From a virus: a stretch of 64,000 nt of DNA. Positions 1 to 64,000 of this stretch are shown here, piece after piece; positions within the stretch are counted from its first letter, which is position 1; every line of letters begins with the position of its first letter. The notes under the pieces were generated by a model. That model worked only from the letters and a program-made list of their open reading frames with translations, was not told where the DNA came from and did no database searches. Both the position numbers and the translations under genes were made by a program. Where the stretch lies: the IMG/VR virus record IMGVR_UViG_3300020159_001521, positions 49,681 through 113,680 of that record. One strand, given 5' to 3'.

Positions 1-530
1 ATGTAAAACGTAATAGAGTTCAAATAACTTTGGCAAATGAGGATGCTTATATACTTCAAACTTTTGCTAATTGTATAGGATATAAAGGTAAGATGTATAT
101 TGATCGAGAAAAGTATAGCAAGTTAATATTACCAAGTAAAAAGATGTGTGAAGATTTAACTAACTTAGGATGTACACCTAATAAATCTTTAACTTTACAG
201 TTCCCAACAGAGGTTCCAGAAGAGCTAATGCATCATTTCATTAGAGGATGTTTTGATGGTGATGGTCATATTAGTAAAGATAAAAAACTAGTAAATCCAT
301 ATTACCATATAAACATTACTTCTAGCGAAGATTTTATAAAATCATTAAGAGATAAGTTAATAGAGAATGGAATCGTTCCTGCTGGAACATATAAAAGATA
401 TAAGTACAAAGAAGTTAGTGCACATACAATGATGGTAAAAAGTAAATCTGCAAAAGTTTTTCTAGATTATCTATACAAAGATGCCACTATCTTTTTAACA
501 CGAAAACATAAACTGCATGGAGAAATGTGA
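1..530 (+). CDS. LAGLIDADG homing endonuclease, C-terminal part (cut by window start)
   Basis: The reading frame is open to the first base, so the N-terminal part and probably the first LAGLIDADG helix lie upstream. The visible protein has the second motif, FIRGCFDGDGHIS, followed by the alternating beta/alpha pattern of a LAGLIDADG domain and a Lys-rich end (TRKHKLHGEM). Homing endonucleases of this family cut one specific DNA site and promote spread of their own gene. There is no intein-like His-Asn end, and the stop overlaps the polymerase start by 14 nt, so it looks free-standing rather than intein-borne. Inference: it is inserted directly upstream of the DNA polymerase gene, a common homing target. 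Confidence 0.8.
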   Translation, partial: VKRNRVQITLANEDAYILQTFANCIGYKGKMYIDREKYSKLILPSKKMCEDLTNLGCTPNKSLTLQFPTEVPEELMHHFIRGCFDGDGHISKDKKLVNPYYHINITSSEDFIKSLRDKLIENGIVPAGTYKRYKYKEVSAHTMMVKSKSAKVFLDYLYKDATIFLTRKHKLHGEM

Positions 531-2490
531 AAAGGTTATATGTTACGACATAGAAACAATGAAAGAGTTCTTTCTTGTTGTTGTCTACAATCCCCAGAAG
601 GATTCTTATTATGAGTTTAGAATAAACAGGTGGAGAAATGACCTCGATAAATTTATCAGATTCACAGAGCAGCACAGTGACTTCTATTGGGTGGGTTACA
701 ACAATCTCAGATTTGACAGCCAAGTGGTTGAATGGATCCTCAGGAATTATGAAGAGTGGCACATTCTATCTAAACTGGATATATGTGCCAGAATAGCTCA
801 GAAAGCTGCTGACATCATCCATGATGCAAATTATGATGTGTTTCCTGATTATAGAGAATCTGATCTCAGTCTTAAACAAATAGACCTTTTCAGAATACAC
901 CACTTCGATAATAAGAACAGAAGAGTGAGCCTAAAAAGACTTGAGTTTGAGATGGATCTTGAGAACATTGAAGAGATGCCTGTTCATCATAGCAAGGAGA
1001 ATCTAAATGGTGATGATATCAAAACTACAGTGGATTACTGTTATAATGATGTAGATGCCACTTATCAATTCTATCTTGTCACTATAGGTGAAACAGACCA
1101 TCCTCTATACAAAGGAAACAACCAAATAGAACTCAGGAAAGACATTGAGCAAGAATTTGATATTCCCTGTTTAAACTATTCAGACAGTAAGATTGGGGAT
1201 GAGATGATTAAGAAGTATTATTGTGAAGAGAAGGATATACAATATGCTGCTCTTCCCAAGAAAGGAACATTCTCTAAGGTGCCTGTAAAAAAGTGTATTG
1301 CTGATTATGTGACATTTCAAACAGATGAGCTAAAGCAGTTCCTTGATAAGATTAAGAAGATAACGCTAGAAATCCAGGATGATTTTAAAGAGGAGATACA
1401 TTTCTACGGTAATGCATATTCATTCATGAAAGGTGGATTACACACAGAAAACAAGCCTGAAGTGTTTGAAGCTGATGATGAATATGAAATAATAGATTGG
1501 GACGTATCGAGTTACTATCCTGCCATCATCATCAACAATGGTCGTTATCCAAGGCATTTGGGTAAAGAGTTTCTATCTGGATACAAACGTATGTTTGAGA
1601 AGAGATTGGAACTCAAGCCTTTAGCTAAGAAGGATAAGCGTATAAAAGGTATTGTAGGTGCTCTAAAGCTTGCTGTAAACTCTGTTTACGGTAAGAGCTC
1701 AGACATGCAAAACTGGATATATGATAGGCAATTGACAATGTTCACCACTATTACAGGTGAATTATCATTGATGATGCTTATTGAGGCTTATGAACTCAGG
1801 GGTATACATGTAATTAGTGCTAACACAGATGGTGTTACAATCATGATTAAGAAAGACTTGATCTCCACTATGCATGAAATTAATGAGTGGTGGATGAATC
1901 TGACAAAATATGAACTGGAACGCACTGATTATCAGAAGATTATATTTAGCACAGTTAATGACTACTTAGCAATTAAAACAGATGGAGAAATTAAGAAGAA
2001 GGGAGATTTCCTCACAGATTTTGAGCTTCATAAAAACAAGTCTGCTCGCATTGTGCCTATTGCTCTTGAGGCTTATTATGTACATAATGTTCCTATTGAT
2101 ACTACTATCTGCAATCATAGTAATATCTTTGATTTTTGTTTACGACAAAAGTCTAGCAAAGATTTTCACTACGAAGGTTGGAACAGAGCAAGAGGAGAAA
2201 AAACCATCTACAACAAGCTAATTAGGTATTATGTCAGTAATACAGGAGAGAAGCTTCTTAAGGTCAAGAACCCTGAATGTACAACAAATGCTGTTGATGT
2301 AGCACAAGTTGAGGCAGGTGAATGGGTTTGTACAGTTTGTAACTTCCTCAGTAAGAAAACAGATGTAGCTACAGCAGGAATTAACCATCAGTATTACATA
2401 GAGAAAGCTGAACGTATTATACATAAGATACAATATCAGGGTAAGAAACGTAAAGTGGTTGTAAATCCAAATCAACTAAGTCTGTTCTAA
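517..2490 (+). CDS. DNA polymerase, family B, with 3'-5' exonuclease domain
   Basis: Replicative DNA polymerase of 657 aa. The exonuclease motif I (DIET, residues 11-14) sits almost at the N-terminus, so the domain is complete from the ATG at 517. Polymerase motif A is DWDVSSYYP (catalytic Asp about 329), motif B is KLAVNSVYG (about 385), and motif C is NTDG (about 435-438). The size is at the small end for family B, near protein-primed polymerases, but I cannot identify the TPR insertions that would prove protein priming. It follows the homing endonuclease with a 14-nt overlap and precedes a promoter-bearing inverted repeat at 2489-2541. Confidence 0.93.
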   Translation: MEKCEKVICYDIETMKEFFLVVVYNPQKDSYYEFRINRWRNDLDKFIRFTEQHSDFYWVGYNNLRFDSQVVEWILRNYEEWHILSKLDICARIAQKAADIIHDANYDVFPDYRESDLSLKQIDLFRIHHFDNKNRRVSLKRLEFEMDLENIEEMPVHHSKENLNGDDIKTTVDYCYNDVDATYQFYLVTIGETDHPLYKGNNQIELRKDIEQEFDIPCLNYSDSKIGDEMIKKYYCEEKDIQYAALPKKGTFSKVPVKKCIADYVTFQTDELKQFLDKIKKITLEIQDDFKEEIHFYGNAYSFMKGGLHTENKPEVFEADDEYEIIDWDVSSYYPAIIINNGRYPRHLGKEFLSGYKRMFEKRLELKPLAKKDKRIKGIVGALKLAVNSVYGKSSDMQNWIYDRQLTMFTTITGELSLMMLIEAYELRGIHVISANTDGVTIMIKKDLISTMHEINEWWMNLTKYELERTDYQKIIFSTVNDYLAIKTDGEIKKKGDFLTDFELHKNKSARIVPIALEAYYVHNVPIDTTICNHSNIFDFCLRQKSSKDFHYEGWNRARGEKTIYNKLIRYYVSNTGEKLLKVKNPECTTNAVDVAQVEAGEWVCTVCNFLSKKTDVATAGINHQYYIEKAERIIHKIQYQGKKRKVVVNPNQLSLF

Positions 2491-2541
2491 CTTGTTATAA
2501 AAAGGACAAAATGCTTATATTTGTTCTTTATAATACAAGTT
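2489..2541 (+). promoter_or_regulatory. Bacteroidota-type promoter inside an inverted repeat
   Basis: TTG at 2492-2494, then 21 nt, then TATATTTG at 2516-2523, matches the Bacteroidota -33 / TAnnTTTG -7 consensus. The site is bracketed by an imperfect inverted repeat: AACTTGTTATAAA (2489-2501) pairs with 2527-2541 with a two-base bulge. It lies directly behind the polymerase stop and 19 nt before the next ATG (2542). Promoter function is inferred from the match; terminator or operator function of the repeat is unproven. Confidence 0.6.
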
Positions 2542-2850
2542 ATGGAAAAAGTAAACAGAAAGAACCTTACAGAACATTTAGTTAGATATCAACTGGAAAT
2601 GGTTGGTAGGACATGGGAAGATGCTCTTGCTGATGAGCAATGGTATTATAACATCACCATGACAAAAGAACAATTCGATGAGTTCATGGTGTATGCGCTT
2701 CCTCTAGTTAAGAAAATACTGAAATGTAACAAGTCACGAGCTGAAAAAACATTAGCGTGGTTCAATTTACAATTTGGACTACGTATATACCCATGTCCTT
2801 TTGAGCTTAATTCAAAACCAATAAATGATGTTGATAAGACGGACAGTTAG
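2542..2850 (+). CDS. Hypothetical protein (102 aa)
   Basis: The family is not recognised. It is a mixed-charge protein with Trp and Tyr clusters (TWEDALADEQWYYN) and a basic middle (KKILKCNKSRAEKT). The ATG at 2542 is chosen over an upstream TTG at 2521 because that TTG is part of the TATATTTG promoter element. It is the first gene after the promoter and its 3' end overlaps the next gene by 26 nt. Probably cytoplasmic; no membrane segment or signal peptide is seen. Confidence 0.7.
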   Translation: MEKVNRKNLTEHLVRYQLEMVGRTWEDALADEQWYYNITMTKEQFDEFMVYALPLVKKILKCNKSRAEKTLAWFNLQFGLRIYPCPFELNSKPINDVDKTDS

Positions 2851-3196
2851 AAAGATTAAGAATATTGTAAGATGGATCCCAATTCTCTGGCATGATGAGG
2901 ATTGGGATTATTTTTACATCTATAATCTACTTCAGAACAAGTTGTTACATGTTAAGAAGCACATAGTAGAACAGAACAGTCATTTAGACAGCAAACATGT
3001 AGCATCTAGAATTCAGACAGCTATCGACCTGATAGACAAGGTTAAAACGGAATATTACATAGATGATTTTATTGAAAAAAGGGAAATAGGAAGTCTTAGA
3101 GATGAAGAGCTAATGAAAGCCTTCAGAAAGCATGACAAAGCTAAGAAAGTGTTATTTCAATTTTTAAGTCACAATCTCCACCACTGGTGGGAGTAA
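2825..3196 (+). CDS. Conserved-looking phage hypothetical protein (123 aa)
   Basis: Basic start (RRTVRKIKNI), an aromatic segment RWIPILWHDEDWDYFY, a helical middle, and a His/Trp-rich end HNLHHWWE. This layout resembles small phage proteins that recur beside replication genes, but no activity is known to me. It overlaps the preceding gene by 26 nt in another frame; a second ATG three bases downstream is equally possible. Function unknown. Confidence 0.7.
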   Translation: MMLIRRTVRKIKNIVRWIPILWHDEDWDYFYIYNLLQNKLLHVKKHIVEQNSHLDSKHVASRIQTAIDLIDKVKTEYYIDDFIEKREIGSLRDEELMKAFRKHDKAKKVLFQFLSHNLHHWWE

Positions 3197-3209
3197 AAAA
3201 ACAAATTTT

Positions 3210-3764
3210 ATGGGAGCAAGTTGGTTTAGGACTCAGTCCACAGGTAAAGACATTAAAGATGCTTACAACAAAGCTGTAGAGCGTGCTGATGATGAATATG
3301 GTCATCAAGAAGGATATAGCGGACAGATTAACTGTTCTTCAGGATTTAGAGATGTTACAAAGGAGTTTAAAGCTAGCAAGAAGAGCATGTCTCAGTTCAT
3401 GGATGAAGCTGCAGACAAGCTCAGTAAACATCAAGGAGCACAGGCTATTTGCATCGAGGAGCCTAAAGGTAATGACAACAAGGTGAAGAGTCAAGTGGAG
3501 CATGTTGTCACTCCTGGTACAAAGAAGTGGGTTCTTACATACATTGTCTATTGTGGAAGTGATAGGATTGCTAGTGCTTTAACAAAAGGAGATGCTGTTA
3601 AACGTGCTCGTGATTATTCAGAGAAGCACCAGTGCACCACTTGGATTAAAATGGAAAGAAGGCTTGAAAAAGACGCTCATGCTCTTGTAGCTAAAGTGAC
3701 ATATAAGAAATCATCTACAGAAAAAGAGGGTAAGTGGATATTCTTTGGTTGGGCTTCATATTAA
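3210..3764 (+). CDS. Hypothetical protein (184 aa) of a common phage family
   Basis: The N-terminus MGASWFRTQSTGKD, followed by EYGHQEGYSGQI, resembles a frequently seen phage hypothetical family. The middle is charged and helical and the C-terminus ends in an aromatic beta segment (KWIFFGWASY). There is no catalytic motif I can name, no membrane segment and no signal peptide. It starts at the ATG at 3210, 13 nt after the previous stop, in the same co-oriented run. Function unknown. Confidence 0.7.
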   Translation: MGASWFRTQSTGKDIKDAYNKAVERADDEYGHQEGYSGQINCSSGFRDVTKEFKASKKSMSQFMDEAADKLSKHQGAQAICIEEPKGNDNKVKSQVEHVVTPGTKKWVLTYIVYCGSDRIASALTKGDAVKRARDYSEKHQCTTWIKMERRLEKDAHALVAKVTYKKSSTEKEGKWIFFGWASY

Positions 3765-3775
3765 AAACTTTATCT

Positions 3776-4051
3776 ATGATTTTTGAAGATTTTGAGAGGG
3801 AGCATATCAAAGAAATGATATATTTGCAGGAGGAACAAGACATTATAGAAGCAGAAATTAAAGTGGTGACAAATGAATTTGAAGATAACGTTCAAGAAAT
3901 ACGAGAAATTAGTCCAGCGAGGATTTACGTTGGATATGATTTTCCTCCTGAAGCTAATTCAAGAGGATTTCGATGTGTGCCTTCTTTGCTCAGAAACTCC
4001 AAAACTATCTCTACTCTGTCAAACGATTCTCAGGAAACAGCTAATCACTGA
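3776..4051 (+). CDS. Possible small acidic protein overlapping the next gene out of frame
   Basis: An ATG at 3776 opens a 91-codon frame whose first 33 residues are acidic and coiled-coil-like (FEDFEREHIKEMIYLQEEQD) and look coding. The remaining two-thirds overlaps the better supported gene at 3873 by 179 nt in a different frame and has a less protein-like composition. A TATATTTG octamer lies at 3819-3826 inside it, so this stretch may instead be leader or promoter DNA for the 3873 gene. Kept as doubtful. Confidence 0.35.
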   Translation: MIFEDFEREHIKEMIYLQEEQDIIEAEIKVVTNEFEDNVQEIREISPARIYVGYDFPPEANSRGFRCVPSLLRNSKTISTLSNDSQETANH

Positions 4052-4499
4052 GAATTACAAACTCACAATAGAAGGCAAGGAACTCCTTGCCTTTTTTGAC
4101 ACTCCTACAAGAGAAACTATTGTAAGGGTTAGACCTGCAGATGATTTGTTTGAAGCTTGGTGGAAACTCTATCCAGGCACTGACACATTCACACATGCTG
4201 GTGTAAGCTTTACAGGCTCTAGAGGACTAAGAGTGTACAAAGAGGAATGTAAGATTAAGTTTGACAAAATCCTTGGAGAAGGAGAACATACAGCTAATGA
4301 TTTAATAGAAGCTTTGAATTTTGATGTACTGCAGAAGAAAGAGAACTCTGTCAAATTGAAGACAAATAAGATGACATATATGCAGAACTCTCTAACCTAT
4401 CTGAACCAACGTACATTTGAACCATTTATAGAATTAATTAAAGAAGGAGTTAAGATTGAACAACAATCTAGCGCTCCTTCAGGAGGTGTAGACATATGA
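3873..4499 (+). CDS. Replication-associated hypothetical protein (208 aa), possibly a helicase partner
   Basis: The N-terminal 70 residues (FTLDMIFLLKLI ... NYKLTIEGKELL) look like a winged-helix fold. The remainder carries conserved-looking EAWWKLYPGTDTF, GSRGLRV and a helical MTYMQNSLTYLNQ segment. This layout is familiar from phage replication modules. The stop overlaps the DnaB-like helicase start in an ATGA junction, so translation is probably coupled. Inference: a replication initiation or helicase-loading partner. The exact role is not visible in the sequence. Confidence 0.75.
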   Translation: MNLKITFKKYEKLVQRGFTLDMIFLLKLIQEDFDVCLLCSETPKLSLLCQTILRKQLITENYKLTIEGKELLAFFDTPTRETIVRVRPADDLFEAWWKLYPGTDTFTHAGVSFTGSRGLRVYKEECKIKFDKILGEGEHTANDLIEALNFDVLQKKENSVKLKTNKMTYMQNSLTYLNQRTFEPFIELIKEGVKIEQQSSAPSGGVDI

Positions 4500-5557
4500 G
4501 TTTTGAACAACTGAGAGCTGAAGTGGAAGCTGGTCTTATTGAAGGGAACAATGGCATACCTATGGGATTTAATAGACTGAATAAATACATTGGTATCAGG
4601 AAGTCTATGTATTTTCTTGTGGGTGGTTTAACAGGCTCAGGTAAAACATCGTTTATTGATGATGCGTTTGTACTCAATCCTTTTGATTGGTATGTTACGC
4701 AGAAAGACCCAAAGGTTAAACTGAAGATTATATATCGTTCTATGGAGCGTAGTAGGACGTATAAGCTTGCCAAATGGGTAAGTAGAAAAATCTTCCTTGA
4801 CCATGGATATGTAATTCCTGTAAGCAAGCTATTGGGCTGGACAGAGAAAATGACAAGTGATGAACATGATATGTTCCTTATGTATGAAGATTACATAAAT
4901 AGAATGAATGATGTAATTACAATCATTGATGGCCCAGAGAATGCTGTAGGTATAGCCAAGGAATTACGAGCACATGCATTAAATAATGGGCGTATTGAGC
5001 AGATTGATGAATTTAATAAGCGCTACATTCCTAACAATGAGAATGAGGTGACAATTGTAATCATCGATCACATTGGTTTATTGAAGACAACAAAAGACCA
5101 ATCTACTAAAAAGGAAGCTATTGACAAGATGAGTGATGAACTCAGGTTTGCCAGAGATTTCTACGGGTACACTCCAGTGGTTGTTAGTCAGTTTAACAGA
5201 TCCATATCTAACATTGTGAGACTTAAGAATGGTGATGTAGAGCCTCAATTGGAAGATTTTGCAGAATCATCCAGCACACAAAATGATGCTGATGTTGTTC
5301 TTGCATTATTTGACCCTATGAGGTATAAGGTGGCAGACACTTCTGGATATGAACTAGAAAGACTTAGAGATCAATTTGGTGCTAAGTATTTTAGGAGCTT
5401 GAGGCTTATTAAGAATTCCTATGGAGAAGATGATGTAAGGCTAGGTCTTGCGTTCTTTGGTTCTATAGGAATGTTCAAAGAGCTTCCTAAAAGGAAGGAT
5501 ATGACAGATGCGATTTATGATTCGATTTTACAAAAGTCTTTTTTCTTAAACAAGTGA
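4496..5557 (+). CDS. DnaB-like replicative helicase (RecA-fold ATPase)
   Basis: A 353-aa P-loop ATPase with Walker A GGLTGSGKTS (about 42-51), Walker B VIIDHIGLL, and a DnaB-like motif VVSQFNRSI followed by an acidic EPQLEDFAESSSTQNDAD stretch. These are the motor-domain features of hexameric replicative helicases. The N-terminal DnaB domain is missing, so it is motor-only and shorter than bacterial DnaB. ATGA overlap with the preceding gene. Expected to unwind DNA at the phage fork with the primase at 8744 and the polymerase at 517. Confidence 0.85.
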   Translation: MSFEQLRAEVEAGLIEGNNGIPMGFNRLNKYIGIRKSMYFLVGGLTGSGKTSFIDDAFVLNPFDWYVTQKDPKVKLKIIYRSMERSRTYKLAKWVSRKIFLDHGYVIPVSKLLGWTEKMTSDEHDMFLMYEDYINRMNDVITIIDGPENAVGIAKELRAHALNNGRIEQIDEFNKRYIPNNENEVTIVIIDHIGLLKTTKDQSTKKEAIDKMSDELRFARDFYGYTPVVVSQFNRSISNIVRLKNGDVEPQLEDFAESSSTQNDADVVLALFDPMRYKVADTSGYELERLRDQFGAKYFRSLRLIKNSYGEDDVRLGLAFFGSIGMFKELPKRKDMTDAIYDSILQKSFFLNK

Positions 5558-5558
5558 C

Positions 5559-5747
5559 ATGAAAATTAAACTACTAACAACAAACACACTACCCAGCAAT
5601 AGAGACAAGTTTTGGCAATTTGTAACAGTTCCTACAATAAGTGTATATAGGAGTTTCTGTAAAGAGAATCCATATACATCATTTATGTTTGAGCTGTTCT
5701 TTTGGTCATTTGTTGTCCTCATTAGCAAAAACAACGGTGATGACTAA
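5559..5747 (+). CDS. Small hypothetical protein, possibly membrane-associated (62 aa)
   Basis: Starts at an ATG one base after the helicase stop and overlaps the following gene by 8 nt, so it fills an otherwise non-coding 180-nt gap. The C-terminal half has a hydrophobic aromatic segment (FELFFWSFVVLI) that could span or dock on the membrane. No known family. An antisense frame covers the same DNA but fits the gene order less well. Confidence 0.5.
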   Translation: MKIKLLTTNTLPSNRDKFWQFVTVPTISVYRSFCKENPYTSFMFELFFWSFVVLISKNNGDD

Positions 5748-5988
5748 AAGCGAGTATATACACAGGAGAATAAACAATGACATAAACATTGTCTACGAGT
5801 ATTATTTGGAAAAGTTTGATAAGAACAGACATAAAGGGAACATATTAGGAATACAGGAATTCTTCATATATCTAAATATGTGGGGAGATATAAATCAGAT
5901 ATTTGAACGCATAAGGTCACATTACGACCAGAAGTTTAGTATTGTAATACTGTCTGATAAGAATAACAACATATTAGGATATTTATGA
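5740..5988 (+). CDS. Hypothetical protein (82 aa)
   Basis: The ATG at 5740 (MTKSEYIHRRINNDIN) is preferred over a start at 5641, whose extra N-terminus would overlap the previous gene by over 100 nt. It has a helical, charged N-terminus and a short beta-rich end (SIVILSDKNNNILGYL). Short overlaps with both neighbours (8 nt upstream, 4 nt downstream) suggest coupled translation. It resembles a small family seen in crAss-like replication modules; function unknown. Confidence 0.65.
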   Translation: MTKSEYIHRRINNDINIVYEYYLEKFDKNRHKGNILGIQEFFIYLNMWGDINQIFERIRSHYDQKFSIVILSDKNNNILGYL

Positions 5989-7064
5989 CACTAAGAGATA
6001 AAAGACAAGCTGAGTTTGCCAAACAATGGATTGATAAAGGTAAGTTTGGTATTCTCAATCTGTGTCCAAGGTTTGGTAAGATTCGCACTACAATTAACAT
6101 CCTGAAGAAATATCGCAAACATGCTACAGTGTTGATAGCCTATCCAGATAACAAGATTAAAGACTCCTGGATAGCAGACTTTGAGACTATGGGATATAAC
6201 AATCCTAACATCACATACACAACACATCTGTCTATAAAGAAGTATACAGACTACCAGTTTGATCTTGTTGTTATTGATGAGATACATTTGTTATCAGAAG
6301 CTCAAATAGAAACTTGTAAGTTACTACTTGAGAGTAATAGGCAAGTGTTAGGATTGACAGGAACACTCTCTAGATCTACAGAATCTACATTGTACAATGA
6401 GCTCGATATGAAAGTGATGGCTTCCTATCCCATCGAGACAGCGATTAAAGAAGGTGTAATTGTTGATTATGAAATCACTGTTGTAAAGGTGCCTCTAGAC
6501 AATGTTGTAGTTAATGACTACAAGGGTAAGAAAAGAACAGAGAAGAAACAGTTTGACAGTTACGGATGGGTGATAGATCAATTGGAAAGACAGGGTAAGA
6601 GCACAATGTTCTTACGTCTGGCAAGAATGAGAATCATCCAGAACAGTCTTGCTAAATTAGAACGCACAAAGAGAATATTAGAAAACTTCAAGCATGAACG
6701 TATTCTTGTATTCTGTGGTGTAACTAAAATAGCTGACTCTTTAGGAATTTCTTCCTATCATAGTAAGTCAGGTGAGAAACAAATGTTTACAGACTTTGCA
6801 TCAGGAGAAGGTAATCATATGGCTGTAGTGAAGATTGGTAACACGGGTGTTACGTATAAACCACTTAACAAAGTGATTATCAATTATTTTGACAGTAATG
6901 GTGAAAACCTTGCTCAGAAGATTAACAGATGTATGGCAATGGAGTATGATAATCCAGACAAGAAAGCAAACATTTACATCATTAGTAGTGATGAGGATGT
7001 AGAACTCAGATGGCTTAAAAAAGCATTAGAATTCTTTGATAAATCCAAAATTAAGTATATTTAA
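5985..7064 (+). CDS. Superfamily 2 (SNF2/DEAD-type) helicase
   Basis: A 359-aa SF2 motor. Motif I is LCPRFGKIRTT (about 25-35), motif II is VIDEIHLL (about 95-102), motif III is GLTGTLS, and the C-terminal RecA-like half contains ILVFCGVTK and a motif VI-like AQKINRCMAM. Motif I has Ile after the catalytic Lys (GKI) where Thr or Ser is usual. Start ATG overlaps the preceding gene by 4 nt. Probable role: unwinding or remodelling recombination or replication intermediates. A perfect inverted repeat spans its stop. Confidence 0.85.
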   Translation: MTLRDKRQAEFAKQWIDKGKFGILNLCPRFGKIRTTINILKKYRKHATVLIAYPDNKIKDSWIADFETMGYNNPNITYTTHLSIKKYTDYQFDLVVIDEIHLLSEAQIETCKLLLESNRQVLGLTGTLSRSTESTLYNELDMKVMASYPIETAIKEGVIVDYEITVVKVPLDNVVVNDYKGKKRTEKKQFDSYGWVIDQLERQGKSTMFLRLARMRIIQNSLAKLERTKRILENFKHERILVFCGVTKIADSLGISSYHSKSGEKQMFTDFASGEGNHMAVVKIGNTGVTYKPLNKVIINYFDSNGENLAQKINRCMAMEYDNPDKKANIYIISSDEDVELRWLKKALEFFDKSKIKYI

Positions 7065-7077
7065 TTCAAAGAATTCT
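7028..7077 (+). repeat. Perfect 12-bp inverted repeat across the SF2 helicase stop
   Basis: AGAATTCTTTGA at 7028-7039 pairs exactly with TCAAAGAATTCT at 7066-7077, leaving a 26-nt AT-rich loop that contains the stop codon. Four bases later is TATCTTTA (7081-7088), one base away from TAnnTTTG, ahead of the next gene at 7115. It may be a transcript end or an operator; there is no clean T-tract. Confidence 0.5.
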
Positions 7078-7114
7078 TCGTATCTTTATACACTAACTAA
7101 ATCAATATTTGAAC

Positions 7115-7786
7115 ATGGCAAGCAAATTAATCGGGATTGTTGGTGCTACAGGAACTGGTAAATCAACCAGTGTTAAGCACTTAGATCCAAAAGAAACCTA
7201 CATCATCAATGTAGCTAAGAAGGAACTCCCTTTCAAAGGCTCAGAGAAGTTGTATAACGCAGAAAACAGAAACTACAAGGAAGTGGATGATGCAAATGAA
7301 ATCACCAGGCTCCTTAAGACAATTTCAGAAAAAGCTCCTCACATCAAGAACATCATTATCGAGGACAGTAATTACATTATGGGCTTTAACATTGTATCTA
7401 AAGCTACAGAGGTGGGTTACACAAAGTTTAGCTTAATGGCTAAAGATATGGTGGAACTTATGAGAGAAGCTCGTAAACTCCGTGATGACATAAAAGTGTT
7501 CTATTTCTCACATCCTGAAACTATTGAAGATGGTGGTGATATCATAGGATATAAAATTAAGACAGCTGGTAAGTTAATTGACAATCAAGTGTTGTTGGAA
7601 GGACTGTTGACAGTGTGTTTATACACATATGTTGAAGAAAACAAAGATGGTTCTACAAGCTACAGTTTTGTGACTAACAGGTTCAAGAAGTTTCCTGCAA
7701 AGAGTCCAGATGGTATGTTTGATGAAATCAAGATTCCAAACGACCTGAGTTATGTATGTAAAAAGTTAGACGAATATTATAATTAA
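7115..7786 (+). CDS. P-loop ATPase (AAA_24 / Sak4-like), recombination-associated
   Basis: Walker A is IVGATGTGKST near the N-terminus. Walker B is IIIEDSNYI, and a further beta strand leads to VFYFSHPE, the layout of compact RecA-fold Sak4-type ATPases that help single-strand annealing in phages. The ATG at 7115 is chosen over a TTG six bases upstream. It sits directly before a putative single-strand binding protein, which fits a recombination pair. The ATPase fold is clear; the Sak4 assignment is inference. Confidence 0.75.
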   Translation: MASKLIGIVGATGTGKSTSVKHLDPKETYIINVAKKELPFKGSEKLYNAENRNYKEVDDANEITRLLKTISEKAPHIKNIIIEDSNYIMGFNIVSKATEVGYTKFSLMAKDMVELMREARKLRDDIKVFYFSHPETIEDGGDIIGYKIKTAGKLIDNQVLLEGLLTVCLYTYVEENKDGSTSYSFVTNRFKKFPAKSPDGMFDEIKIPNDLSYVCKKLDEYYN

Positions 7787-7805
7787 TAATTAAAACAAGA
7801 AAACA

Positions 7806-8675
7806 ATGAGTAACATTGGCGGTAAAAAACGTGAAAGCGTACAACAGACAGATTATGCAAAGAAGGTGGGATTGTTTGAGGCTAAAGTGATAGCCATCAA
7901 TCCTGATGCTGAAGAGTACAAAGAGACACTTGGTGTTGAACTTAAAGAAGACAGCAAGGCGCTTGAGTATCTTGGTGAAAGCAGAGATGGTAACAAAACT
8001 TTGAGAGTTGACTTCTGGTTAGAAGAATCTAAGAAGAAGGATAAGTTTAAAGTGACATTCTTCCTTGAGAACAAAGAGAAGGTTAATAAGGACGGTACAA
8101 AGAAACAATACATTAACAATGTAGGAACTTGTTCTTGGGCTTCTGATGCTAATGACCTTCCTGAATGGTTTGCTAAGAGGGAATATCGTGTAGCATTCGT
8201 AGGAGAAGATGAGCTGTATACATTCTTACAAACATGGTTGGGTAATCTTGACTATCGTGATGTAGAAACAACATTACAACTTGACTGGAAATCTCTTATG
8301 AAGGGAAATCTTAAAGACATCAAATCTCAGATTGATGGAGAATATTCTGTAAACATACTTGCTCTTGCCACTGTTAAAAGTGTAGAGAAAGATGGTGAAT
8401 TCAAAGAGTATCAGGGTGTTTACAATAAAGCATTCCTTCCTGCATATGAAATTAAGCAGTTTAGGCTTGTAGATTATTCGAAGTCTGATGTTATTACATC
8501 ACTTAGGAACAAGAAGAGCAAAGATCTCAAACGTTATGAGAGGTTTGTTCTCAATGTTACAGGTGAATATGGTTGTAAAGATTTCTATGTTCTGAAGGAC
8601 TTGAAAGAATACAGTGCAGAGGATAACATTGTTTCTTCTGATGCTGTTATTTCTGATGAGGATGCCTCCTACTAG
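7806..8675 (+). CDS. Putative single-stranded DNA-binding protein (289 aa)
   Basis: No exact family is recognised. The protein is rich in Lys and acidic residues, appears beta-rich in the middle (VDFWLEES, FKVTFFLENK), and ends with an acidic tail (SSDAVISDEDASY) like the protein-interaction tails of phage and bacterial SSBs. It lies between a Sak4-like ATPase and the primase and ends just before an intrinsic terminator, implying high, separately controlled expression. Function is inferred from tail and context only. Confidence 0.55.
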   Translation: MSNIGGKKRESVQQTDYAKKVGLFEAKVIAINPDAEEYKETLGVELKEDSKALEYLGESRDGNKTLRVDFWLEESKKKDKFKVTFFLENKEKVNKDGTKKQYINNVGTCSWASDANDLPEWFAKREYRVAFVGEDELYTFLQTWLGNLDYRDVETTLQLDWKSLMKGNLKDIKSQIDGEYSVNILALATVKSVEKDGEFKEYQGVYNKAFLPAYEIKQFRLVDYSKSDVITSLRNKKSKDLKRYERFVLNVTGEYGCKDFYVLKDLKEYSAEDNIVSSDAVISDEDASY

Positions 8676-8695
8676 ATATTAAGACATGGTGTATA

Positions 8696-8729
8696 AAAAC
8701 CCCTGTTTGAAATATAGCAGGGGTTTTTT
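8696..8729 (+). terminator. Intrinsic terminator after the putative SSB gene
   Basis: AAAACCCCTG (8696-8705) pairs with CAGGGGTTTT (8718-8727) as a 10-bp stem with a 12-nt loop, running into a T-tract (8724-8729). The loop contains TTTG at 8706-8709, which also serves as the likely -33 element of the next promoter. Confidence 0.85.
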
Positions 8730-8736
8730 ATATTTG
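8706..8736 (+). promoter_or_regulatory. Promoter for the primase operon, overlapping the terminator
   Basis: TTTG at 8706-8709, 19 nt, then TATATTTG at 8729-8736. The -33 element is inside the terminator loop and the -7 element begins at the end of the T-tract. The primase ATG (8744) is only 8 nt past the -7 element, so the transcript would be leaderless or nearly so. Confidence 0.7.
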
Positions 8737-8743
8737 TAACTCT

Positions 8744-9748
8744 ATGATACAAGGTAAAATCAAGACAACTCTAACTCCTGATGCTATACTGAACAAGATT
8801 AGTGACTATGACATATTCATGTATTACATGCCTGATAAATCATGGAAACTAAATCAAGTGACACTATCTCCCTTTAGAAAGGAGCGCAATCCTTCCTTCT
8901 TAATTGGAACAAGAAAAGGGTATATATCTTTTATAGATTTTGCAGATACAAGCTTACGTGGTGATTGTTTTACGTTTGTAAAACTTCTCTATGGCTATGC
9001 CAAACTGGATGATGTTCTTAGGCTTATTGATAAAGACTTTGATCTTGGTATTACAACAGGAACAAGTTCAGACAAGCATAAAGAAATAACATCACAGTAT
9101 AAGCAACCAGAGGTTGTTAAACGTAACTCTCTTATTCAGGTGGTTACAAGAAAGTTCACAAATAGAGAACTTGAATATTGGAACGAATATCATCAATCTG
9201 TAGATGATTTGAGAGAGAATAACATTTATGCAATCAAGAAGGTGTATTTGAACAAGAGCTTGTTCTATATGAAGGAAGAGGAGCTAGTATTTGGTTATTT
9301 ATACGAAGGAGGACATTGGAAGATATATAGACCATTTGCAGATAAGAAAAGCAAATGGGTGCCTAACTATGTTCCTATTACAGCAATGGACGGTAAAGAT
9401 GATATTAAGTATTGTAAAATGGCTTTCATCAACAAGAGTAAGAAAGACTACATGGTGATGAAAAAAGTGTTTCCAAATAGCTGTGCTGTGCAAAACGAAG
9501 GACTTGGATGTTTCTCTACAGAGAATGTGGAATACATGAAAAGATATTCCGACATACAAATTCTAAGTTTTGATAGTGACATCACTGGTGTTACAAATTC
9601 ACAACAGATAACAAAGCTATTTGATTTTGGCTATTGCAATGTGCCCAAAAAATACCTCAAAGAAGGAATTAAAGACTGGGCTGATTTAGGGAAAGTTCAT
9701 GGACTAAACGCTATCGAAGACTATTTAAAGCAAAAAGAATTGTTATGA
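8744..9748 (+). CDS. DNA primase, DnaG/TOPRIM type
   Basis: The N-terminal region has SPFRKERNPSF and FIDFADTSLRGDCFTFV, the pattern of the DnaG zinc/CHC region but without its Cys ligands. The C-terminal half contains a TOPRIM-like core: an acidic turn after FINKS..., the Gly-containing QNEGLG, and ILSFDSDITG, which resembles the DxD metal site. It is expected to make RNA primers for the DnaB-like helicase and PolB. It has its own promoter and ends in an ATGA overlap with a small gene. Confidence 0.8.
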   Translation: MIQGKIKTTLTPDAILNKISDYDIFMYYMPDKSWKLNQVTLSPFRKERNPSFLIGTRKGYISFIDFADTSLRGDCFTFVKLLYGYAKLDDVLRLIDKDFDLGITTGTSSDKHKEITSQYKQPEVVKRNSLIQVVTRKFTNRELEYWNEYHQSVDDLRENNIYAIKKVYLNKSLFYMKEEELVFGYLYEGGHWKIYRPFADKKSKWVPNYVPITAMDGKDDIKYCKMAFINKSKKDYMVMKKVFPNSCAVQNEGLGCFSTENVEYMKRYSDIQILSFDSDITGVTNSQQITKLFDFGYCNVPKKYLKEGIKDWADLGKVHGLNAIEDYLKQKELL

Positions 9749-9903
9749 CTTTTGATGAACTAAAAGAATCCATTCAAGAAGAAATAGAATGGTTAGAAAC
9801 AACTGACAGAGATGTAATACAATGTATTAGTATAGAAAATCTGGAAGCTATATTATCAGTGTATTTCAACACAGAAATTAAATTAACAAAAGAAGAAAAC
9901 TAA
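9745..9903 (+). CDS. Small acidic protein (52 aa)
   Basis: The ATG at 9745 overlaps the primase stop (ATGA) and the TAA is at 9901-9903. The protein is acidic and helical (MTFDELKESIQEEIEWLE). No family is recognised. Its coupled start behind the primase and the 5-nt gap to the next gene support a real gene rather than chance. Confidence 0.65.
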   Translation: MTFDELKESIQEEIEWLETTDRDVIQCISIENLEAILSVYFNTEIKLTKEEN

Positions 9904-9908
9904 TTATT

Positions 9909-10709
9909 ATGAAAGTAGCAACTTACACAACAACAAAGAACATATTATTGGATGCTGAAATTCCAGCACAAACACGTACATATAAACCAATTACACACAA
10001 TCAGTTGATAGACCTCACCATGGAGTCTATATATGGAGCAGGATTCACTTTGGATAAAGAACTCTATTCAGCTTCTCCTGATGGTCAAGTGGCTAATGCT
10101 AATTTCACTATTAGCAATGTAGCAGATAAAGAAATGCAATTACAGATTGGTTGGCAGAATAGCTACAATAAGACACTCAGTCTGAAGTTTGCTATTGGTG
10201 CAAGTATATTCATTTGTCAAAATGGTGCTGTACATGGTGACATGGGTTCCTTTAAGAAGAAACACATGGGTGAAGTGCAACAGTTCACTCCCTCTGCTAT
10301 TACAGAATATATCAAACAAGCTGGTGATACATTCCAGACAATGCAGAAAGAGCGTGAGGCTATGAAGCAAATTGAAATGAGCAAACGTACACAAGCTGAG
10401 CTTGTAGGTAGATTGCTTCTTGAAGAGCAATTGATTAGCACTATGCAAGTGAATCAAATTGCTGCAGAACTTAGTAAGCCTACATATGACTATGGTGCTC
10501 CAGGTAGCTTGTGGGAACTCTATCAGTTTACAACACAGACAATGAGAGAGACACATCCTAGGTTTTGGATTAATGACCACATGAAAGCTCACAATTTCTT
10601 TGTGAACGAAAGTGGCGTAATTCTTTCTGCACCTCCTCAGGTGATTAATGTGTACGAAGAGCCAGCAGACACCCCTTTGGGATTTCTTCAACTAGCAATG
10701 GAATTTTAA
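9909..10709 (+). CDS. DUF932-like phage/plasmid protein
   Basis: A 266-aa protein with the core NSYNKTLSLKFAIGASIFIC followed by QNGAVHG, the signature pattern of DUF932 proteins found on phages and plasmids. A helical Gln/Glu-rich segment follows (about 135-185). No catalytic residues can be named; DUF932 members are often near replication or defence-evasion genes. It is one base from the UDG gene and probably co-transcribed with primase. Confidence 0.7.
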   Translation: MKVATYTTTKNILLDAEIPAQTRTYKPITHNQLIDLTMESIYGAGFTLDKELYSASPDGQVANANFTISNVADKEMQLQIGWQNSYNKTLSLKFAIGASIFICQNGAVHGDMGSFKKKHMGEVQQFTPSAITEYIKQAGDTFQTMQKEREAMKQIEMSKRTQAELVGRLLLEEQLISTMQVNQIAAELSKPTYDYGAPGSLWELYQFTTQTMRETHPRFWINDHMKAHNFFVNESGVILSAPPQVINVYEEPADTPLGFLQLAMEF

Positions 10710-10710
10710 T

Positions 10711-11427
10711 ATGATTTGGGCAAACTTTAAAGATCAGTTTCACGAGAGCTGGCACAGTAAAATGCAACCTTTTATTGAAAGTGAAGAGTGCGACAACATC
10801 TATAAGTTTCTCAAGGCAGAAGGAAAGAGGGGCAAGAAAATTGCCCCTTCTTCTTCTGTAACTTACAGATGCTTCAAAGAAACTTCTCTTGACGATCTGA
10901 AGGTGGTAATGATTGGCATGTGCCCCTATCACACTTTCTACAATGGTGTCTCTGTAGCAGATGGACTGCTTATGGGATGTAGTGTAACAGACAGGTTACA
11001 ACCTTCTCTTGAGAAGTTCTATGAAGGACTAGAAGATGAATTAAGCAATGGACTCAATCTTAAATATAAACAGCTCACTGATGTTAGCTATTTGGCTAAT
11101 CAAGGAGTGCTTATGTTTAATGCTGCGCTCACTACAGAAGTAAACAAAGCAGGAAGTCATATTGAAATATGGGAACCCTTCACTAAGTATGTAATGGAAG
11201 AAATACTATCTGTTACAGGTGTGCCCACTATATTCCTTGGTAAAGATGCTGCTAAGTATGAGAAATACACAAATCCATTTGCTTGGAACTTTGTGTTAAG
11301 TCATCCAGCCTCAGCAGCGTACAAGCAGTCTAGTTGGGACACAGAAGGAACATTTACAAAGGTGAATAAGATACTCAAGGAAAACAATGGTTATGAAATC
11401 ATGTGGCTCTACAATGTGCCATTCTAA
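10711..11427 (+). CDS. Uracil-DNA glycosylase family 1 homologue with altered active site
   Basis: The UDG motif 1 region reads VVMIGMCPYHTFYNG, aligning with the canonical GQDPYH loop, and the DNA-intercalation loop reads SHPASAAY near residue 198. The general base Asp of GQDPYH is Cys71 here (TGC at 10921-10923), while the Pro-Tyr-His that follows is kept. Canonical UDG removes uracil from DNA using that Asp. Loss of it suggests low glycosylase activity, a different chemistry, or a binding role. Fold assignment is firm; activity is uncertain. A dUTPase gene lies at 22269. Confidence 0.85.
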   Translation: MIWANFKDQFHESWHSKMQPFIESEECDNIYKFLKAEGKRGKKIAPSSSVTYRCFKETSLDDLKVVMIGMCPYHTFYNGVSVADGLLMGCSVTDRLQPSLEKFYEGLEDELSNGLNLKYKQLTDVSYLANQGVLMFNAALTTEVNKAGSHIEIWEPFTKYVMEEILSVTGVPTIFLGKDAAKYEKYTNPFAWNFVLSHPASAAYKQSSWDTEGTFTKVNKILKENNGYEIMWLYNVPF

Positions 11428-11439
11428 AATCGAAAAACA

Positions 11440-11757
11440 ATGAAACTAAGATTTGGTGGTAGCTTACAAATAGGAGATCCTATTTTTATTAGTTATGGAA
11501 GCAGTGTAGACTTTGGACTATTTGCAGGATATGGAAAAGGAACTATACAATTTTATACTCCCACTGGTATAATATACCAATACGAAAACGCAATAGGAAA
11601 AGACAAAAAACCAAAGTTCTGGAAAGCATACATACATGGACAGAATATAGAATATAGAGTGGTGAAGGTGAATCCAGAAGTGCTATACAATCGTGAAGAC
11701 ATAGAAAACTACGAGAAAGCAATTGCAATTTTAAAACAAGAAAACATAATCAAATGA
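11440..11757 (+). CDS. Hypothetical beta-rich protein (105 aa)
   Basis: Starts with MKLRFGGSLQIGDPIFI and continues with Gly/Tyr-rich strands (GLFAGYGKGTIQFYTPTG), suggesting a small beta fold, then a charged helix to the end. No family recognised. It ends in an ATGA overlap with the rIIA-like gene, so it is probably translated with it. No membrane segment. Confidence 0.65.
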   Translation: MKLRFGGSLQIGDPIFISYGSSVDFGLFAGYGKGTIQFYTPTGIIYQYENAIGKDKKPKFWKAYIHGQNIEYRVVKVNPEVLYNREDIENYEKAIAILKQENIIK

Positions 11758-14051
11758 TCTTAGAAAAACAAAAAGAGTCAGTTGTTCTACAAGAAGGAGA
11801 ACAAACACAGGAATCAATTGGAATGTCCTTAGACTTAGATTCTGCACAGATATTGATGCAGATGTTAAGTAAGAACTTATATTCAGATGCAATAGGTTCT
11901 ACAATTCGTGAGTGTGCTAGTAATGCTCTTGACAGTCACAGAAGAGCTGGTATAAAGGAAGCTATTGTTGTTTCCTTTGGATATACAAACAATAACACTT
12001 ATGAATTCACTGTAGAAGATTTTGGTATTGGTCTGGATGCAGACGATGTTAAAAACATCATCAGTAAATATGGTAAGAGTACAAAGCGTAATTCAGCTAA
12101 TGAGCTGGGTATGATGGGCTTGGGCTTCAAGGCTCCTCTTGCATATTGCTCAAGCTTCTATTTCGTTGCTCGTAAGAACGGAATTGAGCGTAAATATATG
12201 ATGTACGAAGGAGAAGATGTAAACACAATTGATTTGCTTTACGAAACTCCTACAGATGAGAGAAATGGTGTTAAGGTGATTGTTCCTGTTAAATCTGGTG
12301 ACAAGTGGTCTTTTACATCAAAGATTAAAGAGCAGCTTGCGTATTTTGAGGATGTTTATTTTAATGTAGATGGTGTAGATAATAATTTCACTATACACAG
12401 ACATGAGCACTTCCAGTTTTCTCCACTTGCTTCTGATAGCAGTTTGCACATCTGTTTAGATAATGTCTACTATCCTATTGATTTTCAGAAGATTGGCATT
12501 AATAATGTACAAATGCCTATAGCTCTTAAGTTTGGTTTGTCAGATGCAATATTCCCTACACCAAACAGAGAATCTATTCGCTATACACAAGAAGCAAAAG
12601 CAGCTATTCTTGACAAGATTCAAAAGGTGGCTAACTACTTTGTAGAGAAGTATAATGAATCTATACAAGAGTCAGAAGACATTAAGCAAATAATGGAGTA
12701 TTATGGTGATAGCGAAAGAGCTGTTAAGTTTGGTAGTTCTAAATGGAACATCAGTCCTCTGAAACAGTTTTCTACAATATCTTTTGCCACTCCTAAATAC
12801 AAACATTCTGATAATGTTGACTTTGAAAGGTTGTGGAAAATGAAAGATCAGTTGTTTGGTGAGTATTCTCTCAAGTATAGCGTGCATTCAGGAAGGATGT
12901 ATTCTGAAGAAAACAACAGATGGAATAACTTGAGCTGGTTCAATGTATTTGGTAATGACTGGAATAAGTGTATTATGATGGTGTATTCTGAGAAACTCAA
13001 AGGGTTGACAAAGGATTACATCAGAAGCACTTACGGTAGACAAAGAGTGAAGATTGTCAAGAAGGAAAAACAATTTGTTCTTGGTAAAATGAAAAGTGCT
13101 GGTAATGGCAATTTTGATAATTACATTAATCTTCTCAGACTAGACAAGTATCCAAAGAGTGAATGGAGAATCAGGATTAAGGACTTTCAGCTTGTTGTAA
13201 ATAAGCTCACTGAGAGTTTTATTAATCTAGATGAACTTGTTGTTCCTCAAACCTTTATTGACGCTAGGAAAAAGCAGAGAGTGAAAGCAATTGCTGCTTC
13301 ACCAAAGCGTAAGAAGCTTGAAGGAGAAATCAATGTTAAACTACTTTCTCCTCTGGAGAGGTTTGTTTATGGTAAGAACTCTAAGCTTGTTCCCACCATC
13401 ATCAATCTTGCAGATGCACATAAGCAACCATCACTAACTGTGTTTGGTAAGCAGGAACATGCAGATCTGATGGACAAATGGTTTGCTGTATTCCCTAGGC
13501 ACATTAAGTTTATTGTACTGTCTGAAAGAGAACTGAAAGCAATTAAGGATGTAAAAATTAGAAACTGGATTAGTATGGAAGAATTCATGGAAGGTGAACA
13601 CATTGTGTTCAGAAGAGCAGCCACTGCATATCTTATACAGAAGCTTATGAATGATTATGAGTATGTGTTCGTCACTAATTTAAGTGATGTATCTATTGAC
13701 CTCAATAACAAACTCAATGATCTGAAAAACTATAAGAAAAAGTATAGGCTTGATGGTGAAAACAAGTTGTATGACGAGATAATTTCTATCGCACAAGAGA
13801 AGAATTTATTTGACAATTCCATCTATTCTTCGTATCTTAACATGAAAGATTTCTTAGACAGGAATCGTTACATCAATAGTTTCTTGAGGCACATAGGTCG
13901 TTACAATGGATTGGCTAAGACGGAAAAAGAAATGCTTTGTGACCTTATGAAATATCATAAACAAAAGCTTAATTGGCAGAATTATAAACTTAATGAAGAG
14001 AAACTTGAAGTTCCTACAGAGGAAACAATTGAATCTCTTGTAACATCTTAG
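11754..14051 (+). CDS. rIIA-like GHKL-type ATPase
   Basis: A 765-aa protein with an N-terminal GHKL ATP-binding fold. The N-box is IRECASNALDSHR (Glu53, Asn57, Asp60), the G1 box is DFGIG (89-93), and the G2 box is GMMGLGFKAP (119-128). This is the arrangement of T4 rIIA and relatives, membrane-linked proteins that with rIIB protect infection against superinfection-exclusion systems. The long C-terminal region is Lys-rich and helical. A rIIB-like gene lies 205 nt downstream beyond a small membrane protein, supporting the pair. Confidence 0.85.
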   Translation: MILEKQKESVVLQEGEQTQESIGMSLDLDSAQILMQMLSKNLYSDAIGSTIRECASNALDSHRRAGIKEAIVVSFGYTNNNTYEFTVEDFGIGLDADDVKNIISKYGKSTKRNSANELGMMGLGFKAPLAYCSSFYFVARKNGIERKYMMYEGEDVNTIDLLYETPTDERNGVKVIVPVKSGDKWSFTSKIKEQLAYFEDVYFNVDGVDNNFTIHRHEHFQFSPLASDSSLHICLDNVYYPIDFQKIGINNVQMPIALKFGLSDAIFPTPNRESIRYTQEAKAAILDKIQKVANYFVEKYNESIQESEDIKQIMEYYGDSERAVKFGSSKWNISPLKQFSTISFATPKYKHSDNVDFERLWKMKDQLFGEYSLKYSVHSGRMYSEENNRWNNLSWFNVFGNDWNKCIMMVYSEKLKGLTKDYIRSTYGRQRVKIVKKEKQFVLGKMKSAGNGNFDNYINLLRLDKYPKSEWRIRIKDFQLVVNKLTESFINLDELVVPQTFIDARKKQRVKAIAASPKRKKLEGEINVKLLSPLERFVYGKNSKLVPTIINLADAHKQPSLTVFGKQEHADLMDKWFAVFPRHIKFIVLSERELKAIKDVKIRNWISMEEFMEGEHIVFRRAATAYLIQKLMNDYEYVFVTNLSDVSIDLNNKLNDLKNYKKKYRLDGENKLYDEIISIAQEKNLFDNSIYSSYLNMKDFLDRNRYINSFLRHIGRYNGLAKTEKEMLCDLMKYHKQKLNWQNYKLNEEKLEVPTEETIESLVTS

Positions 14052-14053
14052 TT

Positions 14054-14245
14054 ATGACATTGATTATTTATTTAATAGTTGGGCTCCTGTATTGGGGGCT
14101 CAACTCTTTTGTTAGGAAATTGGAAACTGATGGTGATTGGTTGCTACCCATTGTATGGTTTTTAGCATGGCCCATTGGATTTATATCTTGGTCTTTCGTA
14201 TTTATGGACTATTTATTAAGCAAACAACGTAAGAAACACTTTTAA
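14054..14245 (+). CDS. Small membrane protein between rIIA and rIIB (63 aa)
   Basis: Two hydrophobic segments are visible: residues 1-20 (MTLIIYLIVGLLYWGL) and about 29-52 (LLPIVWFLAWPIGFISW), separated by an acidic turn, with a basic tail (SKQRKKHF) likely to stay in the cytoplasm. It begins two bases after the rIIA stop and 11 nt before the rIIB-like gene. Inference: an inner-membrane anchor or partner for the rII pair. No family name. Confidence 0.65.
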   Translation: MTLIIYLIVGLLYWGLNSFVRKLETDGDWLLPIVWFLAWPIGFISWSFVFMDYLLSKQRKKHF

Positions 14246-14256
14246 AAAACAAAACT

Positions 14257-15717
14257 ATGAGTAATTTCACACTTAACTGGTTTAAAAGACAAGCAGAACT
14301 AGAAAACCTCATCATCGAAGAACAAAGACTGAAGAACGAGATTCTTCGTACACAAGCTGGATTTACAACATCCATTGAAACAACACAAATCAATTATGGC
14401 AATCCTTACAAAGCTGTAAAGTTTGTAAACGGTGTAATAGTTGTTGTTATGCATGACGGTACAATCCTTACAAAGAATGGTGCTACAGAAGCTGATTTCA
14501 ATATAGTGACAAATGCTAAACTGGAATCAACAATATATGATGTTATGGGCTCTTCAGATATCAAAGCTGAAAAGGCTAAACATGATGCAGAAGTGGCAAG
14601 ACTTAAATCTCTTCAGGAAGGAATCAAGAAACTAGAAGGATTAGATGATTTTGAGATAGAAGGTAACTCTGTAAAGCTGGCTGGTACAGGCAGAACTATG
14701 CCTCAGCTCCTTGTTGAGAAGTTCATTGAGATTGTAGATCATTATGATGGAGATCCATATAATAATGTACAAGACGATGAAGAGTATCAAGCTCTTAAGA
14801 GATTCTTCATGTGGTGCTGCCTCAATCCTAGGGCTGAGGTTGCAAATGACCTTTATGATTTCCTTACGAAGAACAGCTTCAGGATTACCAAACAAGGTTT
14901 CTTTGCTGCTCTTAGGAATGTTGTTACATTACATGGAAGTAATAAACTTGTACAGTTTGTAAGCAATGTGTACACTAAGATGAAAGCTGTATGGAAGAAG
15001 AGTCCAAACAACTATGAAGTGTATCTGAAGGATGGTGAATATTCATTCATACACATTGACGACACAGTTACCACTGAAATCGTAGAAGGTGAAGAATGGT
15101 ATGATGAAGACCTTGAAGAGTATGTACAAGAAGAAGATGGAGAAGCGGAAGTGATGAGAACAGACCTTGGTGAGCACATTGGTAATCTTACAGAACTCTA
15201 TCTTGATTTGCCTAACAGACATGAGAACAGGTTTACAGATGAGTACACACGTACATTTGACATTCGTATTGGTCAAGTGGTGAACATGCCTCCAAATGAG
15301 TGTAGCTGGTCTACAGCTGATTGTGCTCATGCAGGATTACATTTCACTTCTGACGAGATTCATTATGTAGGATGTGGTGACCAGTCTGTTCTTGTACTCA
15401 TCAATCCTATGAAGGTGGTGGGTATTGGTGCACAAAAGGGTAGGTGTTATGAATATCTTCCTATTATGACTGTCAGCCGTGATGAGGCTACAGAACTTCT
15501 GCATGACCTGAATTTCAGCACTCTTGAGATTGACGATGCTTACGCAATTCGTGAATTGGAAAATCTTGCTGAGAAGGCTAAAGAAGGATTTGTGATAGAA
15601 ACTAAGAAGTATGAGTTCAATGTTCCTCAAATGAGTTCTCAAGACCTTGAGAATATTGTAGAATCATTGGAAGAAATGCGTAGCACTTTGTCCAGTCGTA
15701 TATCCATTATTGATTAA
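14257..15717 (+). CDS. rIIB-like protein
   Basis: A 486-aa protein. The N-terminus is a coiled coil. The middle contains LNPRAEVANDLYDFLTKN followed by a FFAALRNV segment, matching the rIIB pattern of a domain that processes the phrase PIT-DG-FLAYK in relatives, though less conserved here. The C-terminal part has CAHAGLHFTSDE and VLVLINPMKVVGIG, a recurrent rIIB C-terminal block. Its position behind rIIA strengthens the call. Likely cytoplasmic face of the membrane, acting with rIIA. Confidence 0.75.
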   Translation: MSNFTLNWFKRQAELENLIIEEQRLKNEILRTQAGFTTSIETTQINYGNPYKAVKFVNGVIVVVMHDGTILTKNGATEADFNIVTNAKLESTIYDVMGSSDIKAEKAKHDAEVARLKSLQEGIKKLEGLDDFEIEGNSVKLAGTGRTMPQLLVEKFIEIVDHYDGDPYNNVQDDEEYQALKRFFMWCCLNPRAEVANDLYDFLTKNSFRITKQGFFAALRNVVTLHGSNKLVQFVSNVYTKMKAVWKKSPNNYEVYLKDGEYSFIHIDDTVTTEIVEGEEWYDEDLEEYVQEEDGEAEVMRTDLGEHIGNLTELYLDLPNRHENRFTDEYTRTFDIRIGQVVNMPPNECSWSTADCAHAGLHFTSDEIHYVGCGDQSVLVLINPMKVVGIGAQKGRCYEYLPIMTVSRDEATELLHDLNFSTLEIDDAYAIRELENLAEKAKEGFVIETKKYEFNVPQMSSQDLENIVESLEEMRSTLSSRISIID

Positions 15718-15728
15718 TGTATAATATA

Positions 15729-15767
15729 GGGGTTGTCACATTTATTTTCTATATTTGTGACAGCCTC
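15729..15767 (+). promoter_or_regulatory. Hairpin with embedded TATATTTG octamer after rIIB
   Basis: GGGGTTGTCACA (15729-15740) pairs with TGTGACAGCCTC (15756-15767) over 12 bp allowing two G-U pairs. TATATTTG lies at 15750-15757, across loop and right arm. The nearest TTG (15733-15735) is only 14 nt upstream of it, shorter than at the other sites, so promoter strength is doubtful. No strong T-tract follows. It precedes the HNH gene. Confidence 0.5.
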
Positions 15768-15787
15768 TATTATATAACTAATTGATT

Positions 15788-16174
15788 ATGAAGAAGAAAG
15801 CAGCAAAACCGAGAGTAGCGAAAACAAGAAACGCAGGCACAATGAGCGAGAGTGCCTTCTGGAGTTTTATACGAAGTGCTCTAAGACAGAAGAGCAGATG
15901 GTGGAAGCCTATTACACAATGTAAACTGAATGCCAAGAGACCGTATAAAGGTCCTCTCAAAAGGCAAAAGTTTGAATATCAATGTAATAGCTGTAAGAAA
16001 TGGTTTCCAGATAAGAACATTAATGTTGACCATGTAGTTCCAGCAGGCTCCTTGAATTGTGCTGCAGATCTCCCAGGTTTTGTTGAACGTTTATTTTGTG
16101 AAATAGACAACCTGCAAATATTATGTAGCGGTTGTCATGATGCTAAAACTAAAAAAGAAAGAAATGCAAATTGA
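15788..16174 (+). CDS. HNH endonuclease
   Basis: The motif is complete: a Zn-knuckle CNSCKKWF, the catalytic strand INVDHVVPAGS, and the second knuckle LQILCSGCHDAKTKK. The N-terminus is strongly basic (KKKAAKPRVAKTRN). The ATG at 15788 is used in place of an in-frame TTG at 15782. It may be a homing nuclease or a phage-service nuclease; the sequence alone does not decide. It overlaps the next gene by 11 nt. Confidence 0.85.
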   Translation: MKKKAAKPRVAKTRNAGTMSESAFWSFIRSALRQKSRWWKPITQCKLNAKRPYKGPLKRQKFEYQCNSCKKWFPDKNINVDHVVPAGSLNCAADLPGFVERLFCEIDNLQILCSGCHDAKTKKERNAN

Positions 16175-16409
16175 AATTAAGAAGCTTTACAAAGGAATGG
16201 TAGAAGTTCGTGATTACACTGTAGAAGAGTGTATAAAAAAGGGACATGCTTTAAGGATTAAGTTTGATGGAGAAGTGATGATACTCACACCTCATGAAAT
16301 GGAAAACAATATTAAGAGTAAATCTAAGCCTATTAAAAGCAGGTTTCACGATGGTTCAAGTTACATATTGTATGGATATAAGTGGAATCCTAATGAAATC
16401 TCTTACTAA
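16164..16409 (+). CDS. Hypothetical protein (81 aa)
   Basis: The ATG at 16164 (MQIEIKKLYKGMVEVRDYTV) is preferred because upstream starts would lie deeper in the HNH gene. The protein is a small basic beta/alpha polypeptide with a C-terminal SSYILYGYKWNPNE. Its stop shares a base with the next start. No recognised family. Confidence 0.6.
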   Translation: MQIEIKKLYKGMVEVRDYTVEECIKKGHALRIKFDGEVMILTPHEMENNIKSKSKPIKSRFHDGSSYILYGYKWNPNEISY

Positions 16410-16672
16410 TGGAACAGATGACTATTAACATAAACAGAAACCCCTCTTGTACAGAAGTTTGGTATGAAGGATCTGTTGAACACAACGATGAGTTTCATAG
16501 ATTTTGGTTAGTTGACCCACAAGGTTCTGATTACGAACTAGAGGTGAGATGGTTTAATAAATCTGTACCAAGAGAAGTGAGAGCTATGTATGTTGAGATT
16601 ATAAACACGTTTAAACAAATACAAGATGATAGGAGGAAAAACCAAGACAGAAACAACTTACAGAGCTATTAA
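16409..16672 (+). CDS. Hypothetical protein (87 aa)
   Basis: Starts in a TAATG junction with the previous gene. It is beta-rich with Trp residues (CTEVWYEGSVEH, FHRFWLVDPQG) and has a basic tail (DDRRKNQDRN). Its last 47 nt overlap the exonuclease gene in another frame. Function unknown; co-transcription with the exonuclease is likely. Confidence 0.6.
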   Translation: MEQMTININRNPSCTEVWYEGSVEHNDEFHRFWLVDPQGSDYELEVRWFNKSVPREVRAMYVEIINTFKQIQDDRRKNQDRNNLQSY

Positions 16673-17669
16673 TCTAGATAGTTCTAGTTCATTGAAAGAG
16701 TTTTCAATGGACAGGAAGAAGTATTATAAGAAATATATTCTAGGAGAGAAGCCTGAAGAAAAGGATACACAAGCCTCCATAACAGGTAGAGTGGTAGAAA
16801 CACTGCTATTAGAGCCTGAAGAGTTTGATGTAAGGTTTTATATGTCTGCTTGTATGACAGCTCCTACAGGGCTAATGATGGCCTTTGTAGATGCATTGTA
16901 TAAATTCACTGCAGAAGCAACTGACGAAGATGGAAACATAAGCAGAGCGTTTGAAGACATTGCAAAAGATGCATATGTTGAATCAGGGTTTAAGATTAAG
17001 TTCGATGCTGTAATATCTAAGTTTGTTGGAAGTGACGCAGAGCTTTATTACAATGAGATGCGTACAGTGAAATCAAAGGGATTGACAGTGATTACAACAG
17101 AGGATGTTACAAATGCTGAGAAGATTGTACAAGAGCTCAAAACAAATAGCTTTACAGCAGATGTTGTAAATCTTGTTAACAGTGCTAGATGGACAGTGTA
17201 CAATCAAATGCAAGTTGAAGGATATGTTGTAGGTGGACTGAAGTTCAAGAGCATGATGGACAAGGTGGTTATAGACCATGACAAGAAAACTATACAAGTG
17301 TATGACCTGAAATGTGTTTGGGCTGTAGAGAACTTCTATGAAGAATACTATCTCTACCGTAGAGCATACATTCAAGCCTATTTGTATTGGAGAGCTTGTT
17401 CAGAAGTTCAGAAACAGATGGAACTTGATGGTTATAAGGTGGAATATCCAAAGTTTATTGTTTGTGATAGCACCAACTATTACAGTCCGCTCATCTACCA
17501 ACTGTCAGGAGAAGACATTCTTGATGCATTTGAAGGATTTGAGCATAAAGGAAAAAACTATCCAGGTGTACAAGAATTGATTCAAGACTTGACATGGGCT
17601 GTAGAGAATGACAGGTGGAATGTATCAAGGAAGAATCATGTTTCCAATGGACTTGTAAACCTAAAATAG
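16626..17669 (+). CDS. PD-(D/E)XK exonuclease (RecB/Cas4-like fold)
   Basis: A 347-aa protein with an N-terminal substrate-recognition part (SSLKEFSMDRKKYYKKYI) and a nuclease core: FKSMMDKVVID followed by IQVYDLKCVW, giving the Asp and Asp-x-Lys metal site, then the helical YRRAYIQAYLYW that matches the QxxxY-type motif of the family. It is likely a dsDNA exonuclease for recombination with the Sak4-like ATPase or RecA. It overlaps the preceding gene by 47 nt; a later start is possible but would remove conserved N-terminal residues. Confidence 0.8.
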   Translation: MIGGKTKTETTYRAINLDSSSSLKEFSMDRKKYYKKYILGEKPEEKDTQASITGRVVETLLLEPEEFDVRFYMSACMTAPTGLMMAFVDALYKFTAEATDEDGNISRAFEDIAKDAYVESGFKIKFDAVISKFVGSDAELYYNEMRTVKSKGLTVITTEDVTNAEKIVQELKTNSFTADVVNLVNSARWTVYNQMQVEGYVVGGLKFKSMMDKVVIDHDKKTIQVYDLKCVWAVENFYEEYYLYRRAYIQAYLYWRACSEVQKQMELDGYKVEYPKFIVCDSTNYYSPLIYQLSGEDILDAFEGFEHKGKNYPGVQELIQDLTWAVENDRWNVSRKNHVSNGLVNLK

Positions 17670-17673
17670 ATGT

Positions 17674-18225
17674 ATGGAGTTAAAAAAGACAATAACAACA
17701 ATATTCATTGTACCTACATTAGGTATTGATAGAGAAAGGCTTAGAGACAATGGATTTATAAATGCCTTCATAAAGGATGGTGCAAAGGATGTACAGTATG
17801 AAAATTCTGTATATTTGCTATTCAATCCAAAGCATCCAGACAAGTTCAAATTGTTTCTCGATGATGAGTATGAGAGAACTAAGTCTGTATTGGATGATTA
17901 TGATTATGAAGATGGATTTATAGTGGTTGTCTATCAACTTAACCCAAAGTTTAAAAAAGACTTTGGGTTAATTAAAATGGGTAGGTATTCCAAAACCTCT
18001 CCAGAGTTCCAGAAGTTGTTTCCTAAGATAGTGAAGATTGTTAGGAACGGATTGCATAAAGATGAGATATCTTTGCAATACAGAGTGTTTAACAAGACAG
18101 AAGATCTTAAGAAGTATTGGGAAGATAAGATTGGTGTGGAGTTTGATGACAAGATGGAAGTTTGGCAAGGATGGGATGAGAATTTTGAGACACTTAACAT
18201 TCAAAAAGTTAAAGAAAATGTATAA
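17674..18225 (+). CDS. Hypothetical protein (183 aa)
   Basis: Beta-rich start (TTIFIVPTLGIDRERL) and several Asp/Lys-rich segments. The body resembles a globular cytoplasmic protein without visible catalytic motif. The start is 4 nt after the exonuclease stop and the end overlaps the next gene by 8 nt, so it is part of the same transcript. A conserved companion role in recombination is possible but not shown. Confidence 0.6.
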   Translation: MELKKTITTIFIVPTLGIDRERLRDNGFINAFIKDGAKDVQYENSVYLLFNPKHPDKFKLFLDDEYERTKSVLDDYDYEDGFIVVVYQLNPKFKKDFGLIKMGRYSKTSPEFQKLFPKIVKIVRNGLHKDEISLQYRVFNKTEDLKKYWEDKIGVEFDDKMEVWQGWDENFETLNIQKVKENV

Positions 18226-18439
18226 CGAAGACTTTGTACAGAAGATTATTTCAGAAAGAGGCAGAGAAGCAGCTCTTATTTATTGTGAATTAGAAGCAGA
18301 TAGGAACGATTTGATTGTAAGAGAGTATAAATACATGAAAACTCTTCCTTATGATCAGTATATGAACTGTGATTACGAAAGAACCTGGTGGAAATCTCGT
18401 GCTGAAAAACTTAAAAACCAATTAGAAAATGAACATTGA
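18218..18439 (+). CDS. Small hypothetical protein (73 aa)
   Basis: The ATG at 18218 (MYNEDFVQKIISERGREA) overlaps the upstream stop by 8 nt; a longer frame from 18038 would overlap the previous gene by almost 190 nt and is rejected. The protein is helical and charged with a C-terminal WWKSRAEKLKNQLENEH coiled-coil-like end. Unknown function. Confidence 0.6.
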   Translation: MYNEDFVQKIISERGREAALIYCELEADRNDLIVREYKYMKTLPYDQYMNCDYERTWWKSRAEKLKNQLENEH

Positions 18440-18821
18440 TCTATTAGAAGCCTATCCTATTGCCTCTGAAGCAATCAGAGTTTATTATTTAGAAATTCTT
18501 CTATCTACACTAAATGACAAAAATCTTCCTGAAGACTTCAAAGCTCATGTTAGAGAAAAGGGTGTGTCTAATGCAGATATTGTAAATGTCTACAAGAACT
18601 CTCCAAGACAGCTTATGGATGTTTTTGATGTCAACGGTGTGTATATTGAAATCCTCCTTAAAATGGATGATGGAAATGTACTGTTTGGCTGGAGGATTCT
18701 TCCTAGAGACGAGGATTTTATTGATATTCAATGGAGTGGTGATAGAAAGGAAGTGGAAAGATATGCTATAGCAGACGCTTTTAAACTACTAAATGATAAA
18801 TTATGCCCGACAAAATCGTAG
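18429..18821 (+). CDS. Hypothetical protein (130 aa)
   Basis: An acidic alpha/beta protein. Segments include YIEILLKMDDGNVLFGW and DFIDIQWSGDRKEVERYA. No catalytic signature. It overlaps both neighbours (11 nt upstream, 19 nt downstream), consistent with a compact operon leading to the terminator at 19084. Confidence 0.6.
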   Translation: MNIDLLEAYPIASEAIRVYYLEILLSTLNDKNLPEDFKAHVREKGVSNADIVNVYKNSPRQLMDVFDVNGVYIEILLKMDDGNVLFGWRILPRDEDFIDIQWSGDRKEVERYAIADAFKLLNDKLCPTKS

Positions 18822-19054
18822 AACAAGTTATTGCTAAGTTCCAAAAAAGAAGCGAAACAGGTTGTAGAAAGTATGGAACAACTCTCCATGCGAATAATAA
18901 AGACAACTACCTATTGCATCTTCAGGAGGAACTAATGGATGGTTGTAACTATCTTGAGAAGTTAATGACACAGAATCAAGAGATAATTGATTTAGTTAAA
19001 ACCACTCCAAATAACTACGATCTTGGAGAGAAAATAAGAAAATTGGTTAGCTAG
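18803..19054 (+). CDS. MazG-like / dATP-dGTP diphosphohydrolase-like small protein (83 aa)
   Basis: The block GCRKYGTTL followed by YLLHLQEELMDGCNYLEK resembles the helical Glu-rich core of small phage MazG-like nucleotide pyrophosphohydrolases. Those enzymes hydrolyse NTPs or dNTPs. The protein is short, so it may be a minimal or partner subunit. It is the last gene before the terminator preceding ribonucleotide reductase, a fitting nucleotide-metabolism context. Confidence 0.55.
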   Translation: MPDKIVEQVIAKFQKRSETGCRKYGTTLHANNKDNYLLHLQEELMDGCNYLEKLMTQNQEIIDLVKTTPNNYDLGEKIRKLVS

Positions 19055-19069
19055 AATTTTAATAATGTG

Positions 19070-19100
19070 TTGGTTTATAACAATGGGGACTGTATATTTG
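19070..19100 (+). promoter_or_regulatory. Promoter for ribonucleotide reductase, nested in a terminator
   Basis: TTG at 19070-19072, 20 nt, then TATATTTG at 19093-19100. Transcription would start near the right arm of the hairpin, leaving about 30 nt of leader before the ATG at 19138. Confidence 0.65.
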
Positions 19101-19116
19101 CAGTCCTCATTTTTTT
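19084..19116 (+). terminator. Intrinsic terminator whose loop is the promoter -7 octamer
   Basis: TGGGGACTG (19084-19092) pairs with CAGTCCTCA (19101-19109), 9 bp with one G-U pair, followed by seven T (19110-19116). The 8-nt loop at 19093-19100 is exactly TATATTTG. Confidence 0.85.
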
Positions 19117-19137
19117 AACCAAAATAAACAGAAATTT

Positions 19138-20991
19138 ATGGACTTAGGATTAGACGCATTAAGTAAAATTACAGTGTTTAGTAAGTATGCAAAATACCTA
19201 CCTGAACAGAAAAGAAGAGAAACGTGGGATGAAATTGTGAACAGGTATGTTGCTATGATGATTAAGAAATATCCTAAGTTGGAAGATGCAATTCTTTCTA
19301 CATCAACAATGATTAGAGATAAGAAGGTGTTACCTTCTATGAGAGCACTTCAGTTTGCTGGTCCAGCTGCAGAAGTGAACAATTCTAGAATATACAACTG
19401 TTGTTTCCTTCCTATAGATAGCATACATAGCTTCAGTGAAACTATGTTTCTGTTATTAGGTGGAACAGGAGTGGGATATTCCGTACAGAAGCATCATGTG
19501 GAACAACTTCCTGCTATTACTAAGACAGGTAAGAAGCGTAACTATCTTATCGAGGACAGTATAATGGGCTGGGCAGACGCTGTAAAGGTGTTGATGAAAG
19601 CCTATTTAGAGGGAGGATTCATGCCTTCTTTTGACTTTAGAGCTATTAGGCACAAAGGTGCTAGGCTTATTACAGCTGGTGGTAAAGCACCTGGTCCTGA
19701 GCCTCTGAAGATATGTTTGGCACATGTACAGGCTATTTTAGACAGGAAACAAGAAGGAGAATTTCTATCTCCTTTAGAATGTCATGATATACTGTGTCAC
19801 ATTGCCAACTCTGTTCTTTCTGGAGGAATCAGAAGGTCAGCCATGATTGCTCTGTTCAGTGATGATGATGAGGAAATGATTACATGTAAGTATGGAACAT
19901 GGTATGAGCTGAACGAACAAAGAGGACGTGCAAATAATTCAGTTGTACTTGAAAGAGGAGTGGTTACAGAAGAAAAGTTCTATGACATTTGGAATAGAAT
20001 TGAAGCTTCTGGATCTGGTGAACCTGGTATTTATTGGACTAACAATAAAGATTGGGGAACCAACCCATGTTGCGAGATTGCACTCAGACCATATCAGTTC
20101 TGTAATCTGTGTGAGGTGAATGTAAGTGATGTAAGTAGTCAGGATGATTTGAATAATCGTGTAGCATCAGCTTCCTTCTTTGGAACTCTTCAGGCTGGAT
20201 TTACAGACTTCCATTATTTGAGACCTATTTGGCAGAAGACAACACAAAAGGATGCTCTGTTAGGAATTGGTATGACAGGAATAGGAAGTGGTGAGATTCT
20301 TAAATACAACCTGGACATTGCAGCTCATGTAGGAGTGGTGATGAATAGCATGATTAGTGCTGTAATTGGAACAAATGAAGCAGCTAGGGTGACATGTATT
20401 AAGCCAAGTGGTACAACCAGTTTAGTGTTGGGTACAGCTAGTGGTATACATGCATGGCACAATGACTACTATCTTAGGACAATGAGGTTTAACAAGAATG
20501 AAGACCTTGCAGCCTACCTGATGGTTAATCATCCTGAATTGTGTGAAGATGATGTTCTCAGACCTACAGACACAGTGTGTGTACGTATTCCTGTTAAAGC
20601 TCCAGAAGGATCTATTCTTAGAACAGAAACAGCTCTCGATACATTAGAACGTGTTAAGAGGTTTTCTCTTGAATGGATTAAAGCAGGACATGTTAATGGT
20701 GATAATACACATAATGTATCAGCTACAATTTCCATCCTTGAAGATGGTTGGAAAGAAGTGGGAGAGTGGATGTGGACCAATAGAGAGGTGTATAATGGCT
20801 TGTCAGTCTTGAACTACCATGGGGGCAGTTATCGCCAGGCCCCTTTCGAGGACATAACAAAGGAAGAATACGAGACCAGAGTGGACTTATTGAAATCTCT
20901 TGACCTCACTAAGGTGATAGAGCTAGATGATACAGTTGACTTCAGTCAAGTAGTAAGTTGTGCAGGTGGTGCATGTGAAGTTAATATATGA
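19138..20991 (+). CDS. Ribonucleotide reductase, class II (adenosylcobalamin-dependent)
   Basis: Reduces ribonucleotides to deoxyribonucleotides for phage DNA synthesis. A redox Cys lies in IYNCCFLPID. The active-site finger loop is NPCCEIALRPYQFCNLCEV (Cys311, Glu313; the second Cys312 replaces the usual Gly), the substrate block is KPSGTTSLVLGTASGIH, and a C-terminal redox pair lies in CAGGACEV. No radical-partner subunit or glycyl-radical motif is near, which fits a monomeric B12-dependent enzyme. At 617 aa it is shorter than typical bacterial class II enzymes. Promoter and terminator immediately upstream. Confidence 0.88.
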   Translation: MDLGLDALSKITVFSKYAKYLPEQKRRETWDEIVNRYVAMMIKKYPKLEDAILSTSTMIRDKKVLPSMRALQFAGPAAEVNNSRIYNCCFLPIDSIHSFSETMFLLLGGTGVGYSVQKHHVEQLPAITKTGKKRNYLIEDSIMGWADAVKVLMKAYLEGGFMPSFDFRAIRHKGARLITAGGKAPGPEPLKICLAHVQAILDRKQEGEFLSPLECHDILCHIANSVLSGGIRRSAMIALFSDDDEEMITCKYGTWYELNEQRGRANNSVVLERGVVTEEKFYDIWNRIEASGSGEPGIYWTNNKDWGTNPCCEIALRPYQFCNLCEVNVSDVSSQDDLNNRVASASFFGTLQAGFTDFHYLRPIWQKTTQKDALLGIGMTGIGSGEILKYNLDIAAHVGVVMNSMISAVIGTNEAARVTCIKPSGTTSLVLGTASGIHAWHNDYYLRTMRFNKNEDLAAYLMVNHPELCEDDVLRPTDTVCVRIPVKAPEGSILRTETALDTLERVKRFSLEWIKAGHVNGDNTHNVSATISILEDGWKEVGEWMWTNREVYNGLSVLNYHGGSYRQAPFEDITKEEYETRVDLLKSLDLTKVIELDDTVDFSQVVSCAGGACEVNI

Positions 20992-21155
20992 AGAAAGAAT
21001 TCATAGAAGGAGTGCATTTCTATTTAGAAAATGGCAAGGTGGTGTTTACAGAAAAATACCATCTTGACAGAGGGCAATGTTGTGGATCTAAAGGAGGATG
21101 TAGACATTGTCCTTACATTCCTAAAGGTATTAAAGGTAATAAACAGAAGAAATAG
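20988..21155 (+). CDS. DUF5522-like small Cys-rich protein (55 aa)
   Basis: The ATG overlaps the reductase stop (ATGA) and the stop is TAG at 21153-21155. The core KVVFTEKYHLDRGQCC, then GGCRHCPY, is the DUF5522 pattern with four or five Cys and one His that look like a metal or redox site. The rest is Lys-rich. Coupling to ribonucleotide reductase suggests a helper in its redox or cofactor supply, which is inference. Confidence 0.65.
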   Translation: MKKEFIEGVHFYLENGKVVFTEKYHLDRGQCCGSKGGCRHCPYIPKGIKGNKQKK

Positions 21156-21177
21156 TCCATTAGTTTTTCGATTTCAC

Positions 21178-21209
21178 GTCCTGGGATGTCCATCCTGGGA
21201 CTCTTTTTT
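21178..21209 (+). terminator. Intrinsic terminator before recA
   Basis: GTCCTGGGATG (21178-21188) pairs with CATCCTGGGAC (21191-21201), allowing two G-U pairs, with six T at 21204-21209. The innermost pairs must open to form a loop. Confidence 0.8.
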
Positions 21210-21210
21210 G

Positions 21211-21242
21211 TTTGGCCCTTTAAACTAAATTTTGTATATTTG
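21211..21242 (+). promoter_or_regulatory. Promoter for recA
   Basis: TTTG at 21211-21214, 20 nt, then TATATTTG at 21235-21242, directly after the terminator T-tract. The recA ATG is at 21257, giving a very short leader. This is the cleanest consensus match in the window. Confidence 0.75.
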
Positions 21243-21256
21243 ATAAAATAAACTAT

Positions 21257-22282
21257 ATGGCGAAATCAACAAAAGAATCTTCAGGAAGCAAGATTCAGGA
21301 AGCATTAGACAAATTAAATAAGACGTATGGTGTAGGCACAGTGCTTACATTGGATAACAAAGGAAACAATAGCTATGATGTAATTAGCACAGGCTCTATT
21401 GGTTTTGATTGGGTTACATTGGGAACAGGAGGATTTGTTAAGGGTAAGATGTATGAACTGATGGGCTGGGAGGGCTCTGGTAAATCTACAATATGTGGTC
21501 ATGCTGTAGCTGAGTGTCAGAAGAAGGGTGGTACAGTGCTGTATATAGATGGCGAGCATGCTGTAGACAAGAACTATTTTGAGGCTCTTGGTGTAGACAC
21601 AAATAAGATGCTCATTGCTCAACCAAGCTGCGGTGAGGAAGGTTTTAACATTGCTATGGAGATGATTAAAACTGGAGACATCGATATGATTATCATCGAC
21701 TCAGACAGTAGTTTGATTCCTAAGAAGGTGTTAGATGGTGAGGTGGGTGATAGTGCTATTGGTAAGAAAGCTGTACTTAACAGCAGTGCCTATCCAAAAC
21801 TCAAGAGTGCTTTGTCTGAATTCAATGTATGTGTAATTGTAATCAGTCAATACAGAGAGAAGATTGGTGTTATGTTTGGCAATCCCACAACCACTCAGGG
21901 AGGACATGCTTTGAAATACTACACAGACTGTAGGATAGAGGTGAGCAAGAGTCTTGCTAAAGAGGGTGATGTAAATTACGGCAACATCACAAAGGTGAAG
22001 TCTGTAAAGAACAAAATGTCTCCTCCTTATAGACTAACTCAGTTTGAGATTGTTTATGGTGCAGGCATTGATAAGGTGAAAGAGATTATGGAATTGGGCA
22101 GTGAGTACGAAATTTTCAAAAAGTGGGGAAAAACCATTACATTTGGTGAAAATAAGTATGATCTTGATCAATTTTCTGAATTACTTTTACATAACGAAGA
22201 GTTCTACAATGACATTACAGAGAAAATCAAAACTAAAATAAATCAATCAGAACCTAAAATCGAAGAGAATGTTGAAGATTAA
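21257..22282 (+). CDS. recA: RecA recombinase
   Basis: A 341-aa RecA homologue. Walker A is GWEGSGKST (70-78), Walker B is IIIDSDSSL, and the L2-region motif is GNPTTTQGGHALKYY. An acidic C-terminal tail (KIEENVED) is present as in bacterial RecA. It catalyses strand exchange and probably works with the exonuclease (16626) and the putative SSB (7806). A phage-borne RecA gives recombination independent of the host. It overlaps dUTPase by 14 nt. Confidence 0.92.
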   Translation: MAKSTKESSGSKIQEALDKLNKTYGVGTVLTLDNKGNNSYDVISTGSIGFDWVTLGTGGFVKGKMYELMGWEGSGKSTICGHAVAECQKKGGTVLYIDGEHAVDKNYFEALGVDTNKMLIAQPSCGEEGFNIAMEMIKTGDIDMIIIDSDSSLIPKKVLDGEVGDSAIGKKAVLNSSAYPKLKSALSEFNVCVIVISQYREKIGVMFGNPTTTQGGHALKYYTDCRIEVSKSLAKEGDVNYGNITKVKSVKNKMSPPYRLTQFEIVYGAGIDKVKEIMELGSEYEIFKKWGKTITFGENKYDLDQFSELLLHNEEFYNDITEKIKTKINQSEPKIEENVED

Positions 22283-22697
22283 GTTTAGAAAACTCAAGGA
22301 GAATGTTAATATGCCTGTAAAAGGTAGTGAACATGCTGCTTGTTTTGATGTTTATGCTAATTCATTAAGTTATTCTGGTCAGAAAGTTATTGTAGGACTA
22401 GGATTTCAAACAGAAATTCCTAAAGGATACAGAGGAGTGATTGTTCCTCGTAGCAACCTCACAAAACACTACTGGTTAATGAACAACTCTATAGGAATAA
22501 TCGACAGTGATTATAGAGGAGAATGGATGTGCATCTTTACACCAATTGGAAACTATAGTCAGTTCCCTTACGCTGTAGGTGAAAGAGTTGCTCAGATATA
22601 TTTTGAGAAGGTGGAAGATGTAGAGTTTGTTGATGCTAATGAGTTGGAATCTTCTGAAAGAGGAACTGGTGGTTTTGGCAGTACAGGCGTAATTTAA
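22269..22697 (+). CDS. dut: dUTPase (dUTP diphosphatase)
   Basis: All five trimeric dUTPase motifs are present in order: AACFDVYA, PRSNLTKH, SIGIIDSDYRGEW, GERVAQIYF, and the C-terminal RGTGGFGSTG. It hydrolyses dUTP to dUMP, keeping uracil out of DNA and feeding dTMP synthesis. Motif 2 has Asn (PRSNL) where Ser is usual. The start overlaps recA by 14 nt. It should be read together with the altered UDG at 10711. Confidence 0.93.
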   Translation: MLKIKFRKLKENVNMPVKGSEHAACFDVYANSLSYSGQKVIVGLGFQTEIPKGYRGVIVPRSNLTKHYWLMNNSIGIIDSDYRGEWMCIFTPIGNYSQFPYAVGERVAQIYFEKVEDVEFVDANELESSERGTGGFGSTGVI

Positions 22698-22708
22698 AAC
22701 CAATATAC

Positions 22709-22846
22709 ATGAGAAAGACAAGAAACATTTACAAGACAGAGAATGGCACCTACAGAGTTAGAAAGTATGTGAACGGTGTAAGACTTAGTAGAAACTTTAC
22801 GAAGCTTAAGGATGCTAGAGAATGGTTATTGTCACTACTTAATTAA
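22709..22846 (+). CDS. Small AP2/Arm-type DNA-binding-domain protein (45 aa)
   Basis: The whole protein is one domain: IYKTENGTYRVRKYVNGVRL then FTKLKDAREWL, the three-strand plus helix pattern of AP2-like and integrase N-terminal Arm DNA-binding domains. No catalytic integrase or HNH part follows. It may be a stand-alone DNA-binding protein or a detached piece of a homing enzyme. Confidence 0.6.
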   Translation: MRKTRNIYKTENGTYRVRKYVNGVRLSRNFTKLKDAREWLLSLLN

Positions 22847-22851
22847 TCCTT

Positions 22852-23247
22852 ATGAAAACAACCCTCATCTACAATGCTGTGTATTGTACTCTTTGCGAAG
22901 AAACAATACAAAGCTACCATAGGCATGACTATAAGCATTGTACTTGTAGGAATGCCATGGTGGATGGAGGATTAGATTACAATAGATGGGGATGGGAAAC
23001 AGAAGGTTCTGTTATTAACCATTCCCTCTATTTGGAATCTAATCCTTTTTCTGTTATAAGACAACACTTTTATAGGTGGAATCATAACACACAAACATAT
23101 GTCACTCTTGAGAACATAGATGATGCATGGTTGGAAAATATCCTTAAATGGTATATTCCTTCTGATGTATCAAGAGGAGACATGAATCCTGATTATCTAT
23201 TATTGTTTTTACAAGAAAAACTTTACAGAAGTGAGCAAGAAGACTAA
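22852..23247 (+). CDS. DUF7695-like protein with N-terminal zinc site (131 aa)
   Basis: Starts with YNAVYCTLCEETIQSYHRHD, then CTCRNAMVDGGLDY, a Cys-rich pattern I associate with DUF7695 phage proteins: paired CxxC-type and CxC ligands. The C-terminal half is helical with Trp. Function unknown; a nucleic-acid-binding role is plausible. It overlaps the next gene by 17 nt. Confidence 0.65.
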   Translation: MKTTLIYNAVYCTLCEETIQSYHRHDYKHCTCRNAMVDGGLDYNRWGWETEGSVINHSLYLESNPFSVIRQHFYRWNHNTQTYVTLENIDDAWLENILKWYIPSDVSRGDMNPDYLLLFLQEKLYRSEQED

Positions 23248-23464
23248 GATTATTTTAGACATTGATGACAGTGAAATGAACCTCTTTAAGAAGCAGTATA
23301 TAAATGCTGGTGAGGTGAAAGATGAACTTGAGAAACTAGAATATGAAGAGGACAAGCTTGACAAACGCAAAAAGGAATACAAGCTATGGAAAGATAAAAT
23401 GAACTTTCTTATAGACATGTATAATATAAAAGTAGGTTGGAAAGCTTATAAAAAAGTAGAATGA
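23231..23464 (+). CDS. Coiled-coil hypothetical protein (77 aa), GTG start
   Basis: The frame from GTG at 23231 (MSKKTKIILDIDDSE) overlaps the previous stop by 17 nt. The first ATG is 15 codons later at 23276. The centre is a strongly charged helix (DELEKLEYEEDKLDKRKKEY) likely to form a coiled coil. Stop overlaps the next ATG. Unknown function. Confidence 0.55.
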   Translation: MSKKTKIILDIDDSEMNLFKKQYINAGEVKDELEKLEYEEDKLDKRKKEYKLWKDKMNFLIDMYNIKVGWKAYKKVE

Positions 23465-23850
23465 AATCTAAATGTAAGACATGTGGAAACAATTGTGAAG
23501 GTGAGTATTGTTTTAAACATAAACCAAGAAAACCTTTAGCTCAAACTAAGAAACCTAAAACTGAAAATGCTTCTGAAATGAGAGAGTTCTTTTTAAAAAT
23601 CTGGAGAAAGCGATTGCACTACTCACAAGTGAGTTTAAACTATCTGGGAAACGAACCATTATCAACGTTCTTTCATCACATCCTTCCTAAAGAAAAATAT
23701 CCTGAGGCTAAATTCGATGAGGATAACATAATTTTACTAACTTTGGAGGAGCATGACCAAGTTGAACGTGATATTTATAGGTATGACATAATTAATACAA
23801 AGAGGGAAAAGCTTATTAAAAAGTATGAAAGATCCGAAGAGAGAGTATAA
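23461..23850 (+). CDS. Putative HNH-like / NinG-type recombination endonuclease (129 aa)
   Basis: The N-terminus has a zinc-binding cluster CKTCGNNCEGEYC. The core STFFHHILPKEKYPEAKFDE, then IILLTLEEHDQVERD, resembles a compact HNH fold (His-His start, Asn in the helix region, Glu-Glu-His). No second metal knuckle is visible, so the match is incomplete. It lies between a coiled-coil protein and PhoH with short overlaps. Confidence 0.6.
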   Translation: MKSKCKTCGNNCEGEYCFKHKPRKPLAQTKKPKTENASEMREFFLKIWRKRLHYSQVSLNYLGNEPLSTFFHHILPKEKYPEAKFDEDNIILLTLEEHDQVERDIYRYDIINTKREKLIKKYERSEERV

Positions 23851-24481
23851 GAATGACATTAAGTTTCAAGTAGCTTTAACAGAAGAGCAGAAACAAGCAA
23901 AAGATGTTATATTGAAGAATGTAATAACTATTCTTAAAGGTTCTGCTGGAAGTGGAAAGTCTACAGTAGCAGCTCAAGTAGCTCTAGACTGTTTGTTTAA
24001 AAAGCAGATAGAGAAAGTAATTATTACTAGACCGATGGTAGTTTCTTCTGATGAGATGGAGTTAGGAATTCTTCCTGGAGGCATAAACGAAAAGCTAAGT
24101 TTGTACACTGCTCCTGTGTATGACAATATGTATAGGCTATATAATAAGGAGAAAATTGAAACACTTATAAGAGAGGCCAAGATAGAAGTTATACCTATGT
24201 CTATGTTAAGAGGTAGAAATTTTTCAAACACTCTCTTGATAGGTGACGAAATGCAAAACTGTACAGATAGAGCTCTAGAAATGCTATTAACTAGGATTTG
24301 CAATGGTACCAAAGTAATACTTTGTGGAGATTCTGCACAGATAGACTTGAAAGATAGAAAACAAAGCGGATTTGACTACCTGTGTAAAAATTTAACAAAC
24401 ATTGAAGGAGCTGCTGTTGTAAAACTTACAAGCAATCACAGACATCCTATAATAGAGGAAATAATAAAAATATATCAGTAA
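23825..24481 (+). CDS. phoH: PhoH-like ATPase
   Basis: A 218-aa P-loop ATPase. Walker A is LKGSAGSGKSTVAAQ, Walker B is LLIGDEMQN, and a further motif VILCGDSAQIDL matches the PhoH/SF1-like core. PhoH-like genes are frequent in tailed phages and may act in RNA or nucleotide metabolism; the exact reaction is uncertain. It overlaps the previous gene by 26 nt and precedes a GIY-YIG remnant by one base. Confidence 0.85.
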   Translation: MKDPKREYKNDIKFQVALTEEQKQAKDVILKNVITILKGSAGSGKSTVAAQVALDCLFKKQIEKVIITRPMVVSSDEMELGILPGGINEKLSLYTAPVYDNMYRLYNKEKIETLIREAKIEVIPMSMLRGRNFSNTLLIGDEMQNCTDRALEMLLTRICNGTKVILCGDSAQIDLKDRKQSGFDYLCKNLTNIEGAAVVKLTSNHRHPIIEEIIKIYQ

Positions 24482-24482
24482 G

Positions 24483-24788
24483 GTGGGTATATCAAAAGAA
24501 GTCAATAAAAGACACAAGAATATCAAAGTAAAAAGTGGTTATAGTATAGAATCTATGTTAATTTTTCCTTGTACTTTTTATGAAAGTACTATTATTGAGA
24601 AAACAATATTATGTGATTTGCGTAAAACTTATAGATATTTACCTTCTGTAAAATTTCCAGGATACAAGGAGTGTTTGTCTATTGATGCAAAAGACAACAT
24701 ATTAGAAAAATTAAAAAACATATTAATAAGTAACTACAACAGATCGTCTATTATTGGAAAAATCCTTGACTATGAGTATGGTAAATGA
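24483..24788 (+). pseudogene. Truncated GIY-YIG (T5orf172/MUG113-type) nuclease remnant
   Basis: The frame begins at GTG 24483. MGISKEVNKRHKNIK followed by a central FYESTIIEKTILCDLRKTYR segment resembles the second half of T5orf172-type GIY-YIG domains, including the Arg helix and Glu strand. The GIY-YIG N-terminal strands are absent: in frame upstream only four codons exist (K-Y-I-S) before a stop at 24465-24467. It is probably a decayed homing nuclease, although translation from GTG is possible. It is visibly AT-rich and overlaps the nuclease gene after it. Confidence 0.45.
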
Positions 24789-25131
24789 TTTATACACTTA
24801 CAAAGCTACAGTTGTTAGAGTGGTAGATGGTGATACAGCAGAGCTGATTATTGATCTTGGCTTCACTGTTCAATGGAGATCTACATGTAGATTCTATGGA
24901 GTTAACACACCTGAACTAAAAAGCAAAGATGCTGATGAGAAAGCAAAAGCACTACTAGCTAAAGAGTTTACCAAAGCAAATTTAAATGAAGGAGCCATCG
25001 TTATTATCAAAAGCAAAGACCTGGATAAATATGGCAGACCCCTTGTTGACATATATTGTGGTGAAGATTATAGCCTTCATCTTAATGCTGCTCTTATTGA
25101 TGCAGGGTTAGCAAAATCTCTTAAATACTAA
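24772..25131 (+). CDS. Staphylococcal nuclease-like protein (119 aa)
   Basis: Oligonucleotide-binding-fold nuclease family. VVDGDTAEL gives the first acidic site (Asp19, Asp21). CRFYGVNTPEL keeps the catalytic Arg40 and Glu48, while the second Ca ligand Asp is Asn45. DKYGRPLVD keeps the second Arg (Arg89). Family members hydrolyse DNA or RNA with Ca2+. No signal peptide, so it is intracellular. The ATG at 24772 is preferred over a TTG at 24754. It may be catalytically weakened or adapted. Confidence 0.8.
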   Translation: MSMVNDLYTYKATVVRVVDGDTAELIIDLGFTVQWRSTCRFYGVNTPELKSKDADEKAKALLAKEFTKANLNEGAIVIIKSKDLDKYGRPLVDIYCGEDYSLHLNAALIDAGLAKSLKY

Positions 25132-25142
25132 ACCAAAATAAA

Positions 25143-25445
25143 ATGAAGAATCAGTTTTTCTACACGAGGAGAGAAGTTTCTGGTGGTACACCTGAAGCTC
25201 CTGAGTACAGGACATTTACAGACAGCTTTAACATGGACAAGGTTATTAGGAGTATATCTCTTGAGGACGACAGAGTGCTTGTTCTCTTGGATGATTTGCA
25301 CGAAAGAGCCCAGCTTGTTCCTGATGTAGATCCTAAAACCAATAAGGTGAGAGGACAGAAGAGAGAAAGGAATGTTTATCAATCAGAAATCTATCTTGAA
25401 CAATCAGACGCAAAACGTTTCTATGAGCTTACTTCCATCAATTAG
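25143..25445 (+). CDS. Hypothetical protein (100 aa)
   Basis: Basic start (MKNQFFYTRREV) and a central acidic beta segment (SISLEDDRVLVLLDD), with a Lys/Arg-rich stretch (NKVRGQKRERN). No family assigned, although a similar small protein is common near glycosyltransferase genes of large phages. It overlaps the glycosyltransferase gene by 23 nt. Confidence 0.6.
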   Translation: MKNQFFYTRREVSGGTPEAPEYRTFTDSFNMDKVIRSISLEDDRVLVLLDDLHERAQLVPDVDPKTNKVRGQKRERNVYQSEIYLEQSDAKRFYELTSIN

Positions 25446-26181
25446 TTGTAAATGCATCACTTACGGACGTGTAGACTTTCTGGAGGAATCTATTTATAGC
25501 TTCCTTCAGCAAGACTACCAAGGAGAAAGAGAACTTGTTATTGTAAATGACTATCCTTTACAGAAGCTTGTATTTGACCATCCTGATGTAAGAATCTACA
25601 ATCTTGATACAACCTTTCCTACAATAGGAGAAAAGGAAAACTTCATCCTTGAGAAATGTAGATTTGATGTAATAGCTGTTTGGGATGATGATGATGTGGC
25701 TATGCCTAATCACCTGAACAATATTGCTAAACACTTCGTTCCAGGATCAAATCTATTACATTGGCAAAAAGGAGTGCTGTTCAACGGTGACAACATTGAA
25801 GCTATTACATCATTGGGTAATTCTGGTATTGTATATAGTAGAGATGCTTGGGAAGCTGTAGGAAGACATCCTCTTGAGAATGCTGGATATGATATGACTC
25901 TAGTGGTTAGAATACATGAACTTGGACGAGATAAGGTTGTATTAGCATCTCCTGCTGATGAGGAAGTGAGCTGGTTCTATATGTGGGGAGGAAGAGGCTA
26001 TCACATGAGTGGTCTTGGTACAGACGATGATACACGTCCAAATGCTATACAAAGGCATTCTGCTCACGTAGAAAGACTCAGACAAATGGGACAGATTCCT
26101 ACAGGAGAAGTGAAGCTCATTCCCAATTGGACAAGGAATTATAAACAAATATTAAAAGAGTTCACTAATGCACATAAATAG
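25423..26181 (+). CDS. Glycosyltransferase family 2 (GT-A fold)
   Basis: The N-terminus SISCKCITYGRVDFLEESI and ELVIVNDYP is the GT2 nucleotide-binding start, and VIAVWDDDDVAMPNHL carries the DxD metal motif. Later MWGGRGYHMSG and a conserved acidic patch fit GT-A donors. It transfers a sugar from a nucleotide-sugar to an unknown acceptor. The ATG at 25423 is preferred because the longer frame from 25372 overlaps the preceding gene by 74 nt. First gene of a glycosylation-type cassette with 26168 and 26815. Confidence 0.78.
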   Translation: MSLLPSISCKCITYGRVDFLEESIYSFLQQDYQGERELVIVNDYPLQKLVFDHPDVRIYNLDTTFPTIGEKENFILEKCRFDVIAVWDDDDVAMPNHLNNIAKHFVPGSNLLHWQKGVLFNGDNIEAITSLGNSGIVYSRDAWEAVGRHPLENAGYDMTLVVRIHELGRDKVVLASPADEEVSWFYMWGGRGYHMSGLGTDDDTRPNAIQRHSAHVERLRQMGQIPTGEVKLIPNWTRNYKQILKEFTNAHK

Positions 26182-26824
26182 TATAGAAATTGATTCTACT
26201 AACTCTAGAACAGACTTATGTAATTTAGGAACACTCTATCCTACAGATAAATCTCCATACAATGAGAATTCTGGATTACATAAACATGCATACACTTCTA
26301 TATATAATCTTCTTTTCTCACACATAAGGTATAATGATGTGAAACTAGGAGAAGCTGGTATATTAGATAACATGTCTATGTTGTCTTGGAGAAACTACTT
26401 TCCAAATGCTAAGTTGTATGGCTATGAATGGTTTGATGATAGATTACATAAAGCTTTGGGAGATCGTTTACATAACAGTGTGTACATGAAAATGAACATA
26501 GAAGATGTAAACTCAATAGAAGAATGTTTACGTTCATCAGGAAGTGAGTTTGATATATTGATAGATGACTCAACACATGTATTTAAAGATCAAATCAACT
26601 TCATCAATGTTGCTTATAAACATTTAAAGCCTGGAGGCTTCTTGATTATTGAGGATATATTCATCTCTGAAAGTGAGAAACGATATGAAGATGCTATCGA
26701 TCATCTAAAAGAGTATTTCTCATCAGCTACATTTATATTTGCAAATCATGCTTTGAAATACTCTCCAGGATGGAACAATGATAAACTATTGGTATTAAAC
26801 AGAAACGATAAACCATGTTCTTAA
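26168..26824 (+). CDS. Class I SAM-dependent methyltransferase (sugar/small-molecule type)
   Basis: The N-terminal LGTLYPTDKSPYNENSGLHK matches the TDK-type start of O-methyltransferases acting on sugars or macrolides. KLGEAGILDNMSM corresponds to SAM motif I (with Ala in a usual Gly position), LYGYEW to motif II, and FDILIDDSTHVFKDQ to the acidic-His catalytic region. It is flanked by two glycosyltransferases with short overlaps, suggesting it methylates a transferred sugar. Confidence 0.7.
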   Translation: MHINSIEIDSTNSRTDLCNLGTLYPTDKSPYNENSGLHKHAYTSIYNLLFSHIRYNDVKLGEAGILDNMSMLSWRNYFPNAKLYGYEWFDDRLHKALGDRLHNSVYMKMNIEDVNSIEECLRSSGSEFDILIDDSTHVFKDQINFINVAYKHLKPGGFLIIEDIFISESEKRYEDAIDHLKEYFSSATFIFANHALKYSPGWNNDKLLVLNRNDKPCS

Positions 26825-27351
26825 ATATAATCACGCCCTGTTCAAGACCTAACAATCTAGAGGCCATCTCTAATAGTATCAACATTCCACCTGATCATTA
26901 CAGGTGGATTGTTGTTTTTGATTCTACAGAAATACCAGAAAACATCCCTCATAACTGTGAACCTTACGCAATAAAGGTGAATGGTAGTGTATTTGGTAAC
27001 GGTCAACGTAACTATGGAATAGATTTAGTTAAACACGGACATATCTATTTCAATGATGATGACACAACAATTGTACCTGTTCTTTGGGAAAATATAAAAG
27101 ATTTAACTGAACACTTCATATCATTCAGTCAAATTGAGAAGGATGGGAGGATGCGACTAATTGGGAAAACAGTAGGTGTAGGAGCAATAGATAGTCACAA
27201 CTTCATTGTATCTAAAGAAACAGTAGGTGACATAAGGTGGGAATTAGACAAGTATGATTCTGATGGATTCTTTGCATACGAGTGTTATAGAAAAGCAAAT
27301 AGCATAATTCATATACCTAAGGTGCTCTCTGTGTACAATTCATTAAAATGA
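26815..27351 (+). CDS. Glycosyltransferase, GT-A type (178 aa)
   Basis: MFLNIITPCSRPNNLEAI followed by YRWIVVFDST is the start of a GT2-like Rossmann fold, and HIYFNDDDTTIV carries the DxD metal site. It is shorter than most GT2 proteins. Last gene of the plus block; its stop is the first base of the bidirectional terminator region. It overlaps the methyltransferase by 10 nt. Confidence 0.7.
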   Translation: MFLNIITPCSRPNNLEAISNSINIPPDHYRWIVVFDSTEIPENIPHNCEPYAIKVNGSVFGNGQRNYGIDLVKHGHIYFNDDDTTIVPVLWENIKDLTEHFISFSQIEKDGRMRLIGKTVGVGAIDSHNFIVSKETVGDIRWELDKYDSDGFFAYECYRKANSIIHIPKVLSVYNSLK

Positions 27352-27375
27352 AAAAGCCCCGTAATTGGGGCTTTT
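27352..27375. terminator. Bidirectional terminator between the two gene blocks
   Basis: AAAAGCCCC (27352-27360) and GGGGCTTTT (27367-27375) form a perfect 9-bp stem with loop GTAATT. Because A-tract and T-tract flank both sides, it can stop transcription from either direction. It sits exactly where the rightward and leftward blocks converge. Confidence 0.92.
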
Positions 27376-27378
27376 CAG

Positions 27379-27516
27379 TTATTTAGAAAGACGCTTTTGC
27401 TTCATGGGCCACATAGGACTCTTGAGTCTGAGTTTTGTATCAGCTTCCTTCATATAGTTTCCCTTTGGATTGGGATTCTTCACTTTAGGAGCTTTCTTTG
27501 GCTTTCCTGATTTCAT
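27379..27516 (-). CDS. Small basic protein (45 aa)
   Basis: MKSGKPKKAPKVKNPNPKG and a Lys/Arg-rich C-terminus (KQKRLSK). The start shares the ATGA junction with the stop of the upstream minus-strand gene. It is the final gene of the minus block before the bidirectional terminator. It belongs to the neighbouring group of Lys-rich small proteins. Function unknown. Confidence 0.65.
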   Translation of the reverse strand: MKSGKPKKAPKVKNPNPKGNYMKEADTKLRLKSPMWPMKQKRLSK

Positions 27517-27860
27517 TTACAGCCGTATTTACATTTACCCATCTTAGCACCACTCTTTGCTTTCATCTTGCCACCATTCTTAATAACACCACGTCCTTTA
27601 AGAATGTCAGCTTTAGTGATTTTACCATCCTTATTCAGGTCAGGGAATGAAGAGGCTTTACCACCATCTTTCATTTTCTTCTTAGGCATAACAGCCTTAG
27701 GCTTAGCAACAGATGATTTAGCAGATGCTACTGACTTTGCCATATTACCACTTGCATAATTCGACTTAGCTTTTGGAATCATCTTACCAGGATACATTTC
27801 ACTTTCTACCATTCCTTTAGGAACGTTCTTGCCAGTTTGGGCTTTTTTAACTTTTGCCAT
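27513..27860 (-). CDS. Lys/Gly-rich small protein with EF-hand-like motif (115 aa)
   Basis: Starts MAKVKKAQTGKNVPKG and is strongly basic. Residues near 72-85 read DLNKDGKITKADIL, which closely resembles an EF-hand/dockerin calcium loop. KMKDGGKA and IKNGGKMK are copies of a short K-x-GG-K motif shared with neighbours. It ends CKYGCK with paired Cys. Such Lys-rich proteins recur in crAss-like phages; the role is unknown and virion association is inference. Confidence 0.7.
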   Translation of the reverse strand: MAKVKKAQTGKNVPKGMVESEMYPGKMIPKAKSNYASGNMAKSVASAKSSVAKPKAVMPKKKMKDGGKASSFPDLNKDGKITKADILKGRGVIKNGGKMKAKSGAKMGKCKYGCK

Positions 27861-27878
27861 TATGTTTAATTTAATTGA

Positions 27879-28169
27879 TTAGCAATTCCATTTTCTCAAA
27901 GACTTATTGATTCTGCTATTTGGATCATTGGCAGTTTTGGCAGATGTCAGTTTCTTCTTCATTCCTGACATTCTACTACAAAATGATTTACGTCTTTTAG
28001 CAGATTTGCTTCCCTTCTTAAGCTTAGAAGGCTTTGTTGTAACAGCTGTCTTTAATTTACTGCCAGGATTAGCAGCTCTATAGCTTGCAACACCTTTAGC
28101 ATTGAGACCTCCAGATTCAGATTTTCCTTCTTTCCTGGTCCAGGCTTCTGATTTTTTAACTGTAGCCAT
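27879..28169 (-). CDS. DUF6321-like small basic protein (96 aa)
   Basis: The core EAWTRKEGKSESGGLNAKG followed by KRRKSFCSRMSGMKKKL and INKSLRKWNC matches the DUF6321 pattern of phage proteins as I know it. The ATG encoding MATVKK is used; a longer start at 28178 is possible. It is highly basic with a Cys near each end. Function unknown, possibly nucleic-acid binding. It overlaps the neighbouring gene by 14 nt. Confidence 0.7.
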   Translation of the reverse strand: MATVKKSEAWTRKEGKSESGGLNAKGVASYRAANPGSKLKTAVTTKPSKLKKGSKSAKRRKSFCSRMSGMKKKLTSAKTANDPNSRINKSLRKWNC

Positions 28170-28359
28170 GTCTTCCAAAGGTTATATTGTTCTTTACAAT
28201 AATGTCTTTATGCCTGAACTGCCACATTTCACCAGTGGTATTTATAATCACTGTATATATTGTGTCAGATTCATGTCCGTAGTCTGTAACTAACCAAATG
28301 ATTCCATCACCTTTAGGTGTTGTCACCTCTACACGGTTGGATGGTTCGAATATTATCAC
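28156..28359 (-). CDS. Hypothetical protein (67 aa)
   Basis: A beta-rich small protein (MIIFEPSNRVEVTTPKG, IIWLVTDYGH), not as basic as its neighbours. It overlaps both adjacent genes (4 nt upstream with ATGA, 14 nt downstream), supporting translational coupling. No recognised family. Confidence 0.6.
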   Translation of the reverse strand: MIIFEPSNRVEVTTPKGDGIIWLVTDYGHESDTIYTVIINTTGEMWQFRHKDIIVKNNITFGRHGYS

Positions 28360-28538
28360 TTCTTCTTCATCTTCTTGAGAGTCTGAGCAAGGCGTGCTCT
28401 TTGACCCATTTTACCAGGCTTCTTAGCAGCAGCTGCAAGTTTACCAGCAGGGATCTTTTCTCCCTTTTTAACACCAAGAGATGAGCGTAGGGCACCAGGC
28501 TTCTTAATAGCCTTCTGTATCCATTTCTTGTCAGCCAT
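28356..28538 (-). CDS. Small Lys-rich protein, common phage type (60 aa)
   Basis: WIQKAIKKPGALRSSLGVKK followed by IPAGKLAAAAKKPG and RARLAQTLKKMKKK is a recurrent short phage protein I recognise by its KKPGAL and RARLAQTL blocks. It is nearly all basic and probably binds nucleic acid or virion DNA. No known assay. ATGA overlap with the next gene. Confidence 0.7.
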   Translation of the reverse strand: MADKKWIQKAIKKPGALRSSLGVKKGEKIPAGKLAAAAKKPGKMGQRARLAQTLKKMKKK

Positions 28539-28540
28539 GG

Positions 28541-28873
28541 TTATTTCTTTTTAGCAGACTTCTTAACTATCTTACCACCCTTCTTCATATTACCAAGAGT
28601 TCTTTCCTGAACCTTTGTCCAAGCTCCTTTAGGATCAACCATAGGGGCTTTAACCTTCTTACTAGCTACACCACCAGCTTGCATTTTGCTTGCAAGACCT
28701 TTTACAAAAGCCTTACCACGCTCTAAACGTGTATCTCTTTCAATCATTCTGTTAGCAACACGTTCTGCTCTTTCAGGATTCTTATCTGAGATTCTACCAA
28801 GTCTTTTATATTGACCTTTCCTCAAAGATGGTGTGGCACTAATGCCAACTTGAGCTTTCTTTGCCTTTGCCAT
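28541..28873 (-). CDS. Lys-rich small protein with K-x-GG-K motif (110 aa)
   Basis: Begins MAKAKKAQVG, like its neighbour MAKVKKAQTG at 27513, so the two share an N-terminal tag. The middle is helical (ERAERVANRMIERDTRLERG), and KMQAGGVASKK and MKKGGKIVKK carry the GG motif. Very basic. Function unknown; paralogy with the neighbouring gene is a sequence observation. Confidence 0.7.
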   Translation of the reverse strand: MAKAKKAQVGISATPSLRKGQYKRLGRISDKNPERAERVANRMIERDTRLERGKAFVKGLASKMQAGGVASKKVKAPMVDPKGAWTKVQERTLGNMKKGGKIVKKSAKKK

Positions 28874-28875
28874 AG

Positions 28876-29274
28876 TTATTTCTTTTTACCTTTGTATTTA
28901 TAATCAGGATTGTCCTTGTGCCATTTCTTTGTAGAAGCAACGCCTTGTTTAACTGTCTTAGCTCTACCAATTTTTGTGAGGTTGATGGTGTCCCATTTAC
29001 CTTTGTCTTTGGTAGGATGGTTTACAATTATGTCTCCTTTGGTAGCTTTAGTACTATTTTTCTTAGATTTATAAACTACGTGCTTCTCACCACCAGCATT
29101 TACTGTCACCTTACCACCACTCTTTAATGTACTTCCTTTAAATGGTCCTTTCTTTTTAACAAGAGGACCATCAGGAACAGGAGTGATGTTACCACCACGT
29201 TTAAGAACTCCCTTACCAACATAAGCTTCTGCTTTCTGTGGATTGTACACTTTGGTTTTAGGAATTCTAGGCAT
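28876..29274 (-). CDS. Lys/Gly-rich protein (132 aa)
   Basis: VLKRGGNITPVPDGPLVKKK and TLKSGGKVTVNAGGEKHVVY carry the repeated GG motif. The C-terminal half has GDIIVNHPTKDKGKWDTINL and many Lys. No catalytic motif is visible. It is co-oriented with and two bases from the next gene in the cluster. Confidence 0.65.
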   Translation of the reverse strand: MPRIPKTKVYNPQKAEAYVGKGVLKRGGNITPVPDGPLVKKKGPFKGSTLKSGGKVTVNAGGEKHVVYKSKKNSTKATKGDIIVNHPTKDKGKWDTINLTKIGRAKTVKQGVASTKKWHKDNPDYKYKGKKK

Positions 29275-29276
29275 GG

Positions 29277-29420
29277 TTATTTACCTTTAGCTTTAATCTT
29301 CTTTTCTTGCTTGAGCATTGCCGAATTTGGCTTCTTTCCACTTCCTTTATTGGCACGAATATTGTCCCACAAACCACGTTGTGAAACACTTCCATCTTTA
29401 CGTTTAATCATTTGTTTCAT
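29277..29420 (-). CDS. Small Lys-rich protein (47 aa)
   Basis: MKQMIKRKDGSVSQRGLWDN, then IRANKGSGKKP and KQEKKIKAKGK. The SQRGLWDNIRANKGSGKKP block is a recurring short phage protein pattern. The start shares an ATGA junction with the upstream gene. Unknown function. Confidence 0.7.
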   Translation of the reverse strand: MKQMIKRKDGSVSQRGLWDNIRANKGSGKKPNSAMLKQEKKIKAKGK

Positions 29421-29659
29421 AAAGAACTATTGTCTTTTTGTTCTGTTTCTTCTGCTATTCCGTCTTCTACAGCTCTGGCAAGAATATTCTCCACCACTTT
29501 GTTTCCTTCGTTAACAAGAAGGATGCGTTGTGCTTCTTCTGTGCCAAGAACAGCTCTCATTGAATTAAGCAACAATCCAAACTCAGATCCTGTCAATTTA
29601 AACTCATCTGTAGGAGCCCATTTATAAGCTTTATTTGGATCAAATGTCTTCTTTTCCAT
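29417..29659 (-). CDS. Hypothetical protein (80 aa)
   Basis: Starts MEKKTFDPNKAYKWAPTDEF and is helical and acidic at the C-terminus (EDGIAEETEQKDNSSL), in contrast with the basic genes after it. No recognised family; a tail or assembly chaperone role is conceivable from context. ATGA overlap at its 3' end. Confidence 0.6.
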   Translation of the reverse strand: MEKKTFDPNKAYKWAPTDEFKLTGSEFGLLLNSMRAVLGTEEAQRILLVNEGNKVVENILARAVEDGIAEETEQKDNSSL

Positions 29660-29711
29660 ATATTTAATTTTTGGTTTTAGGGGCGAATGTAATAAATTAA
29701 AATGAATTTAC

Positions 29712-29719
29712 CAAATTTA
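29712..29719 (-). promoter_or_regulatory. Possible -7 element for the small-protein cluster
   Basis: CAAATTTA on the plus strand reads TAAATTTG on the minus strand, a match to TAnnTTTG, 53 nt upstream of the gene starting at 29659 and in a 63-nt intergenic gap. No TTG is seen at the expected spacing, so this is weak. Confidence 0.3.
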
Positions 29720-29722
29720 TTT

Positions 29723-30304
29723 TTACCATGTTGCTATTGCTACACGCTTCCATGTATTGGTTGCTGTACAAACGTATATGTGGTTAGCATCAATTCTTAT
29801 TTCTCCAAGAGTTCCTGTTGCTGCTGCTGTTGCAGGAGCTGTGTTTAGTGCTGAGAGATTGTATTGTGTACCTCTTATTGTACCAGCTACATCTAATTTA
29901 TATCCAGTATTGCTATCACCTGTTCCTATACCTACATTACCATCAAGAAATATTCGTACATTCTCAGTGTTGTTTGTTCCAAACACCAATGGGTGATTAC
30001 TAAATGTACCTATTGCAAATGGTAAACCTTGTGTAAATATTAATGTAGCAGTGTTTCCAGCAAAACCAAATCTTGTATTTCCTGACTGACCAACATATGA
30101 AGTACTTGATGTGAAAGTACTTATTATTAGACTAGACGTTGCACTTATGTTGCTATTTCCTAAAGTGTTTGGTCCAACGTATTTTGGAATAAAATTAGTT
30201 GTTCCTGTTCCTATAGAACTACCAATTAAGTCATCAAGATTCAACCATCCTTTGTATCCTTTCTGTACCTTTTCCCAATAGCCTGTTTTAATAAACGTTG
30301 GCAT
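29723..30304 (-). CDS. Tail fibre/adhesin with conserved N-terminal anchor (193 aa)
   Basis: The N-terminus MPTFIKTGYWEKV, then GYKGWLNLDDLI, is the same anchor as in the collagen-like fibre at 39590. The body is a Thr/Ser/Asn-rich beta region (SATSSLIISTFTSSTSYVG). The C-terminus GEIRIDANHIYVCTATNTWK matches the distal tip of many phage fibres. Probably a short fibre sharing an attachment site with the 39590 protein. Confidence 0.75.
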   Translation of the reverse strand: MPTFIKTGYWEKVQKGYKGWLNLDDLIGSSIGTGTTNFIPKYVGPNTLGNSNISATSSLIISTFTSSTSYVGQSGNTRFGFAGNTATLIFTQGLPFAIGTFSNHPLVFGTNNTENVRIFLDGNVGIGTGDSNTGYKLDVAGTIRGTQYNLSALNTAPATAAATGTLGEIRIDANHIYVCTATNTWKRVAIATW

Positions 30305-30309
30305 ATATA

Positions 30310-30594
30310 TTAATTTAATTCTATTTCAAAAACAATTGTTGCAGAACTCTTAATCGACTTGCTCAAATTGAGCTTTATGTGTAAGAGATTGTGGAATTTT
30401 AATATCTCCTCTAGAAGCATATCGTTGTACATGGGTACAGATGGTGCTAATCTGAAATGCAGAGAATTAGGATTTCTTGTCACTTCCAATGTACACAGCT
30501 CATCAACTGATTCAATTATTCCCTCTAGATGTGCCAGATAAGCTATTTCATTATCTGGCAACACCTTAGGAAAGAATCTTGTGTTAATTTGCAT
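30310..30594 (-). CDS. Hypothetical protein (94 aa)
   Basis: Mixed alpha/beta protein (MQINTRFFPKVLPDNEIAYL, DELCTLEVTRNPN). No family recognised. It abuts the fibre gene and shares one base with the upstream ferritin-like gene, so it may be a small tail or chaperone protein. Confidence 0.6.
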   Translation of the reverse strand: MQINTRFFPKVLPDNEIAYLAHLEGIIESVDELCTLEVTRNPNSLHFRLAPSVPMYNDMLLEEILKFHNLLHIKLNLSKSIKSSATIVFEIELN

Positions 30595-31007
30595 TAGCTC
30601 AGTGTTAGCAGATACTTTGTTTTAGCAGCTTCGCCAGATAGTGCATCAGCCAGATTTGCTATATCGTGATAGGAATTACCTTCAGCATAGCTCTTTAAAC
30701 TAGATGAAAAGCTAAGAAGTTCACTAACAACAGCATCTGGTGTAGAGCTTGTCAATTGTTCCATCTTAACTGTTCCAGGTCTTTTTCCTGTATATCCCAT
30801 AAGCTTCTCTATAACACCATCTTTAAAATCATGTACATAATCGTACAATCCTCCAAGAGCTTGATGCGTAGCGTAGCTGCTTGTCTGCCAATGCAATAAG
30901 TGTAGCTGCTCATGAAAATACGTAAGCTTGCTAGCAATTGCTTCCAGAGACATTTCTTGAGGAGAAGACTTAATCATCTCCTCAGGAAAAAGTGATTTTA
31001 ATGCCAT
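30594..31007 (-). CDS. Dps/ferritin-like protein (DUF5856-like, 137 aa)
   Basis: FHEQLHLLHWQTSSYATHQA followed by GGLYDYVHDFKDGVIEKLMG resembles the Dps/ferritin helix pair. His39, His48, Asp56, Asp63 and Glu67 suggest a diiron-like site, with D63xxxE67 matching the Dps spacing. The remaining helices are short, so iron storage is unproven. I recall DUF5856 as a crAss-like family with this fold. It sits among fibre genes, so a structural use of the fold is possible. Confidence 0.6.
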   Translation of the reverse strand: MALKSLFPEEMIKSSPQEMSLEAIASKLTYFHEQLHLLHWQTSSYATHQALGGLYDYVHDFKDGVIEKLMGYTGKRPGTVKMEQLTSSTPDAVVSELLSFSSSLKSYAEGNSYHDIANLADALSGEAAKTKYLLTLS

Positions 31008-31031
31008 TATGATAAGTTTTGTTATTTGCCA

Positions 31032-31427
31032 CTAAGCCTTCAAGATGTTGTCATACTTAACTCTCAAATAACCAATGTTGTGGTCAAACACTACAAAACT
31101 AGGATTGAGTTCCATTGCTTGTTGAGCAAGTACACCTTTTGTAGGATTGTTAGCAACACCAAGAGATACAGCTTTAGCATTCCATTCCCAAGTGTATTCA
31201 GGAAGGCTTCCTATAAAGTTACCTGTAGCTCTAATGTTTCTTTTCAGACGGATATCTGATACAGTGGTAGTTGTAGTGGTGGTAGGAGCACAGCACTCAT
31301 ATGCTTGTATCTCAATCCATTTACCCACCTTAGGCATCTTCTTCCTGAGAATAAGGCTCCCAGGCACCACTCGCCCAGAACCATCAAAGCGTACATACGC
31401 TTTCAAATCTTTACGATTGTTTCCCAT
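31032..31427 (-). CDS. Peptidase S74-like intramolecular chaperone protein (131 aa)
   Basis: Residues 1-45 carry the module LKAYVRFDGSGRVVPGSLIL, then PTTTTTTT. From about residue 58 it has SDIRLKRNIRATG followed by EYTWEWN, GVLAQQAME and GYLRVKYDNI, the S74 chaperone core that trimerises fibres and can cut itself just before the Ser of SDxRxK. There is no fibre shaft in front of it and the C-terminal helix is short, so it is a minimal version. It likely belongs to the fibre assembly. Confidence 0.65.
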   Translation of the reverse strand: MGNNRKDLKAYVRFDGSGRVVPGSLILRKKMPKVGKWIEIQAYECCAPTTTTTTTVSDIRLKRNIRATGNFIGSLPEYTWEWNAKAVSLGVANNPTKGVLAQQAMELNPSFVVFDHNIGYLRVKYDNILKA

Positions 31428-31445
31428 TTTACTTAATTTTTGCTT

Positions 31446-32465
31446 TTAATAATTGAAATTGTATTTCTGTTTGACATCAAACATTCGTGTTACGTAGTAG
31501 TGATTACAAAGTGTTTTACTGAGTTCACTATTCAGCACTTCCTCTAGATGAGGATCTTGGAAAGGGTTTTTTCCTGAATGATAGAGTCCTTTGTAGAATG
31601 TTGGAATTGCTCCTTGGTTATTAGCTACAATGCCTGCATTGTGTAATATACCCACCCTATCTAGTTTCTCTATTCCATCTGAACTCCATGCGAATTCCAT
31701 TTCAGGAATCACTCTTGTTTCTTTCTCTCTGAGCCACAGATTCCAAAGCACAGCCCACATATCAGCACACCAACTCTGGAACCCTTTGTTCTCATTCTCA
31801 AAGAACTGTCTATTTACGTTCATTAAATATGACCTAATCATCAGACAATGACTTGTCACATTATCCCAAAACCCTGCATCTATGTTCTTAAGGAGATATT
31901 GTGCTCCTCCAGAATGTAGATTGTTCTTTTCACATATCTCTCTTGTTATTCCAACTAAACTTGTGGTTTCAGAGAGAATATCTGTTTTCTCGTAGTCTTC
32001 CAGTTTTTCAGGAAGAACATCTTTTATCTTACTATCAAAATATGATGCACTTATGTAACTGTTTGTATCAGACAGATAACAAATATCATCATCTATATAA
32101 GCGTCTATGTTAAATCTTTCTGTGAATACGATGTCACAATCGCAATAGAAGATTGCCTTATTCACCATCTCTGGATGTTCTTTGAAGTATTTCATCAAAG
32201 TGTAAGGACGTAATACAGGAATGTAGAGGCTAAATGTTTTGCTTATACCATCTACATCTTTGTAATATGCAAATTCAGATTCTGGATAGAGAGCTTCCAG
32301 GTCTTTCCATTTCTCATTGAAGTCTCTGAAGTTTGGTGTGAAGACAAGAACAATAGCCTTGTCACTCTTACCAATCATCTTTAAACTCTCAAGCCATGTG
32401 TGCACTTGCCAAACGTAGTAATCATCATCTGGCTGTACGCAGACGAATTTAAGATCCTTTGCCAT
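31446..32465 (-). CDS. Glycosyltransferase-like protein (GT-A fold, 339 aa)
   Basis: The N-terminal LKFVCVQPDDDYYVWQVHTW resembles nucleotide-sugar binding. The metal motif lies in AIFYCDCDIVF (Asp-Cys-Asp) with further acidic residues nearby. Later HSGGAQYLLKNID and a Trp-rich stretch (WCADMWAVLWNLWL) fit acceptor and donor loops. It is unusual to find it among tail genes rather than in the plus-strand cassette. Inference: it modifies a virion or host glycan. Confidence 0.65.
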   Translation of the reverse strand: MAKDLKFVCVQPDDDYYVWQVHTWLESLKMIGKSDKAIVLVFTPNFRDFNEKWKDLEALYPESEFAYYKDVDGISKTFSLYIPVLRPYTLMKYFKEHPEMVNKAIFYCDCDIVFTERFNIDAYIDDDICYLSDTNSYISASYFDSKIKDVLPEKLEDYEKTDILSETTSLVGITREICEKNNLHSGGAQYLLKNIDAGFWDNVTSHCLMIRSYLMNVNRQFFENENKGFQSWCADMWAVLWNLWLREKETRVIPEMEFAWSSDGIEKLDRVGILHNAGIVANNQGAIPTFYKGLYHSGKNPFQDPHLEEVLNSELSKTLCNHYYVTRMFDVKQKYNFNY

Positions 32466-32492
32466 ATGTAATTTTGGTTTATTGTTTCCTTA

Positions 32493-32633
32493 TTAAGGAG
32501 CCACAGTTGTAGTGGTGGTAGTAGTGGTAGCAGGTCCTGCTGTTATTTGAATCAGTCTTTCTAACTTCTTAGAAATCTGCCAAAGCAAATTAGACTCGTT
32601 GCTCCAACCAATTTGTTTATTAGGAACTGCCAT
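32493..32633 (-). CDS. Stand-alone tail-anchor peptide with poly-Thr tail (46 aa)
   Basis: MAVPNKQIGWSNESNLLWQI matches the N-terminal module of the fibre gene at 38118 (QIGWSQESNLLYNI, then a Gly-rich linker). Here it stops after PATTTTTTTTVAP with no shaft. The Thr run is coded by ACC/ACT/ACA triplets. Either a detached anchor adaptor or a fibre remnant; the module's repetition in a separate gene favours a real role. Confidence 0.65.
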   Translation of the reverse strand: MAVPNKQIGWSNESNLLWQISKKLERLIQITAGPATTTTTTTTVAP

Positions 32634-32668
32634 AATTAAAAGTTTTAACGAAGAGAAGAGGGAGGCTA

Positions 32669-32842
32669 TTAAGCCTCTCCTCCTTTGTCTTCTTCTTTGA
32701 GAATTTTCTCACTAACGGTGTTAAAAGCTGTGATAGCTGCAAGTGAGTCGTTTAAGGATTTAAACAGTCCTTTTTCACTTGCGAGGTCAAGAATCATTTT
32801 GATCACCTCAAGAGCTTGCTTTTCTGTCATTTGTGGATTCAT
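32669..32842 (-). CDS. Small helical protein (57 aa)
   Basis: MNPQMTEKQALEVIKMILDL, then a Lys/Glu-rich end (KILKEEDKGGEA). A short alpha protein without membrane segment. It has a consensus promoter upstream (32868-32898) and a weak GAGGCT/AGCCTC hairpin over its stop without a T-tract. Function unknown. Confidence 0.65.
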   Translation of the reverse strand: MNPQMTEKQALEVIKMILDLASEKGLFKSLNDSLAAITAFNTVSEKILKEEDKGGEA

Positions 32843-32867
32843 ACTAGTTGATTTTTAATTGTTTACG

Positions 32868-32898
32868 CAAATATAATAACCTTATGGGACAATGACAA
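32868..32898 (-). promoter_or_regulatory. Minus-strand Bacteroidota-type promoter
   Basis: Read on the minus strand: TTG (32898-32896), 20 nt, TATATTTG (32875-32868). It lies partly within the 3' end of the 32882 gene and reads into the gene starting at 32842, so the small-protein side of the minus block has at least one internal start. Confidence 0.6.
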
Positions 32899-33175
32899 CA
32901 TTAAGTTTAGCAGCTACAATTACGTAAGCTTCAGCATTAACATCACTACTAGCTCCCCAGTCAATATACTCTTGACCAGAAATACCTTCGTTACCTACGG
33001 ACAACACTTGTCCACCGATTACATTACCTTCTGCATCTGTAACATCTGCTGATTTAAGTTCATAATAGAACGTAGCTGCTGTAGCCAAATCATCATTAAT
33101 GATGCGAAGATTGAATTGTGTAGCTTCTTTCACTACACCATTTACCCAAATACTAACTGGTTCAATTTGTGCCAT
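32882..33175 (-). CDS. Hypothetical virion-type protein (97 aa)
   Basis: MAQIEPVSIWVNGVVKEATQ and the alternating hydrophobic strands that follow (FYYELKSADVTDAEGNVIGG) suggest a small beta-sandwich. No family recognised. It lies between two short genes in the fibre region; structural role inferred from location. Confidence 0.6.
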   Translation of the reverse strand: MAQIEPVSIWVNGVVKEATQFNLRIINDDLATAATFYYELKSADVTDAEGNVIGGQVLSVGNEGISGQEYIDWGASSDVNAEAYVIVAAKLNVVIVP

Positions 33176-33194
33176 TTTGTTTGAATTTTAATTG

Positions 33195-33485
33195 TTAAAT
33201 AATTTCTGCTTGTATATCTTCTGTTACAACACCCTCTTCTACAGGAGCTGGTTGAACAAACCAACCGTTTGCTTCCATATAAGCTTGGTCTTGTAAAGAT
33301 GCTATTTCTTCTTCTGTAAGGAGATTTTCTTGGTCTTCAGGAATCTGAAGAGCGCCTTCAAGTGTGGTAGGATGAACTATCCATCCAAACCAATATTGTG
33401 TAACACCCGAGCAGCCTTGAGCTACAGCTATCTCGTGACTTCTGTCTTGTGCTTCTTGCTCTGTAGGGAAAATCAAATAAAGCAT
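33195..33485 (-). CDS. Hypothetical protein (96 aa), possible spike assembly factor
   Basis: MLYLIFPTEQEAQDRSHEIA, then QYWFGWIVHP and an acidic, helical end. It abuts the 1541-aa spike gene with a one-base gap, a common place for fibre chaperones. No family recognised; the chaperone idea is inference. Confidence 0.55.
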   Translation of the reverse strand: MLYLIFPTEQEAQDRSHEIAVAQGCSGVTQYWFGWIVHPTTLEGALQIPEDQENLLTEEEIASLQDQAYMEANGWFVQPAPVEEGVVTEDIQAEII

Positions 33486-33486
33486 A

Positions 33487-36400
33487 TTAGTATATTTTAT
33501 AATAGTTGTTTATGTTGGATTGTATAGGGATTCTAGAAGGTAATTGATTTGTGGTATACAATATAATCTCTTGCATTTCTCCATTGAATGTAAATGACCC
33601 ACCAACACCACCAAGAGTAGCAAATGAAGATGCCGTATTAGATGTAGTTCCGTCTGTCAAGAAAGATGTATTTGATCCGTCAATTACCCCATTAACATAT
33701 TGGAAACCATCGCTCGTTAAGTATTGAATAGCGGAATAAAGTAAAGCTTGAGCATTTATCGATATCGACCCAGTAAGAGCACTAACTGTATCTCCGTCTA
33801 ATCTTCTAGCATCTATTTTATATACAGATCCATCTATATACGGACCAAATCTAACAGTACCCGAAGAAGTACTGAAGAATATTATTACCTTAGCTATAGC
33901 AGCAGCTGGGTTATTGGTAACAACTGAGAACATATTAGCATATCCAACATTCTGAAGTGTATTCAATCCATTTGGAATATTGAAGTTGTCATTAGTTCCA
34001 TCAAAGAAAACAGCTGGTTTTCCGTTCTCCGTATCCACCACCCCAGCATTCACTATCCTCGGTTGGTTAGCAGCAGTTCCTTGAACAGCATTTCTAGCAT
34101 TACCACTCTGATCATACCACGTTGTTACAAATCCACTGTTAGCACCTACGAAGGCTACTAATGAGGCTATATCTAAATCACCCCCGAACGTGCCATATAT
34201 ATCCCTCTCTACGTTATCACTACTCCTCCTCACTCTGATCAATGGACCAGTGTAGGCAGAGCTGAGGTTGCGGAGAGAATATGCTGCACTAGCTCCACTG
34301 TAGTTATCAAGTAGTGCTGTTCCGTTTCCTTGCCAGTAGATTTGGTAGTAGGAATTGATGTTGGAAGATATGGTTGGTCTGTTGGATAATTGGTTTGACA
34401 TATATAACACAAGCTCAGAAGCTTCTGCGTTTGATCTTTCTAATGCAAGACCTCCTATTAAATTAAATGACGAAGAAAGAGATGTGTACGTTAATGGACC
34501 ACTAAGAGAAAGTTGAACTCCGTTTAGAAATGCATTTGCAGATGAGCCTCTAGAAAAACCGCTTGTCAGATTAAATGTAGTTGATAGTTCTGAAACTGTA
34601 TAATAATAGTCAGTACTACCATCATTTTGAAGATATAAATTACCATCAGAATATCTACCAAAGAATACTGATGGTGGTCCAGTAACTGAACCAACTCCAA
34701 ATCCTATAGCAGACGGACTGTTACTTCTTGCAGTATAAAACATAGACCAATCCAAATTGCTTGTTTCAATGTTCGGCATAGTAAAACTATCCGTCCCATC
34801 AAAGAACAAAGATGGTTTATTCCCCTCACTCTCCACTCCTCCACTGTTAACTATTCTTGGTTGAGAAGCTGCTGTGGCTTGAATGGCATCTCTTCTTTGA
34901 GAGACGGTGGTGGTGGTGGCTGTGTAGGGTTGTAAAGTACCTTCACTTAGTTGAGCGCCCCAAATGTATACTCCCGAACCAACAACTCCAAGATAGCTAA
35001 AAGTAGATCCGTTTGTCAATAGCCCACATTGAATAATGTGAGCACCAGTTTTGTTAGTGTTTCCAGTTACTGTACATCTGTACCATCCATCTCCAACTGG
35101 AGTTATCGAATTTCCCAAATTTACACTAGCTCCAGTGGCATTACTTGAAAATACGGTTCCATTAGATAGATTAAATACGCATCCAAAGTAATCAAATGGG
35201 GCACTACCTAAAAACATACCAACACTAGCAAAAGTTCTTTCTGCAGCTTTCAAATAAAAAGATACAGTAAATGTAGATGCTGTTGCTATGCTATATGTCT
35301 GCCCAATCCAGTGCTGGTCATTTACAGCAGTTTCATTAAGTTTATCAGCAGTTAGTGTTCCATCGGGAGCAGCTGTACTGTCTTGAGTGATAGATGAATT
35401 AGATTTACTCCAACTAGCATTCTCAAATGTTTGACTCTGCAACAACAGATTCTGATAGTTATTATCTTGTGTGTACCACTTAGTGACAAAAGCATTTGCG
35501 CCATTGACAGCTGTTGTGGTGGTTGGGATGTAGGGTTGGAGGATGCCCGTGTTTAGTTGTGCTCCCCATACATATATCCCCGAACCAGCGGTTCCAATAT
35601 AAAATCGTTGAAATGAATTATCAAGTATTTCTATTTGTACAGAATGATTTCCAATGGTGTTAGTGTTGCCAGTGACAGAACATCTGTACCAGCCATTCCC
35701 AACAGACTGAATAGATGAAGATATAAAAACTGCAGCTGCATCACTTCCATTTTTATATACAGTACCATTTGACAAATCAAAATAAGAGTTAAAGTTGCTA
35801 TATGTGCCGCTACTTAGATAAAAAACTACAAATATTTTTGACCTCTCTGCTGCTTTAGCATAAAATGACAATGTGTAAGTAGATGATGCAGGAACATTAG
35901 ATCCTTGATATGCAGCATGTTGCCCACCAACAGCAGTCTCCGTAATCTTATCAGCAGTAAGTGTACCATCGGGGGCTATAGTAGCATTTGCAGTTATAGT
36001 ACTACCAACTTTAGTCCAAACTGCATTCGTAAAATCCTCCGAGTTCGTCAAAAGATTCTGTCCACCCGTAAATGACAACAGAGAAGCTACATCCAAATCA
36101 CCACTGTATGTACCACCAATATCTGTCTCTGCGTTGTCAGAGCTTCTTCTCACTCTTATTAATGGTCCTCTGTATGAAGAGGATAGGTTTCTTAATGAAT
36201 AAGCAGCTGCTGCTCCCCCGAACTGATCCAATAACCCACTACTAGCACCAGTCCAATGGGTTTGGTAATAAGCTCCTATGTTACGTTCGATATCTGCTCT
36301 AGTGGATGTACGGTCTGAGTTGTATACAATGATCTCACCAATCTCACCGCCCATAAAAATTTCATTAGCATTTAGTGAACCTCTTGTTGCTCCAATTTGA

Positions 36401-38109
36401 GTAACTGGATTTACAGAACCAGCAACAGTAGTTGAAACAGATGCCCCAGCTATAGAATCAGCAAAAGCAGTTATTGAAGAACCCGTAAATATACCACTAG
36501 CAACAAGATAGTTTTGTAATGAAGTATAAGCAAAAGCAGTTGGAAATGTAGTTGCATCAGCTCTTTGGGCCTCAAATCTTTTATTCGAGTTATTCAAATA
36601 AAGCAGAGCATCTCTAGAGAAGTTAGAAGAAGAACCTCTACTATAAATAGTGTTTGTAACAACGGAAGGAATAGTGTTAACTGCTGTAGAGAATATAGAC
36701 CAAACTGGTAGAGCTATATCTGTAACACTTAAGAAATCATCCACACCATCAAACCTTATCGAAGCCTTCCCATTCTCTCTCTCTATAACTCCACCACCAA
36801 CAATTCTTGGTTGGTTGGCAGCTGTAGATTGAGAGGCGTCTCTTCTGAGGATGGCTGCAGTTGTGGTCACTTGATAGGGTTGTAGCCAACTAGATTGAGA
36901 GAGTTGAGCGCCCCAAATGAAAACGCTTTCTGAAGCAAAAAGTTGAAACGAAGCAACAGAAGCTACACCAACAGTTAAACATGTTGTACCAACATAAAGT
37001 CTAACCCACCCATTTGGCAATATTTGTCTACCAAAAAAAGCACAACTAGAAGAAATTGCATCTGTATCAAAGTTATAAGTGACTTGAGGATAACCAACAG
37101 AAGCACCCCATTTAGCGTTCATTTGAGCCAAATCGCCACTTAGATCTAAATGTAAAGATACAGTTGATGTAGATGTTTTCTTTATATAAGCAGAAAATGT
37201 GTAAAAGGATCCAGCTGTTTTAGTATAAGTCTGACCTAATCTAGAAACAACTCCCGAAGTATATGTTATAGTGTCTGCAGTTAGAGTGCTGTTTGGTGCT
37301 GTTGTAGAATTTGGAGTGACTGTAGCTATCGAACCAAACCCAGCATTATTAGCCCACGCAGCATTTTCAAATTGCTCAGAAAATGTCAACAAATTCTCTC
37401 CATTACTATCTTGTGTATACCATTTAGTAACAAATCCATCCCCCGAACGGGCAGCACTTATGGTCACTTGATATGGTTGAGCTGTGATGCCAGCGTTTAG
37501 TTGGGCGCCCCAAATTAATAAGTCAGCCGACGAAGTGCTGCTTCTTACTATTGATTGAAAGTTACCAGCAACAGCAACAAATGAAAATGTAAATCTTTGC
37601 CAGTCATTAGTAGCAGTAAAATTTCCGCTTACTATACTCCCATTACACGGAGCCATAGCAAACTGCTGGTTAACACCAGTGTTTGACTTAGCCCAAACAG
37701 ACATTGTGTAACTCTGCCCAACAGTTAACGCAATATTTTGATCTAACCAATAAGGTAAAGCTGTACTAAGAAGCCTAGAAGCTGTATTCCCACCTAATGG
37801 ATCTGTCCCAGCATTTGCGGTTATTGTAACACTTGCCTTACCCCAGCTAGCACTTGTAAATTCTTGACTAACCCTAAACAGATTCTCATAACCAACAAAG
37901 TTCATCAGAGCTGTTTCATCAATTGCACCTCCACTAAATCCAATATCTTGTTCTGCATTATCAAATGATCTTCTCACCCTAACAGCAGATCCACCGTATG
38001 CACTGCTTAAGAGCCTTGTAGAATAGGCTGCTGCAGCTCCTCCAAATGTATCAAGAGGAGGAACTATATTCCCACGAGAAGAAGCAATTATGCCTAATGT
38101 TAAACTCAT
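33487..38109 (-). CDS. Modular tail spike with repeated lectin-like units (1541 aa)
   Basis: Start ATG at 38109 (MSLTLGIIASSRG); a longer GTG frame would overlap the upstream gene. The protein contains three copies of a GGAAAAYSLRNLSS / IRVRRSSDNAE unit (near DNA 38050, 36230 and 34310), interleaved with repeated carbohydrate-binding-like NLLTFSEQFENAAW blocks and ConA-like NQPRIVNGGV/FDGTD blocks. These resemble arabinofuranosidase-B-like and concanavalin-type folds. It probably binds, and possibly cleaves, host surface glycans. I cannot identify a catalytic residue set. Confidence 0.8.
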   Translation of the reverse strand: MSLTLGIIASSRGNIVPPLDTFGGAAAAYSTRLLSSAYGGSAVRVRRSFDNAEQDIGFSGGAIDETALMNFVGYENLFRVSQEFTSASWGKASVTITANAGTDPLGGNTASRLLSTALPYWLDQNIALTVGQSYTMSVWAKSNTGVNQQFAMAPCNGSIVSGNFTATNDWQRFTFSFVAVAGNFQSIVRSSTSSADLLIWGAQLNAGITAQPYQVTISAARSGDGFVTKWYTQDSNGENLLTFSEQFENAAWANNAGFGSIATVTPNSTTAPNSTLTADTITYTSGVVSRLGQTYTKTAGSFYTFSAYIKKTSTSTVSLHLDLSGDLAQMNAKWGASVGYPQVTYNFDTDAISSSCAFFGRQILPNGWVRLYVGTTCLTVGVASVASFQLFASESVFIWGAQLSQSSWLQPYQVTTTAAILRRDASQSTAANQPRIVGGGVIERENGKASIRFDGVDDFLSVTDIALPVWSIFSTAVNTIPSVVTNTIYSRGSSSNFSRDALLYLNNSNKRFEAQRADATTFPTAFAYTSLQNYLVASGIFTGSSITAFADSIAGASVSTTVAGSVNPVTQIGATRGSLNANEIFMGGEIGEIIVYNSDRTSTRADIERNIGAYYQTHWTGASSGLLDQFGGAAAAYSLRNLSSSYRGPLIRVRRSSDNAETDIGGTYSGDLDVASLLSFTGGQNLLTNSEDFTNAVWTKVGSTITANATIAPDGTLTADKITETAVGGQHAAYQGSNVPASSTYTLSFYAKAAERSKIFVVFYLSSGTYSNFNSYFDLSNGTVYKNGSDAAAVFISSSIQSVGNGWYRCSVTGNTNTIGNHSVQIEILDNSFQRFYIGTAGSGIYVWGAQLNTGILQPYIPTTTTAVNGANAFVTKWYTQDNNYQNLLLQSQTFENASWSKSNSSITQDSTAAPDGTLTADKLNETAVNDQHWIGQTYSIATASTFTVSFYLKAAERTFASVGMFLGSAPFDYFGCVFNLSNGTVFSSNATGASVNLGNSITPVGDGWYRCTVTGNTNKTGAHIIQCGLLTNGSTFSYLGVVGSGVYIWGAQLSEGTLQPYTATTTTVSQRRDAIQATAASQPRIVNSGGVESEGNKPSLFFDGTDSFTMPNIETSNLDWSMFYTARSNSPSAIGFGVGSVTGPPSVFFGRYSDGNLYLQNDGSTDYYYTVSELSTTFNLTSGFSRGSSANAFLNGVQLSLSGPLTYTSLSSSFNLIGGLALERSNAEASELVLYMSNQLSNRPTISSNINSYYQIYWQGNGTALLDNYSGASAAYSLRNLSSAYTGPLIRVRRSSDNVERDIYGTFGGDLDIASLVAFVGANSGFVTTWYDQSGNARNAVQGTAANQPRIVNAGVVDTENGKPAVFFDGTNDNFNIPNGLNTLQNVGYANMFSVVTNNPAAAIAKVIIFFSTSSGTVRFGPYIDGSVYKIDARRLDGDTVSALTGSISINAQALLYSAIQYLTSDGFQYVNGVIDGSNTSFLTDGTTSNTASSFATLGGVGGSFTFNGEMQEIILYTTNQLPSRIPIQSNINNYYKIY

Positions 38110-38117
38110 ATAATGAT

Positions 38118-39587
38118 TTATACAGTTATGTCTCCAAATAAATACCACTCATCTGTTCCTATCTTCACAAGAGAAGCACCGCTATATTGAGCAGCGAGTT
38201 TAAGAGCTCCAAGAGCACTTCTCACAGTTACACCTGCTCCTGGAACAATTGATGTTTGTCCTGCTCCATATTGAGCTATGTCTATTTTTGTTCCTATTGG
38301 GAATGTTATTGAGCTGTTTGGTGGAACAGTGAGAGTGTTTGCTGCTCCAACGTTTGTTTCAACCAACTTACCTCTATCAGCCAAAGCAAGTGTATATGAT
38401 GCAGTTTGTCTGTTTGTAGTGATGGTTTCTCGCAACACTCCATTTATTAACAATCCACCACCTAGAAAATTATCAGCTGTACCTTGTCCATATAATCCCC
38501 AGCCTGTGTTATTAGACCATTCAATACTCCTCCAATCTGCTGCAGCGGTCAATGTAGGTTGAACATATAAACCTCTTGTTATACCATTTGCCCCTCCTGC
38601 TTGATTAATAGTAGGATTAAGCAATGCCAAAATTGTAGTAGCGTTTCCACTTGTAGGAGCAAAAGTTTCAGTTCCCTGTATAACTATATTACCACCACTT
38701 GTTCTTACAACATTTGCACTATGGTTTGCAAGTAATACATTCGTTGCATTAAAATATGTTTGTAAAGTGATTACATTACTACTCGCCCAATTTGCTTCTA
38801 ATAAAATATTTTGATTTTGTTGTGCCCTTAAAGTATTTGAGTTAAGAGTAGGAGTTGTTAATGAACTTCTTGAAAATGCATCACCATTATTAGATATTTG
38901 AAATTGGGTAACTCCACCTAAATTTCTGGTAATAAAATGTAATGTATTTAAATTATCTGTTCCTGTAATATTTAAAATATCAGTAAAAAGACTTGTTCCA
39001 TTAACCTGCAATCTCTGACCACCGTCTAAGAATGTACCTCCGTTTTGAAGAACTACATTTCTTGTAATACCGAACATAGTCATTCCTACTGTGTCATTTG
39101 TACCGAATGTTAATGGTGCAGTTGTTCCTGTTAAGAATGTAAGACCGTTTACAAGTGATGAACTTGACCGAAACCTTGCTTGATTAGCTGATAATGTACT
39201 GTGATTTGAGCCGAATACTTGTAATGATAAACCTCCTACATTGCTTAATATAAGTATATCTGAGATAGCACTTGTTCCTGTCGATGGATTACTTATAAGC
39301 ATTCTTACAGTTCCATCAACTGTTTTTACTATACTTAAATCATTTGAAGGCGTATTAGTCCCAATCCCCAACCTCCCTTGAGCATTATCCCAAAACAGAT
39401 TATTAGATCCTGTAATGTTTGTAGCAGCATTCCAGAATGTCACTTGACCATTTGCACCACCACCTGTAATAGTGCCACCACCACCACCACCGCCTGAAGC
39501 AGCTGTTACAGCAGCGAGTCTATCAAGTTGCATTGATATATTGTATAGGAGATTAGATTCCTGACTCCAACCTATTTGTCTTGGCAT
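38118..39587 (-). CDS. Tail fibre with QIGWS anchor and Gly linker (489 aa)
   Basis: The N-terminus QIGWSQESNLLYNISMQL, then a run of eight Gly, is a modular anchor shared with 32493. The body has many Asn/Thr beta repeats and the phrase GRLGIGTNTPSND. The C-terminal tip LALADRGKLVETNVG, then KIGTDEWYLFGDIT, is a recurring distal fibre module. It abuts the adjacent spike and collagen-like fibre genes. Likely trimeric. Confidence 0.8.
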   Translation of the reverse strand: MPRQIGWSQESNLLYNISMQLDRLAAVTAASGGGGGGGTITGGGANGQVTFWNAATNITGSNNLFWDNAQGRLGIGTNTPSNDLSIVKTVDGTVRMLISNPSTGTSAISDILILSNVGGLSLQVFGSNHSTLSANQARFRSSSSLVNGLTFLTGTTAPLTFGTNDTVGMTMFGITRNVVLQNGGTFLDGGQRLQVNGTSLFTDILNITGTDNLNTLHFITRNLGGVTQFQISNNGDAFSRSSLTTPTLNSNTLRAQQNQNILLEANWASSNVITLQTYFNATNVLLANHSANVVRTSGGNIVIQGTETFAPTSGNATTILALLNPTINQAGGANGITRGLYVQPTLTAAADWRSIEWSNNTGWGLYGQGTADNFLGGGLLINGVLRETITTNRQTASYTLALADRGKLVETNVGAANTLTVPPNSSITFPIGTKIDIAQYGAGQTSIVPGAGVTVRSALGALKLAAQYSGASLVKIGTDEWYLFGDITV

Positions 39588-39589
39588 AA

Positions 39590-40555
39590 TTAATAAGTTT
39601 TATTTAATACAAAAATATCACTGTATATACTGTTTCCTGCATTGTTACTTCCCCACTGAACTGTGATGTTTAATGTATTACTGATTGTGGTGTTAAATGT
39701 TGTATTGTTAACTACGTTAAATGCAAATCCTTGAACTGATGCATTACTTGTTTTAGCGTAATGGAATGTTCCTAAAGAGACGATAGATGCTACGCCAGCT
39801 GTTCCTAGTTGTCTGATTGTGAAATCTACGTTTAAAGAAAACACATCATTTGTAATATTTGTAATTGGTTGAGCTCCACTGTCTAATAAAATGACAGATC
39901 CTGTTTTCACTCTAATTCTTATAGTTTGGTTGTTGGCAGCGTTTAACACTCCTCCCATAATAGCTCTGAAGCTATCTCCAACAGCAAATCCATTAGCTGG
40001 AACACTTAATGTTCCTACACCTCCATTTATTAATGATGTCTCTACTGTTGTTCCTGTTACGGGAGTGCTGTTAGCTGTCTCAGCAAATAGTCCACCACTA
40101 CTTATAGGACCTGGAGGACCTTGAATACCTTGCACACCCTGAACACCTTGTATTCCTTGAATACCTTGAATGCCTTGAGGACCCTGAGGTCCTTGCAGAT
40201 CACCTACATCATCCCAAGTGGTTGTTGCTGTATTCCATACATATAGAGAACCATCAGATTCAATAATCCAAGCTGTGCCTGCTGCACCAGGACTACCGCC
40301 AGCTCCTGCTAAGAATGCTGCAAGAGTGGGATAGGAACCAAGCACTGTAAGAGCAGCACCTGTTTCTCCTTGAGGTCCTTGCACACCTTGGATTCCTTGT
40401 ATACCTTGAGGACCAGGAACACCTTGAGGACCTTGTGGGCCTACAATAACAGATGCAACATCTTTTATGAGAAGGTCTAAATTAAGCCAGCCCTTGTAAC
40501 CGTTGCACGGTTTACAAACACTTTCCCAAAATCCAGTTTTGACGAACGTAGGCAT
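39590..40555 (-). CDS. Collagen-like tail fibre (321 aa)
   Basis: The anchor MPTFVKTGFWESV, then GYKGWLNLDLLI, is followed by two collagen-type Gly-X-Y runs (PQGVPGPQGIQGIQGVQGP and a second GPQGIQGIQGIQ run), which should form triple helices. The C-terminal part is a beta-rich knob (TVQWGSNNAGNSIYSDIFVL). A thin flexible fibre is expected. It shares its anchor with 29723, so both may bind the same tail protein. Confidence 0.85.
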   Translation of the reverse strand: MPTFVKTGFWESVCKPCNGYKGWLNLDLLIKDVASVIVGPQGPQGVPGPQGIQGIQGVQGPQGETGAALTVLGSYPTLAAFLAGAGGSPGAAGTAWIIESDGSLYVWNTATTTWDDVGDLQGPQGPQGIQGIQGIQGVQGVQGIQGPPGPISSGGLFAETANSTPVTGTTVETSLINGGVGTLSVPANGFAVGDSFRAIMGGVLNAANNQTIRIRVKTGSVILLDSGAQPITNITNDVFSLNVDFTIRQLGTAGVASIVSLGTFHYAKTSNASVQGFAFNVVNNTTFNTTISNTLNITVQWGSNNAGNSIYSDIFVLNKTY

Positions 40556-40638
40556 CTTAATTTATTAAAATGTTATAAAGGTATGATAATTGATATTATC
40601 TACAATGTCATTAATAAAATTTAGTTTAACCAAAAAGA

Positions 40639-40767
40639 TTAATTTCCCTGTCCTCTGTATTTGCTAACAGGTTTATCTTTTGGTCCTCTGCTCTTTTGAG
40701 CTTTTCCTTTCTTTCTTTTTCCAAAGGTGAGCTTCTTAGACTCTCCTGATGATTTTAACTTTGCCAT
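40639..40767 (-). CDS. Small basic protein (42 aa)
   Basis: MAKLKSSGESKKLTFGKRKK, then KAQKSRGPKDKPVSKYRGQG. The LTFGKRKKGKA plus YRGQG pattern is a recurring short phage protein. Highly basic. Function unknown; it sits between the PAS-domain gene and the collagen fibre, with an 83-nt gap toward the fibre that holds only a small GATAAT/ATTATC hairpin at 40585-40600. Confidence 0.65.
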   Translation of the reverse strand: MAKLKSSGESKKLTFGKRKKGKAQKSRGPKDKPVSKYRGQGN

Positions 40768-40785
40768 AACTTATTGATTTTCAAG

Positions 40786-41538
40786 TTAATTTTTTCTCTT
40801 ACCGTCATCTTGAGTGGCATATTTAATACCCATAATTGTTCCTACTATTGAAAAAGCATTTGTTAATAGTACACTAAACATGTTACTCCAAGTTGAACCA
40901 ATGATCTGTGTATCCTTACCAGTGATCATAGCCATCCAATATAAAGCGGTTGTTATAACACCCACCCCAACAATTACTATCAAAGCAACCACTACAATTG
41001 TCTTAATTAACTCGGATTGACTTTTCTTCATCAGTACATCCAAGTCATTTAACGCAGCATTCTTCTCTACTTCAATTGCATTTTTCAGTTGCTGTGATTT
41101 ATCTAACTCAGTTTGCAAATCTTTTGAAAGAGCGTCTATTTTATTTTTGCTATTGACAGTTTCTGTTATGTCAGTGGCAATCTTCATAACCTTAGTGATA
41201 GTACCGCTTTCATCAAATATTGGGTTGTAAGTTGCTTGTAGATAGATAGAACTTCCGTCAATTTTCTTTCTCTCAAACTCACCTTCATAGAACTTACCGT
41301 TCTTTAAGGTTTCCCAAAACTTTTTATACTCATCCGATTTTGAATATTCGTAGCTAACAAAAATGCTATGGTGTTTTCCAATGAGTTGTTTGTGGTCGCC
41401 CTCCTCATATCCCATCGCTGATAGGAATATAGAATTCATACCTAATATATAACCGTCAAGGTCAAAATATATAATGGCATTACTTCTATTGATTGCTTCA
41501 AGCCTACTTAATAACTCTTCTTTAGATAGGTTTTTCAT
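40786..41538 (-). CDS. PAS-domain membrane protein at the end of the lysis cassette
   Basis: Residues 15-125 form a PAS domain of the type found in chemoreceptors: AIIYFDLDGYILGMNSIFL, GKHHSIF, KFWETLKNGKFYEGEFER and QATYNPIFDESGTITKVMK. A charged coiled coil follows (about 126-178), then two hydrophobic segments (179-204 and about 218-238). There is no kinase, HAMP or signalling output domain. Its ATG abuts the stop of the small membrane protein before it. It may sense a small molecule or redox state and act at the membrane, perhaps on lysis timing; that is inference. Confidence 0.85.
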   Translation of the reverse strand: MKNLSKEELLSRLEAINRSNAIIYFDLDGYILGMNSIFLSAMGYEEGDHKQLIGKHHSIFVSYEYSKSDEYKKFWETLKNGKFYEGEFERKKIDGSSIYLQATYNPIFDESGTITKVMKIATDITETVNSKNKIDALSKDLQTELDKSQQLKNAIEVEKNAALNDLDVLMKKSQSELIKTIVVVALIVIVGVGVITTALYWMAMITGKDTQIIGSTWSNMFSVLLTNAFSIVGTIMGIKYATQDDGKRKN

Positions 41539-41814
41539 TTATTGAGCTGTTACGCTATCAATAACTACACTATCAACAATCTCAATATCTGTAATTTCTA
41601 CAGGAACAGCTACACTATCAGCAGGAGCAGTAGCAAAAGCATCGCTTACAAAGTTGATAATTGCTTCAAAGTTCAATGACTCTTCGCTAATATATCCTTT
41701 CTGAGTAGCAAATACTCCAGCAGCAATAACCACTGCAGATAGAATGATTACAATAGGCTTTTTACCTTTGAACTTACCGATTAAGGGCAACAGTTTACTT
41801 ATTAAATTTTTCAT
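41539..41814 (-). CDS. Small membrane protein, holin-like (91 aa)
   Basis: A basic N-terminus (MKNLISKLLPLIGKFKGKK), one strong hydrophobic segment (about 21-39, IVIILSAVVIAAGVFATQ), and an acidic C-terminal tail (ITDIEIVDSVVIDSVTAQ). A one-span topology with the tail outside or in the periplasm fits a holin or anti-holin. It lies between the two-span protein and the PAS gene. Holin identity is inferred from cassette position. Confidence 0.65.
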   Translation of the reverse strand: MKNLISKLLPLIGKFKGKKPIVIILSAVVIAAGVFATQKGYISEESLNFEAIINFVSDAFATAPADSVAVPVEITDIEIVDSVVIDSVTAQ

Positions 41815-41818
41815 ACTT

Positions 41819-42076
41819 TTAATTTATGTTTTCGTTATTATCTTTTTTGTTAATGAACTTATCTACAGATGCTATACCAAAGGAACCTAAAGTTAACCAC
41901 AGGAATGAATTGAATATAAAGTCTTGCACTACTAATTCCTTACCTAAAGCACCAGTGATGATGTCAGCAAAAGCAAACCCAACCATCATTAGGAATGCTA
42001 AAAAACCAATGAATGATTTTTCATTTATGTTGTTGTCATCACTGAATAGCGATTCAAAGAACTTCTTCATTTTCAA
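41819..42076 (-). CDS. Holin-like membrane protein, two spans (85 aa)
   Basis: A charged N-terminus (MKMKKFFESLFSDDN), two hydrophobic segments (KSFIGFLAFLMMVGFAFADI and NSFLWLTLGSFGIASVDKFI) and a basic tail (NKKDNNENIN). It is the gene directly after the M15 endolysin in transcription order. Class II-like topology; probably the holin that times endolysin release. Confidence 0.7.
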   Translation of the reverse strand: MKMKKFFESLFSDDNNINEKSFIGFLAFLMMVGFAFADIITGALGKELVVQDFIFNSFLWLTLGSFGIASVDKFINKKDNNENIN

Positions 42077-42538
42077 TCATTTAAAGGGTACGTAAGATGT
42101 CTTTCCACCAGATTTAACAGCCTTCAAGATTTGCTTACGTTGCTTACCAGTTGATTCATAAGATACATGTACCCAGTCAGGATTATTGTCTGTACCAAAT
42201 TCCCAAATAAGTTGATCAAATACTAAGTTATTCTTAATAAAATCAAATATTTGTTTGTTAGTAATAGAGGTGCCATCCATATCCAGGTCAATCGCTTCGC
42301 CCGAACAATGTTGTGAACTTAAACTTCCCCCAATCGCAACATTGAGCTCTTTTGATCTGTAGCCAGAACTGATGTGGATGGGCACTTTAAAATGTTCTCT
42401 TATAGGCTCAAATATATTCTCAGCCAGCTTCTTAAAGTTCTCCAGATGTTCTCCAGAAGGAGTGTTGTTAATACCTTTACGTTTAGCAGTTTCACTTCTG
42501 CTCACCTCAGCTAGAGATAGATGTTTTGAAATTTGCAT
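42077..42538 (-). CDS. M15-family L,D/D,D-peptidase endolysin (153 aa)
   Basis: The zinc ligands of M15 peptidases are visible: ISSGYRSKELNVAIGGS, then LSSQHCSGEAIDLDM (His77, Asp84) and DWVHVSY (His124). The N-terminus (LSLAEVSRSETAKRKG) is the usual M15_3 start. It cleaves peptide bonds in peptidoglycan, most likely after release by the adjacent membrane proteins. No signal peptide. Confidence 0.9.
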   Translation of the reverse strand: MQISKHLSLAEVSRSETAKRKGINNTPSGEHLENFKKLAENIFEPIREHFKVPIHISSGYRSKELNVAIGGSLSSQHCSGEAIDLDMDGTSITNKQIFDFIKNNLVFDQLIWEFGTDNNPDWVHVSYESTGKQRKQILKAVKSGGKTSYVPFK

Positions 42539-42544
42539 AGTTTA

Positions 42545-43156
42545 TTATTTTTTAAGTTTTATTTTCCAATAAGCTCCTGCACCATATTGTAGAGCACCTT
42601 GTGTATTTATTCCTAAAGAACCTCCAAACAGAAAATCATTTTTAGTTTTTAGAATTGCTCCCATACCTATTTGATTGATTTCAGGAGATGCTTGGATGGT
42701 TCCTCCTACATATAGTTGCGTTACTTTTTTTGCAGGTAGGGTGATAGTTTCTTTTATAATAGGATAGCGAATGTTCACCTGTGAAGACCTACCTGTAATA
42801 ATGTTCTTTTGAACAGTGTCTGTAATAAATACATACCCATTACTGTCTATACGTATACTATCTGAGTGGATGTTCTTGGCTAGTAGTGTATTTACTACCT
42901 CCTGATATTGAATAAGAAGTTTGGCGTAGTTAGTATCTGGTATATAATGGTTGATTATAGTGTCATGTGATTCCACCTGAATAGTGTTGATCACTTTTGG
43001 TTTACTAACTATCAAAGAATCCTTGACAACCCATGTAGTATCTCTCACCACTGTAGGCACTCCAGGATCTACAGATTGGGAACATTTCTGAAGAAGGATG
43101 GTTGCTAGTAATACAACTATTAGTATTTTAAAAAAGTTGTTCTTTATAAACTGCAT
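42545..43156 (-). CDS. Membrane-anchored beta-rich protein, possible spanin (203 aa)
   Basis: A short N-terminal anchor (FFKILIVVLLATILLQKC), a Thr/Val-rich periplasmic region, and a C-terminal Gly/aromatic beta end (YVGGTIQASPE, GAGAYWKIKLKK) that could reach or enter the outer membrane. The Cys after the anchor is preceded by Lys, so a lipobox is not convincing. The lysis neighbourhood suggests it joins the membranes like a spanin, an inference; it also resembles DUF6808-type proteins. Confidence 0.55.
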   Translation of the reverse strand: MQFIKNNFFKILIVVLLATILLQKCSQSVDPGVPTVVRDTTWVVKDSLIVSKPKVINTIQVESHDTIINHYIPDTNYAKLLIQYQEVVNTLLAKNIHSDSIRIDSNGYVFITDTVQKNIITGRSSQVNIRYPIIKETITLPAKKVTQLYVGGTIQASPEINQIGMGAILKTKNDFLFGGSLGINTQGALQYGAGAYWKIKLKK

Positions 43157-43157
43157 A

Positions 43158-43469
43158 TTAACCTTTTAGATTATAATAAATAGTAGAGATGTACTGACCT
43201 AGAAGCAAAAGTGCACCTATGATGGATATAACCCAGTAAACCTTCTTTCTGAAGTATTCATCTCTTTGTTGCTTCTTCTCAAGAATATAAATCTTTTCTT
43301 TCAACACTTCAATATCATCCACAAAGCCTCCTCTCTTTGTTAAGGAGTTACCAAGGATTGCCTCAACCACTTGATTCAATTTTTTATCGATAGAATCTAT
43401 TTTCTCTTCCATCTCTGTGAGTCTAATTTCCATCTGAGAAAGTTCTGCTGTTATGTTGCTGTTTTCCAT
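43158..43469 (-). CDS. Coiled-coil protein with C-terminal membrane span, XhlA-like (103 aa)
   Basis: Residues 1-65 form a long charged coiled coil (EIRLTEMEEKIDSIDKKLNQ), followed by IYILEKKQQRDEYFRKK and a hydrophobic segment (YWVISIIGALLLLGQYIS). This is the hemolysin XhlA-like layout of phage lysis cassettes. First of the cassette in transcription order, nine bases from the fibre gene upstream. Confidence 0.7.
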   Translation of the reverse strand: MENSNITAELSQMEIRLTEMEEKIDSIDKKLNQVVEAILGNSLTKRGGFVDDIEVLKEKIYILEKKQQRDEYFRKKVYWVISIIGALLLLGQYISTIYYNLKG

Positions 43470-43478
43470 GAGTAGTTA

Positions 43479-46400
43479 TTAGTAGAAAGCGTTCCAAGCG
43501 GTTCCGTTATATCCGTAGTGTCTATTAAGGTCTGTATCGTAAACTATCAACCCAGCTGCTGGCGTAACAATTGCATTGCGTTGAGTGGTGGTCATACGAG
43601 GAGGTAAGAAACCTTGTGTAGTTGAATCCACTTGAAGCTTAGCTGAAGCAACTGGTGTAGCAACACCCACACCAACACTTGCTGCAAAGTAATTCTTATC
43701 ATCAGCACCTGCTTGGTATATACCCCATCTATTTGTTAATACAACAGTTGTACCGCCCCACTCTTTCAAATCATTAATTCTTACAGCAGCATAATCAGTG
43801 AATGTCACTGTACCTGTCAAGCTTGCTGGGTAAACACCCTGTATAAAGAGTGTAGCACCTTTATCTACGGTTCCACTATTTGCTCCACTTGCTTGCATTT
43901 GAAGCTGCATAACAGACAATGGTCTGTACCCTGTTGTGGCACTGTTGGCCATTGTAACAGTACCAGTGGTGTCAAATTGTATGTTTGCTATATTAGCAGA
44001 GCCTGACCAAAGAGCATCTCCAAAAAGTGTAGTGGCTCCATTAAATCTGAAATAGTTAGCTCCTGTAACTGATGAGTAAACATTACCATCTGCACCACGG
44101 TTTCCTGCAGGAATATTCAAAACCTGTGAACCAAGAACACTTATTGTGTTAGCATTTGTAAAATTGGCTGCAAGTACTGTAGGACTCACTGTAAGCTTAC
44201 CGTTAAGTAAGTTCTGCGCACTACCTATGCCAAGCAATCCATATCCTCCATTATTACTCCATTCTACAGAGCGCCAATTACTTTCACTGACAACATTGTT
44301 TAGTACAGGGTTTATATAGAGACCTCTTGTAATAGCGTTTGCTGTTCCTGTCTGATTGATGTTTGGACTTAGTTCTAACGTATTGTATGCTATTGTTCCA
44401 GATACTGGAGCATATGATGCTGCTATTTGAATTGTTCTAGGCTTTGTAGCATGTGTTGCTCCAAAAAGATTAATTGATGTACCAAGGGAAGAGCATGATG
44501 ATACACTAAATGTTCCGTCTGTTGCATCAGTTTTATATATATATCTCTTAGAAGCACCTTGTACCCTAAACCAAGCACCATCTCCTGCATATACATCTCC
44601 AGAATCTGCAACTTTCAGACCTACGGATGCACTAGAGTTTTGTACAATAAGTGAGTTTGTTGTAGCGTCATTTCCTACACCAGAAATATGAAGTCTACTT
44701 GTTGGGGTTATTGCTATTCCTAAGTTTCCACCTAAGTAGTTATTAGCAGTTCCTGCTCCGTACAACCCCCAGCCTAAGCTATTTGACCACTCTATAGAAC
44801 GCCAATCTACAGCACTTGTTATCGTTGGATTAACATGCACACCTCTAGTAATTCCTGTTGCTGTTCCACCTTGAGCAATAGTTGGCTGAATTGAAAATGC
44901 CGTATACCTTATATCAGTTTGTGTTGGAGTGAATGACGATGCTGTTCTGATTCCAATTGCGTGCACACCAGTAGGAAGACCAGTTGTTGTGTACACTGGT
45001 GATAAATCAATACCAACCAAATCCTCACTATTTGCAAAAGAGCTTAATTGAGATGTTACATGAAATCCTCTTGCTACATTAGAGGCAGCTATGACGGTGT
45101 TGTTAAGGAATAGCTTATTGCCTGGACTAAATGTAAACCCAGCATTCCCTGCTTGCGATGATGCTCCTGTCCAATATGTCACCTGACCAGATACGCCAGT
45201 CCCTGTTATGTTTCCTCCAGGAATTGCTTGTGTAGAAAGAACACCATTTGCATCAGCAACCACCATTCTGCTTCCAGTGCCCTGCAGATTAGATAGAGTG
45301 TTCACTCCTGTAGTCTTAAATGTTCCTAAAATCTCAAAGAGATTTCCAGAGTTTGTAATTCCACCTACAGTGATGTTTCCACCAGAAAGAAAGTACATTC
45401 TAGAACCTGATCCACTTTCATTAATTGCTAAGTCGTTGTTGAACGGACTTATATCCCATGTTTTATTGGCTGAAGATGAGTTTACTATACCTATAGCTGA
45501 GGCAGTGTTTGTAGTACTGACAATCATTCCACCGCTAGTGTTAGCAAGTATTTGGAACGCATGACTGTATGTTCCTGTAGTTGGCGTTGGTATTGCTGTG
45601 TTAGTATTTACAAGAACACTTGTGCCGTTGTCATATACCAAGCTGTTAACTATTGAGCTTGTTCCTGTGGCTTTCGGAACATATCCTGATGTCAAAGCTC
45701 CTGTAATAAAATTTGTAGTGGCGCTTGATATCCTAAATTTAACATTTGTACCATCAAACCATAAGTCACCATTAGCTGGTGATGTTGGAGTAAAGCCAGA
45801 AGTGGCTAAGTTTAATTGAGCCTCTGCAACACTGTTTATACCTATGTTTACATAAGCACTAGTTCCAGAAGATGTACCTGACCTTACCTTTCCAGGTATT
45901 ACAGCATTACCTGTACCAAAATTAACCGTACCGTTGCTTCCAGTACTAAGATTTAATGTAGATGCATTTATCGTAAGAGCAGTGTACGCAGATGTTCCCC
46001 TGTTGTAGCTTATAATTAATCCTGTAGAGCTACCTGTTAAATATCCAAACTCTAAACCAGCGCCTGTTGTTGGTAGTGTTGAGTTGGTTGTTCTCATTGT
46101 ACCTGCAAACTCAGATGGTCCGCTTCCTGCAGATATTGCTCCAGTTATCTTTGCACTTCCTGCTACCTGAAGTCTATTAATACCATCGTCTGTTCTTGTT
46201 CCTAACAACAAGTTACCACCTAACCAAGTTGATACAGTGGATGTGTTTCCTATAAATGTTCTGTTAGAATCAGCAATTGCCTCTCCTATAGAATCAGAAC
46301 CAATGAATATGTTATTTGAGCCAGTAGTGTTAGCAATAGCACCTCCAGCATATCCAGCCCTATATCCTAGTGCGGTGTTGCTCGCCCCACTAGTGTTATC

Positions 46401-48035
46401 AAGTAGTGCACCTGTGCCTATAGCAGTGTTATTTCCAGCAGTAGTGTTGTCTAAAGCTTGAGCACCAAATGCAGCATTGTTACTTCCTGTAGTATTTACA
46501 CGTAGTGCGTCAATTCCAAATGCGGAGTTTGTTGAACCAGTTGTATTACCCCTAGATGCTCTGTAGCCAAATGCTGAATTCTGAAGACCTACTGTGTTTA
46601 ATAATAAAGCAAGGTTTCCTACAGAAGTGTTTTGAGCTCCAGAGGTGTTAGCATTAAGAGATGATGCTCCTAATGCAGTGTTTGTGACTACATTATTAGC
46701 ACCACGACCAACAGATACACCATTGACAGATATTACCTTGGTCGTGTCATTGTATGTAAAATCTGCACTACTTGAAATCGAAGAAGTTCCATTCCAAAAT
46801 GTTACCTGTCCTGCTGTTCCTGAACCAGTTGGAAAACTATGAGTGAAGAACTCATAAGCAGTGTTACTAGCATTCCTTCTTAATAACTGATTTGCTGTAC
46901 CAGCAACTCCTGTGAATGCTGATGTTGCGTTACCAACAAGTATTCCAGTTAATGTTGATGCTCCACTACCTCCACGACCTACAGCTAATTGTCCTGTCCA
47001 TCCTAATGTAAGAGATGTTGCTCTTAGTAATGATGTAGCTGGTGTACCACCCAAGGTGAGTGTTACGTTTGTGTCATCTGTTTTTGTTAATGCTGCACCA
47101 AGTGTTAGGTTATATGCAGTGTCCCAATTTGTTTGTAATAAGTTTGTTGGAAGAGAATAACCTGGTGCAAATGTTATTGCTATGTTTCCAGAAGATGTTA
47201 CAGCTGAACCTACAGCAAATCCTGTTGGTACAGTTGCATTTACGCTTGTAACAGTTCCTACAGACCAACTTCTGCTAGCACTCAAGTCGAACGAAGTGCC
47301 ATTTATACTCAATGTAGTGGTTGTAGGTACACCGCCTAATCCAGATAGTGTATAGTTTGGTATATTTAAAACTCCTCCAATATACGTTGCTACACCAGAA
47401 CCTCCTGTAGTAGTCAGGCTTATAGCGGCTCTAGATCTAGCGTCTGTATAGTATAGATTAGTTCCTTCTGTTATGTTTGTTGTAGTGAGGTTAACTGCAC
47501 CTGTAAGACCATTGACGGATGTTACTGAGTCAGTGTTGTCCACCTTCTGCCAAACAGTGCCATCAAATATAATCCAATCACCTACGTCCCATGAAGCTGT
47601 ACCATTAATGTTAGTAGTACCAGCTGTGCTCACTATGTAATAATCACCACCAGTACCAACACTACTTACAATAGTGGGGGTGTTAGTGGCAGCATTCCAT
47701 GTTCCTTTATAAGTTGATCCTCCAGCTAGACCATTTATCTGTCCTTGTATCTTACCCATTGCTGTGAGTATAGAATCGGCAGATGTGATAGCTCCAGAAG
47801 TTACAGAAAGTCCTGAAAGTGTTTTACTTATTACGGATAAATTTGACAAAGTTACATTCAGTAATCCACTACCAGTTGTGGTAACTTCTCCTGTTAGCCC
47901 AGTTACAGTTCCTGTTGTAGGAGTTGTCCATGCAAGTGTTGTTCCATTTGAACTTAACACTTGACCAGCTGTTGCTGCCACTGGAACACTTGCTGTTATT
48001 ATATTACCATCTACTAATCCTATGCTGTTTGCCAT
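43479..48035 (-). CDS. Large tail fibre with YadA-head-like repeats (1518 aa)
   Basis: The N-terminal Gly/Thr-rich shaft runs to about residue 430. Residues about 440-590 contain repeats of the type NTTGSNNAAFGAQALDNT, resembling YadA/Hep_Hag beta-roll repeats of trimeric adhesins. The remainder is Thr/Ser/Asn-rich with several GLGLYG-type SxEWSN segments. The C-terminal tip, TQGFLPPRMTTTQRNAI then GLIVYDTD, is shared with 48039. Likely trimeric receptor-binding fibre. Confidence 0.85.
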   Translation of the reverse strand: MANSIGLVDGNIITASVPVAATAGQVLSSNGTTLAWTTPTTGTVTGLTGEVTTTGSGLLNVTLSNLSVISKTLSGLSVTSGAITSADSILTAMGKIQGQINGLAGGSTYKGTWNAATNTPTIVSSVGTGGDYYIVSTAGTTNINGTASWDVGDWIIFDGTVWQKVDNTDSVTSVNGLTGAVNLTTTNITEGTNLYYTDARSRAAISLTTTGGSGVATYIGGVLNIPNYTLSGLGGVPTTTTLSINGTSFDLSASRSWSVGTVTSVNATVPTGFAVGSAVTSSGNIAITFAPGYSLPTNLLQTNWDTAYNLTLGAALTKTDDTNVTLTLGGTPATSLLRATSLTLGWTGQLAVGRGGSGASTLTGILVGNATSAFTGVAGTANQLLRRNASNTAYEFFTHSFPTGSGTAGQVTFWNGTSSISSSADFTYNDTTKVISVNGVSVGRGANNVVTNTALGASSLNANTSGAQNTSVGNLALLLNTVGLQNSAFGYRASRGNTTGSTNSAFGIDALRVNTTGSNNAAFGAQALDNTTAGNNTAIGTGALLDNTSGASNTALGYRAGYAGGAIANTTGSNNIFIGSDSIGEAIADSNRTFIGNTSTVSTWLGGNLLLGTRTDDGINRLQVAGSAKITGAISAGSGPSEFAGTMRTTNSTLPTTGAGLEFGYLTGSSTGLIISYNRGTSAYTALTINASTLNLSTGSNGTVNFGTGNAVIPGKVRSGTSSGTSAYVNIGINSVAEAQLNLATSGFTPTSPANGDLWFDGTNVKFRISSATTNFITGALTSGYVPKATGTSSIVNSLVYDNGTSVLVNTNTAIPTPTTGTYSHAFQILANTSGGMIVSTTNTASAIGIVNSSSANKTWDISPFNNDLAINESGSGSRMYFLSGGNITVGGITNSGNLFEILGTFKTTGVNTLSNLQGTGSRMVVADANGVLSTQAIPGGNITGTGVSGQVTYWTGASSQAGNAGFTFSPGNKLFLNNTVIAASNVARGFHVTSQLSSFANSEDLVGIDLSPVYTTTGLPTGVHAIGIRTASSFTPTQTDIRYTAFSIQPTIAQGGTATGITRGVHVNPTITSAVDWRSIEWSNSLGWGLYGAGTANNYLGGNLGIAITPTSRLHISGVGNDATTNSLIVQNSSASVGLKVADSGDVYAGDGAWFRVQGASKRYIYKTDATDGTFSVSSCSSLGTSINLFGATHATKPRTIQIAASYAPVSGTIAYNTLELSPNINQTGTANAITRGLYINPVLNNVVSESNWRSVEWSNNGGYGLLGIGSAQNLLNGKLTVSPTVLAANFTNANTISVLGSQVLNIPAGNRGADGNVYSSVTGANYFRFNGATTLFGDALWSGSANIANIQFDTTGTVTMANSATTGYRPLSVMQLQMQASGANSGTVDKGATLFIQGVYPASLTGTVTFTDYAAVRINDLKEWGGTTVVLTNRWGIYQAGADDKNYFAASVGVGVATPVASAKLQVDSTTQGFLPPRMTTTQRNAIVTPAAGLIVYDTDLNRHYGYNGTAWNAFY

Positions 48036-48038
48036 GTT

Positions 48039-49478
48039 TTATATTATTGTTATTGCTCTCCAGGAAGCACCGTCATATAAATATAATCCTTTTGTTCCAT
48101 CAGTTTGATATACAATAAGACCTTCAGCTGGTGTTGATATTAAGTTCTTTTGGGCAAGAGTCATTCTTGGGGGAAGAAAACCTTGTGTTGTAGAATCTAT
48201 TTGCACCTTTGCTGACAAATTTGGTGTAGCTGTTCCTATTGTAACAACTCCATTGAAATAAATAGGCGCTGTTCCAGCCATAAACATATTCCAAACTCCT
48301 ACTGCTGATGCAAGATTTCCATAAAAACCGTAATTATTTGTAGCACTAGTGAGTGTAGATGTTACAAAAAATCCTGCTTGAAATGCAAGTGATGCTCCTG
48401 CTCCAAGAGCTGATTGTTCTGCTCTAAAGTGATGATATGCATTTGCTGCAACACCTGCACCAATGTTTGCTGCATTAGAGAATCCAATAGCAAGTGTTGA
48501 AGCATCACTTTGAACTGCACCTGATTGATACACTCCAGCTGATATAGCTGCTCCTGTTATGTTTCTTGCAGCTCTAATTCCATATCCTGTTAGAGAGTTT
48601 GTTCCAACACCAAGACTACCTCCAGTAATATCCCAGAATAAACTATTATTACCTGTTATTGAATTTGCACTGTTCCAATATGCCACTTGACCTATTGAAG
48701 CTGTCCCTGTAACAGGATTAGTTAATGCAGACTGATATTGAGGAATGTTTAATACACTACCAATAAGTGTAGAAACACCACTTGTTCCTGTTGTTGTTAA
48801 GGATAGAGCGTTCTGTTTATTATTGAATATATTCCAATCTGTTAAACTTAGATAACCATCTGTAGAGATTGTTGCTTGTGTTATACCTATTGTACCAGTG
48901 GCAGTGATTGGACCTCCTGTTATAGGAGCTGTTGTATTTATATTTGTTACACCACTTGCAGGGATTGGTTGTGTGAGTAATGTACCACTAGAATTTGATA
49001 TCACCATCCTATCCCCAACACCACTCAAACTGTTAACCTCTAATGTACTTGATATACGTACTGTTCCAACAACATCAAGTTTATATGAAGGAGTGACTGT
49101 TCCCAATCCTAATCTATTGGTGCTATTATTCCAAAATAATTGAGAATTGTTCTGACTTATTGTTCCTCCTGAACCTGCAAAGAAAATAGACCCTTGTGTA
49201 ATTGTGCTTATTGCAGGGGCTGCTGTAAATGTTGTGACAGGTTGTATTGCTAATGTAAATCCTCCAGAAGTTATTGTTCTATTTCCTGTTAATGTTCCAT
49301 CTGAGTTATAAATATTCACTACGGTTGTTACACCAAGTGCAGCATCAATCTTTTGAAGCGCCACTTGAAGACTATCGTTAGTGTTTATACCTGTATAAAT
49401 AAGACTCTCTCCTTCGTAGAACACGCAGGAGGAGTTTAATATTACAGGGCAGACGGGTGCTGAACAAGTTACGTTCAT
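48039..49478 (-). CDS. Tail fibre (479 aa)
   Basis: The N-terminus MNVTCSAPVCPVILNSSC followed by SLQVALQKIDAALG is a recurrent fibre anchor of Bacteroidota phages. A beta-rich shaft follows. The C-terminal tip TQGFLPPRMTLAQKNLI then GLIVYQTD is nearly the same as that of 43479, implying tip exchange by recombination. It lies three bases upstream of the next fibre and shares its transcript. Confidence 0.8.
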   Translation of the reverse strand: MNVTCSAPVCPVILNSSCVFYEGESLIYTGINTNDSLQVALQKIDAALGVTTVVNIYNSDGTLTGNRTITSGGFTLAIQPVTTFTAAPAISTITQGSIFFAGSGGTISQNNSQLFWNNSTNRLGLGTVTPSYKLDVVGTVRISSTLEVNSLSGVGDRMVISNSSGTLLTQPIPASGVTNINTTAPITGGPITATGTIGITQATISTDGYLSLTDWNIFNNKQNALSLTTTGTSGVSTLIGSVLNIPQYQSALTNPVTGTASIGQVAYWNSANSITGNNSLFWDITGGSLGVGTNSLTGYGIRAARNITGAAISAGVYQSGAVQSDASTLAIGFSNAANIGAGVAANAYHHFRAEQSALGAGASLAFQAGFFVTSTLTSATNNYGFYGNLASAVGVWNMFMAGTAPIYFNGVVTIGTATPNLSAKVQIDSTTQGFLPPRMTLAQKNLISTPAEGLIVYQTDGTKGLYLYDGASWRAITII

Positions 49479-49523
49479 GACTTATTATAAAAAAGGATTA
49501 TACGTATAGAATTGAAATGGAAC

Positions 49524-49567
49524 CAAATGTACAAAATGTGCAAATTTTGTAGACTATATCTACAAAA
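49524..49567 (-). promoter_or_regulatory. Intergenic region before the fibre genes with inverted repeat and weak -7 element
   Basis: The 148-nt gap 49479-49626 contains no gene. TTTTGTAGA (49545-49553) and TCTACAAAA (49559-49567) form a perfect 9-bp inverted repeat with a 5-nt loop. Downstream on the minus strand CAAATGTA (49524-49531) reads TACATTTG, a TAnnTTTG match without a convincing -33 element. A further small GAGTT/AACTC hairpin lies near 49593-49608. Probable regulatory DNA for fibre-gene transcription. Confidence 0.4.
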
Positions 49568-49626
49568 ATAGTCATTCTGTATAATTTACAATGAGTTACG
49601 AAAAACTCGTTGACATAATATAGCTA

Positions 49627-52600
49627 TCACCTACCGCTTTCTTTCTGTATAGTTACATCAAACTCTCTAGCAAAATCTTCATTGAATATAGCAAGATAGG
49701 TTACCAAAGATTTAGTTACAGGAGCCACCTTCATCAGATTCTTAATTGGCTGAGCTTTTTTTCTAACATCCTCTATAGATGTTTGGGGATCTAGATCCAT
49801 GCCTGTAGTTTCCATGGCAAAGTGTTTAGTGAACCTACCAATGTCCTCAGTAAGACCTAGTGCTGGAAATATTCCACCACTTAAGGTTCCAGATATGCCA
49901 CTTGGGGTGTAGAAGAATAGAAGTTCATCAGCAAACTTACCAAACACCTTTTGAGAATATCTGTGAAAGTTTTTAGTTGCTTTATCCTCATCATCATCAG
50001 GAGCAACAAATCCTAGAGAAAGCAACACACCCATAAGAGAAACCAGTATAGCAAGTTCCTTCACCTGATTCCTAAGATTGGTTCTAATGAGATCAATGAA
50101 ATCTTCTCTGGACATATTTAACTTTTCTCCAGTTTCAAGTTCATATTTTTCTCTAAACTCTTCAAACATCTGATCAAGTCTTTCCAAACCAGCATCATTT
50201 AGATAAAGTATATTTTTTAGATTGGCTGCACCTGTAATTATACCATCACCTAACACATGGGTTAGAAGCCTAATTCTACCAATATCATATTTCTGACCTT
50301 CAATAGATCCATCGTCTGTAACTCTTACAGAGAAATCATCTACCACTTTTCTAAACTCTCCAAATCTTGTATCAATAAGTTTAGGAATCCAGTTTTTGAA
50401 CACCATCATGGACTTTGTCCATACAGACATTGACATTCTATTGATATTCTCTTTAGTCATTGAACCTGTAGCATTTGCTGCCATACGTCTGGACAGGTTT
50501 GTAAGACGTTGAAGTTCTTCTATATTATTTAAATCAAGTCCAGGTATTTCAAGTTTTCCATCAACAAGTTTCTTTGTCTTATCTATAGATTTTGTTTTTT
50601 TGAGCTCCTCTATTTCATTTTCAATATCATCTTTTACAGCATTATAACTTGCCGCTGAGTCATATCTGCTTTTATACTTATTCCTCACATACTCTCTGAT
50701 ATTTACAATCTGACCATTTACTACCATGGAGTTTTGCAACAAGGTTAGGAATACAGACTTTTCAATCAGTATTTCAGGCTGTCTCATAAAGAACATCAAT
50801 GTATCACTTAGATTTCCCTGAGTGAGTTTTGACATACCTGCTTGTTTGTACATTTCATAAGAAGGATCATCTTTTAGAGGCATGAAGGTGTTTATAAGTT
50901 GTACAAACATTTCTTTGTCCTCATTATTATCAAATCTCTGAAATGTAAGTTTTGCCTCATTTTTGGCAAACTCCCTAGCTTTAAAATAGTTTCCTGCTTG
51001 GGTACTTAACTGAATGTTACCACCAAACATATTTACAGCTCCAGATATAAACTCAAATCCCAAGGTTTTTAGTTGGAACGCCCTATTAGCAGCATCTATT
51101 GTTTTAATCAGTGAACTTGGTTTAGGATCTTCATCTTTTTTCCAAATCTCTTTACCAGCCACTTTGTTAACACCATCTTTAACAAAGTTTAACACCTTTC
51201 CAATATTAAATGGTAAATCAGAATCATCAATTACATATTTCTGATCATACAACATTACTCTCAAGAAGTCATCATATATTTTTGTATTACGTTCATTACC
51301 CTCAATTTCTTTAGGTTTTCCATTTTCATAAACAACATTACCAATTCTGTCAGTATTGAGATGGCTCTTGAATTCTTCAATTGTTTTAACAAGTTTAAGT
51401 TGACCCTCAACATCTGTTAAGTATTTATACTTATTAACTTGTTGAATATACAATATAAGATTTTTAAACAAATCTTCACTTACATCAGAATAATCATTCA
51501 CTCCATCCTTAAATGTAAAGTCTTTTGTGTAGTATTTAGGGATACTGTTCTCAAGGGCACCAGTAACTTCATTAAATTCCCCATATCCTGTATCATCAGG
51601 ATTGAGTTGTATACTCTTATAAAAATTGTCCATAACAGACAATCTATTATCCCAAACTAGCTCTTCAGCCATAGACTTCCTTACAAAAGGAAGGAATATC
51701 TTTGACATCTGATTACTTATGTATCCAGTATCTTCAGCCTTATTGTTAAACTTTACAATAAAGTTATAAAGCTCCATCAGTTCAGGATCTTTCTGAAGAT
51801 TTTTATATTCTTCAGAATACCATTTTGCAAGAGGGTGTCTTTTTATGATATGGTTTTTCCATCCATCAAAGTCAATCCTATCTATATCCCACTTACGTTT
51901 AGCCTCTTCTATAAGCCTTTCTCTTGTAGCCTTTTCTTCTTCTGGTGTACCTGCATACCTATTTCCTTGTATCTTCTTTATTTGATCCTTCAGCTTTTCT
52001 TCAGCCTCTTTCTTATATGCTTCAACATCAATATTTTGTAAAATCCAGTTTTTATCTCCACCATCTTCAGCTTTTTCATCCACTTCACTAAAGAATTCTC
52101 TTTTGTATTTATATATCAGTTTGTTTACAATCTTACCCTTGTCATCTTTCTGATACACTTGTTGAACAAGTTTTCTAAGATCTCCTCCTCTTTTAGCAAG
52201 CTTCTCTCTAATAGACATAAGTTGACCTACTTCACTTAATGCATTCTTGGCAGCTAAACTTTGAGCATTATTTACAAGTTTTGTAAGAATCTCTACAGAT
52301 CTAAGTGATATATCTGCAGCACCTCTAAACATAGAGGCCAATCCTTTTAATACCTTTTCTGGTTTAAGAAGTCCGAAGGTTAAGTTTCTTTCACCAATAT
52401 GCTTGTCAGCAAATGCCATGGAGGCTTTATTGATTGCCTCTCTAGAATCATAAATAGCATCAGATTCTTCTCTTAGTTTTCTTAAAACTTCCTTTCTTTG
52501 AGCAACATTAGCTTTTTCTTCCTCTGTAGTGGCTTCAGCTTCCATTTGAGGAGTGTATACAAGCGTTCCTATTTTTCTACCAATGTTTACAAATATGTCA

Positions 52601-55600
52601 GAAAGCTTGATATAGTTATTCATGTCATCTGCAAAATCAGATAATTCATCATTCTTAGAATCACTAGATCTAGCAGATCTGTTCTTGTATATTGTATTAT
52701 AATCCTCAAGAATCCTATCGCCCTCTTTTCTCATCACCTCAATCACATCAATAAGAGGAGCAATGTTCATTGTTGTTTGGGCCAAACGAATTGCTTTTCT
52801 AAGTGTGTTCAAACGCTCTATCTTAAACTCACGCTCTTCTTCATCCCCTACCTCCTCTTTACCAATCTGAGCAAGAAGACCGTTCATCTTTCTAAGAATC
52901 TCATCCAATGCTTCAAATCCTGTGGATTCTGTTTCTTCAGATATAGGAACTAGTCTCAGGTCTTCAATCTTGCTAACATCCACTGAACCAATAGCTATAC
53001 CTCCAAGGTATGAGCCAGACTTAGGATCTCTGGGATTTTTGAGTTTAAACTCCATAGCTATTGGAATAGCTCTTGTCATTCCAAACTCTTTAATGCCATA
53101 GTTCTCACGAAGCATCTTCTTGTATGTACCAAGCTGAATGTTAAATGCTCCCTGCTTGAACCACGCAACATCATCTCCCTTAATATGCATAAACTTCCAG
53201 TCAAGGATGTGTGCTTTACCTGAAGGTTCAATAGCAAGAAAGTCTATAGTACCAGCTTCTTTATTTTTCTTGTCATAAACAATCACCTCGGAAAGAACAA
53301 TTGTTTTTGGATCAAGTGTATCTAGAAGATCTGTAAAATACTTTTCAAGCTTGTCATACATTTCCTCAGACAGATTACTGAACTTAGTAGGTCTTGGTTC
53401 TGGAGAAGTTCTTCTTGTTCCATCCTTATGGAAATATCTAGCATGTATATTTTCTAAATCTTTATGTCCTTGTATACCAAGATCTCTCTTTAGCTCATTA
53501 AACTTCTTCTCTTCAGGAGTGAATTGTTTGTCACCAAACTTACGCTTATACCAAGCCTTCACCCTATCTGTAACCCTCTTCTCAATTGTTTCAAAGGTAC
53601 CATCTGGTTTCTTTCTTCTGTAATAGTTACGTGCTTCTTCTGAATCAAGTAATACAGGTTCTACCTTAGTCTCATCTTCCACCACCTTTTCAATTTCATC
53701 CTGTGTAGCAAAAATCTTTTCTTGTATAGTTTTTTGATTATCAGAGAGTTGAAACATTAAACCACCTTCTGTTATGTCAGCAACTGTACCAATCTCACCA
53801 GCAACAATCTGAGCAGCAGCTTCTTCAAACAGGGAGATGTTAGATTTTCTATATATTCCTCTAATCCAATCAAGGATGGTATTCCACCAGCTTCTTATAA
53901 GAGATTGATTAATCTCCTCTCTCAGTTCTGGGTATTGTTCAATGTTCTCATTATCATTAATAATCACCTCAGCAATAAGCTTATCAACGGCTTCCATCTT
54001 AATCTTACGAATGTCTGGCTTACCATTAGGAAGTTGATAGTTCTTATTGTTCTTATACTTATCAAGTGTTTCTTTATAGATTTTAAACCTATCAATCTTG
54101 CTTATCATTTCTGTGACAAGCTTAGGATTGGTTTGCTGTAAGATTGATCTAGCTATGTGAACCAGCTCCTCTGTAAGAGCCACTCCCTCTTTTCCTTCAG
54201 CTAGAGCAATCACACCTCTGGTAAGATCTGCCAAACCATTAACACCCTTAGTGTCCATATCTGGATTACCTTTGGCATAGTCTGCAAGTTCCTGAATATC
54301 AACACCCATTTTCCTAGCAGCCTCTTTCACCTTGTTCAAGGTTTCTGTAGAAGCTTTAGACATAGGCATTTCTTCTTTCTGAAGAAGAACAGATTGCTGT
54401 TCTCTTTCAGAAACTATCTCCACCTCATTCCACGTATTACCATATTCATCTGTAACCTGCTTAGGAGCATATCCCTGCTTCTTAAGAACATTGGCTACAG
54501 TTGTTTCATAGAAGTTGTAGATGGGTTTAAGAGCACCAAACCCTTCTGTCTCAACTCTTTCAAGTTCTTGTTCTAAAGCTTTCTTTTCAATTAAGTTATT
54601 TTGGTAAATATTTAATTCATCTTCTGTAAGATTTATTTTAATTTCATAAGTAGGATTACCTTTATCATCTATCCATTTTTGAGCTTCCTCTTTTGTTTTA
54701 AATTCTGTAGAGATATAAGTTCCTGTTTTTGTGTTTTCTATCCTAACAGTATATCTTAAATCTCTAATATCATATAATTCTCTTTGTTCTATTTTAAAGT
54801 TTTCTTTAACTTCACCTTTGGTAAGTTGTTCATTTATTTGTTTTAATCTAGCTTCTTTCTGTTTCTTAAACTCTTCTAATGTTGAATGACCTTCTATCTT
54901 ACTGGCTGTATTACCAGAAGGGAATAACACTTTCTCATATCCTTTCTTAGCAGAGTCTTGTATAATAGATTTAACAAAGAATGTCACCCAGTTAGATCCT
55001 TGGTTTAATAGTTGAAGAAATTGATTTTCTTTTGATGTAGGATTTAACCAAACATCAGCTTCTTCTTGTGTTTTAAATCCAGACTCTATAATACCTACTT
55101 GTGTATTTACAACTGCCCATGTACCATCTGATTGTTTTTCTATCTTATCAGTACTATTGTCTGGTTTTTTAGAAATTAAATCTTTTCTATCTCTGCCTTT
55201 CTGAAATAAATCAGATTGTACTTCTAGTATTCTACGAGTTTTAGGTTCTTCTTTTAATACTGCATCTTCAATTCCCCATTCTGAAGGGGCTTCTTTATTC
55301 TCAGCAAAACCTTCTACTATTGGAGCCTTATCATCACTTCTAAACCAACCAATACCTTTATCTGTAGCAAACTGAGCATGACCTTTAATAGATGGGGTGA
55401 TAGCTGGTGTAGCTATTTCATTCTCTGTATAATTAGTTCCTCCTGGAACTGTTAAATTAGCATAGTATTGAGATGGTTTTTCAACATAAACTTCTCCTTT
55501 TGATTCTAAATAATTTTTTACAAAATCTTCAAATTCTTTTGTACCATATTTTAAACCAGCAGCTCTAGCTTCACCAATAGCTTTCCCTTGATTTTTACCA

Positions 55601-55983
55601 ACATTGCCACCTTCTGTACTTAAATTAATCTCAACAGCAAAGCTATAGTCAGCTAACATATTGGTAATCAACTGTTCTCTGTCTGTAGTGTTGTATTGCT
55701 TGAGAAGCTCTACTTGTTCTTTAGGAATACCAAGATCAGCCTGCATCTTCTTCCAGAAGAAATCACCAGATATTTTATTCTTAATTACGCTGTTAAAGAA
55801 TTGATCTGCTTTAGGAGATTGCAAGATGCTTGTAGCTTTTAATCCAGATTTTACAATGGATTCCCTACTTTCACTCTCAGGAACATTACCATCATACTTA
55901 TCCCACAAGGCGTATGCCACATCTTCACCTCTAGCAGTTACAAGATTTTTCCAAGAATCAAGATTTATGTTAGGACATGCCAT
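49627..55983 (-). CDS. Giant polyvalent virion protein with PD-(D/E)XK nuclease domain (2118 aa)
   Basis: The N-terminal 540 residues include RRILEVQSDLFQKGRDRKD and YNFYETTVANVLKKQGY, typical of large polyvalent phage proteins. The region near residues 650-690 reads ALTEELVHIARSIL, a possible degenerate peptidase helix. Residues about 800-950 hold a nuclease fold: GTIDFLAIEPSG (Asp914) and HILDWKFM (Asp928, Lys930). The C-terminal third is helical with a hydrophobic segment near 1972 (ELAILVSLMGVLLSLGF). Its partner is the RNA polymerase gene, separated by three bases. Likely packed in the virion and injected; that is inferred from crAss-like relatives. Confidence 0.75.
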   Translation of the reverse strand: MACPNINLDSWKNLVTARGEDVAYALWDKYDGNVPESESRESIVKSGLKATSILQSPKADQFFNSVIKNKISGDFFWKKMQADLGIPKEQVELLKQYNTTDREQLITNMLADYSFAVEINLSTEGGNVGKNQGKAIGEARAAGLKYGTKEFEDFVKNYLESKGEVYVEKPSQYYANLTVPGGTNYTENEIATPAITPSIKGHAQFATDKGIGWFRSDDKAPIVEGFAENKEAPSEWGIEDAVLKEEPKTRRILEVQSDLFQKGRDRKDLISKKPDNSTDKIEKQSDGTWAVVNTQVGIIESGFKTQEEADVWLNPTSKENQFLQLLNQGSNWVTFFVKSIIQDSAKKGYEKVLFPSGNTASKIEGHSTLEEFKKQKEARLKQINEQLTKGEVKENFKIEQRELYDIRDLRYTVRIENTKTGTYISTEFKTKEEAQKWIDDKGNPTYEIKINLTEDELNIYQNNLIEKKALEQELERVETEGFGALKPIYNFYETTVANVLKKQGYAPKQVTDEYGNTWNEVEIVSEREQQSVLLQKEEMPMSKASTETLNKVKEAARKMGVDIQELADYAKGNPDMDTKGVNGLADLTRGVIALAEGKEGVALTEELVHIARSILQQTNPKLVTEMISKIDRFKIYKETLDKYKNNKNYQLPNGKPDIRKIKMEAVDKLIAEVIINDNENIEQYPELREEINQSLIRSWWNTILDWIRGIYRKSNISLFEEAAAQIVAGEIGTVADITEGGLMFQLSDNQKTIQEKIFATQDEIEKVVEDETKVEPVLLDSEEARNYYRRKKPDGTFETIEKRVTDRVKAWYKRKFGDKQFTPEEKKFNELKRDLGIQGHKDLENIHARYFHKDGTRRTSPEPRPTKFSNLSEEMYDKLEKYFTDLLDTLDPKTIVLSEVIVYDKKNKEAGTIDFLAIEPSGKAHILDWKFMHIKGDDVAWFKQGAFNIQLGTYKKMLRENYGIKEFGMTRAIPIAMEFKLKNPRDPKSGSYLGGIAIGSVDVSKIEDLRLVPISEETESTGFEALDEILRKMNGLLAQIGKEEVGDEEEREFKIERLNTLRKAIRLAQTTMNIAPLIDVIEVMRKEGDRILEDYNTIYKNRSARSSDSKNDELSDFADDMNNYIKLSDIFVNIGRKIGTLVYTPQMEAEATTEEEKANVAQRKEVLRKLREESDAIYDSREAINKASMAFADKHIGERNLTFGLLKPEKVLKGLASMFRGAADISLRSVEILTKLVNNAQSLAAKNALSEVGQLMSIREKLAKRGGDLRKLVQQVYQKDDKGKIVNKLIYKYKREFFSEVDEKAEDGGDKNWILQNIDVEAYKKEAEEKLKDQIKKIQGNRYAGTPEEEKATRERLIEEAKRKWDIDRIDFDGWKNHIIKRHPLAKWYSEEYKNLQKDPELMELYNFIVKFNNKAEDTGYISNQMSKIFLPFVRKSMAEELVWDNRLSVMDNFYKSIQLNPDDTGYGEFNEVTGALENSIPKYYTKDFTFKDGVNDYSDVSEDLFKNLILYIQQVNKYKYLTDVEGQLKLVKTIEEFKSHLNTDRIGNVVYENGKPKEIEGNERNTKIYDDFLRVMLYDQKYVIDDSDLPFNIGKVLNFVKDGVNKVAGKEIWKKDEDPKPSSLIKTIDAANRAFQLKTLGFEFISGAVNMFGGNIQLSTQAGNYFKAREFAKNEAKLTFQRFDNNEDKEMFVQLINTFMPLKDDPSYEMYKQAGMSKLTQGNLSDTLMFFMRQPEILIEKSVFLTLLQNSMVVNGQIVNIREYVRNKYKSRYDSAASYNAVKDDIENEIEELKKTKSIDKTKKLVDGKLEIPGLDLNNIEELQRLTNLSRRMAANATGSMTKENINRMSMSVWTKSMMVFKNWIPKLIDTRFGEFRKVVDDFSVRVTDDGSIEGQKYDIGRIRLLTHVLGDGIITGAANLKNILYLNDAGLERLDQMFEEFREKYELETGEKLNMSREDFIDLIRTNLRNQVKELAILVSLMGVLLSLGFVAPDDDEDKATKNFHRYSQKVFGKFADELLFFYTPSGISGTLSGGIFPALGLTEDIGRFTKHFAMETTGMDLDPQTSIEDVRKKAQPIKNLMKVAPVTKSLVTYLAIFNEDFAREFDVTIQKESGR

Positions 55984-55986
55984 GTT

Positions 55987-58900
55987 TTAACATTTGTATT
56001 TTTTAATTAGTATACCAGCTTCAGCTAAAGAGTAACCCATTTTCTGTAACATAGCTGTATTTATAGAAGAACCATCATATGCCTTACCATCTTTTAATAT
56101 TACTTTTTCACCACTTACACCTTTAGAAGTTTCTTCCTTACCTGTACTAAATGGTCCAGCTGTTCCTTCAAAGAATGCCACCACTGTTGTATCATCCACC
56201 TCATTTTCTACAGGGATGAATCCGTTGTTTATCTTGCTTTTTTTTGCATGATCATAGAACTCATTAGCACTGAAGTATCTACCCTCTTCCTGATGACTGT
56301 CTCCCCAGGCATTTATCATCTTGTATACAAACTGAGGATTACCAAAGAAGTCTTCAATCATATAAGGTTGACCTCCATTGTAAACCTTCTTGAATAGTCC
56401 TTTTTGAATGTAAGACAAATCACCTCTAGCCCTAGCTTCTTGCTTATCTTTCTTTGTACCTACCTCCCAAGAGAATACAATTACATCATCTCCTGCTTGT
56501 TTAGAACGACTGTCAAGTCTGATGAGCTGTGGGATTTTACCATCTGTCATTGCTTTTTTGACATCACCAAATCCTCTACCCCACTTAAGTTCACTGTAAT
56601 AAGGAGGTCCAGTGTATATAGTTTTTCCCTCTGGTGTAATTTCTTTAGGAAACTTCATCTTACCTTTTCTATATGGTACTATATCATCATCGTTCCAGTT
56701 GTTTCTTTGGAAAACATCCAGGTCTGCAAAGTCCTCTAAGTTAGTAATTTTTTCTAATTTAGATAGAACTTCGTTGTATTCTTCTTTAAAATCCTGATAA
56801 GGAAGAAGAGATGTGAATGATATAGGAGAGTTTGACAAACCACTCTGAAGAACAGCCAGTTTTACAATCTTCTTATAGAGAGGACTATTAATACCATTTA
56901 GGTATTTTCTGAGCTCCTCAAAAGAATAGATTACCTGGTTCTGATCATAAACTTTGTTTGTCTTATTATTCAGTTTCAGATTCTGTACACTATTATCCCT
57001 ACTAGAGAAGTGAGGAGTGAACATGTTTATCACTTGATTGTTGTACAGAGGATGTTTGCTGTTAGCTTTCACCTCTTTAACAAACTTATCCACTTCTTTA
57101 GCAGCATTATTATCAGACAGCAATATTGACTCAATCTGAGCATTTGATCCTCCTTTTACCTGCACAGCCCAATCAAATAGGTCGTTTACAATCTTTTGTG
57201 CTATCTTAACAAACTCTCTATCTGGCATATCCACATATGGATCAAGCACCTTCTGAACTACATTTCTAACAGTTGGATGATCAGACTTAAGAATTTCTGC
57301 AAAAGCACCTCTTATATTGTCTAGCTTCTCACGAAGATCACCTATGAAAGAATTGTCCAATATTTTATCTACAGAAGAAATTATTGTGTTCTGAGCTTTT
57401 TCGTATTGTCTTAACTTCTTGAAGATCAGGTATGGGTCATTGAATGTTGAGGTGTCAAAGTTTGATCCTTGTGTCACCTGGAACATTTGATTAGCCATCG
57501 TGGCATATTTCAAGAACTCATTCAGTACAAAGTGCTGGTTGATTCTTTCATCTTGGTCAAGCTTTTCCTTACCTATGGTTTCGTACATCTTTGTTGCTGA
57601 CGGTAAGGTTCTAACATCATTGATAGACCTAGATGTTCTATATTTATCAGACTCTTTGATGTTCTTTACAAATTCATCAATAAACAACCATGAATATCCC
57701 TCATTCTCAATCATGCGCAGATAATCACGAATAATGGGTTGGTTCATGAAATAAGCCACAGTTTTGATAGGAACACCAGCCTTAACCAAGAACAACCATG
57801 TAGAAGCTACATTTGGTGTAGCACCAAGTTCCATGATCCATGGACCTTTGGATATATCCACATATCCATCGATGAACATACCAATGATATCAGAGATGTT
57901 CTCATTAGCTTTGTTCTTAATCATAGACAAAGTGGTAACTGATTTACCATCTACATCAATCTGATTAAATTCATTGTCCTTAAATTTAAGAATAGCATCT
58001 CTTCTATCTTTAGTTCCTCCAGTTATCCAGAACTTATCTGTCTCACTGAGGTTGTCAAATCTGTCAAGATCAATATAAATAGGCACTCTCTGGTTCAAAG
58101 AATGGTTTGTTTGGTTCACAGCAGCAATACCAATTGCATACTTACCTGTAACAAATGCATGTCTCAACCTTGTCATATAATCCCTACTAATCAAACTACT
58201 AGTGGAGGAAGAATCAAGTTTTTGCAAACCAAGCTTTTTGGTAATATCACCAGCAAGGTCCTTCAGAGGATCTGCTGAGTTTGGTTTGATGAGGTTGTCA
58301 AAGTTGAGAGGATGAGAAATAAGATTCTGCATAGATTGGATGTACTCATTCTCAAGAGATTTCTTGTACATTCTGTCCATAAATTCATCAAGAAGCATTT
58401 CCTGAACATCATAATCAGTGAGCTTGTCTAGTTTCTTTCCAAGCTTCTGAAGCCTCATCATGAATATGTCCTCAACGTTCCTAACATTCAATTTACCATC
58501 TATCACTTCTTCAGAGAAGAACTGTTTGAATAAAGGAACCCACTTAGCTGTGGTTTTTTCTTTTGCTTGTCCTAAGGCAATGTCTCCAAACATTGCTTGA
58601 AGGTTTGTTTGAGAAAGTTTCTTAGCTTCAGCTCTGTCAATTTTGCTTTGAAGAATATCATAGAATATGGGTTCATATTTACTTCTTGCATCATCCCCAA
58701 TTCCAAAATAAGGAATCAATTTGAGCTGACCCTTTGCATCTATATATGTATTCTTCAGATAGATGAAGAGTTTATCTATATCAAAGTCAGATCCTACCTT
58801 TTTAACAAGCTCTGAAGGAATCACAACAGAGTCACCAAATTCTTTAGGAAGGAACTTTTTGATTACAAAGCTATCGATAGAGTTTTGCTTTTGTGTAGGA

Positions 58901-61900
58901 ATACGAAAAGCCACACCAGATAGTATTTTCTTTCCTTCTTCTGTTAGTTTTGTACTTCTTGTGCCATCCTCATTTTTTTCATACCACATATCAAGAAGCT
59001 CTTCATCAGACAAAGGACTACTAAACCATCTACCAATCATTATTTCACATACACGCTCACCGTCTTTCTCATAAAACTTAAGACCGTTCTCTGTAGAGAA
59101 AACCTTACCGTCTTTACCTTCAGCCTTCAAGCGATTGGATTCCATGAATGTAGAAGGAATCTGTACCTTCTGACCACCACTGATTTTAGGACTAATTACA
59201 TTTTTATCAGCAATAGAATAAAGAATATTTCTTATCTGCTGATATGCAGGGGTAGCTTCAAGAACAGCATCGCCTGCTAAGAATCCAGCCAGAGAATCAG
59301 AAACATTATCGTTCACTTCTCTTTTAAGAATCTCATCACGTAGGGTTTCAGCAACTTTTGAGAAATCTTTAATTTCAAATCTACGTTGACCATCTACAAT
59401 AGTTTCCTCAATACCCATCTTCTTCAGGAGGGTTTTGTATCCAAAATCTGTAAGGGCTTTAAGTAGTTTTTCGTTAGTTTTTATTTCATTATAAAGATTG
59501 TCACCACCATTATAAGAAGTTTTATCAGCAAGAGCATTCCAAGCTATATACCTCTTTGTAAAGTCTTTCTCTTCAGACATAAAGTCAACAGGCACACCTG
59601 CTTGCATGAAGTCCATAGTAACAAGTTTGGTCACCTGAGAACCTCTTGTTACAACAGCTTCTTCTTTAGAAGGAACCTCTGATTGTACAGATATGATGTT
59701 GAACGGAACATTTACAATTCCTTCAAACTCAGACTCATTGAATGATCCATCTTCATTATATACATCGTTAGTTCCCTCAGCTCCCACCTTTCTACCACTC
59801 TGGAACACACTATAGTCAATCTTTTCATTCTGCATTTTCTCATAGAGCTTAACACCATTTGAAGAGTTGTTAATCTCTTTCATGATTCTATAAGACAGAG
59901 GATAAAGAGCAAACTTGTCAAGCACCACATCATTAAAACTTTGACCATTAGCTTTATCACCAGCCACAATAGGCTTATATGGAGTGTATGCACTCATCAC
60001 TTCTGGATTACCAGCATTTAGAAGCTTTTGCTCTTCAGGAGAAACAGATAAGCCTTTATCTCTTTTCATCCAAGCTATATCATATCTATATTGCTTTTCC
60101 TCATTATCATTCCAGTCAGCAGCCCTAATTCTGAGAACACGGTATGCCTTATCTTTTATAATACCACTACCGTCTGTCTCATCATAGATTCCATAATCCT
60201 TCAGAGCACTTGTTGCTTTTACATCGGTAAGGGTGGTTGTGCGGAAGAACTCCTGAGTCATGTCTGTATATCCAACATCATCCTTTTCATATCCCTTGTT
60301 CCAAATCCTATCGAATACCTTGTTCATTTCTTCTGAACTATGAACAATAGCTTGGCGTGGTGAAAGAAAACTCTTGATACGTTTGAGCTCATCTGAATAT
60401 TGATATGGATCAGAATACAGAAGTTTATGCAATTCAATATTATTGATCACATAGTTGATTGTCAGTGAGTTAAGTTGTCTATTCAACGCTTCATCTGAAA
60501 CATTGTCAGTTTCCTGAAAACCAATATTTTCTACAGAATATCCTTCAGGAGATACACTAATAATATTATAGTCTGTGAGAGTCTTTTTCAAATTTGCGGA
60601 CTCAGTCTTAATAAACTGTTGTACAGCAGCATTTATCTTTTTCTCAAAAGAATTATAAACCTCTAATGCGGACCTCTTATCCTTCAATATATCTTTGTGC
60701 AGGGAAGGATCGTATGCATCAAGAATAGGTTTAAGGAACCTCAAGTCTTTATTGTTCCTATCTTTTGCCACCCTTCTATCAGATCTAGAGAGTTCCAACT
60801 CAGATATGAAATAACCTTTGAATATGTTATTAAGTGTATTGTATCCAGTGGTCAACAGTTCATCTGGGTTAATATGATTACCCATAAATGTCATGTGCTG
60901 AATAGAAGCATCTCCAGGTACAAGGTTGTAATAGTATCCTTTTAGATTCAGATTAATCTCTTGTATAAGACGTTCTCTGAAATTCAACTTAGAAGACTCT
61001 TTCTTTTTACCATTGCTACGATTGATGGTACCATCAGCATAACCAGGCTTCATAATATTCTCTGTCTTACCCTTACGTTCTCCAGATTTATAGTTGAAAA
61101 TCTTAGAAAGGATTACAGATGTTGGAACTTGATTTCCTTCAGCATCTGTATATGACTTAGAAAATGCATCAGTGACTAGGTATTCATATGGGGTACCAAT
61201 TAGATCATCGAGACTTTCCACCTTGGATAAATAGTCAAACAGATCGGAGGATGGGTTAGTTCCTATGAAGGTTTGTGTGCGCTCACCCTTAACATTAAAG
61301 AATGTGCTATCAAACTCAGGATTATCAATCGTGGCTTTAATTGTAGCAAGAGACATAAGCCTACCATCAATCTTCAGCACCTTACCACCCATTGTAACAA
61401 TCATGTCAGTCTTCTCAATACTTCTCTTGATACCTTTTACAGCATCTTTGAATGTATCTTGTACATTTCCAGGGAGCTTAGCTATATCTTCTGCTTTAAA
61501 TTCAATGCCTAAAGTTTTGAGAAAAGCCACCATCTTATCAATTTCTGTAAGGGCTCCCTCTGGTTTGAATTCACCAAACTTAGCAACACCAGCAGGATTA
61601 CCTATATATGCTTTTCTATCCTGAGAGTATACAAAGTATGGATTCTTTCTTTTTACAAGATCAATGAGTTCATTAACATATCCACTCTTCACTTGTCTGG
61701 CTGCTGTAGCAAGATTGGAATCACCCACCTCAACAGCCCCATCTTCAAATATAAATACGTTCTTTACATCTGGATTATATTTCTTGAATGTTCTCCAGAA
61801 GGAAGCCAAGAGTTGACCATCATGCACCTCTGTGATACCATCAAGACTATCTGTGTTTGCAGAATAATCCACCTTTGTCAAACGCCTATACAGTGTACGA

Positions 61901-64000
61901 TAGTTCGGATCATTTTCAGCCATCTCACGAAGCCTTTCTAACATTTCATCAGGGGTGCGAGATGTATGAACATTATTCATGACAGATATAAATGCCTGAC
62001 TTGCAGGAACCAACTTATATCCATTTATAGAAGAATAAACAGGTTTGTTATCAGAACCCATCACTGGAAGTGTAGAGAACAAAAGTTTAATAGCAGAATT
62101 AGCCTTTTTGAAAGTGTCAATCTTTCTAGCATCTACATAATCGCTCTCTTTCACCTTATCCTCATCCTTGAATTGTAATTCATCATTCTCATCAAACTCA
62201 ACGGAATATACCTTAAGGTATTCCTGATGTTTGTCTACAAGGTCTTTCCAATTCTTAGTTACATCTTTCCATAGCTGTACCGATCTATTAATCTGTTCGT
62301 TAGCAGCAGCTTCAGTGATCTTCTTAAGCTCTAAGTTTTTCGTTGCTTCTTTCCTACCCTTCAATACAGTTTTTTGGATGGCTGGCAGAAGTCTATTGTA
62401 CAACTCAGTTTTACTCATTGTTGGAATATTGAACAAACTTTCATTATCTTCAATGATTCCCCTGAGAGTCTGATAGGTCATTTCCTGCATAATATCATGC
62501 ACAGTATCTGCTGGCATTTTTACACGAAGTTCACTGTCTGCTGTAATATATGCTTCTTCAATATCAATAAATCCTTGTTTAGCAAAAGCTAAAGCTCCTG
62601 CTTCTGGAACATATTGCTTATAATATCCTGTGCCTATTTTTTCAAATAGGTTTGCAGTGTTAACCTGTGCTTTGTTTCCAGTAAAGAAGGTTTTGATAAA
62701 GTTTACAAGATCTGCAAATAGTCTGAGGATGAAAGGTTTACCTTCTGTGGGTTTAGCAGGAATTTTCTTATACAATACATAGTCCCTGAATTCCTCAGCT
62801 AGTTGTTCTTTTATTTGCTCATTTGTAGCTTCTGAAAACTTAACCTTTTGTCCTGTTGGTCTGTCTACAAACTCACCTTTTCTCTCTCTGAATTCTTTCA
62901 GAATTGCTTCTTTCTCAGCAGGATCAGCAAACAATTTCCATACACCTTCGAACACCTCATGATAGATTGTTCCCACCTCAGCATTCTCATATACATAGAT
63001 GGCACCATTCTTTAACATACCCCAGGCTTGCAAACCATTTGCACCCTTGAGAATATTCTTCACTCTATAGACAGGAATATTAGGAAAGTTTGCCTTGAGC
63101 CAAGCTTCGATTTTTTTCCAATCTTCTCTTTCAAATTCATTAGCTTGTTCTTCAATAATCTTACGCAACACAACATCATCGTCTGTCTCATCCATTTGTT
63201 GTTGCATAAGTGCTTCTTCCTCAGCAGTCACAGTAATGGTTGCTGGAAGTCTTTCTTCTTTCGCAGGAGCTTCTTCTTCCACCACTAATTCCTCTTCTTC
63301 TGGAACTTGCATTGCTTCCTCTTCTACAACTAATGTTGTTTCTTCTTCTTCCTCTGCTGGAACAAAAAGTTCTTCTTCACCTTCTGTCTCCTTAATTTTT
63401 GTAGCAATATATTGTTTAACAGCGTTTCTGATAGCTTCTTTTGCTTCATCCAGGGTTTTACCACTGTCTGTAAGTTCTTTCAAAACAGTTTCCAAATCTC
63501 CACCTTGGAGTATACCCAAAGCTTTAGGATTCTTTAAAGCTGCTCTTGTAGCTACAAACTTAATCTTTTTTCCTTTTGGAGAAGTGTATGTGTTTATAGT
63601 TTTACCATCTAGATCAACAGTTCCTTTAGGAGCTTCTTGAGCTGCTGGTTTAGGTGTAGCAGCAACTCTTGACCTGTTTAGTAAATCATCTACTGCTTTT
63701 ACTAATGCAGGATTACCTTTTTGATAAAGTTCAGAAAGTTCTTTAGCGTTTTTAAGATTATTACTTTTAAGCAGGTCGTAATAATCGTCCATCACTTTTC
63801 TTTCTTCAGGGGACAATTCTTTAATACGTGCTACATTCTTATGAATAACATCTAACTCTTTCTGTATTCCTCCTTCTAAAGCAGCTAGTTTAAATACTTT
63901 ATTTTCAAAATCAGCTCTATCAAATGTTTCTGTGAACTTCTCGCCATCAGGATAAGTTACTTGAGCTTCTACTGCATTAGCTGTAGCACTCAACACCTTA
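55987..64000 (-). CDS. Giant virion RNA polymerase of the crAss-like type, N-terminus outside window
   Basis: The frame is open to the right window edge, so the start lies beyond it; at least 2669 aa are visible. VGSDFDIDKLFIY (Asp at about residue 1737 from the edge start) matches the DFDID catalytic motif known from the phi14:2 virion RNA polymerase, in which three Asp bind Mg2+ for transcription. Earlier, near residue 346, YHEVFEGVWKLF looks like a degenerate zincin HExxH (Glu replaces the second His). A Glu/Val-rich low-complexity segment precedes it. It is expected to be injected and to transcribe early phage genes. Activity is inferred from the family. Confidence 0.85.
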   Translation of the reverse strand, partial: KVLSATANAVEAQVTYPDGEKFTETFDRADFENKVFKLAALEGGIQKELDVIHKNVARIKELSPEERKVMDDYYDLLKSNNLKNAKELSELYQKGNPALVKAVDDLLNRSRVAATPKPAAQEAPKGTVDLDGKTINTYTSPKGKKIKFVATRAALKNPKALGILQGGDLETVLKELTDSGKTLDEAKEAIRNAVKQYIATKIKETEGEEELFVPAEEEEETTLVVEEEAMQVPEEEELVVEEEAPAKEERLPATITVTAEEEALMQQQMDETDDDVVLRKIIEEQANEFEREDWKKIEAWLKANFPNIPVYRVKNILKGANGLQAWGMLKNGAIYVYENAEVGTIYHEVFEGVWKLFADPAEKEAILKEFRERKGEFVDRPTGQKVKFSEATNEQIKEQLAEEFRDYVLYKKIPAKPTEGKPFILRLFADLVNFIKTFFTGNKAQVNTANLFEKIGTGYYKQYVPEAGALAFAKQGFIDIEEAYITADSELRVKMPADTVHDIMQEMTYQTLRGIIEDNESLFNIPTMSKTELYNRLLPAIQKTVLKGRKEATKNLELKKITEAAANEQINRSVQLWKDVTKNWKDLVDKHQEYLKVYSVEFDENDELQFKDEDKVKESDYVDARKIDTFKKANSAIKLLFSTLPVMGSDNKPVYSSINGYKLVPASQAFISVMNNVHTSRTPDEMLERLREMAENDPNYRTLYRRLTKVDYSANTDSLDGITEVHDGQLLASFWRTFKKYNPDVKNVFIFEDGAVEVGDSNLATAARQVKSGYVNELIDLVKRKNPYFVYSQDRKAYIGNPAGVAKFGEFKPEGALTEIDKMVAFLKTLGIEFKAEDIAKLPGNVQDTFKDAVKGIKRSIEKTDMIVTMGGKVLKIDGRLMSLATIKATIDNPEFDSTFFNVKGERTQTFIGTNPSSDLFDYLSKVESLDDLIGTPYEYLVTDAFSKSYTDAEGNQVPTSVILSKIFNYKSGERKGKTENIMKPGYADGTINRSNGKKKESSKLNFRERLIQEINLNLKGYYYNLVPGDASIQHMTFMGNHINPDELLTTGYNTLNNIFKGYFISELELSRSDRRVAKDRNNKDLRFLKPILDAYDPSLHKDILKDKRSALEVYNSFEKKINAAVQQFIKTESANLKKTLTDYNIISVSPEGYSVENIGFQETDNVSDEALNRQLNSLTINYVINNIELHKLLYSDPYQYSDELKRIKSFLSPRQAIVHSSEEMNKVFDRIWNKGYEKDDVGYTDMTQEFFRTTTLTDVKATSALKDYGIYDETDGSGIIKDKAYRVLRIRAADWNDNEEKQYRYDIAWMKRDKGLSVSPEEQKLLNAGNPEVMSAYTPYKPIVAGDKANGQSFNDVVLDKFALYPLSYRIMKEINNSSNGVKLYEKMQNEKIDYSVFQSGRKVGAEGTNDVYNEDGSFNESEFEGIVNVPFNIISVQSEVPSKEEAVVTRGSQVTKLVTMDFMQAGVPVDFMSEEKDFTKRYIAWNALADKTSYNGGDNLYNEIKTNEKLLKALTDFGYKTLLKKMGIEETIVDGQRRFEIKDFSKVAETLRDEILKREVNDNVSDSLAGFLAGDAVLEATPAYQQIRNILYSIADKNVISPKISGGQKVQIPSTFMESNRLKAEGKDGKVFSTENGLKFYEKDGERVCEIMIGRWFSSPLSDEELLDMWYEKNEDGTRSTKLTEEGKKILSGVAFRIPTQKQNSIDSFVIKKFLPKEFGDSVVIPSELVKKVGSDFDIDKLFIYLKNTYIDAKGQLKLIPYFGIGDDARSKYEPIFYDILQSKIDRAEAKKLSQTNLQAMFGDIALGQAKEKTTAKWVPLFKQFFSEEVIDGKLNVRNVEDIFMMRLQKLGKKLDKLTDYDVQEMLLDEFMDRMYKKSLENEYIQSMQNLISHPLNFDNLIKPNSADPLKDLAGDITKKLGLQKLDSSSTSSLISRDYMTRLRHAFVTGKYAIGIAAVNQTNHSLNQRVPIYIDLDRFDNLSETDKFWITGGTKDRRDAILKFKDNEFNQIDVDGKSVTTLSMIKNKANENISDIIGMFIDGYVDISKGPWIMELGATPNVASTWLFLVKAGVPIKTVAYFMNQPIIRDYLRMIENEGYSWLFIDEFVKNIKESDKYRTSRSINDVRTLPSATKMYETIGKEKLDQDERINQHFVLNEFLKYATMANQMFQVTQGSNFDTSTFNDPYLIFKKLRQYEKAQNTIISSVDKILDNSFIGDLREKLDNIRGAFAEILKSDHPTVRNVVQKVLDPYVDMPDREFVKIAQKIVNDLFDWAVQVKGGSNAQIESILLSDNNAAKEVDKFVKEVKANSKHPLYNNQVINMFTPHFSSRDNSVQNLKLNNKTNKVYDQNQVIYSFEELRKYLNGINSPLYKKIVKLAVLQSGLSNSPISFTSLLPYQDFKEEYNEVLSKLEKITNLEDFADLDVFQRNNWNDDDIVPYRKGKMKFPKEITPEGKTIYTGPPYYSELKWGRGFGDVKKAMTDGKIPQLIRLDSRSKQAGDDVIVFSWEVGTKKDKQEARARGDLSYIQKGLFKKVYNGGQPYMIEDFFGNPQFVYKMINAWGDSHQEEGRYFSANEFYDHAKKSKINNGFIPVENEVDDTTVVAFFEGTAGPFSTGKEETSKGVSGEKVILKDGKAYDGSSINTAMLQKMGYSLAEAGILIKKYKC

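Follow-up and report, generated by a model that had tools for sequence, protein, structure and literature searches.

Lysis by phages is commonly portrayed as running on a fixed clock, to which T4-type lysis inhibition is the classic exception. The closest described phage systems, T4 RI/RIII and ICP1 ArrA, are membrane proteins by which the timing of lysis is tied to a signal from the environment (PMC7182436). Unlike the sensor family described here, they respond to superinfection and harbor no PAS domain, kinase or receiver, and no sequence relation to them was found. The phi21 pinholin S21, the product of a lysis gene, shares with our protein a two-transmembrane (TM) layout with a small/polar face on the C-terminal TM2. 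However, S21 is short, lacks a sensor domain and belongs to the fast-evolving holin set, and homology was not found. On the sensory side, the nearest systems are MmoS, NifL, Aer/AerC and the BdlA-type soluble chemoreceptors, with which the phage family shares the PAS fold, the N/H/W FAD triad, tandem PAS domains and a coiled-coil output helix. In PAS domains of the NifL, MmoS, Aer and AerC type, the determinants of FAD binding are an F-alpha Trp and a pocket His and Asn (PMC10468136, a PAS domain survey). In contrast to these bacterial sensors, the phage protein has no kinase, AAA or MCP domain, appears to use a C-terminal membrane hairpin as its output and is found on lytic-phage-like contigs. 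Bacterial two-component systems (PAS–histidine kinase plus receiver) also have a counterpart here, with the same HATPase_c domain, conserved His box and receiver D/S/K motif, but one that is phage encoded and whose third gene specifies a membrane-hairpin effector and not a DNA-binding output. Our search of the open literature found no relevant precedent for phage PAS domains and lysis or for phage kinases with lysis.

The window, a 64,000-nucleotide stretch of an IMG/VR virus record, encodes a 250-aa protein (40786–41538, minus strand, as are all features in this and the next two paragraphs) with the layout PAS–coiled coil–two TM segments, a putative one-component sensor-effector. Pfam identified PAS_9 (E = 3.7e-12) and PAS_3 (E = 1.8e-11) and no other family above cut-off; the MCP signaling domain is absent by the same scan. 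The preliminary description of this locus had recognized the PAS domain correctly but placed it at residues 15–125; its bounds are about 22–126 with Met = 1 (41161–41475). The structure prediction for which that description had called was carried out with AlphaFold2 and gave a moderately confident model (mean pLDDT 72.8, pTM 0.44), in which a PAS fold is followed by a single unbroken helix (residues 124–205 in 249-aa numbering) that runs from the PAS domain through the coiled-coil signaling region (41008–41160) into TM1 (40921–41007) and then by a second TM helix. The coiled coil and two hydrophobic segments noted earlier are confirmed, with TM1 seen by hydropathy as well as in the model. The loop and TM2 form a near-invariant 33-residue block, TQIIGSTWSNMFSVLLTNAFSIVGTIMGIKYAT (40813–40911), the putative output module.

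The sensor ATG immediately follows the stop codon of the neighboring ORF (41538/41539), as had been described. That ORF (41539–41814) encodes a 91-aa protein with one TM segment and no Pfam family at cut-off, and is preceded by a gene for a holin-like 85-aa protein with two TM segments (h85; 41819–42076), homologs of which adjoin the sensor gene in many loci. The two neighbors had been called holin-like; their TM segments are evident, but neither product reaches the cut-off of a holin family in Pfam or PHROG. The two-TM family (A3) shows a weak match to the T6SS protein TssN in 11/17 members (best E 3.8e-4). The M15 endolysin seen in the earlier reading is confirmed at 42077–42538 (Peptidase_M15_3 E 2.8e-19; PHROG 894 endolysin E 3.8e-37). 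Beyond it lie a 203-aa protein with an N-terminal hydrophobic segment (42545–43156), which matches no Pfam or PHROG family, has homologs in other cassettes and is spanin-like by layout and position only, and an XhlA-like 103-aa coiled-coil protein with a C-terminal TM segment (43158–43469; PHROG 937 hemolysin E 7.6e-5).

Foldseek with the window model ranked MmoS, an FAD redox sensor (3ewk), first, with NifL and many LOV proteins also matched, and phmmer recovered MmoS, phototropin LOV domains and Aer, with alignment to 8dik/3ewk. The closest solved relatives of the window PAS, MmoS, Aer and NifL, are FAD redox sensors. Residues W75, H57 and N35 of the window protein correspond to those that mark the FAD-binding PAS domains of clusters 4/9/14 (PMC10468136). 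The triad is kept in 146/146 PAS copies recovered by motif search from 120 unique homologs, 5 of which gave no match. Because it is kept in every recovered copy, the window-type PAS is predicted to bind FAD and to sense host redox or electron-transport state, and the redox sensing proposed earlier gains support, as a prediction, from the triad and the fold match. Approximately half of the sampled homologs contain two tandem PAS domains (370 aa).

The window locus is no chance arrangement, as there are hundreds of homologous contigs: at least 232 related viral contigs in IMG/VR were found with the whole protein as query and at least 551 with the tail, these contigs being metagenomic, their loci partly redundant and related, and the E-values of the scans those of candidate stretches. 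A scan of 84,980 species genomes of bacteria and archaea gave no member of the family, an absence that is strong but not absolute because the scan used few peptide seeds. The tail was likewise not found in 50,697 phage records, and no cultured relatives were found for the tail or for the stand-alone effector described below. The divergent L099 protein, used as a query, matched only itself. The best PAS match among phage records, MT836939, was discarded; this "Bacteriophage sp." record (MT836939.1, L144) carries a tandem-PAS chemoreceptor of bacterial type together with GGDEF/EAL genes and looks like bacterial contamination.

Comparison of the homologs reveals a marked difference in constraint along the protein. 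The 33-residue tail block is identical in 81/81 proteins, with its four-fold codons using all four bases at many positions, and in the tail-based search 32 of the 33 residues were identical in 141/143. Across 120 sequences the mean pN/pS is 0.046 in the tail versus 0.20 in the PAS, 0.22 in the coil and 0.27 in TM1, while pS is ~0.7 along the whole gene, so that synonymous sites are saturated. That 33 residues stay unchanged at synonymous saturation in most members reveals strong constraint and asks for a conserved target. The identity is no product of tail-based searching, since PAS-only patterns gave the same tail in 70 of 71 ORFs, the remaining one ending at a contig edge (70/70 resolvable); a DNA pattern in the PAS also recovered 59 identical tails and 1 near-identical tail, its other hits being incomplete genes, kinases, one bacterial-type receptor and a chance hit. 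An amphipathic face on TM2 is weakly significant in one frame (p = 0.04) and not significant in the other. Homology of the tail to the neighboring two-TM protein h85 was rejected (hhalign probability 1.3%), and the window protein matched no curated holin family in Pfam or PHROG at threshold, the best holin match being E 0.12 in 2/25 members. A weak match to PHROG 1544 in 24/25 members (best E 3.8e-4) was set aside, as that family is uncharacterized and absent from six reference phages.

Judged by gene order, the sensor gene is a resident of lysis cassettes, near an endolysin more often than expected. The preliminary description had held that its proposed link to lysis would fail if related phages carried the PAS gene far from lysis genes. 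In most cases the gene is close to them: of the 61 unique loci whose flanks reach 3 kb or more on both sides, 53 have an endolysin within 3 kb on the same strand, a count, like the others of linkage, of unique DNA sequences and not of independent events; at least six tandem-PAS loci are unlinked. All single-PAS loci (31/31) have a same-strand endolysin within 3 kb. In 12 contigs of 62–173 kb the endolysin is no more than 1.9 kb from the sensor, where random placement expects about 4–16% per contig; in one contig the distance is 9.3 kb. The sensor start also falls within 20 nt of the stop of the upstream ORF in 86/102 cases.

The endolysins themselves are of four unrelated kinds, M15, GH19, GH24 and the phrog_3000 enzyme. 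The last is "unknown" in PHROGs and was counted here as an endolysin because of PHROG endolysin matches and a peptidoglycan-binding domain in some members. PHROG 3000, which on these sequence features is probably an endolysin family, was seen in lysis cassettes at L016:7453-7995, L079:9410-10216 and L080:768-1559, two of them fused to a peptidoglycan-binding domain. At least 27 switches of endolysin family fall on the PAS tree, and for M15 alone well-supported branches force at least 9 gains or losses. The small TM partners vary between loci as well (h85, PF05105, phrog_199 and others). Every complete cassette examined contains another TM ORF besides the sensor, so the sensor is not needed as sole holin; the notion that it is the only membrane protein of a cassette was rejected, the apparent exception, L056, having a two-TM ORF below the hydropathy cut-off. 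Eight tandem-PAS loci lack a recognized endolysin, and two of these have an h85 holin-like gene directly upstream; the at least six that are not lysis linked are L060, L063, L065, L113, L119 and L210. At L060, L062, L063, L064 and L065 the tandem-PAS sensor gene adjoins nonlysis genes, with a 5'-3' exonuclease-like ORF beside it at L060, L062, L064 and L065.

A DNA pattern from the PAS loop also found contigs that encode a second arrangement of the same parts. Here, a 539-aa protein carries a histidine kinase (PF02518 E 2.9e-16) behind two TM segments and a pair of PAS domains, and its gene is followed by those for a receiver (PF00072 E 4.4e-8) and for a coil protein of ~225 aa. The latter has no PAS and ends in the same hairpin as the window protein, TQIIGSTWSNMFGILLTNAFSIIGTIMGVKYAS and close variants. 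This stand-alone effector shares 67% identity with the window protein across 107 aa (residues 136–242, E 1e-47), and the second PAS of the kinase is 54% identical to the window PAS. The structural model of the effector (mean pLDDT 84.3) shows a long single helix entering the membrane, followed by another TM helix. At each of the 37 unique effector loci with long enough flanks, a receiver is found no farther than 1 kb and a PAS kinase no farther than 5 kb away; a GH19, GH24 or M15 endolysin lies within 3 kb in 24 of these loci, and 13 are without one. The catalytic motifs are kept, the kinase His box RHDMHSGI in 57/57 and the receiver D/S-T/K motif in 48/48. A HATPase_c kinase with a His box plus a receiver is thus encoded by related phages but not by the window. 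The effector query matches at least 548 contigs, likely including fused forms. Apparently intact two-component systems occur on phage contigs as large as 304 kb (L228:4169-6915, minus strand; L340:5980-8700, plus strand; about 80 further loci, L339–L418), many near endolysins.

In all 20 contigs tested there is a single effector gene, PAS fused in 9 and stand-alone in 11; in contigs with the fusion, the match to the kinase is confined to its PAS part (15/15), such a kinase being absent there. Both designs share the PAS type at one end and the hairpin at the other, with either a plain coil or a kinase–receiver relay between, which argues that the hairpin is the effector. Because the same tail occurs without a PAS beside a phage PAS kinase and receiver, these gene arrangements indicate that PAS and hairpin are sensor and output of one signaling system, in fused (window) and two-component forms. 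The stand-alone effector in kinase operons strongly supports the earlier suggestion that the membrane helices act as output. The accompanying statement that the protein has no known output domain holds for Pfam, but the tail is an output module common to other phages.

Collectively, we propose that the window protein is a redox-gated one-component controller of membrane permeabilization and lysis timing, a reading to which we assign a probability of about 0.5. In this mechanism, the cytoplasmic, predicted FAD-binding PAS would sense the redox status of the infected cell or that of its electron transport, and the signal would run along the continuous coiled-coil helix into the two-TM hairpin. 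In other phages the same kind of signal would be relayed to the PAS-less hairpin by a kinase–receiver chain, since these phages encode such a hairpin beside their own PAS kinase and receiver. The switched hairpin may alter membrane permeability, presumably to ions, or the proton motive force, and may act as either trigger or brake. Holins trigger on loss of the proton motive force (PMC7182436, PMC9636201). Because this is a general holin trigger, a redox-gated permeability change would work with any cassette and could set lysis timing in it. Endolysins and small membrane partners change while the hairpin stays fixed, so it most likely acts on itself, on the membrane or on a host protein that does not vary, and not on one holin in particular. 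Against this mechanism count the 6–8 tandem-PAS loci that are not near a recognized endolysin, the 13/37 stand-alone effectors without a GH19, GH24 or M15 endolysin within 3 kb, the other TM ORFs of the complete cassettes and the weak significance of the TM2 face. The overall interpretation of the preliminary description is partly supported, in its lysis linkage, its membrane-helix output and, as a prediction, its redox sensing; the unlinked tandem-PAS loci speak against it, and it had missed that a phage two-component system has the same tail. More tentatively, such phages may run their own redox-sensing transduction into a dedicated membrane effector that times lysis, using two interchangeable designs, a PAS–effector fusion and a PAS-kinase/receiver/effector chain. 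If so, no earlier phage-encoded two-component pathway would have lysis as its output, and the effector would represent a new domain family.

The strong tail conservation across cassettes with different partners bears on several alternatives. Holins usually diverge fast; the slow change of the tail would equally suit contact with a conserved host protein and tells against the redox-gated controller. The tail might then act on a conserved membrane complex of the host, one for respiration, secretion or division, to reprogram or poison the host or to exclude other phages, and lie near the lysis genes because these form the late membrane-active module, as the loci that are not lysis linked would allow. 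Yet endolysins have been swapped again and again with the linkage intact, which speaks for a functional connection with lysis, and we consider this host-directed role unlikely. The same invariance weighs against a redox-controlled antiholin, in which the hairpin would insert into or block the cassette holin in an energized host and free it when the redox state falls, like T4 RI with an internal sensor. Sensing antiholins do exist, as T4 RI and ICP1 ArrA demonstrate (PMC7182436), and the sensor gene adjoins small TM proteins in all complete cassettes; however, a partner-specific contact should covary with h85, PF05105, phrog_199 and the other partners, whereas the tail is invariant, which makes the antiholin rather unlikely.

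That the window protein is itself a sensor-gated holin or pinholin would agree with its two-TM hairpin, the polar/small face of TM2 and the endolysin always present at single-PAS loci. We regard it as quite improbable, however, given that separate holin-like ORFs are nearly always present, that homology to h85 is lacking and that holins are rarely so conserved. PAS domains can also serve as scaffolds, and a PAS without cofactor could be a mere dimerization unit that senses nothing. The FAD triad in all 146 recovered copies, and the presence of the same PAS type at the head of a kinase that is intact, its H, G-box and receiver motifs being conserved, render this very improbable. To return to the redox-gated controller, a predicted redox sensor wired to a membrane effector near swapped endolysins, and mirrored by a kinase chain, suggests that the physiology of the host is gauged by many uncultured phages before they act on its membrane; these viruses probably time their action on the host membrane by sensing host state. 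The two forms, fused and split, provide a direct genetic handle on sensor versus output, and what sets lysis time becomes testable in a minimal two-domain protein.

Elsewhere in the window, two giant minus-strand ORFs (49627–55983, 2118 aa; 55987–63996, 2669 aa) have no PHROG match, and the "crAss-like" label given to this phage earlier was not confirmed. Just downstream of the sensor gene, 39590–40555 (minus strand) encodes a collagen-like GPQG-repeat protein, probably part of a tail fiber. The genome also encodes homologs of the lysis inhibitors RIIA (11754–14051, plus strand; PHROG 612 E 1.6e-58) and RIIB (14257–15717, plus strand; PHROG 609 E 1.6e-15).
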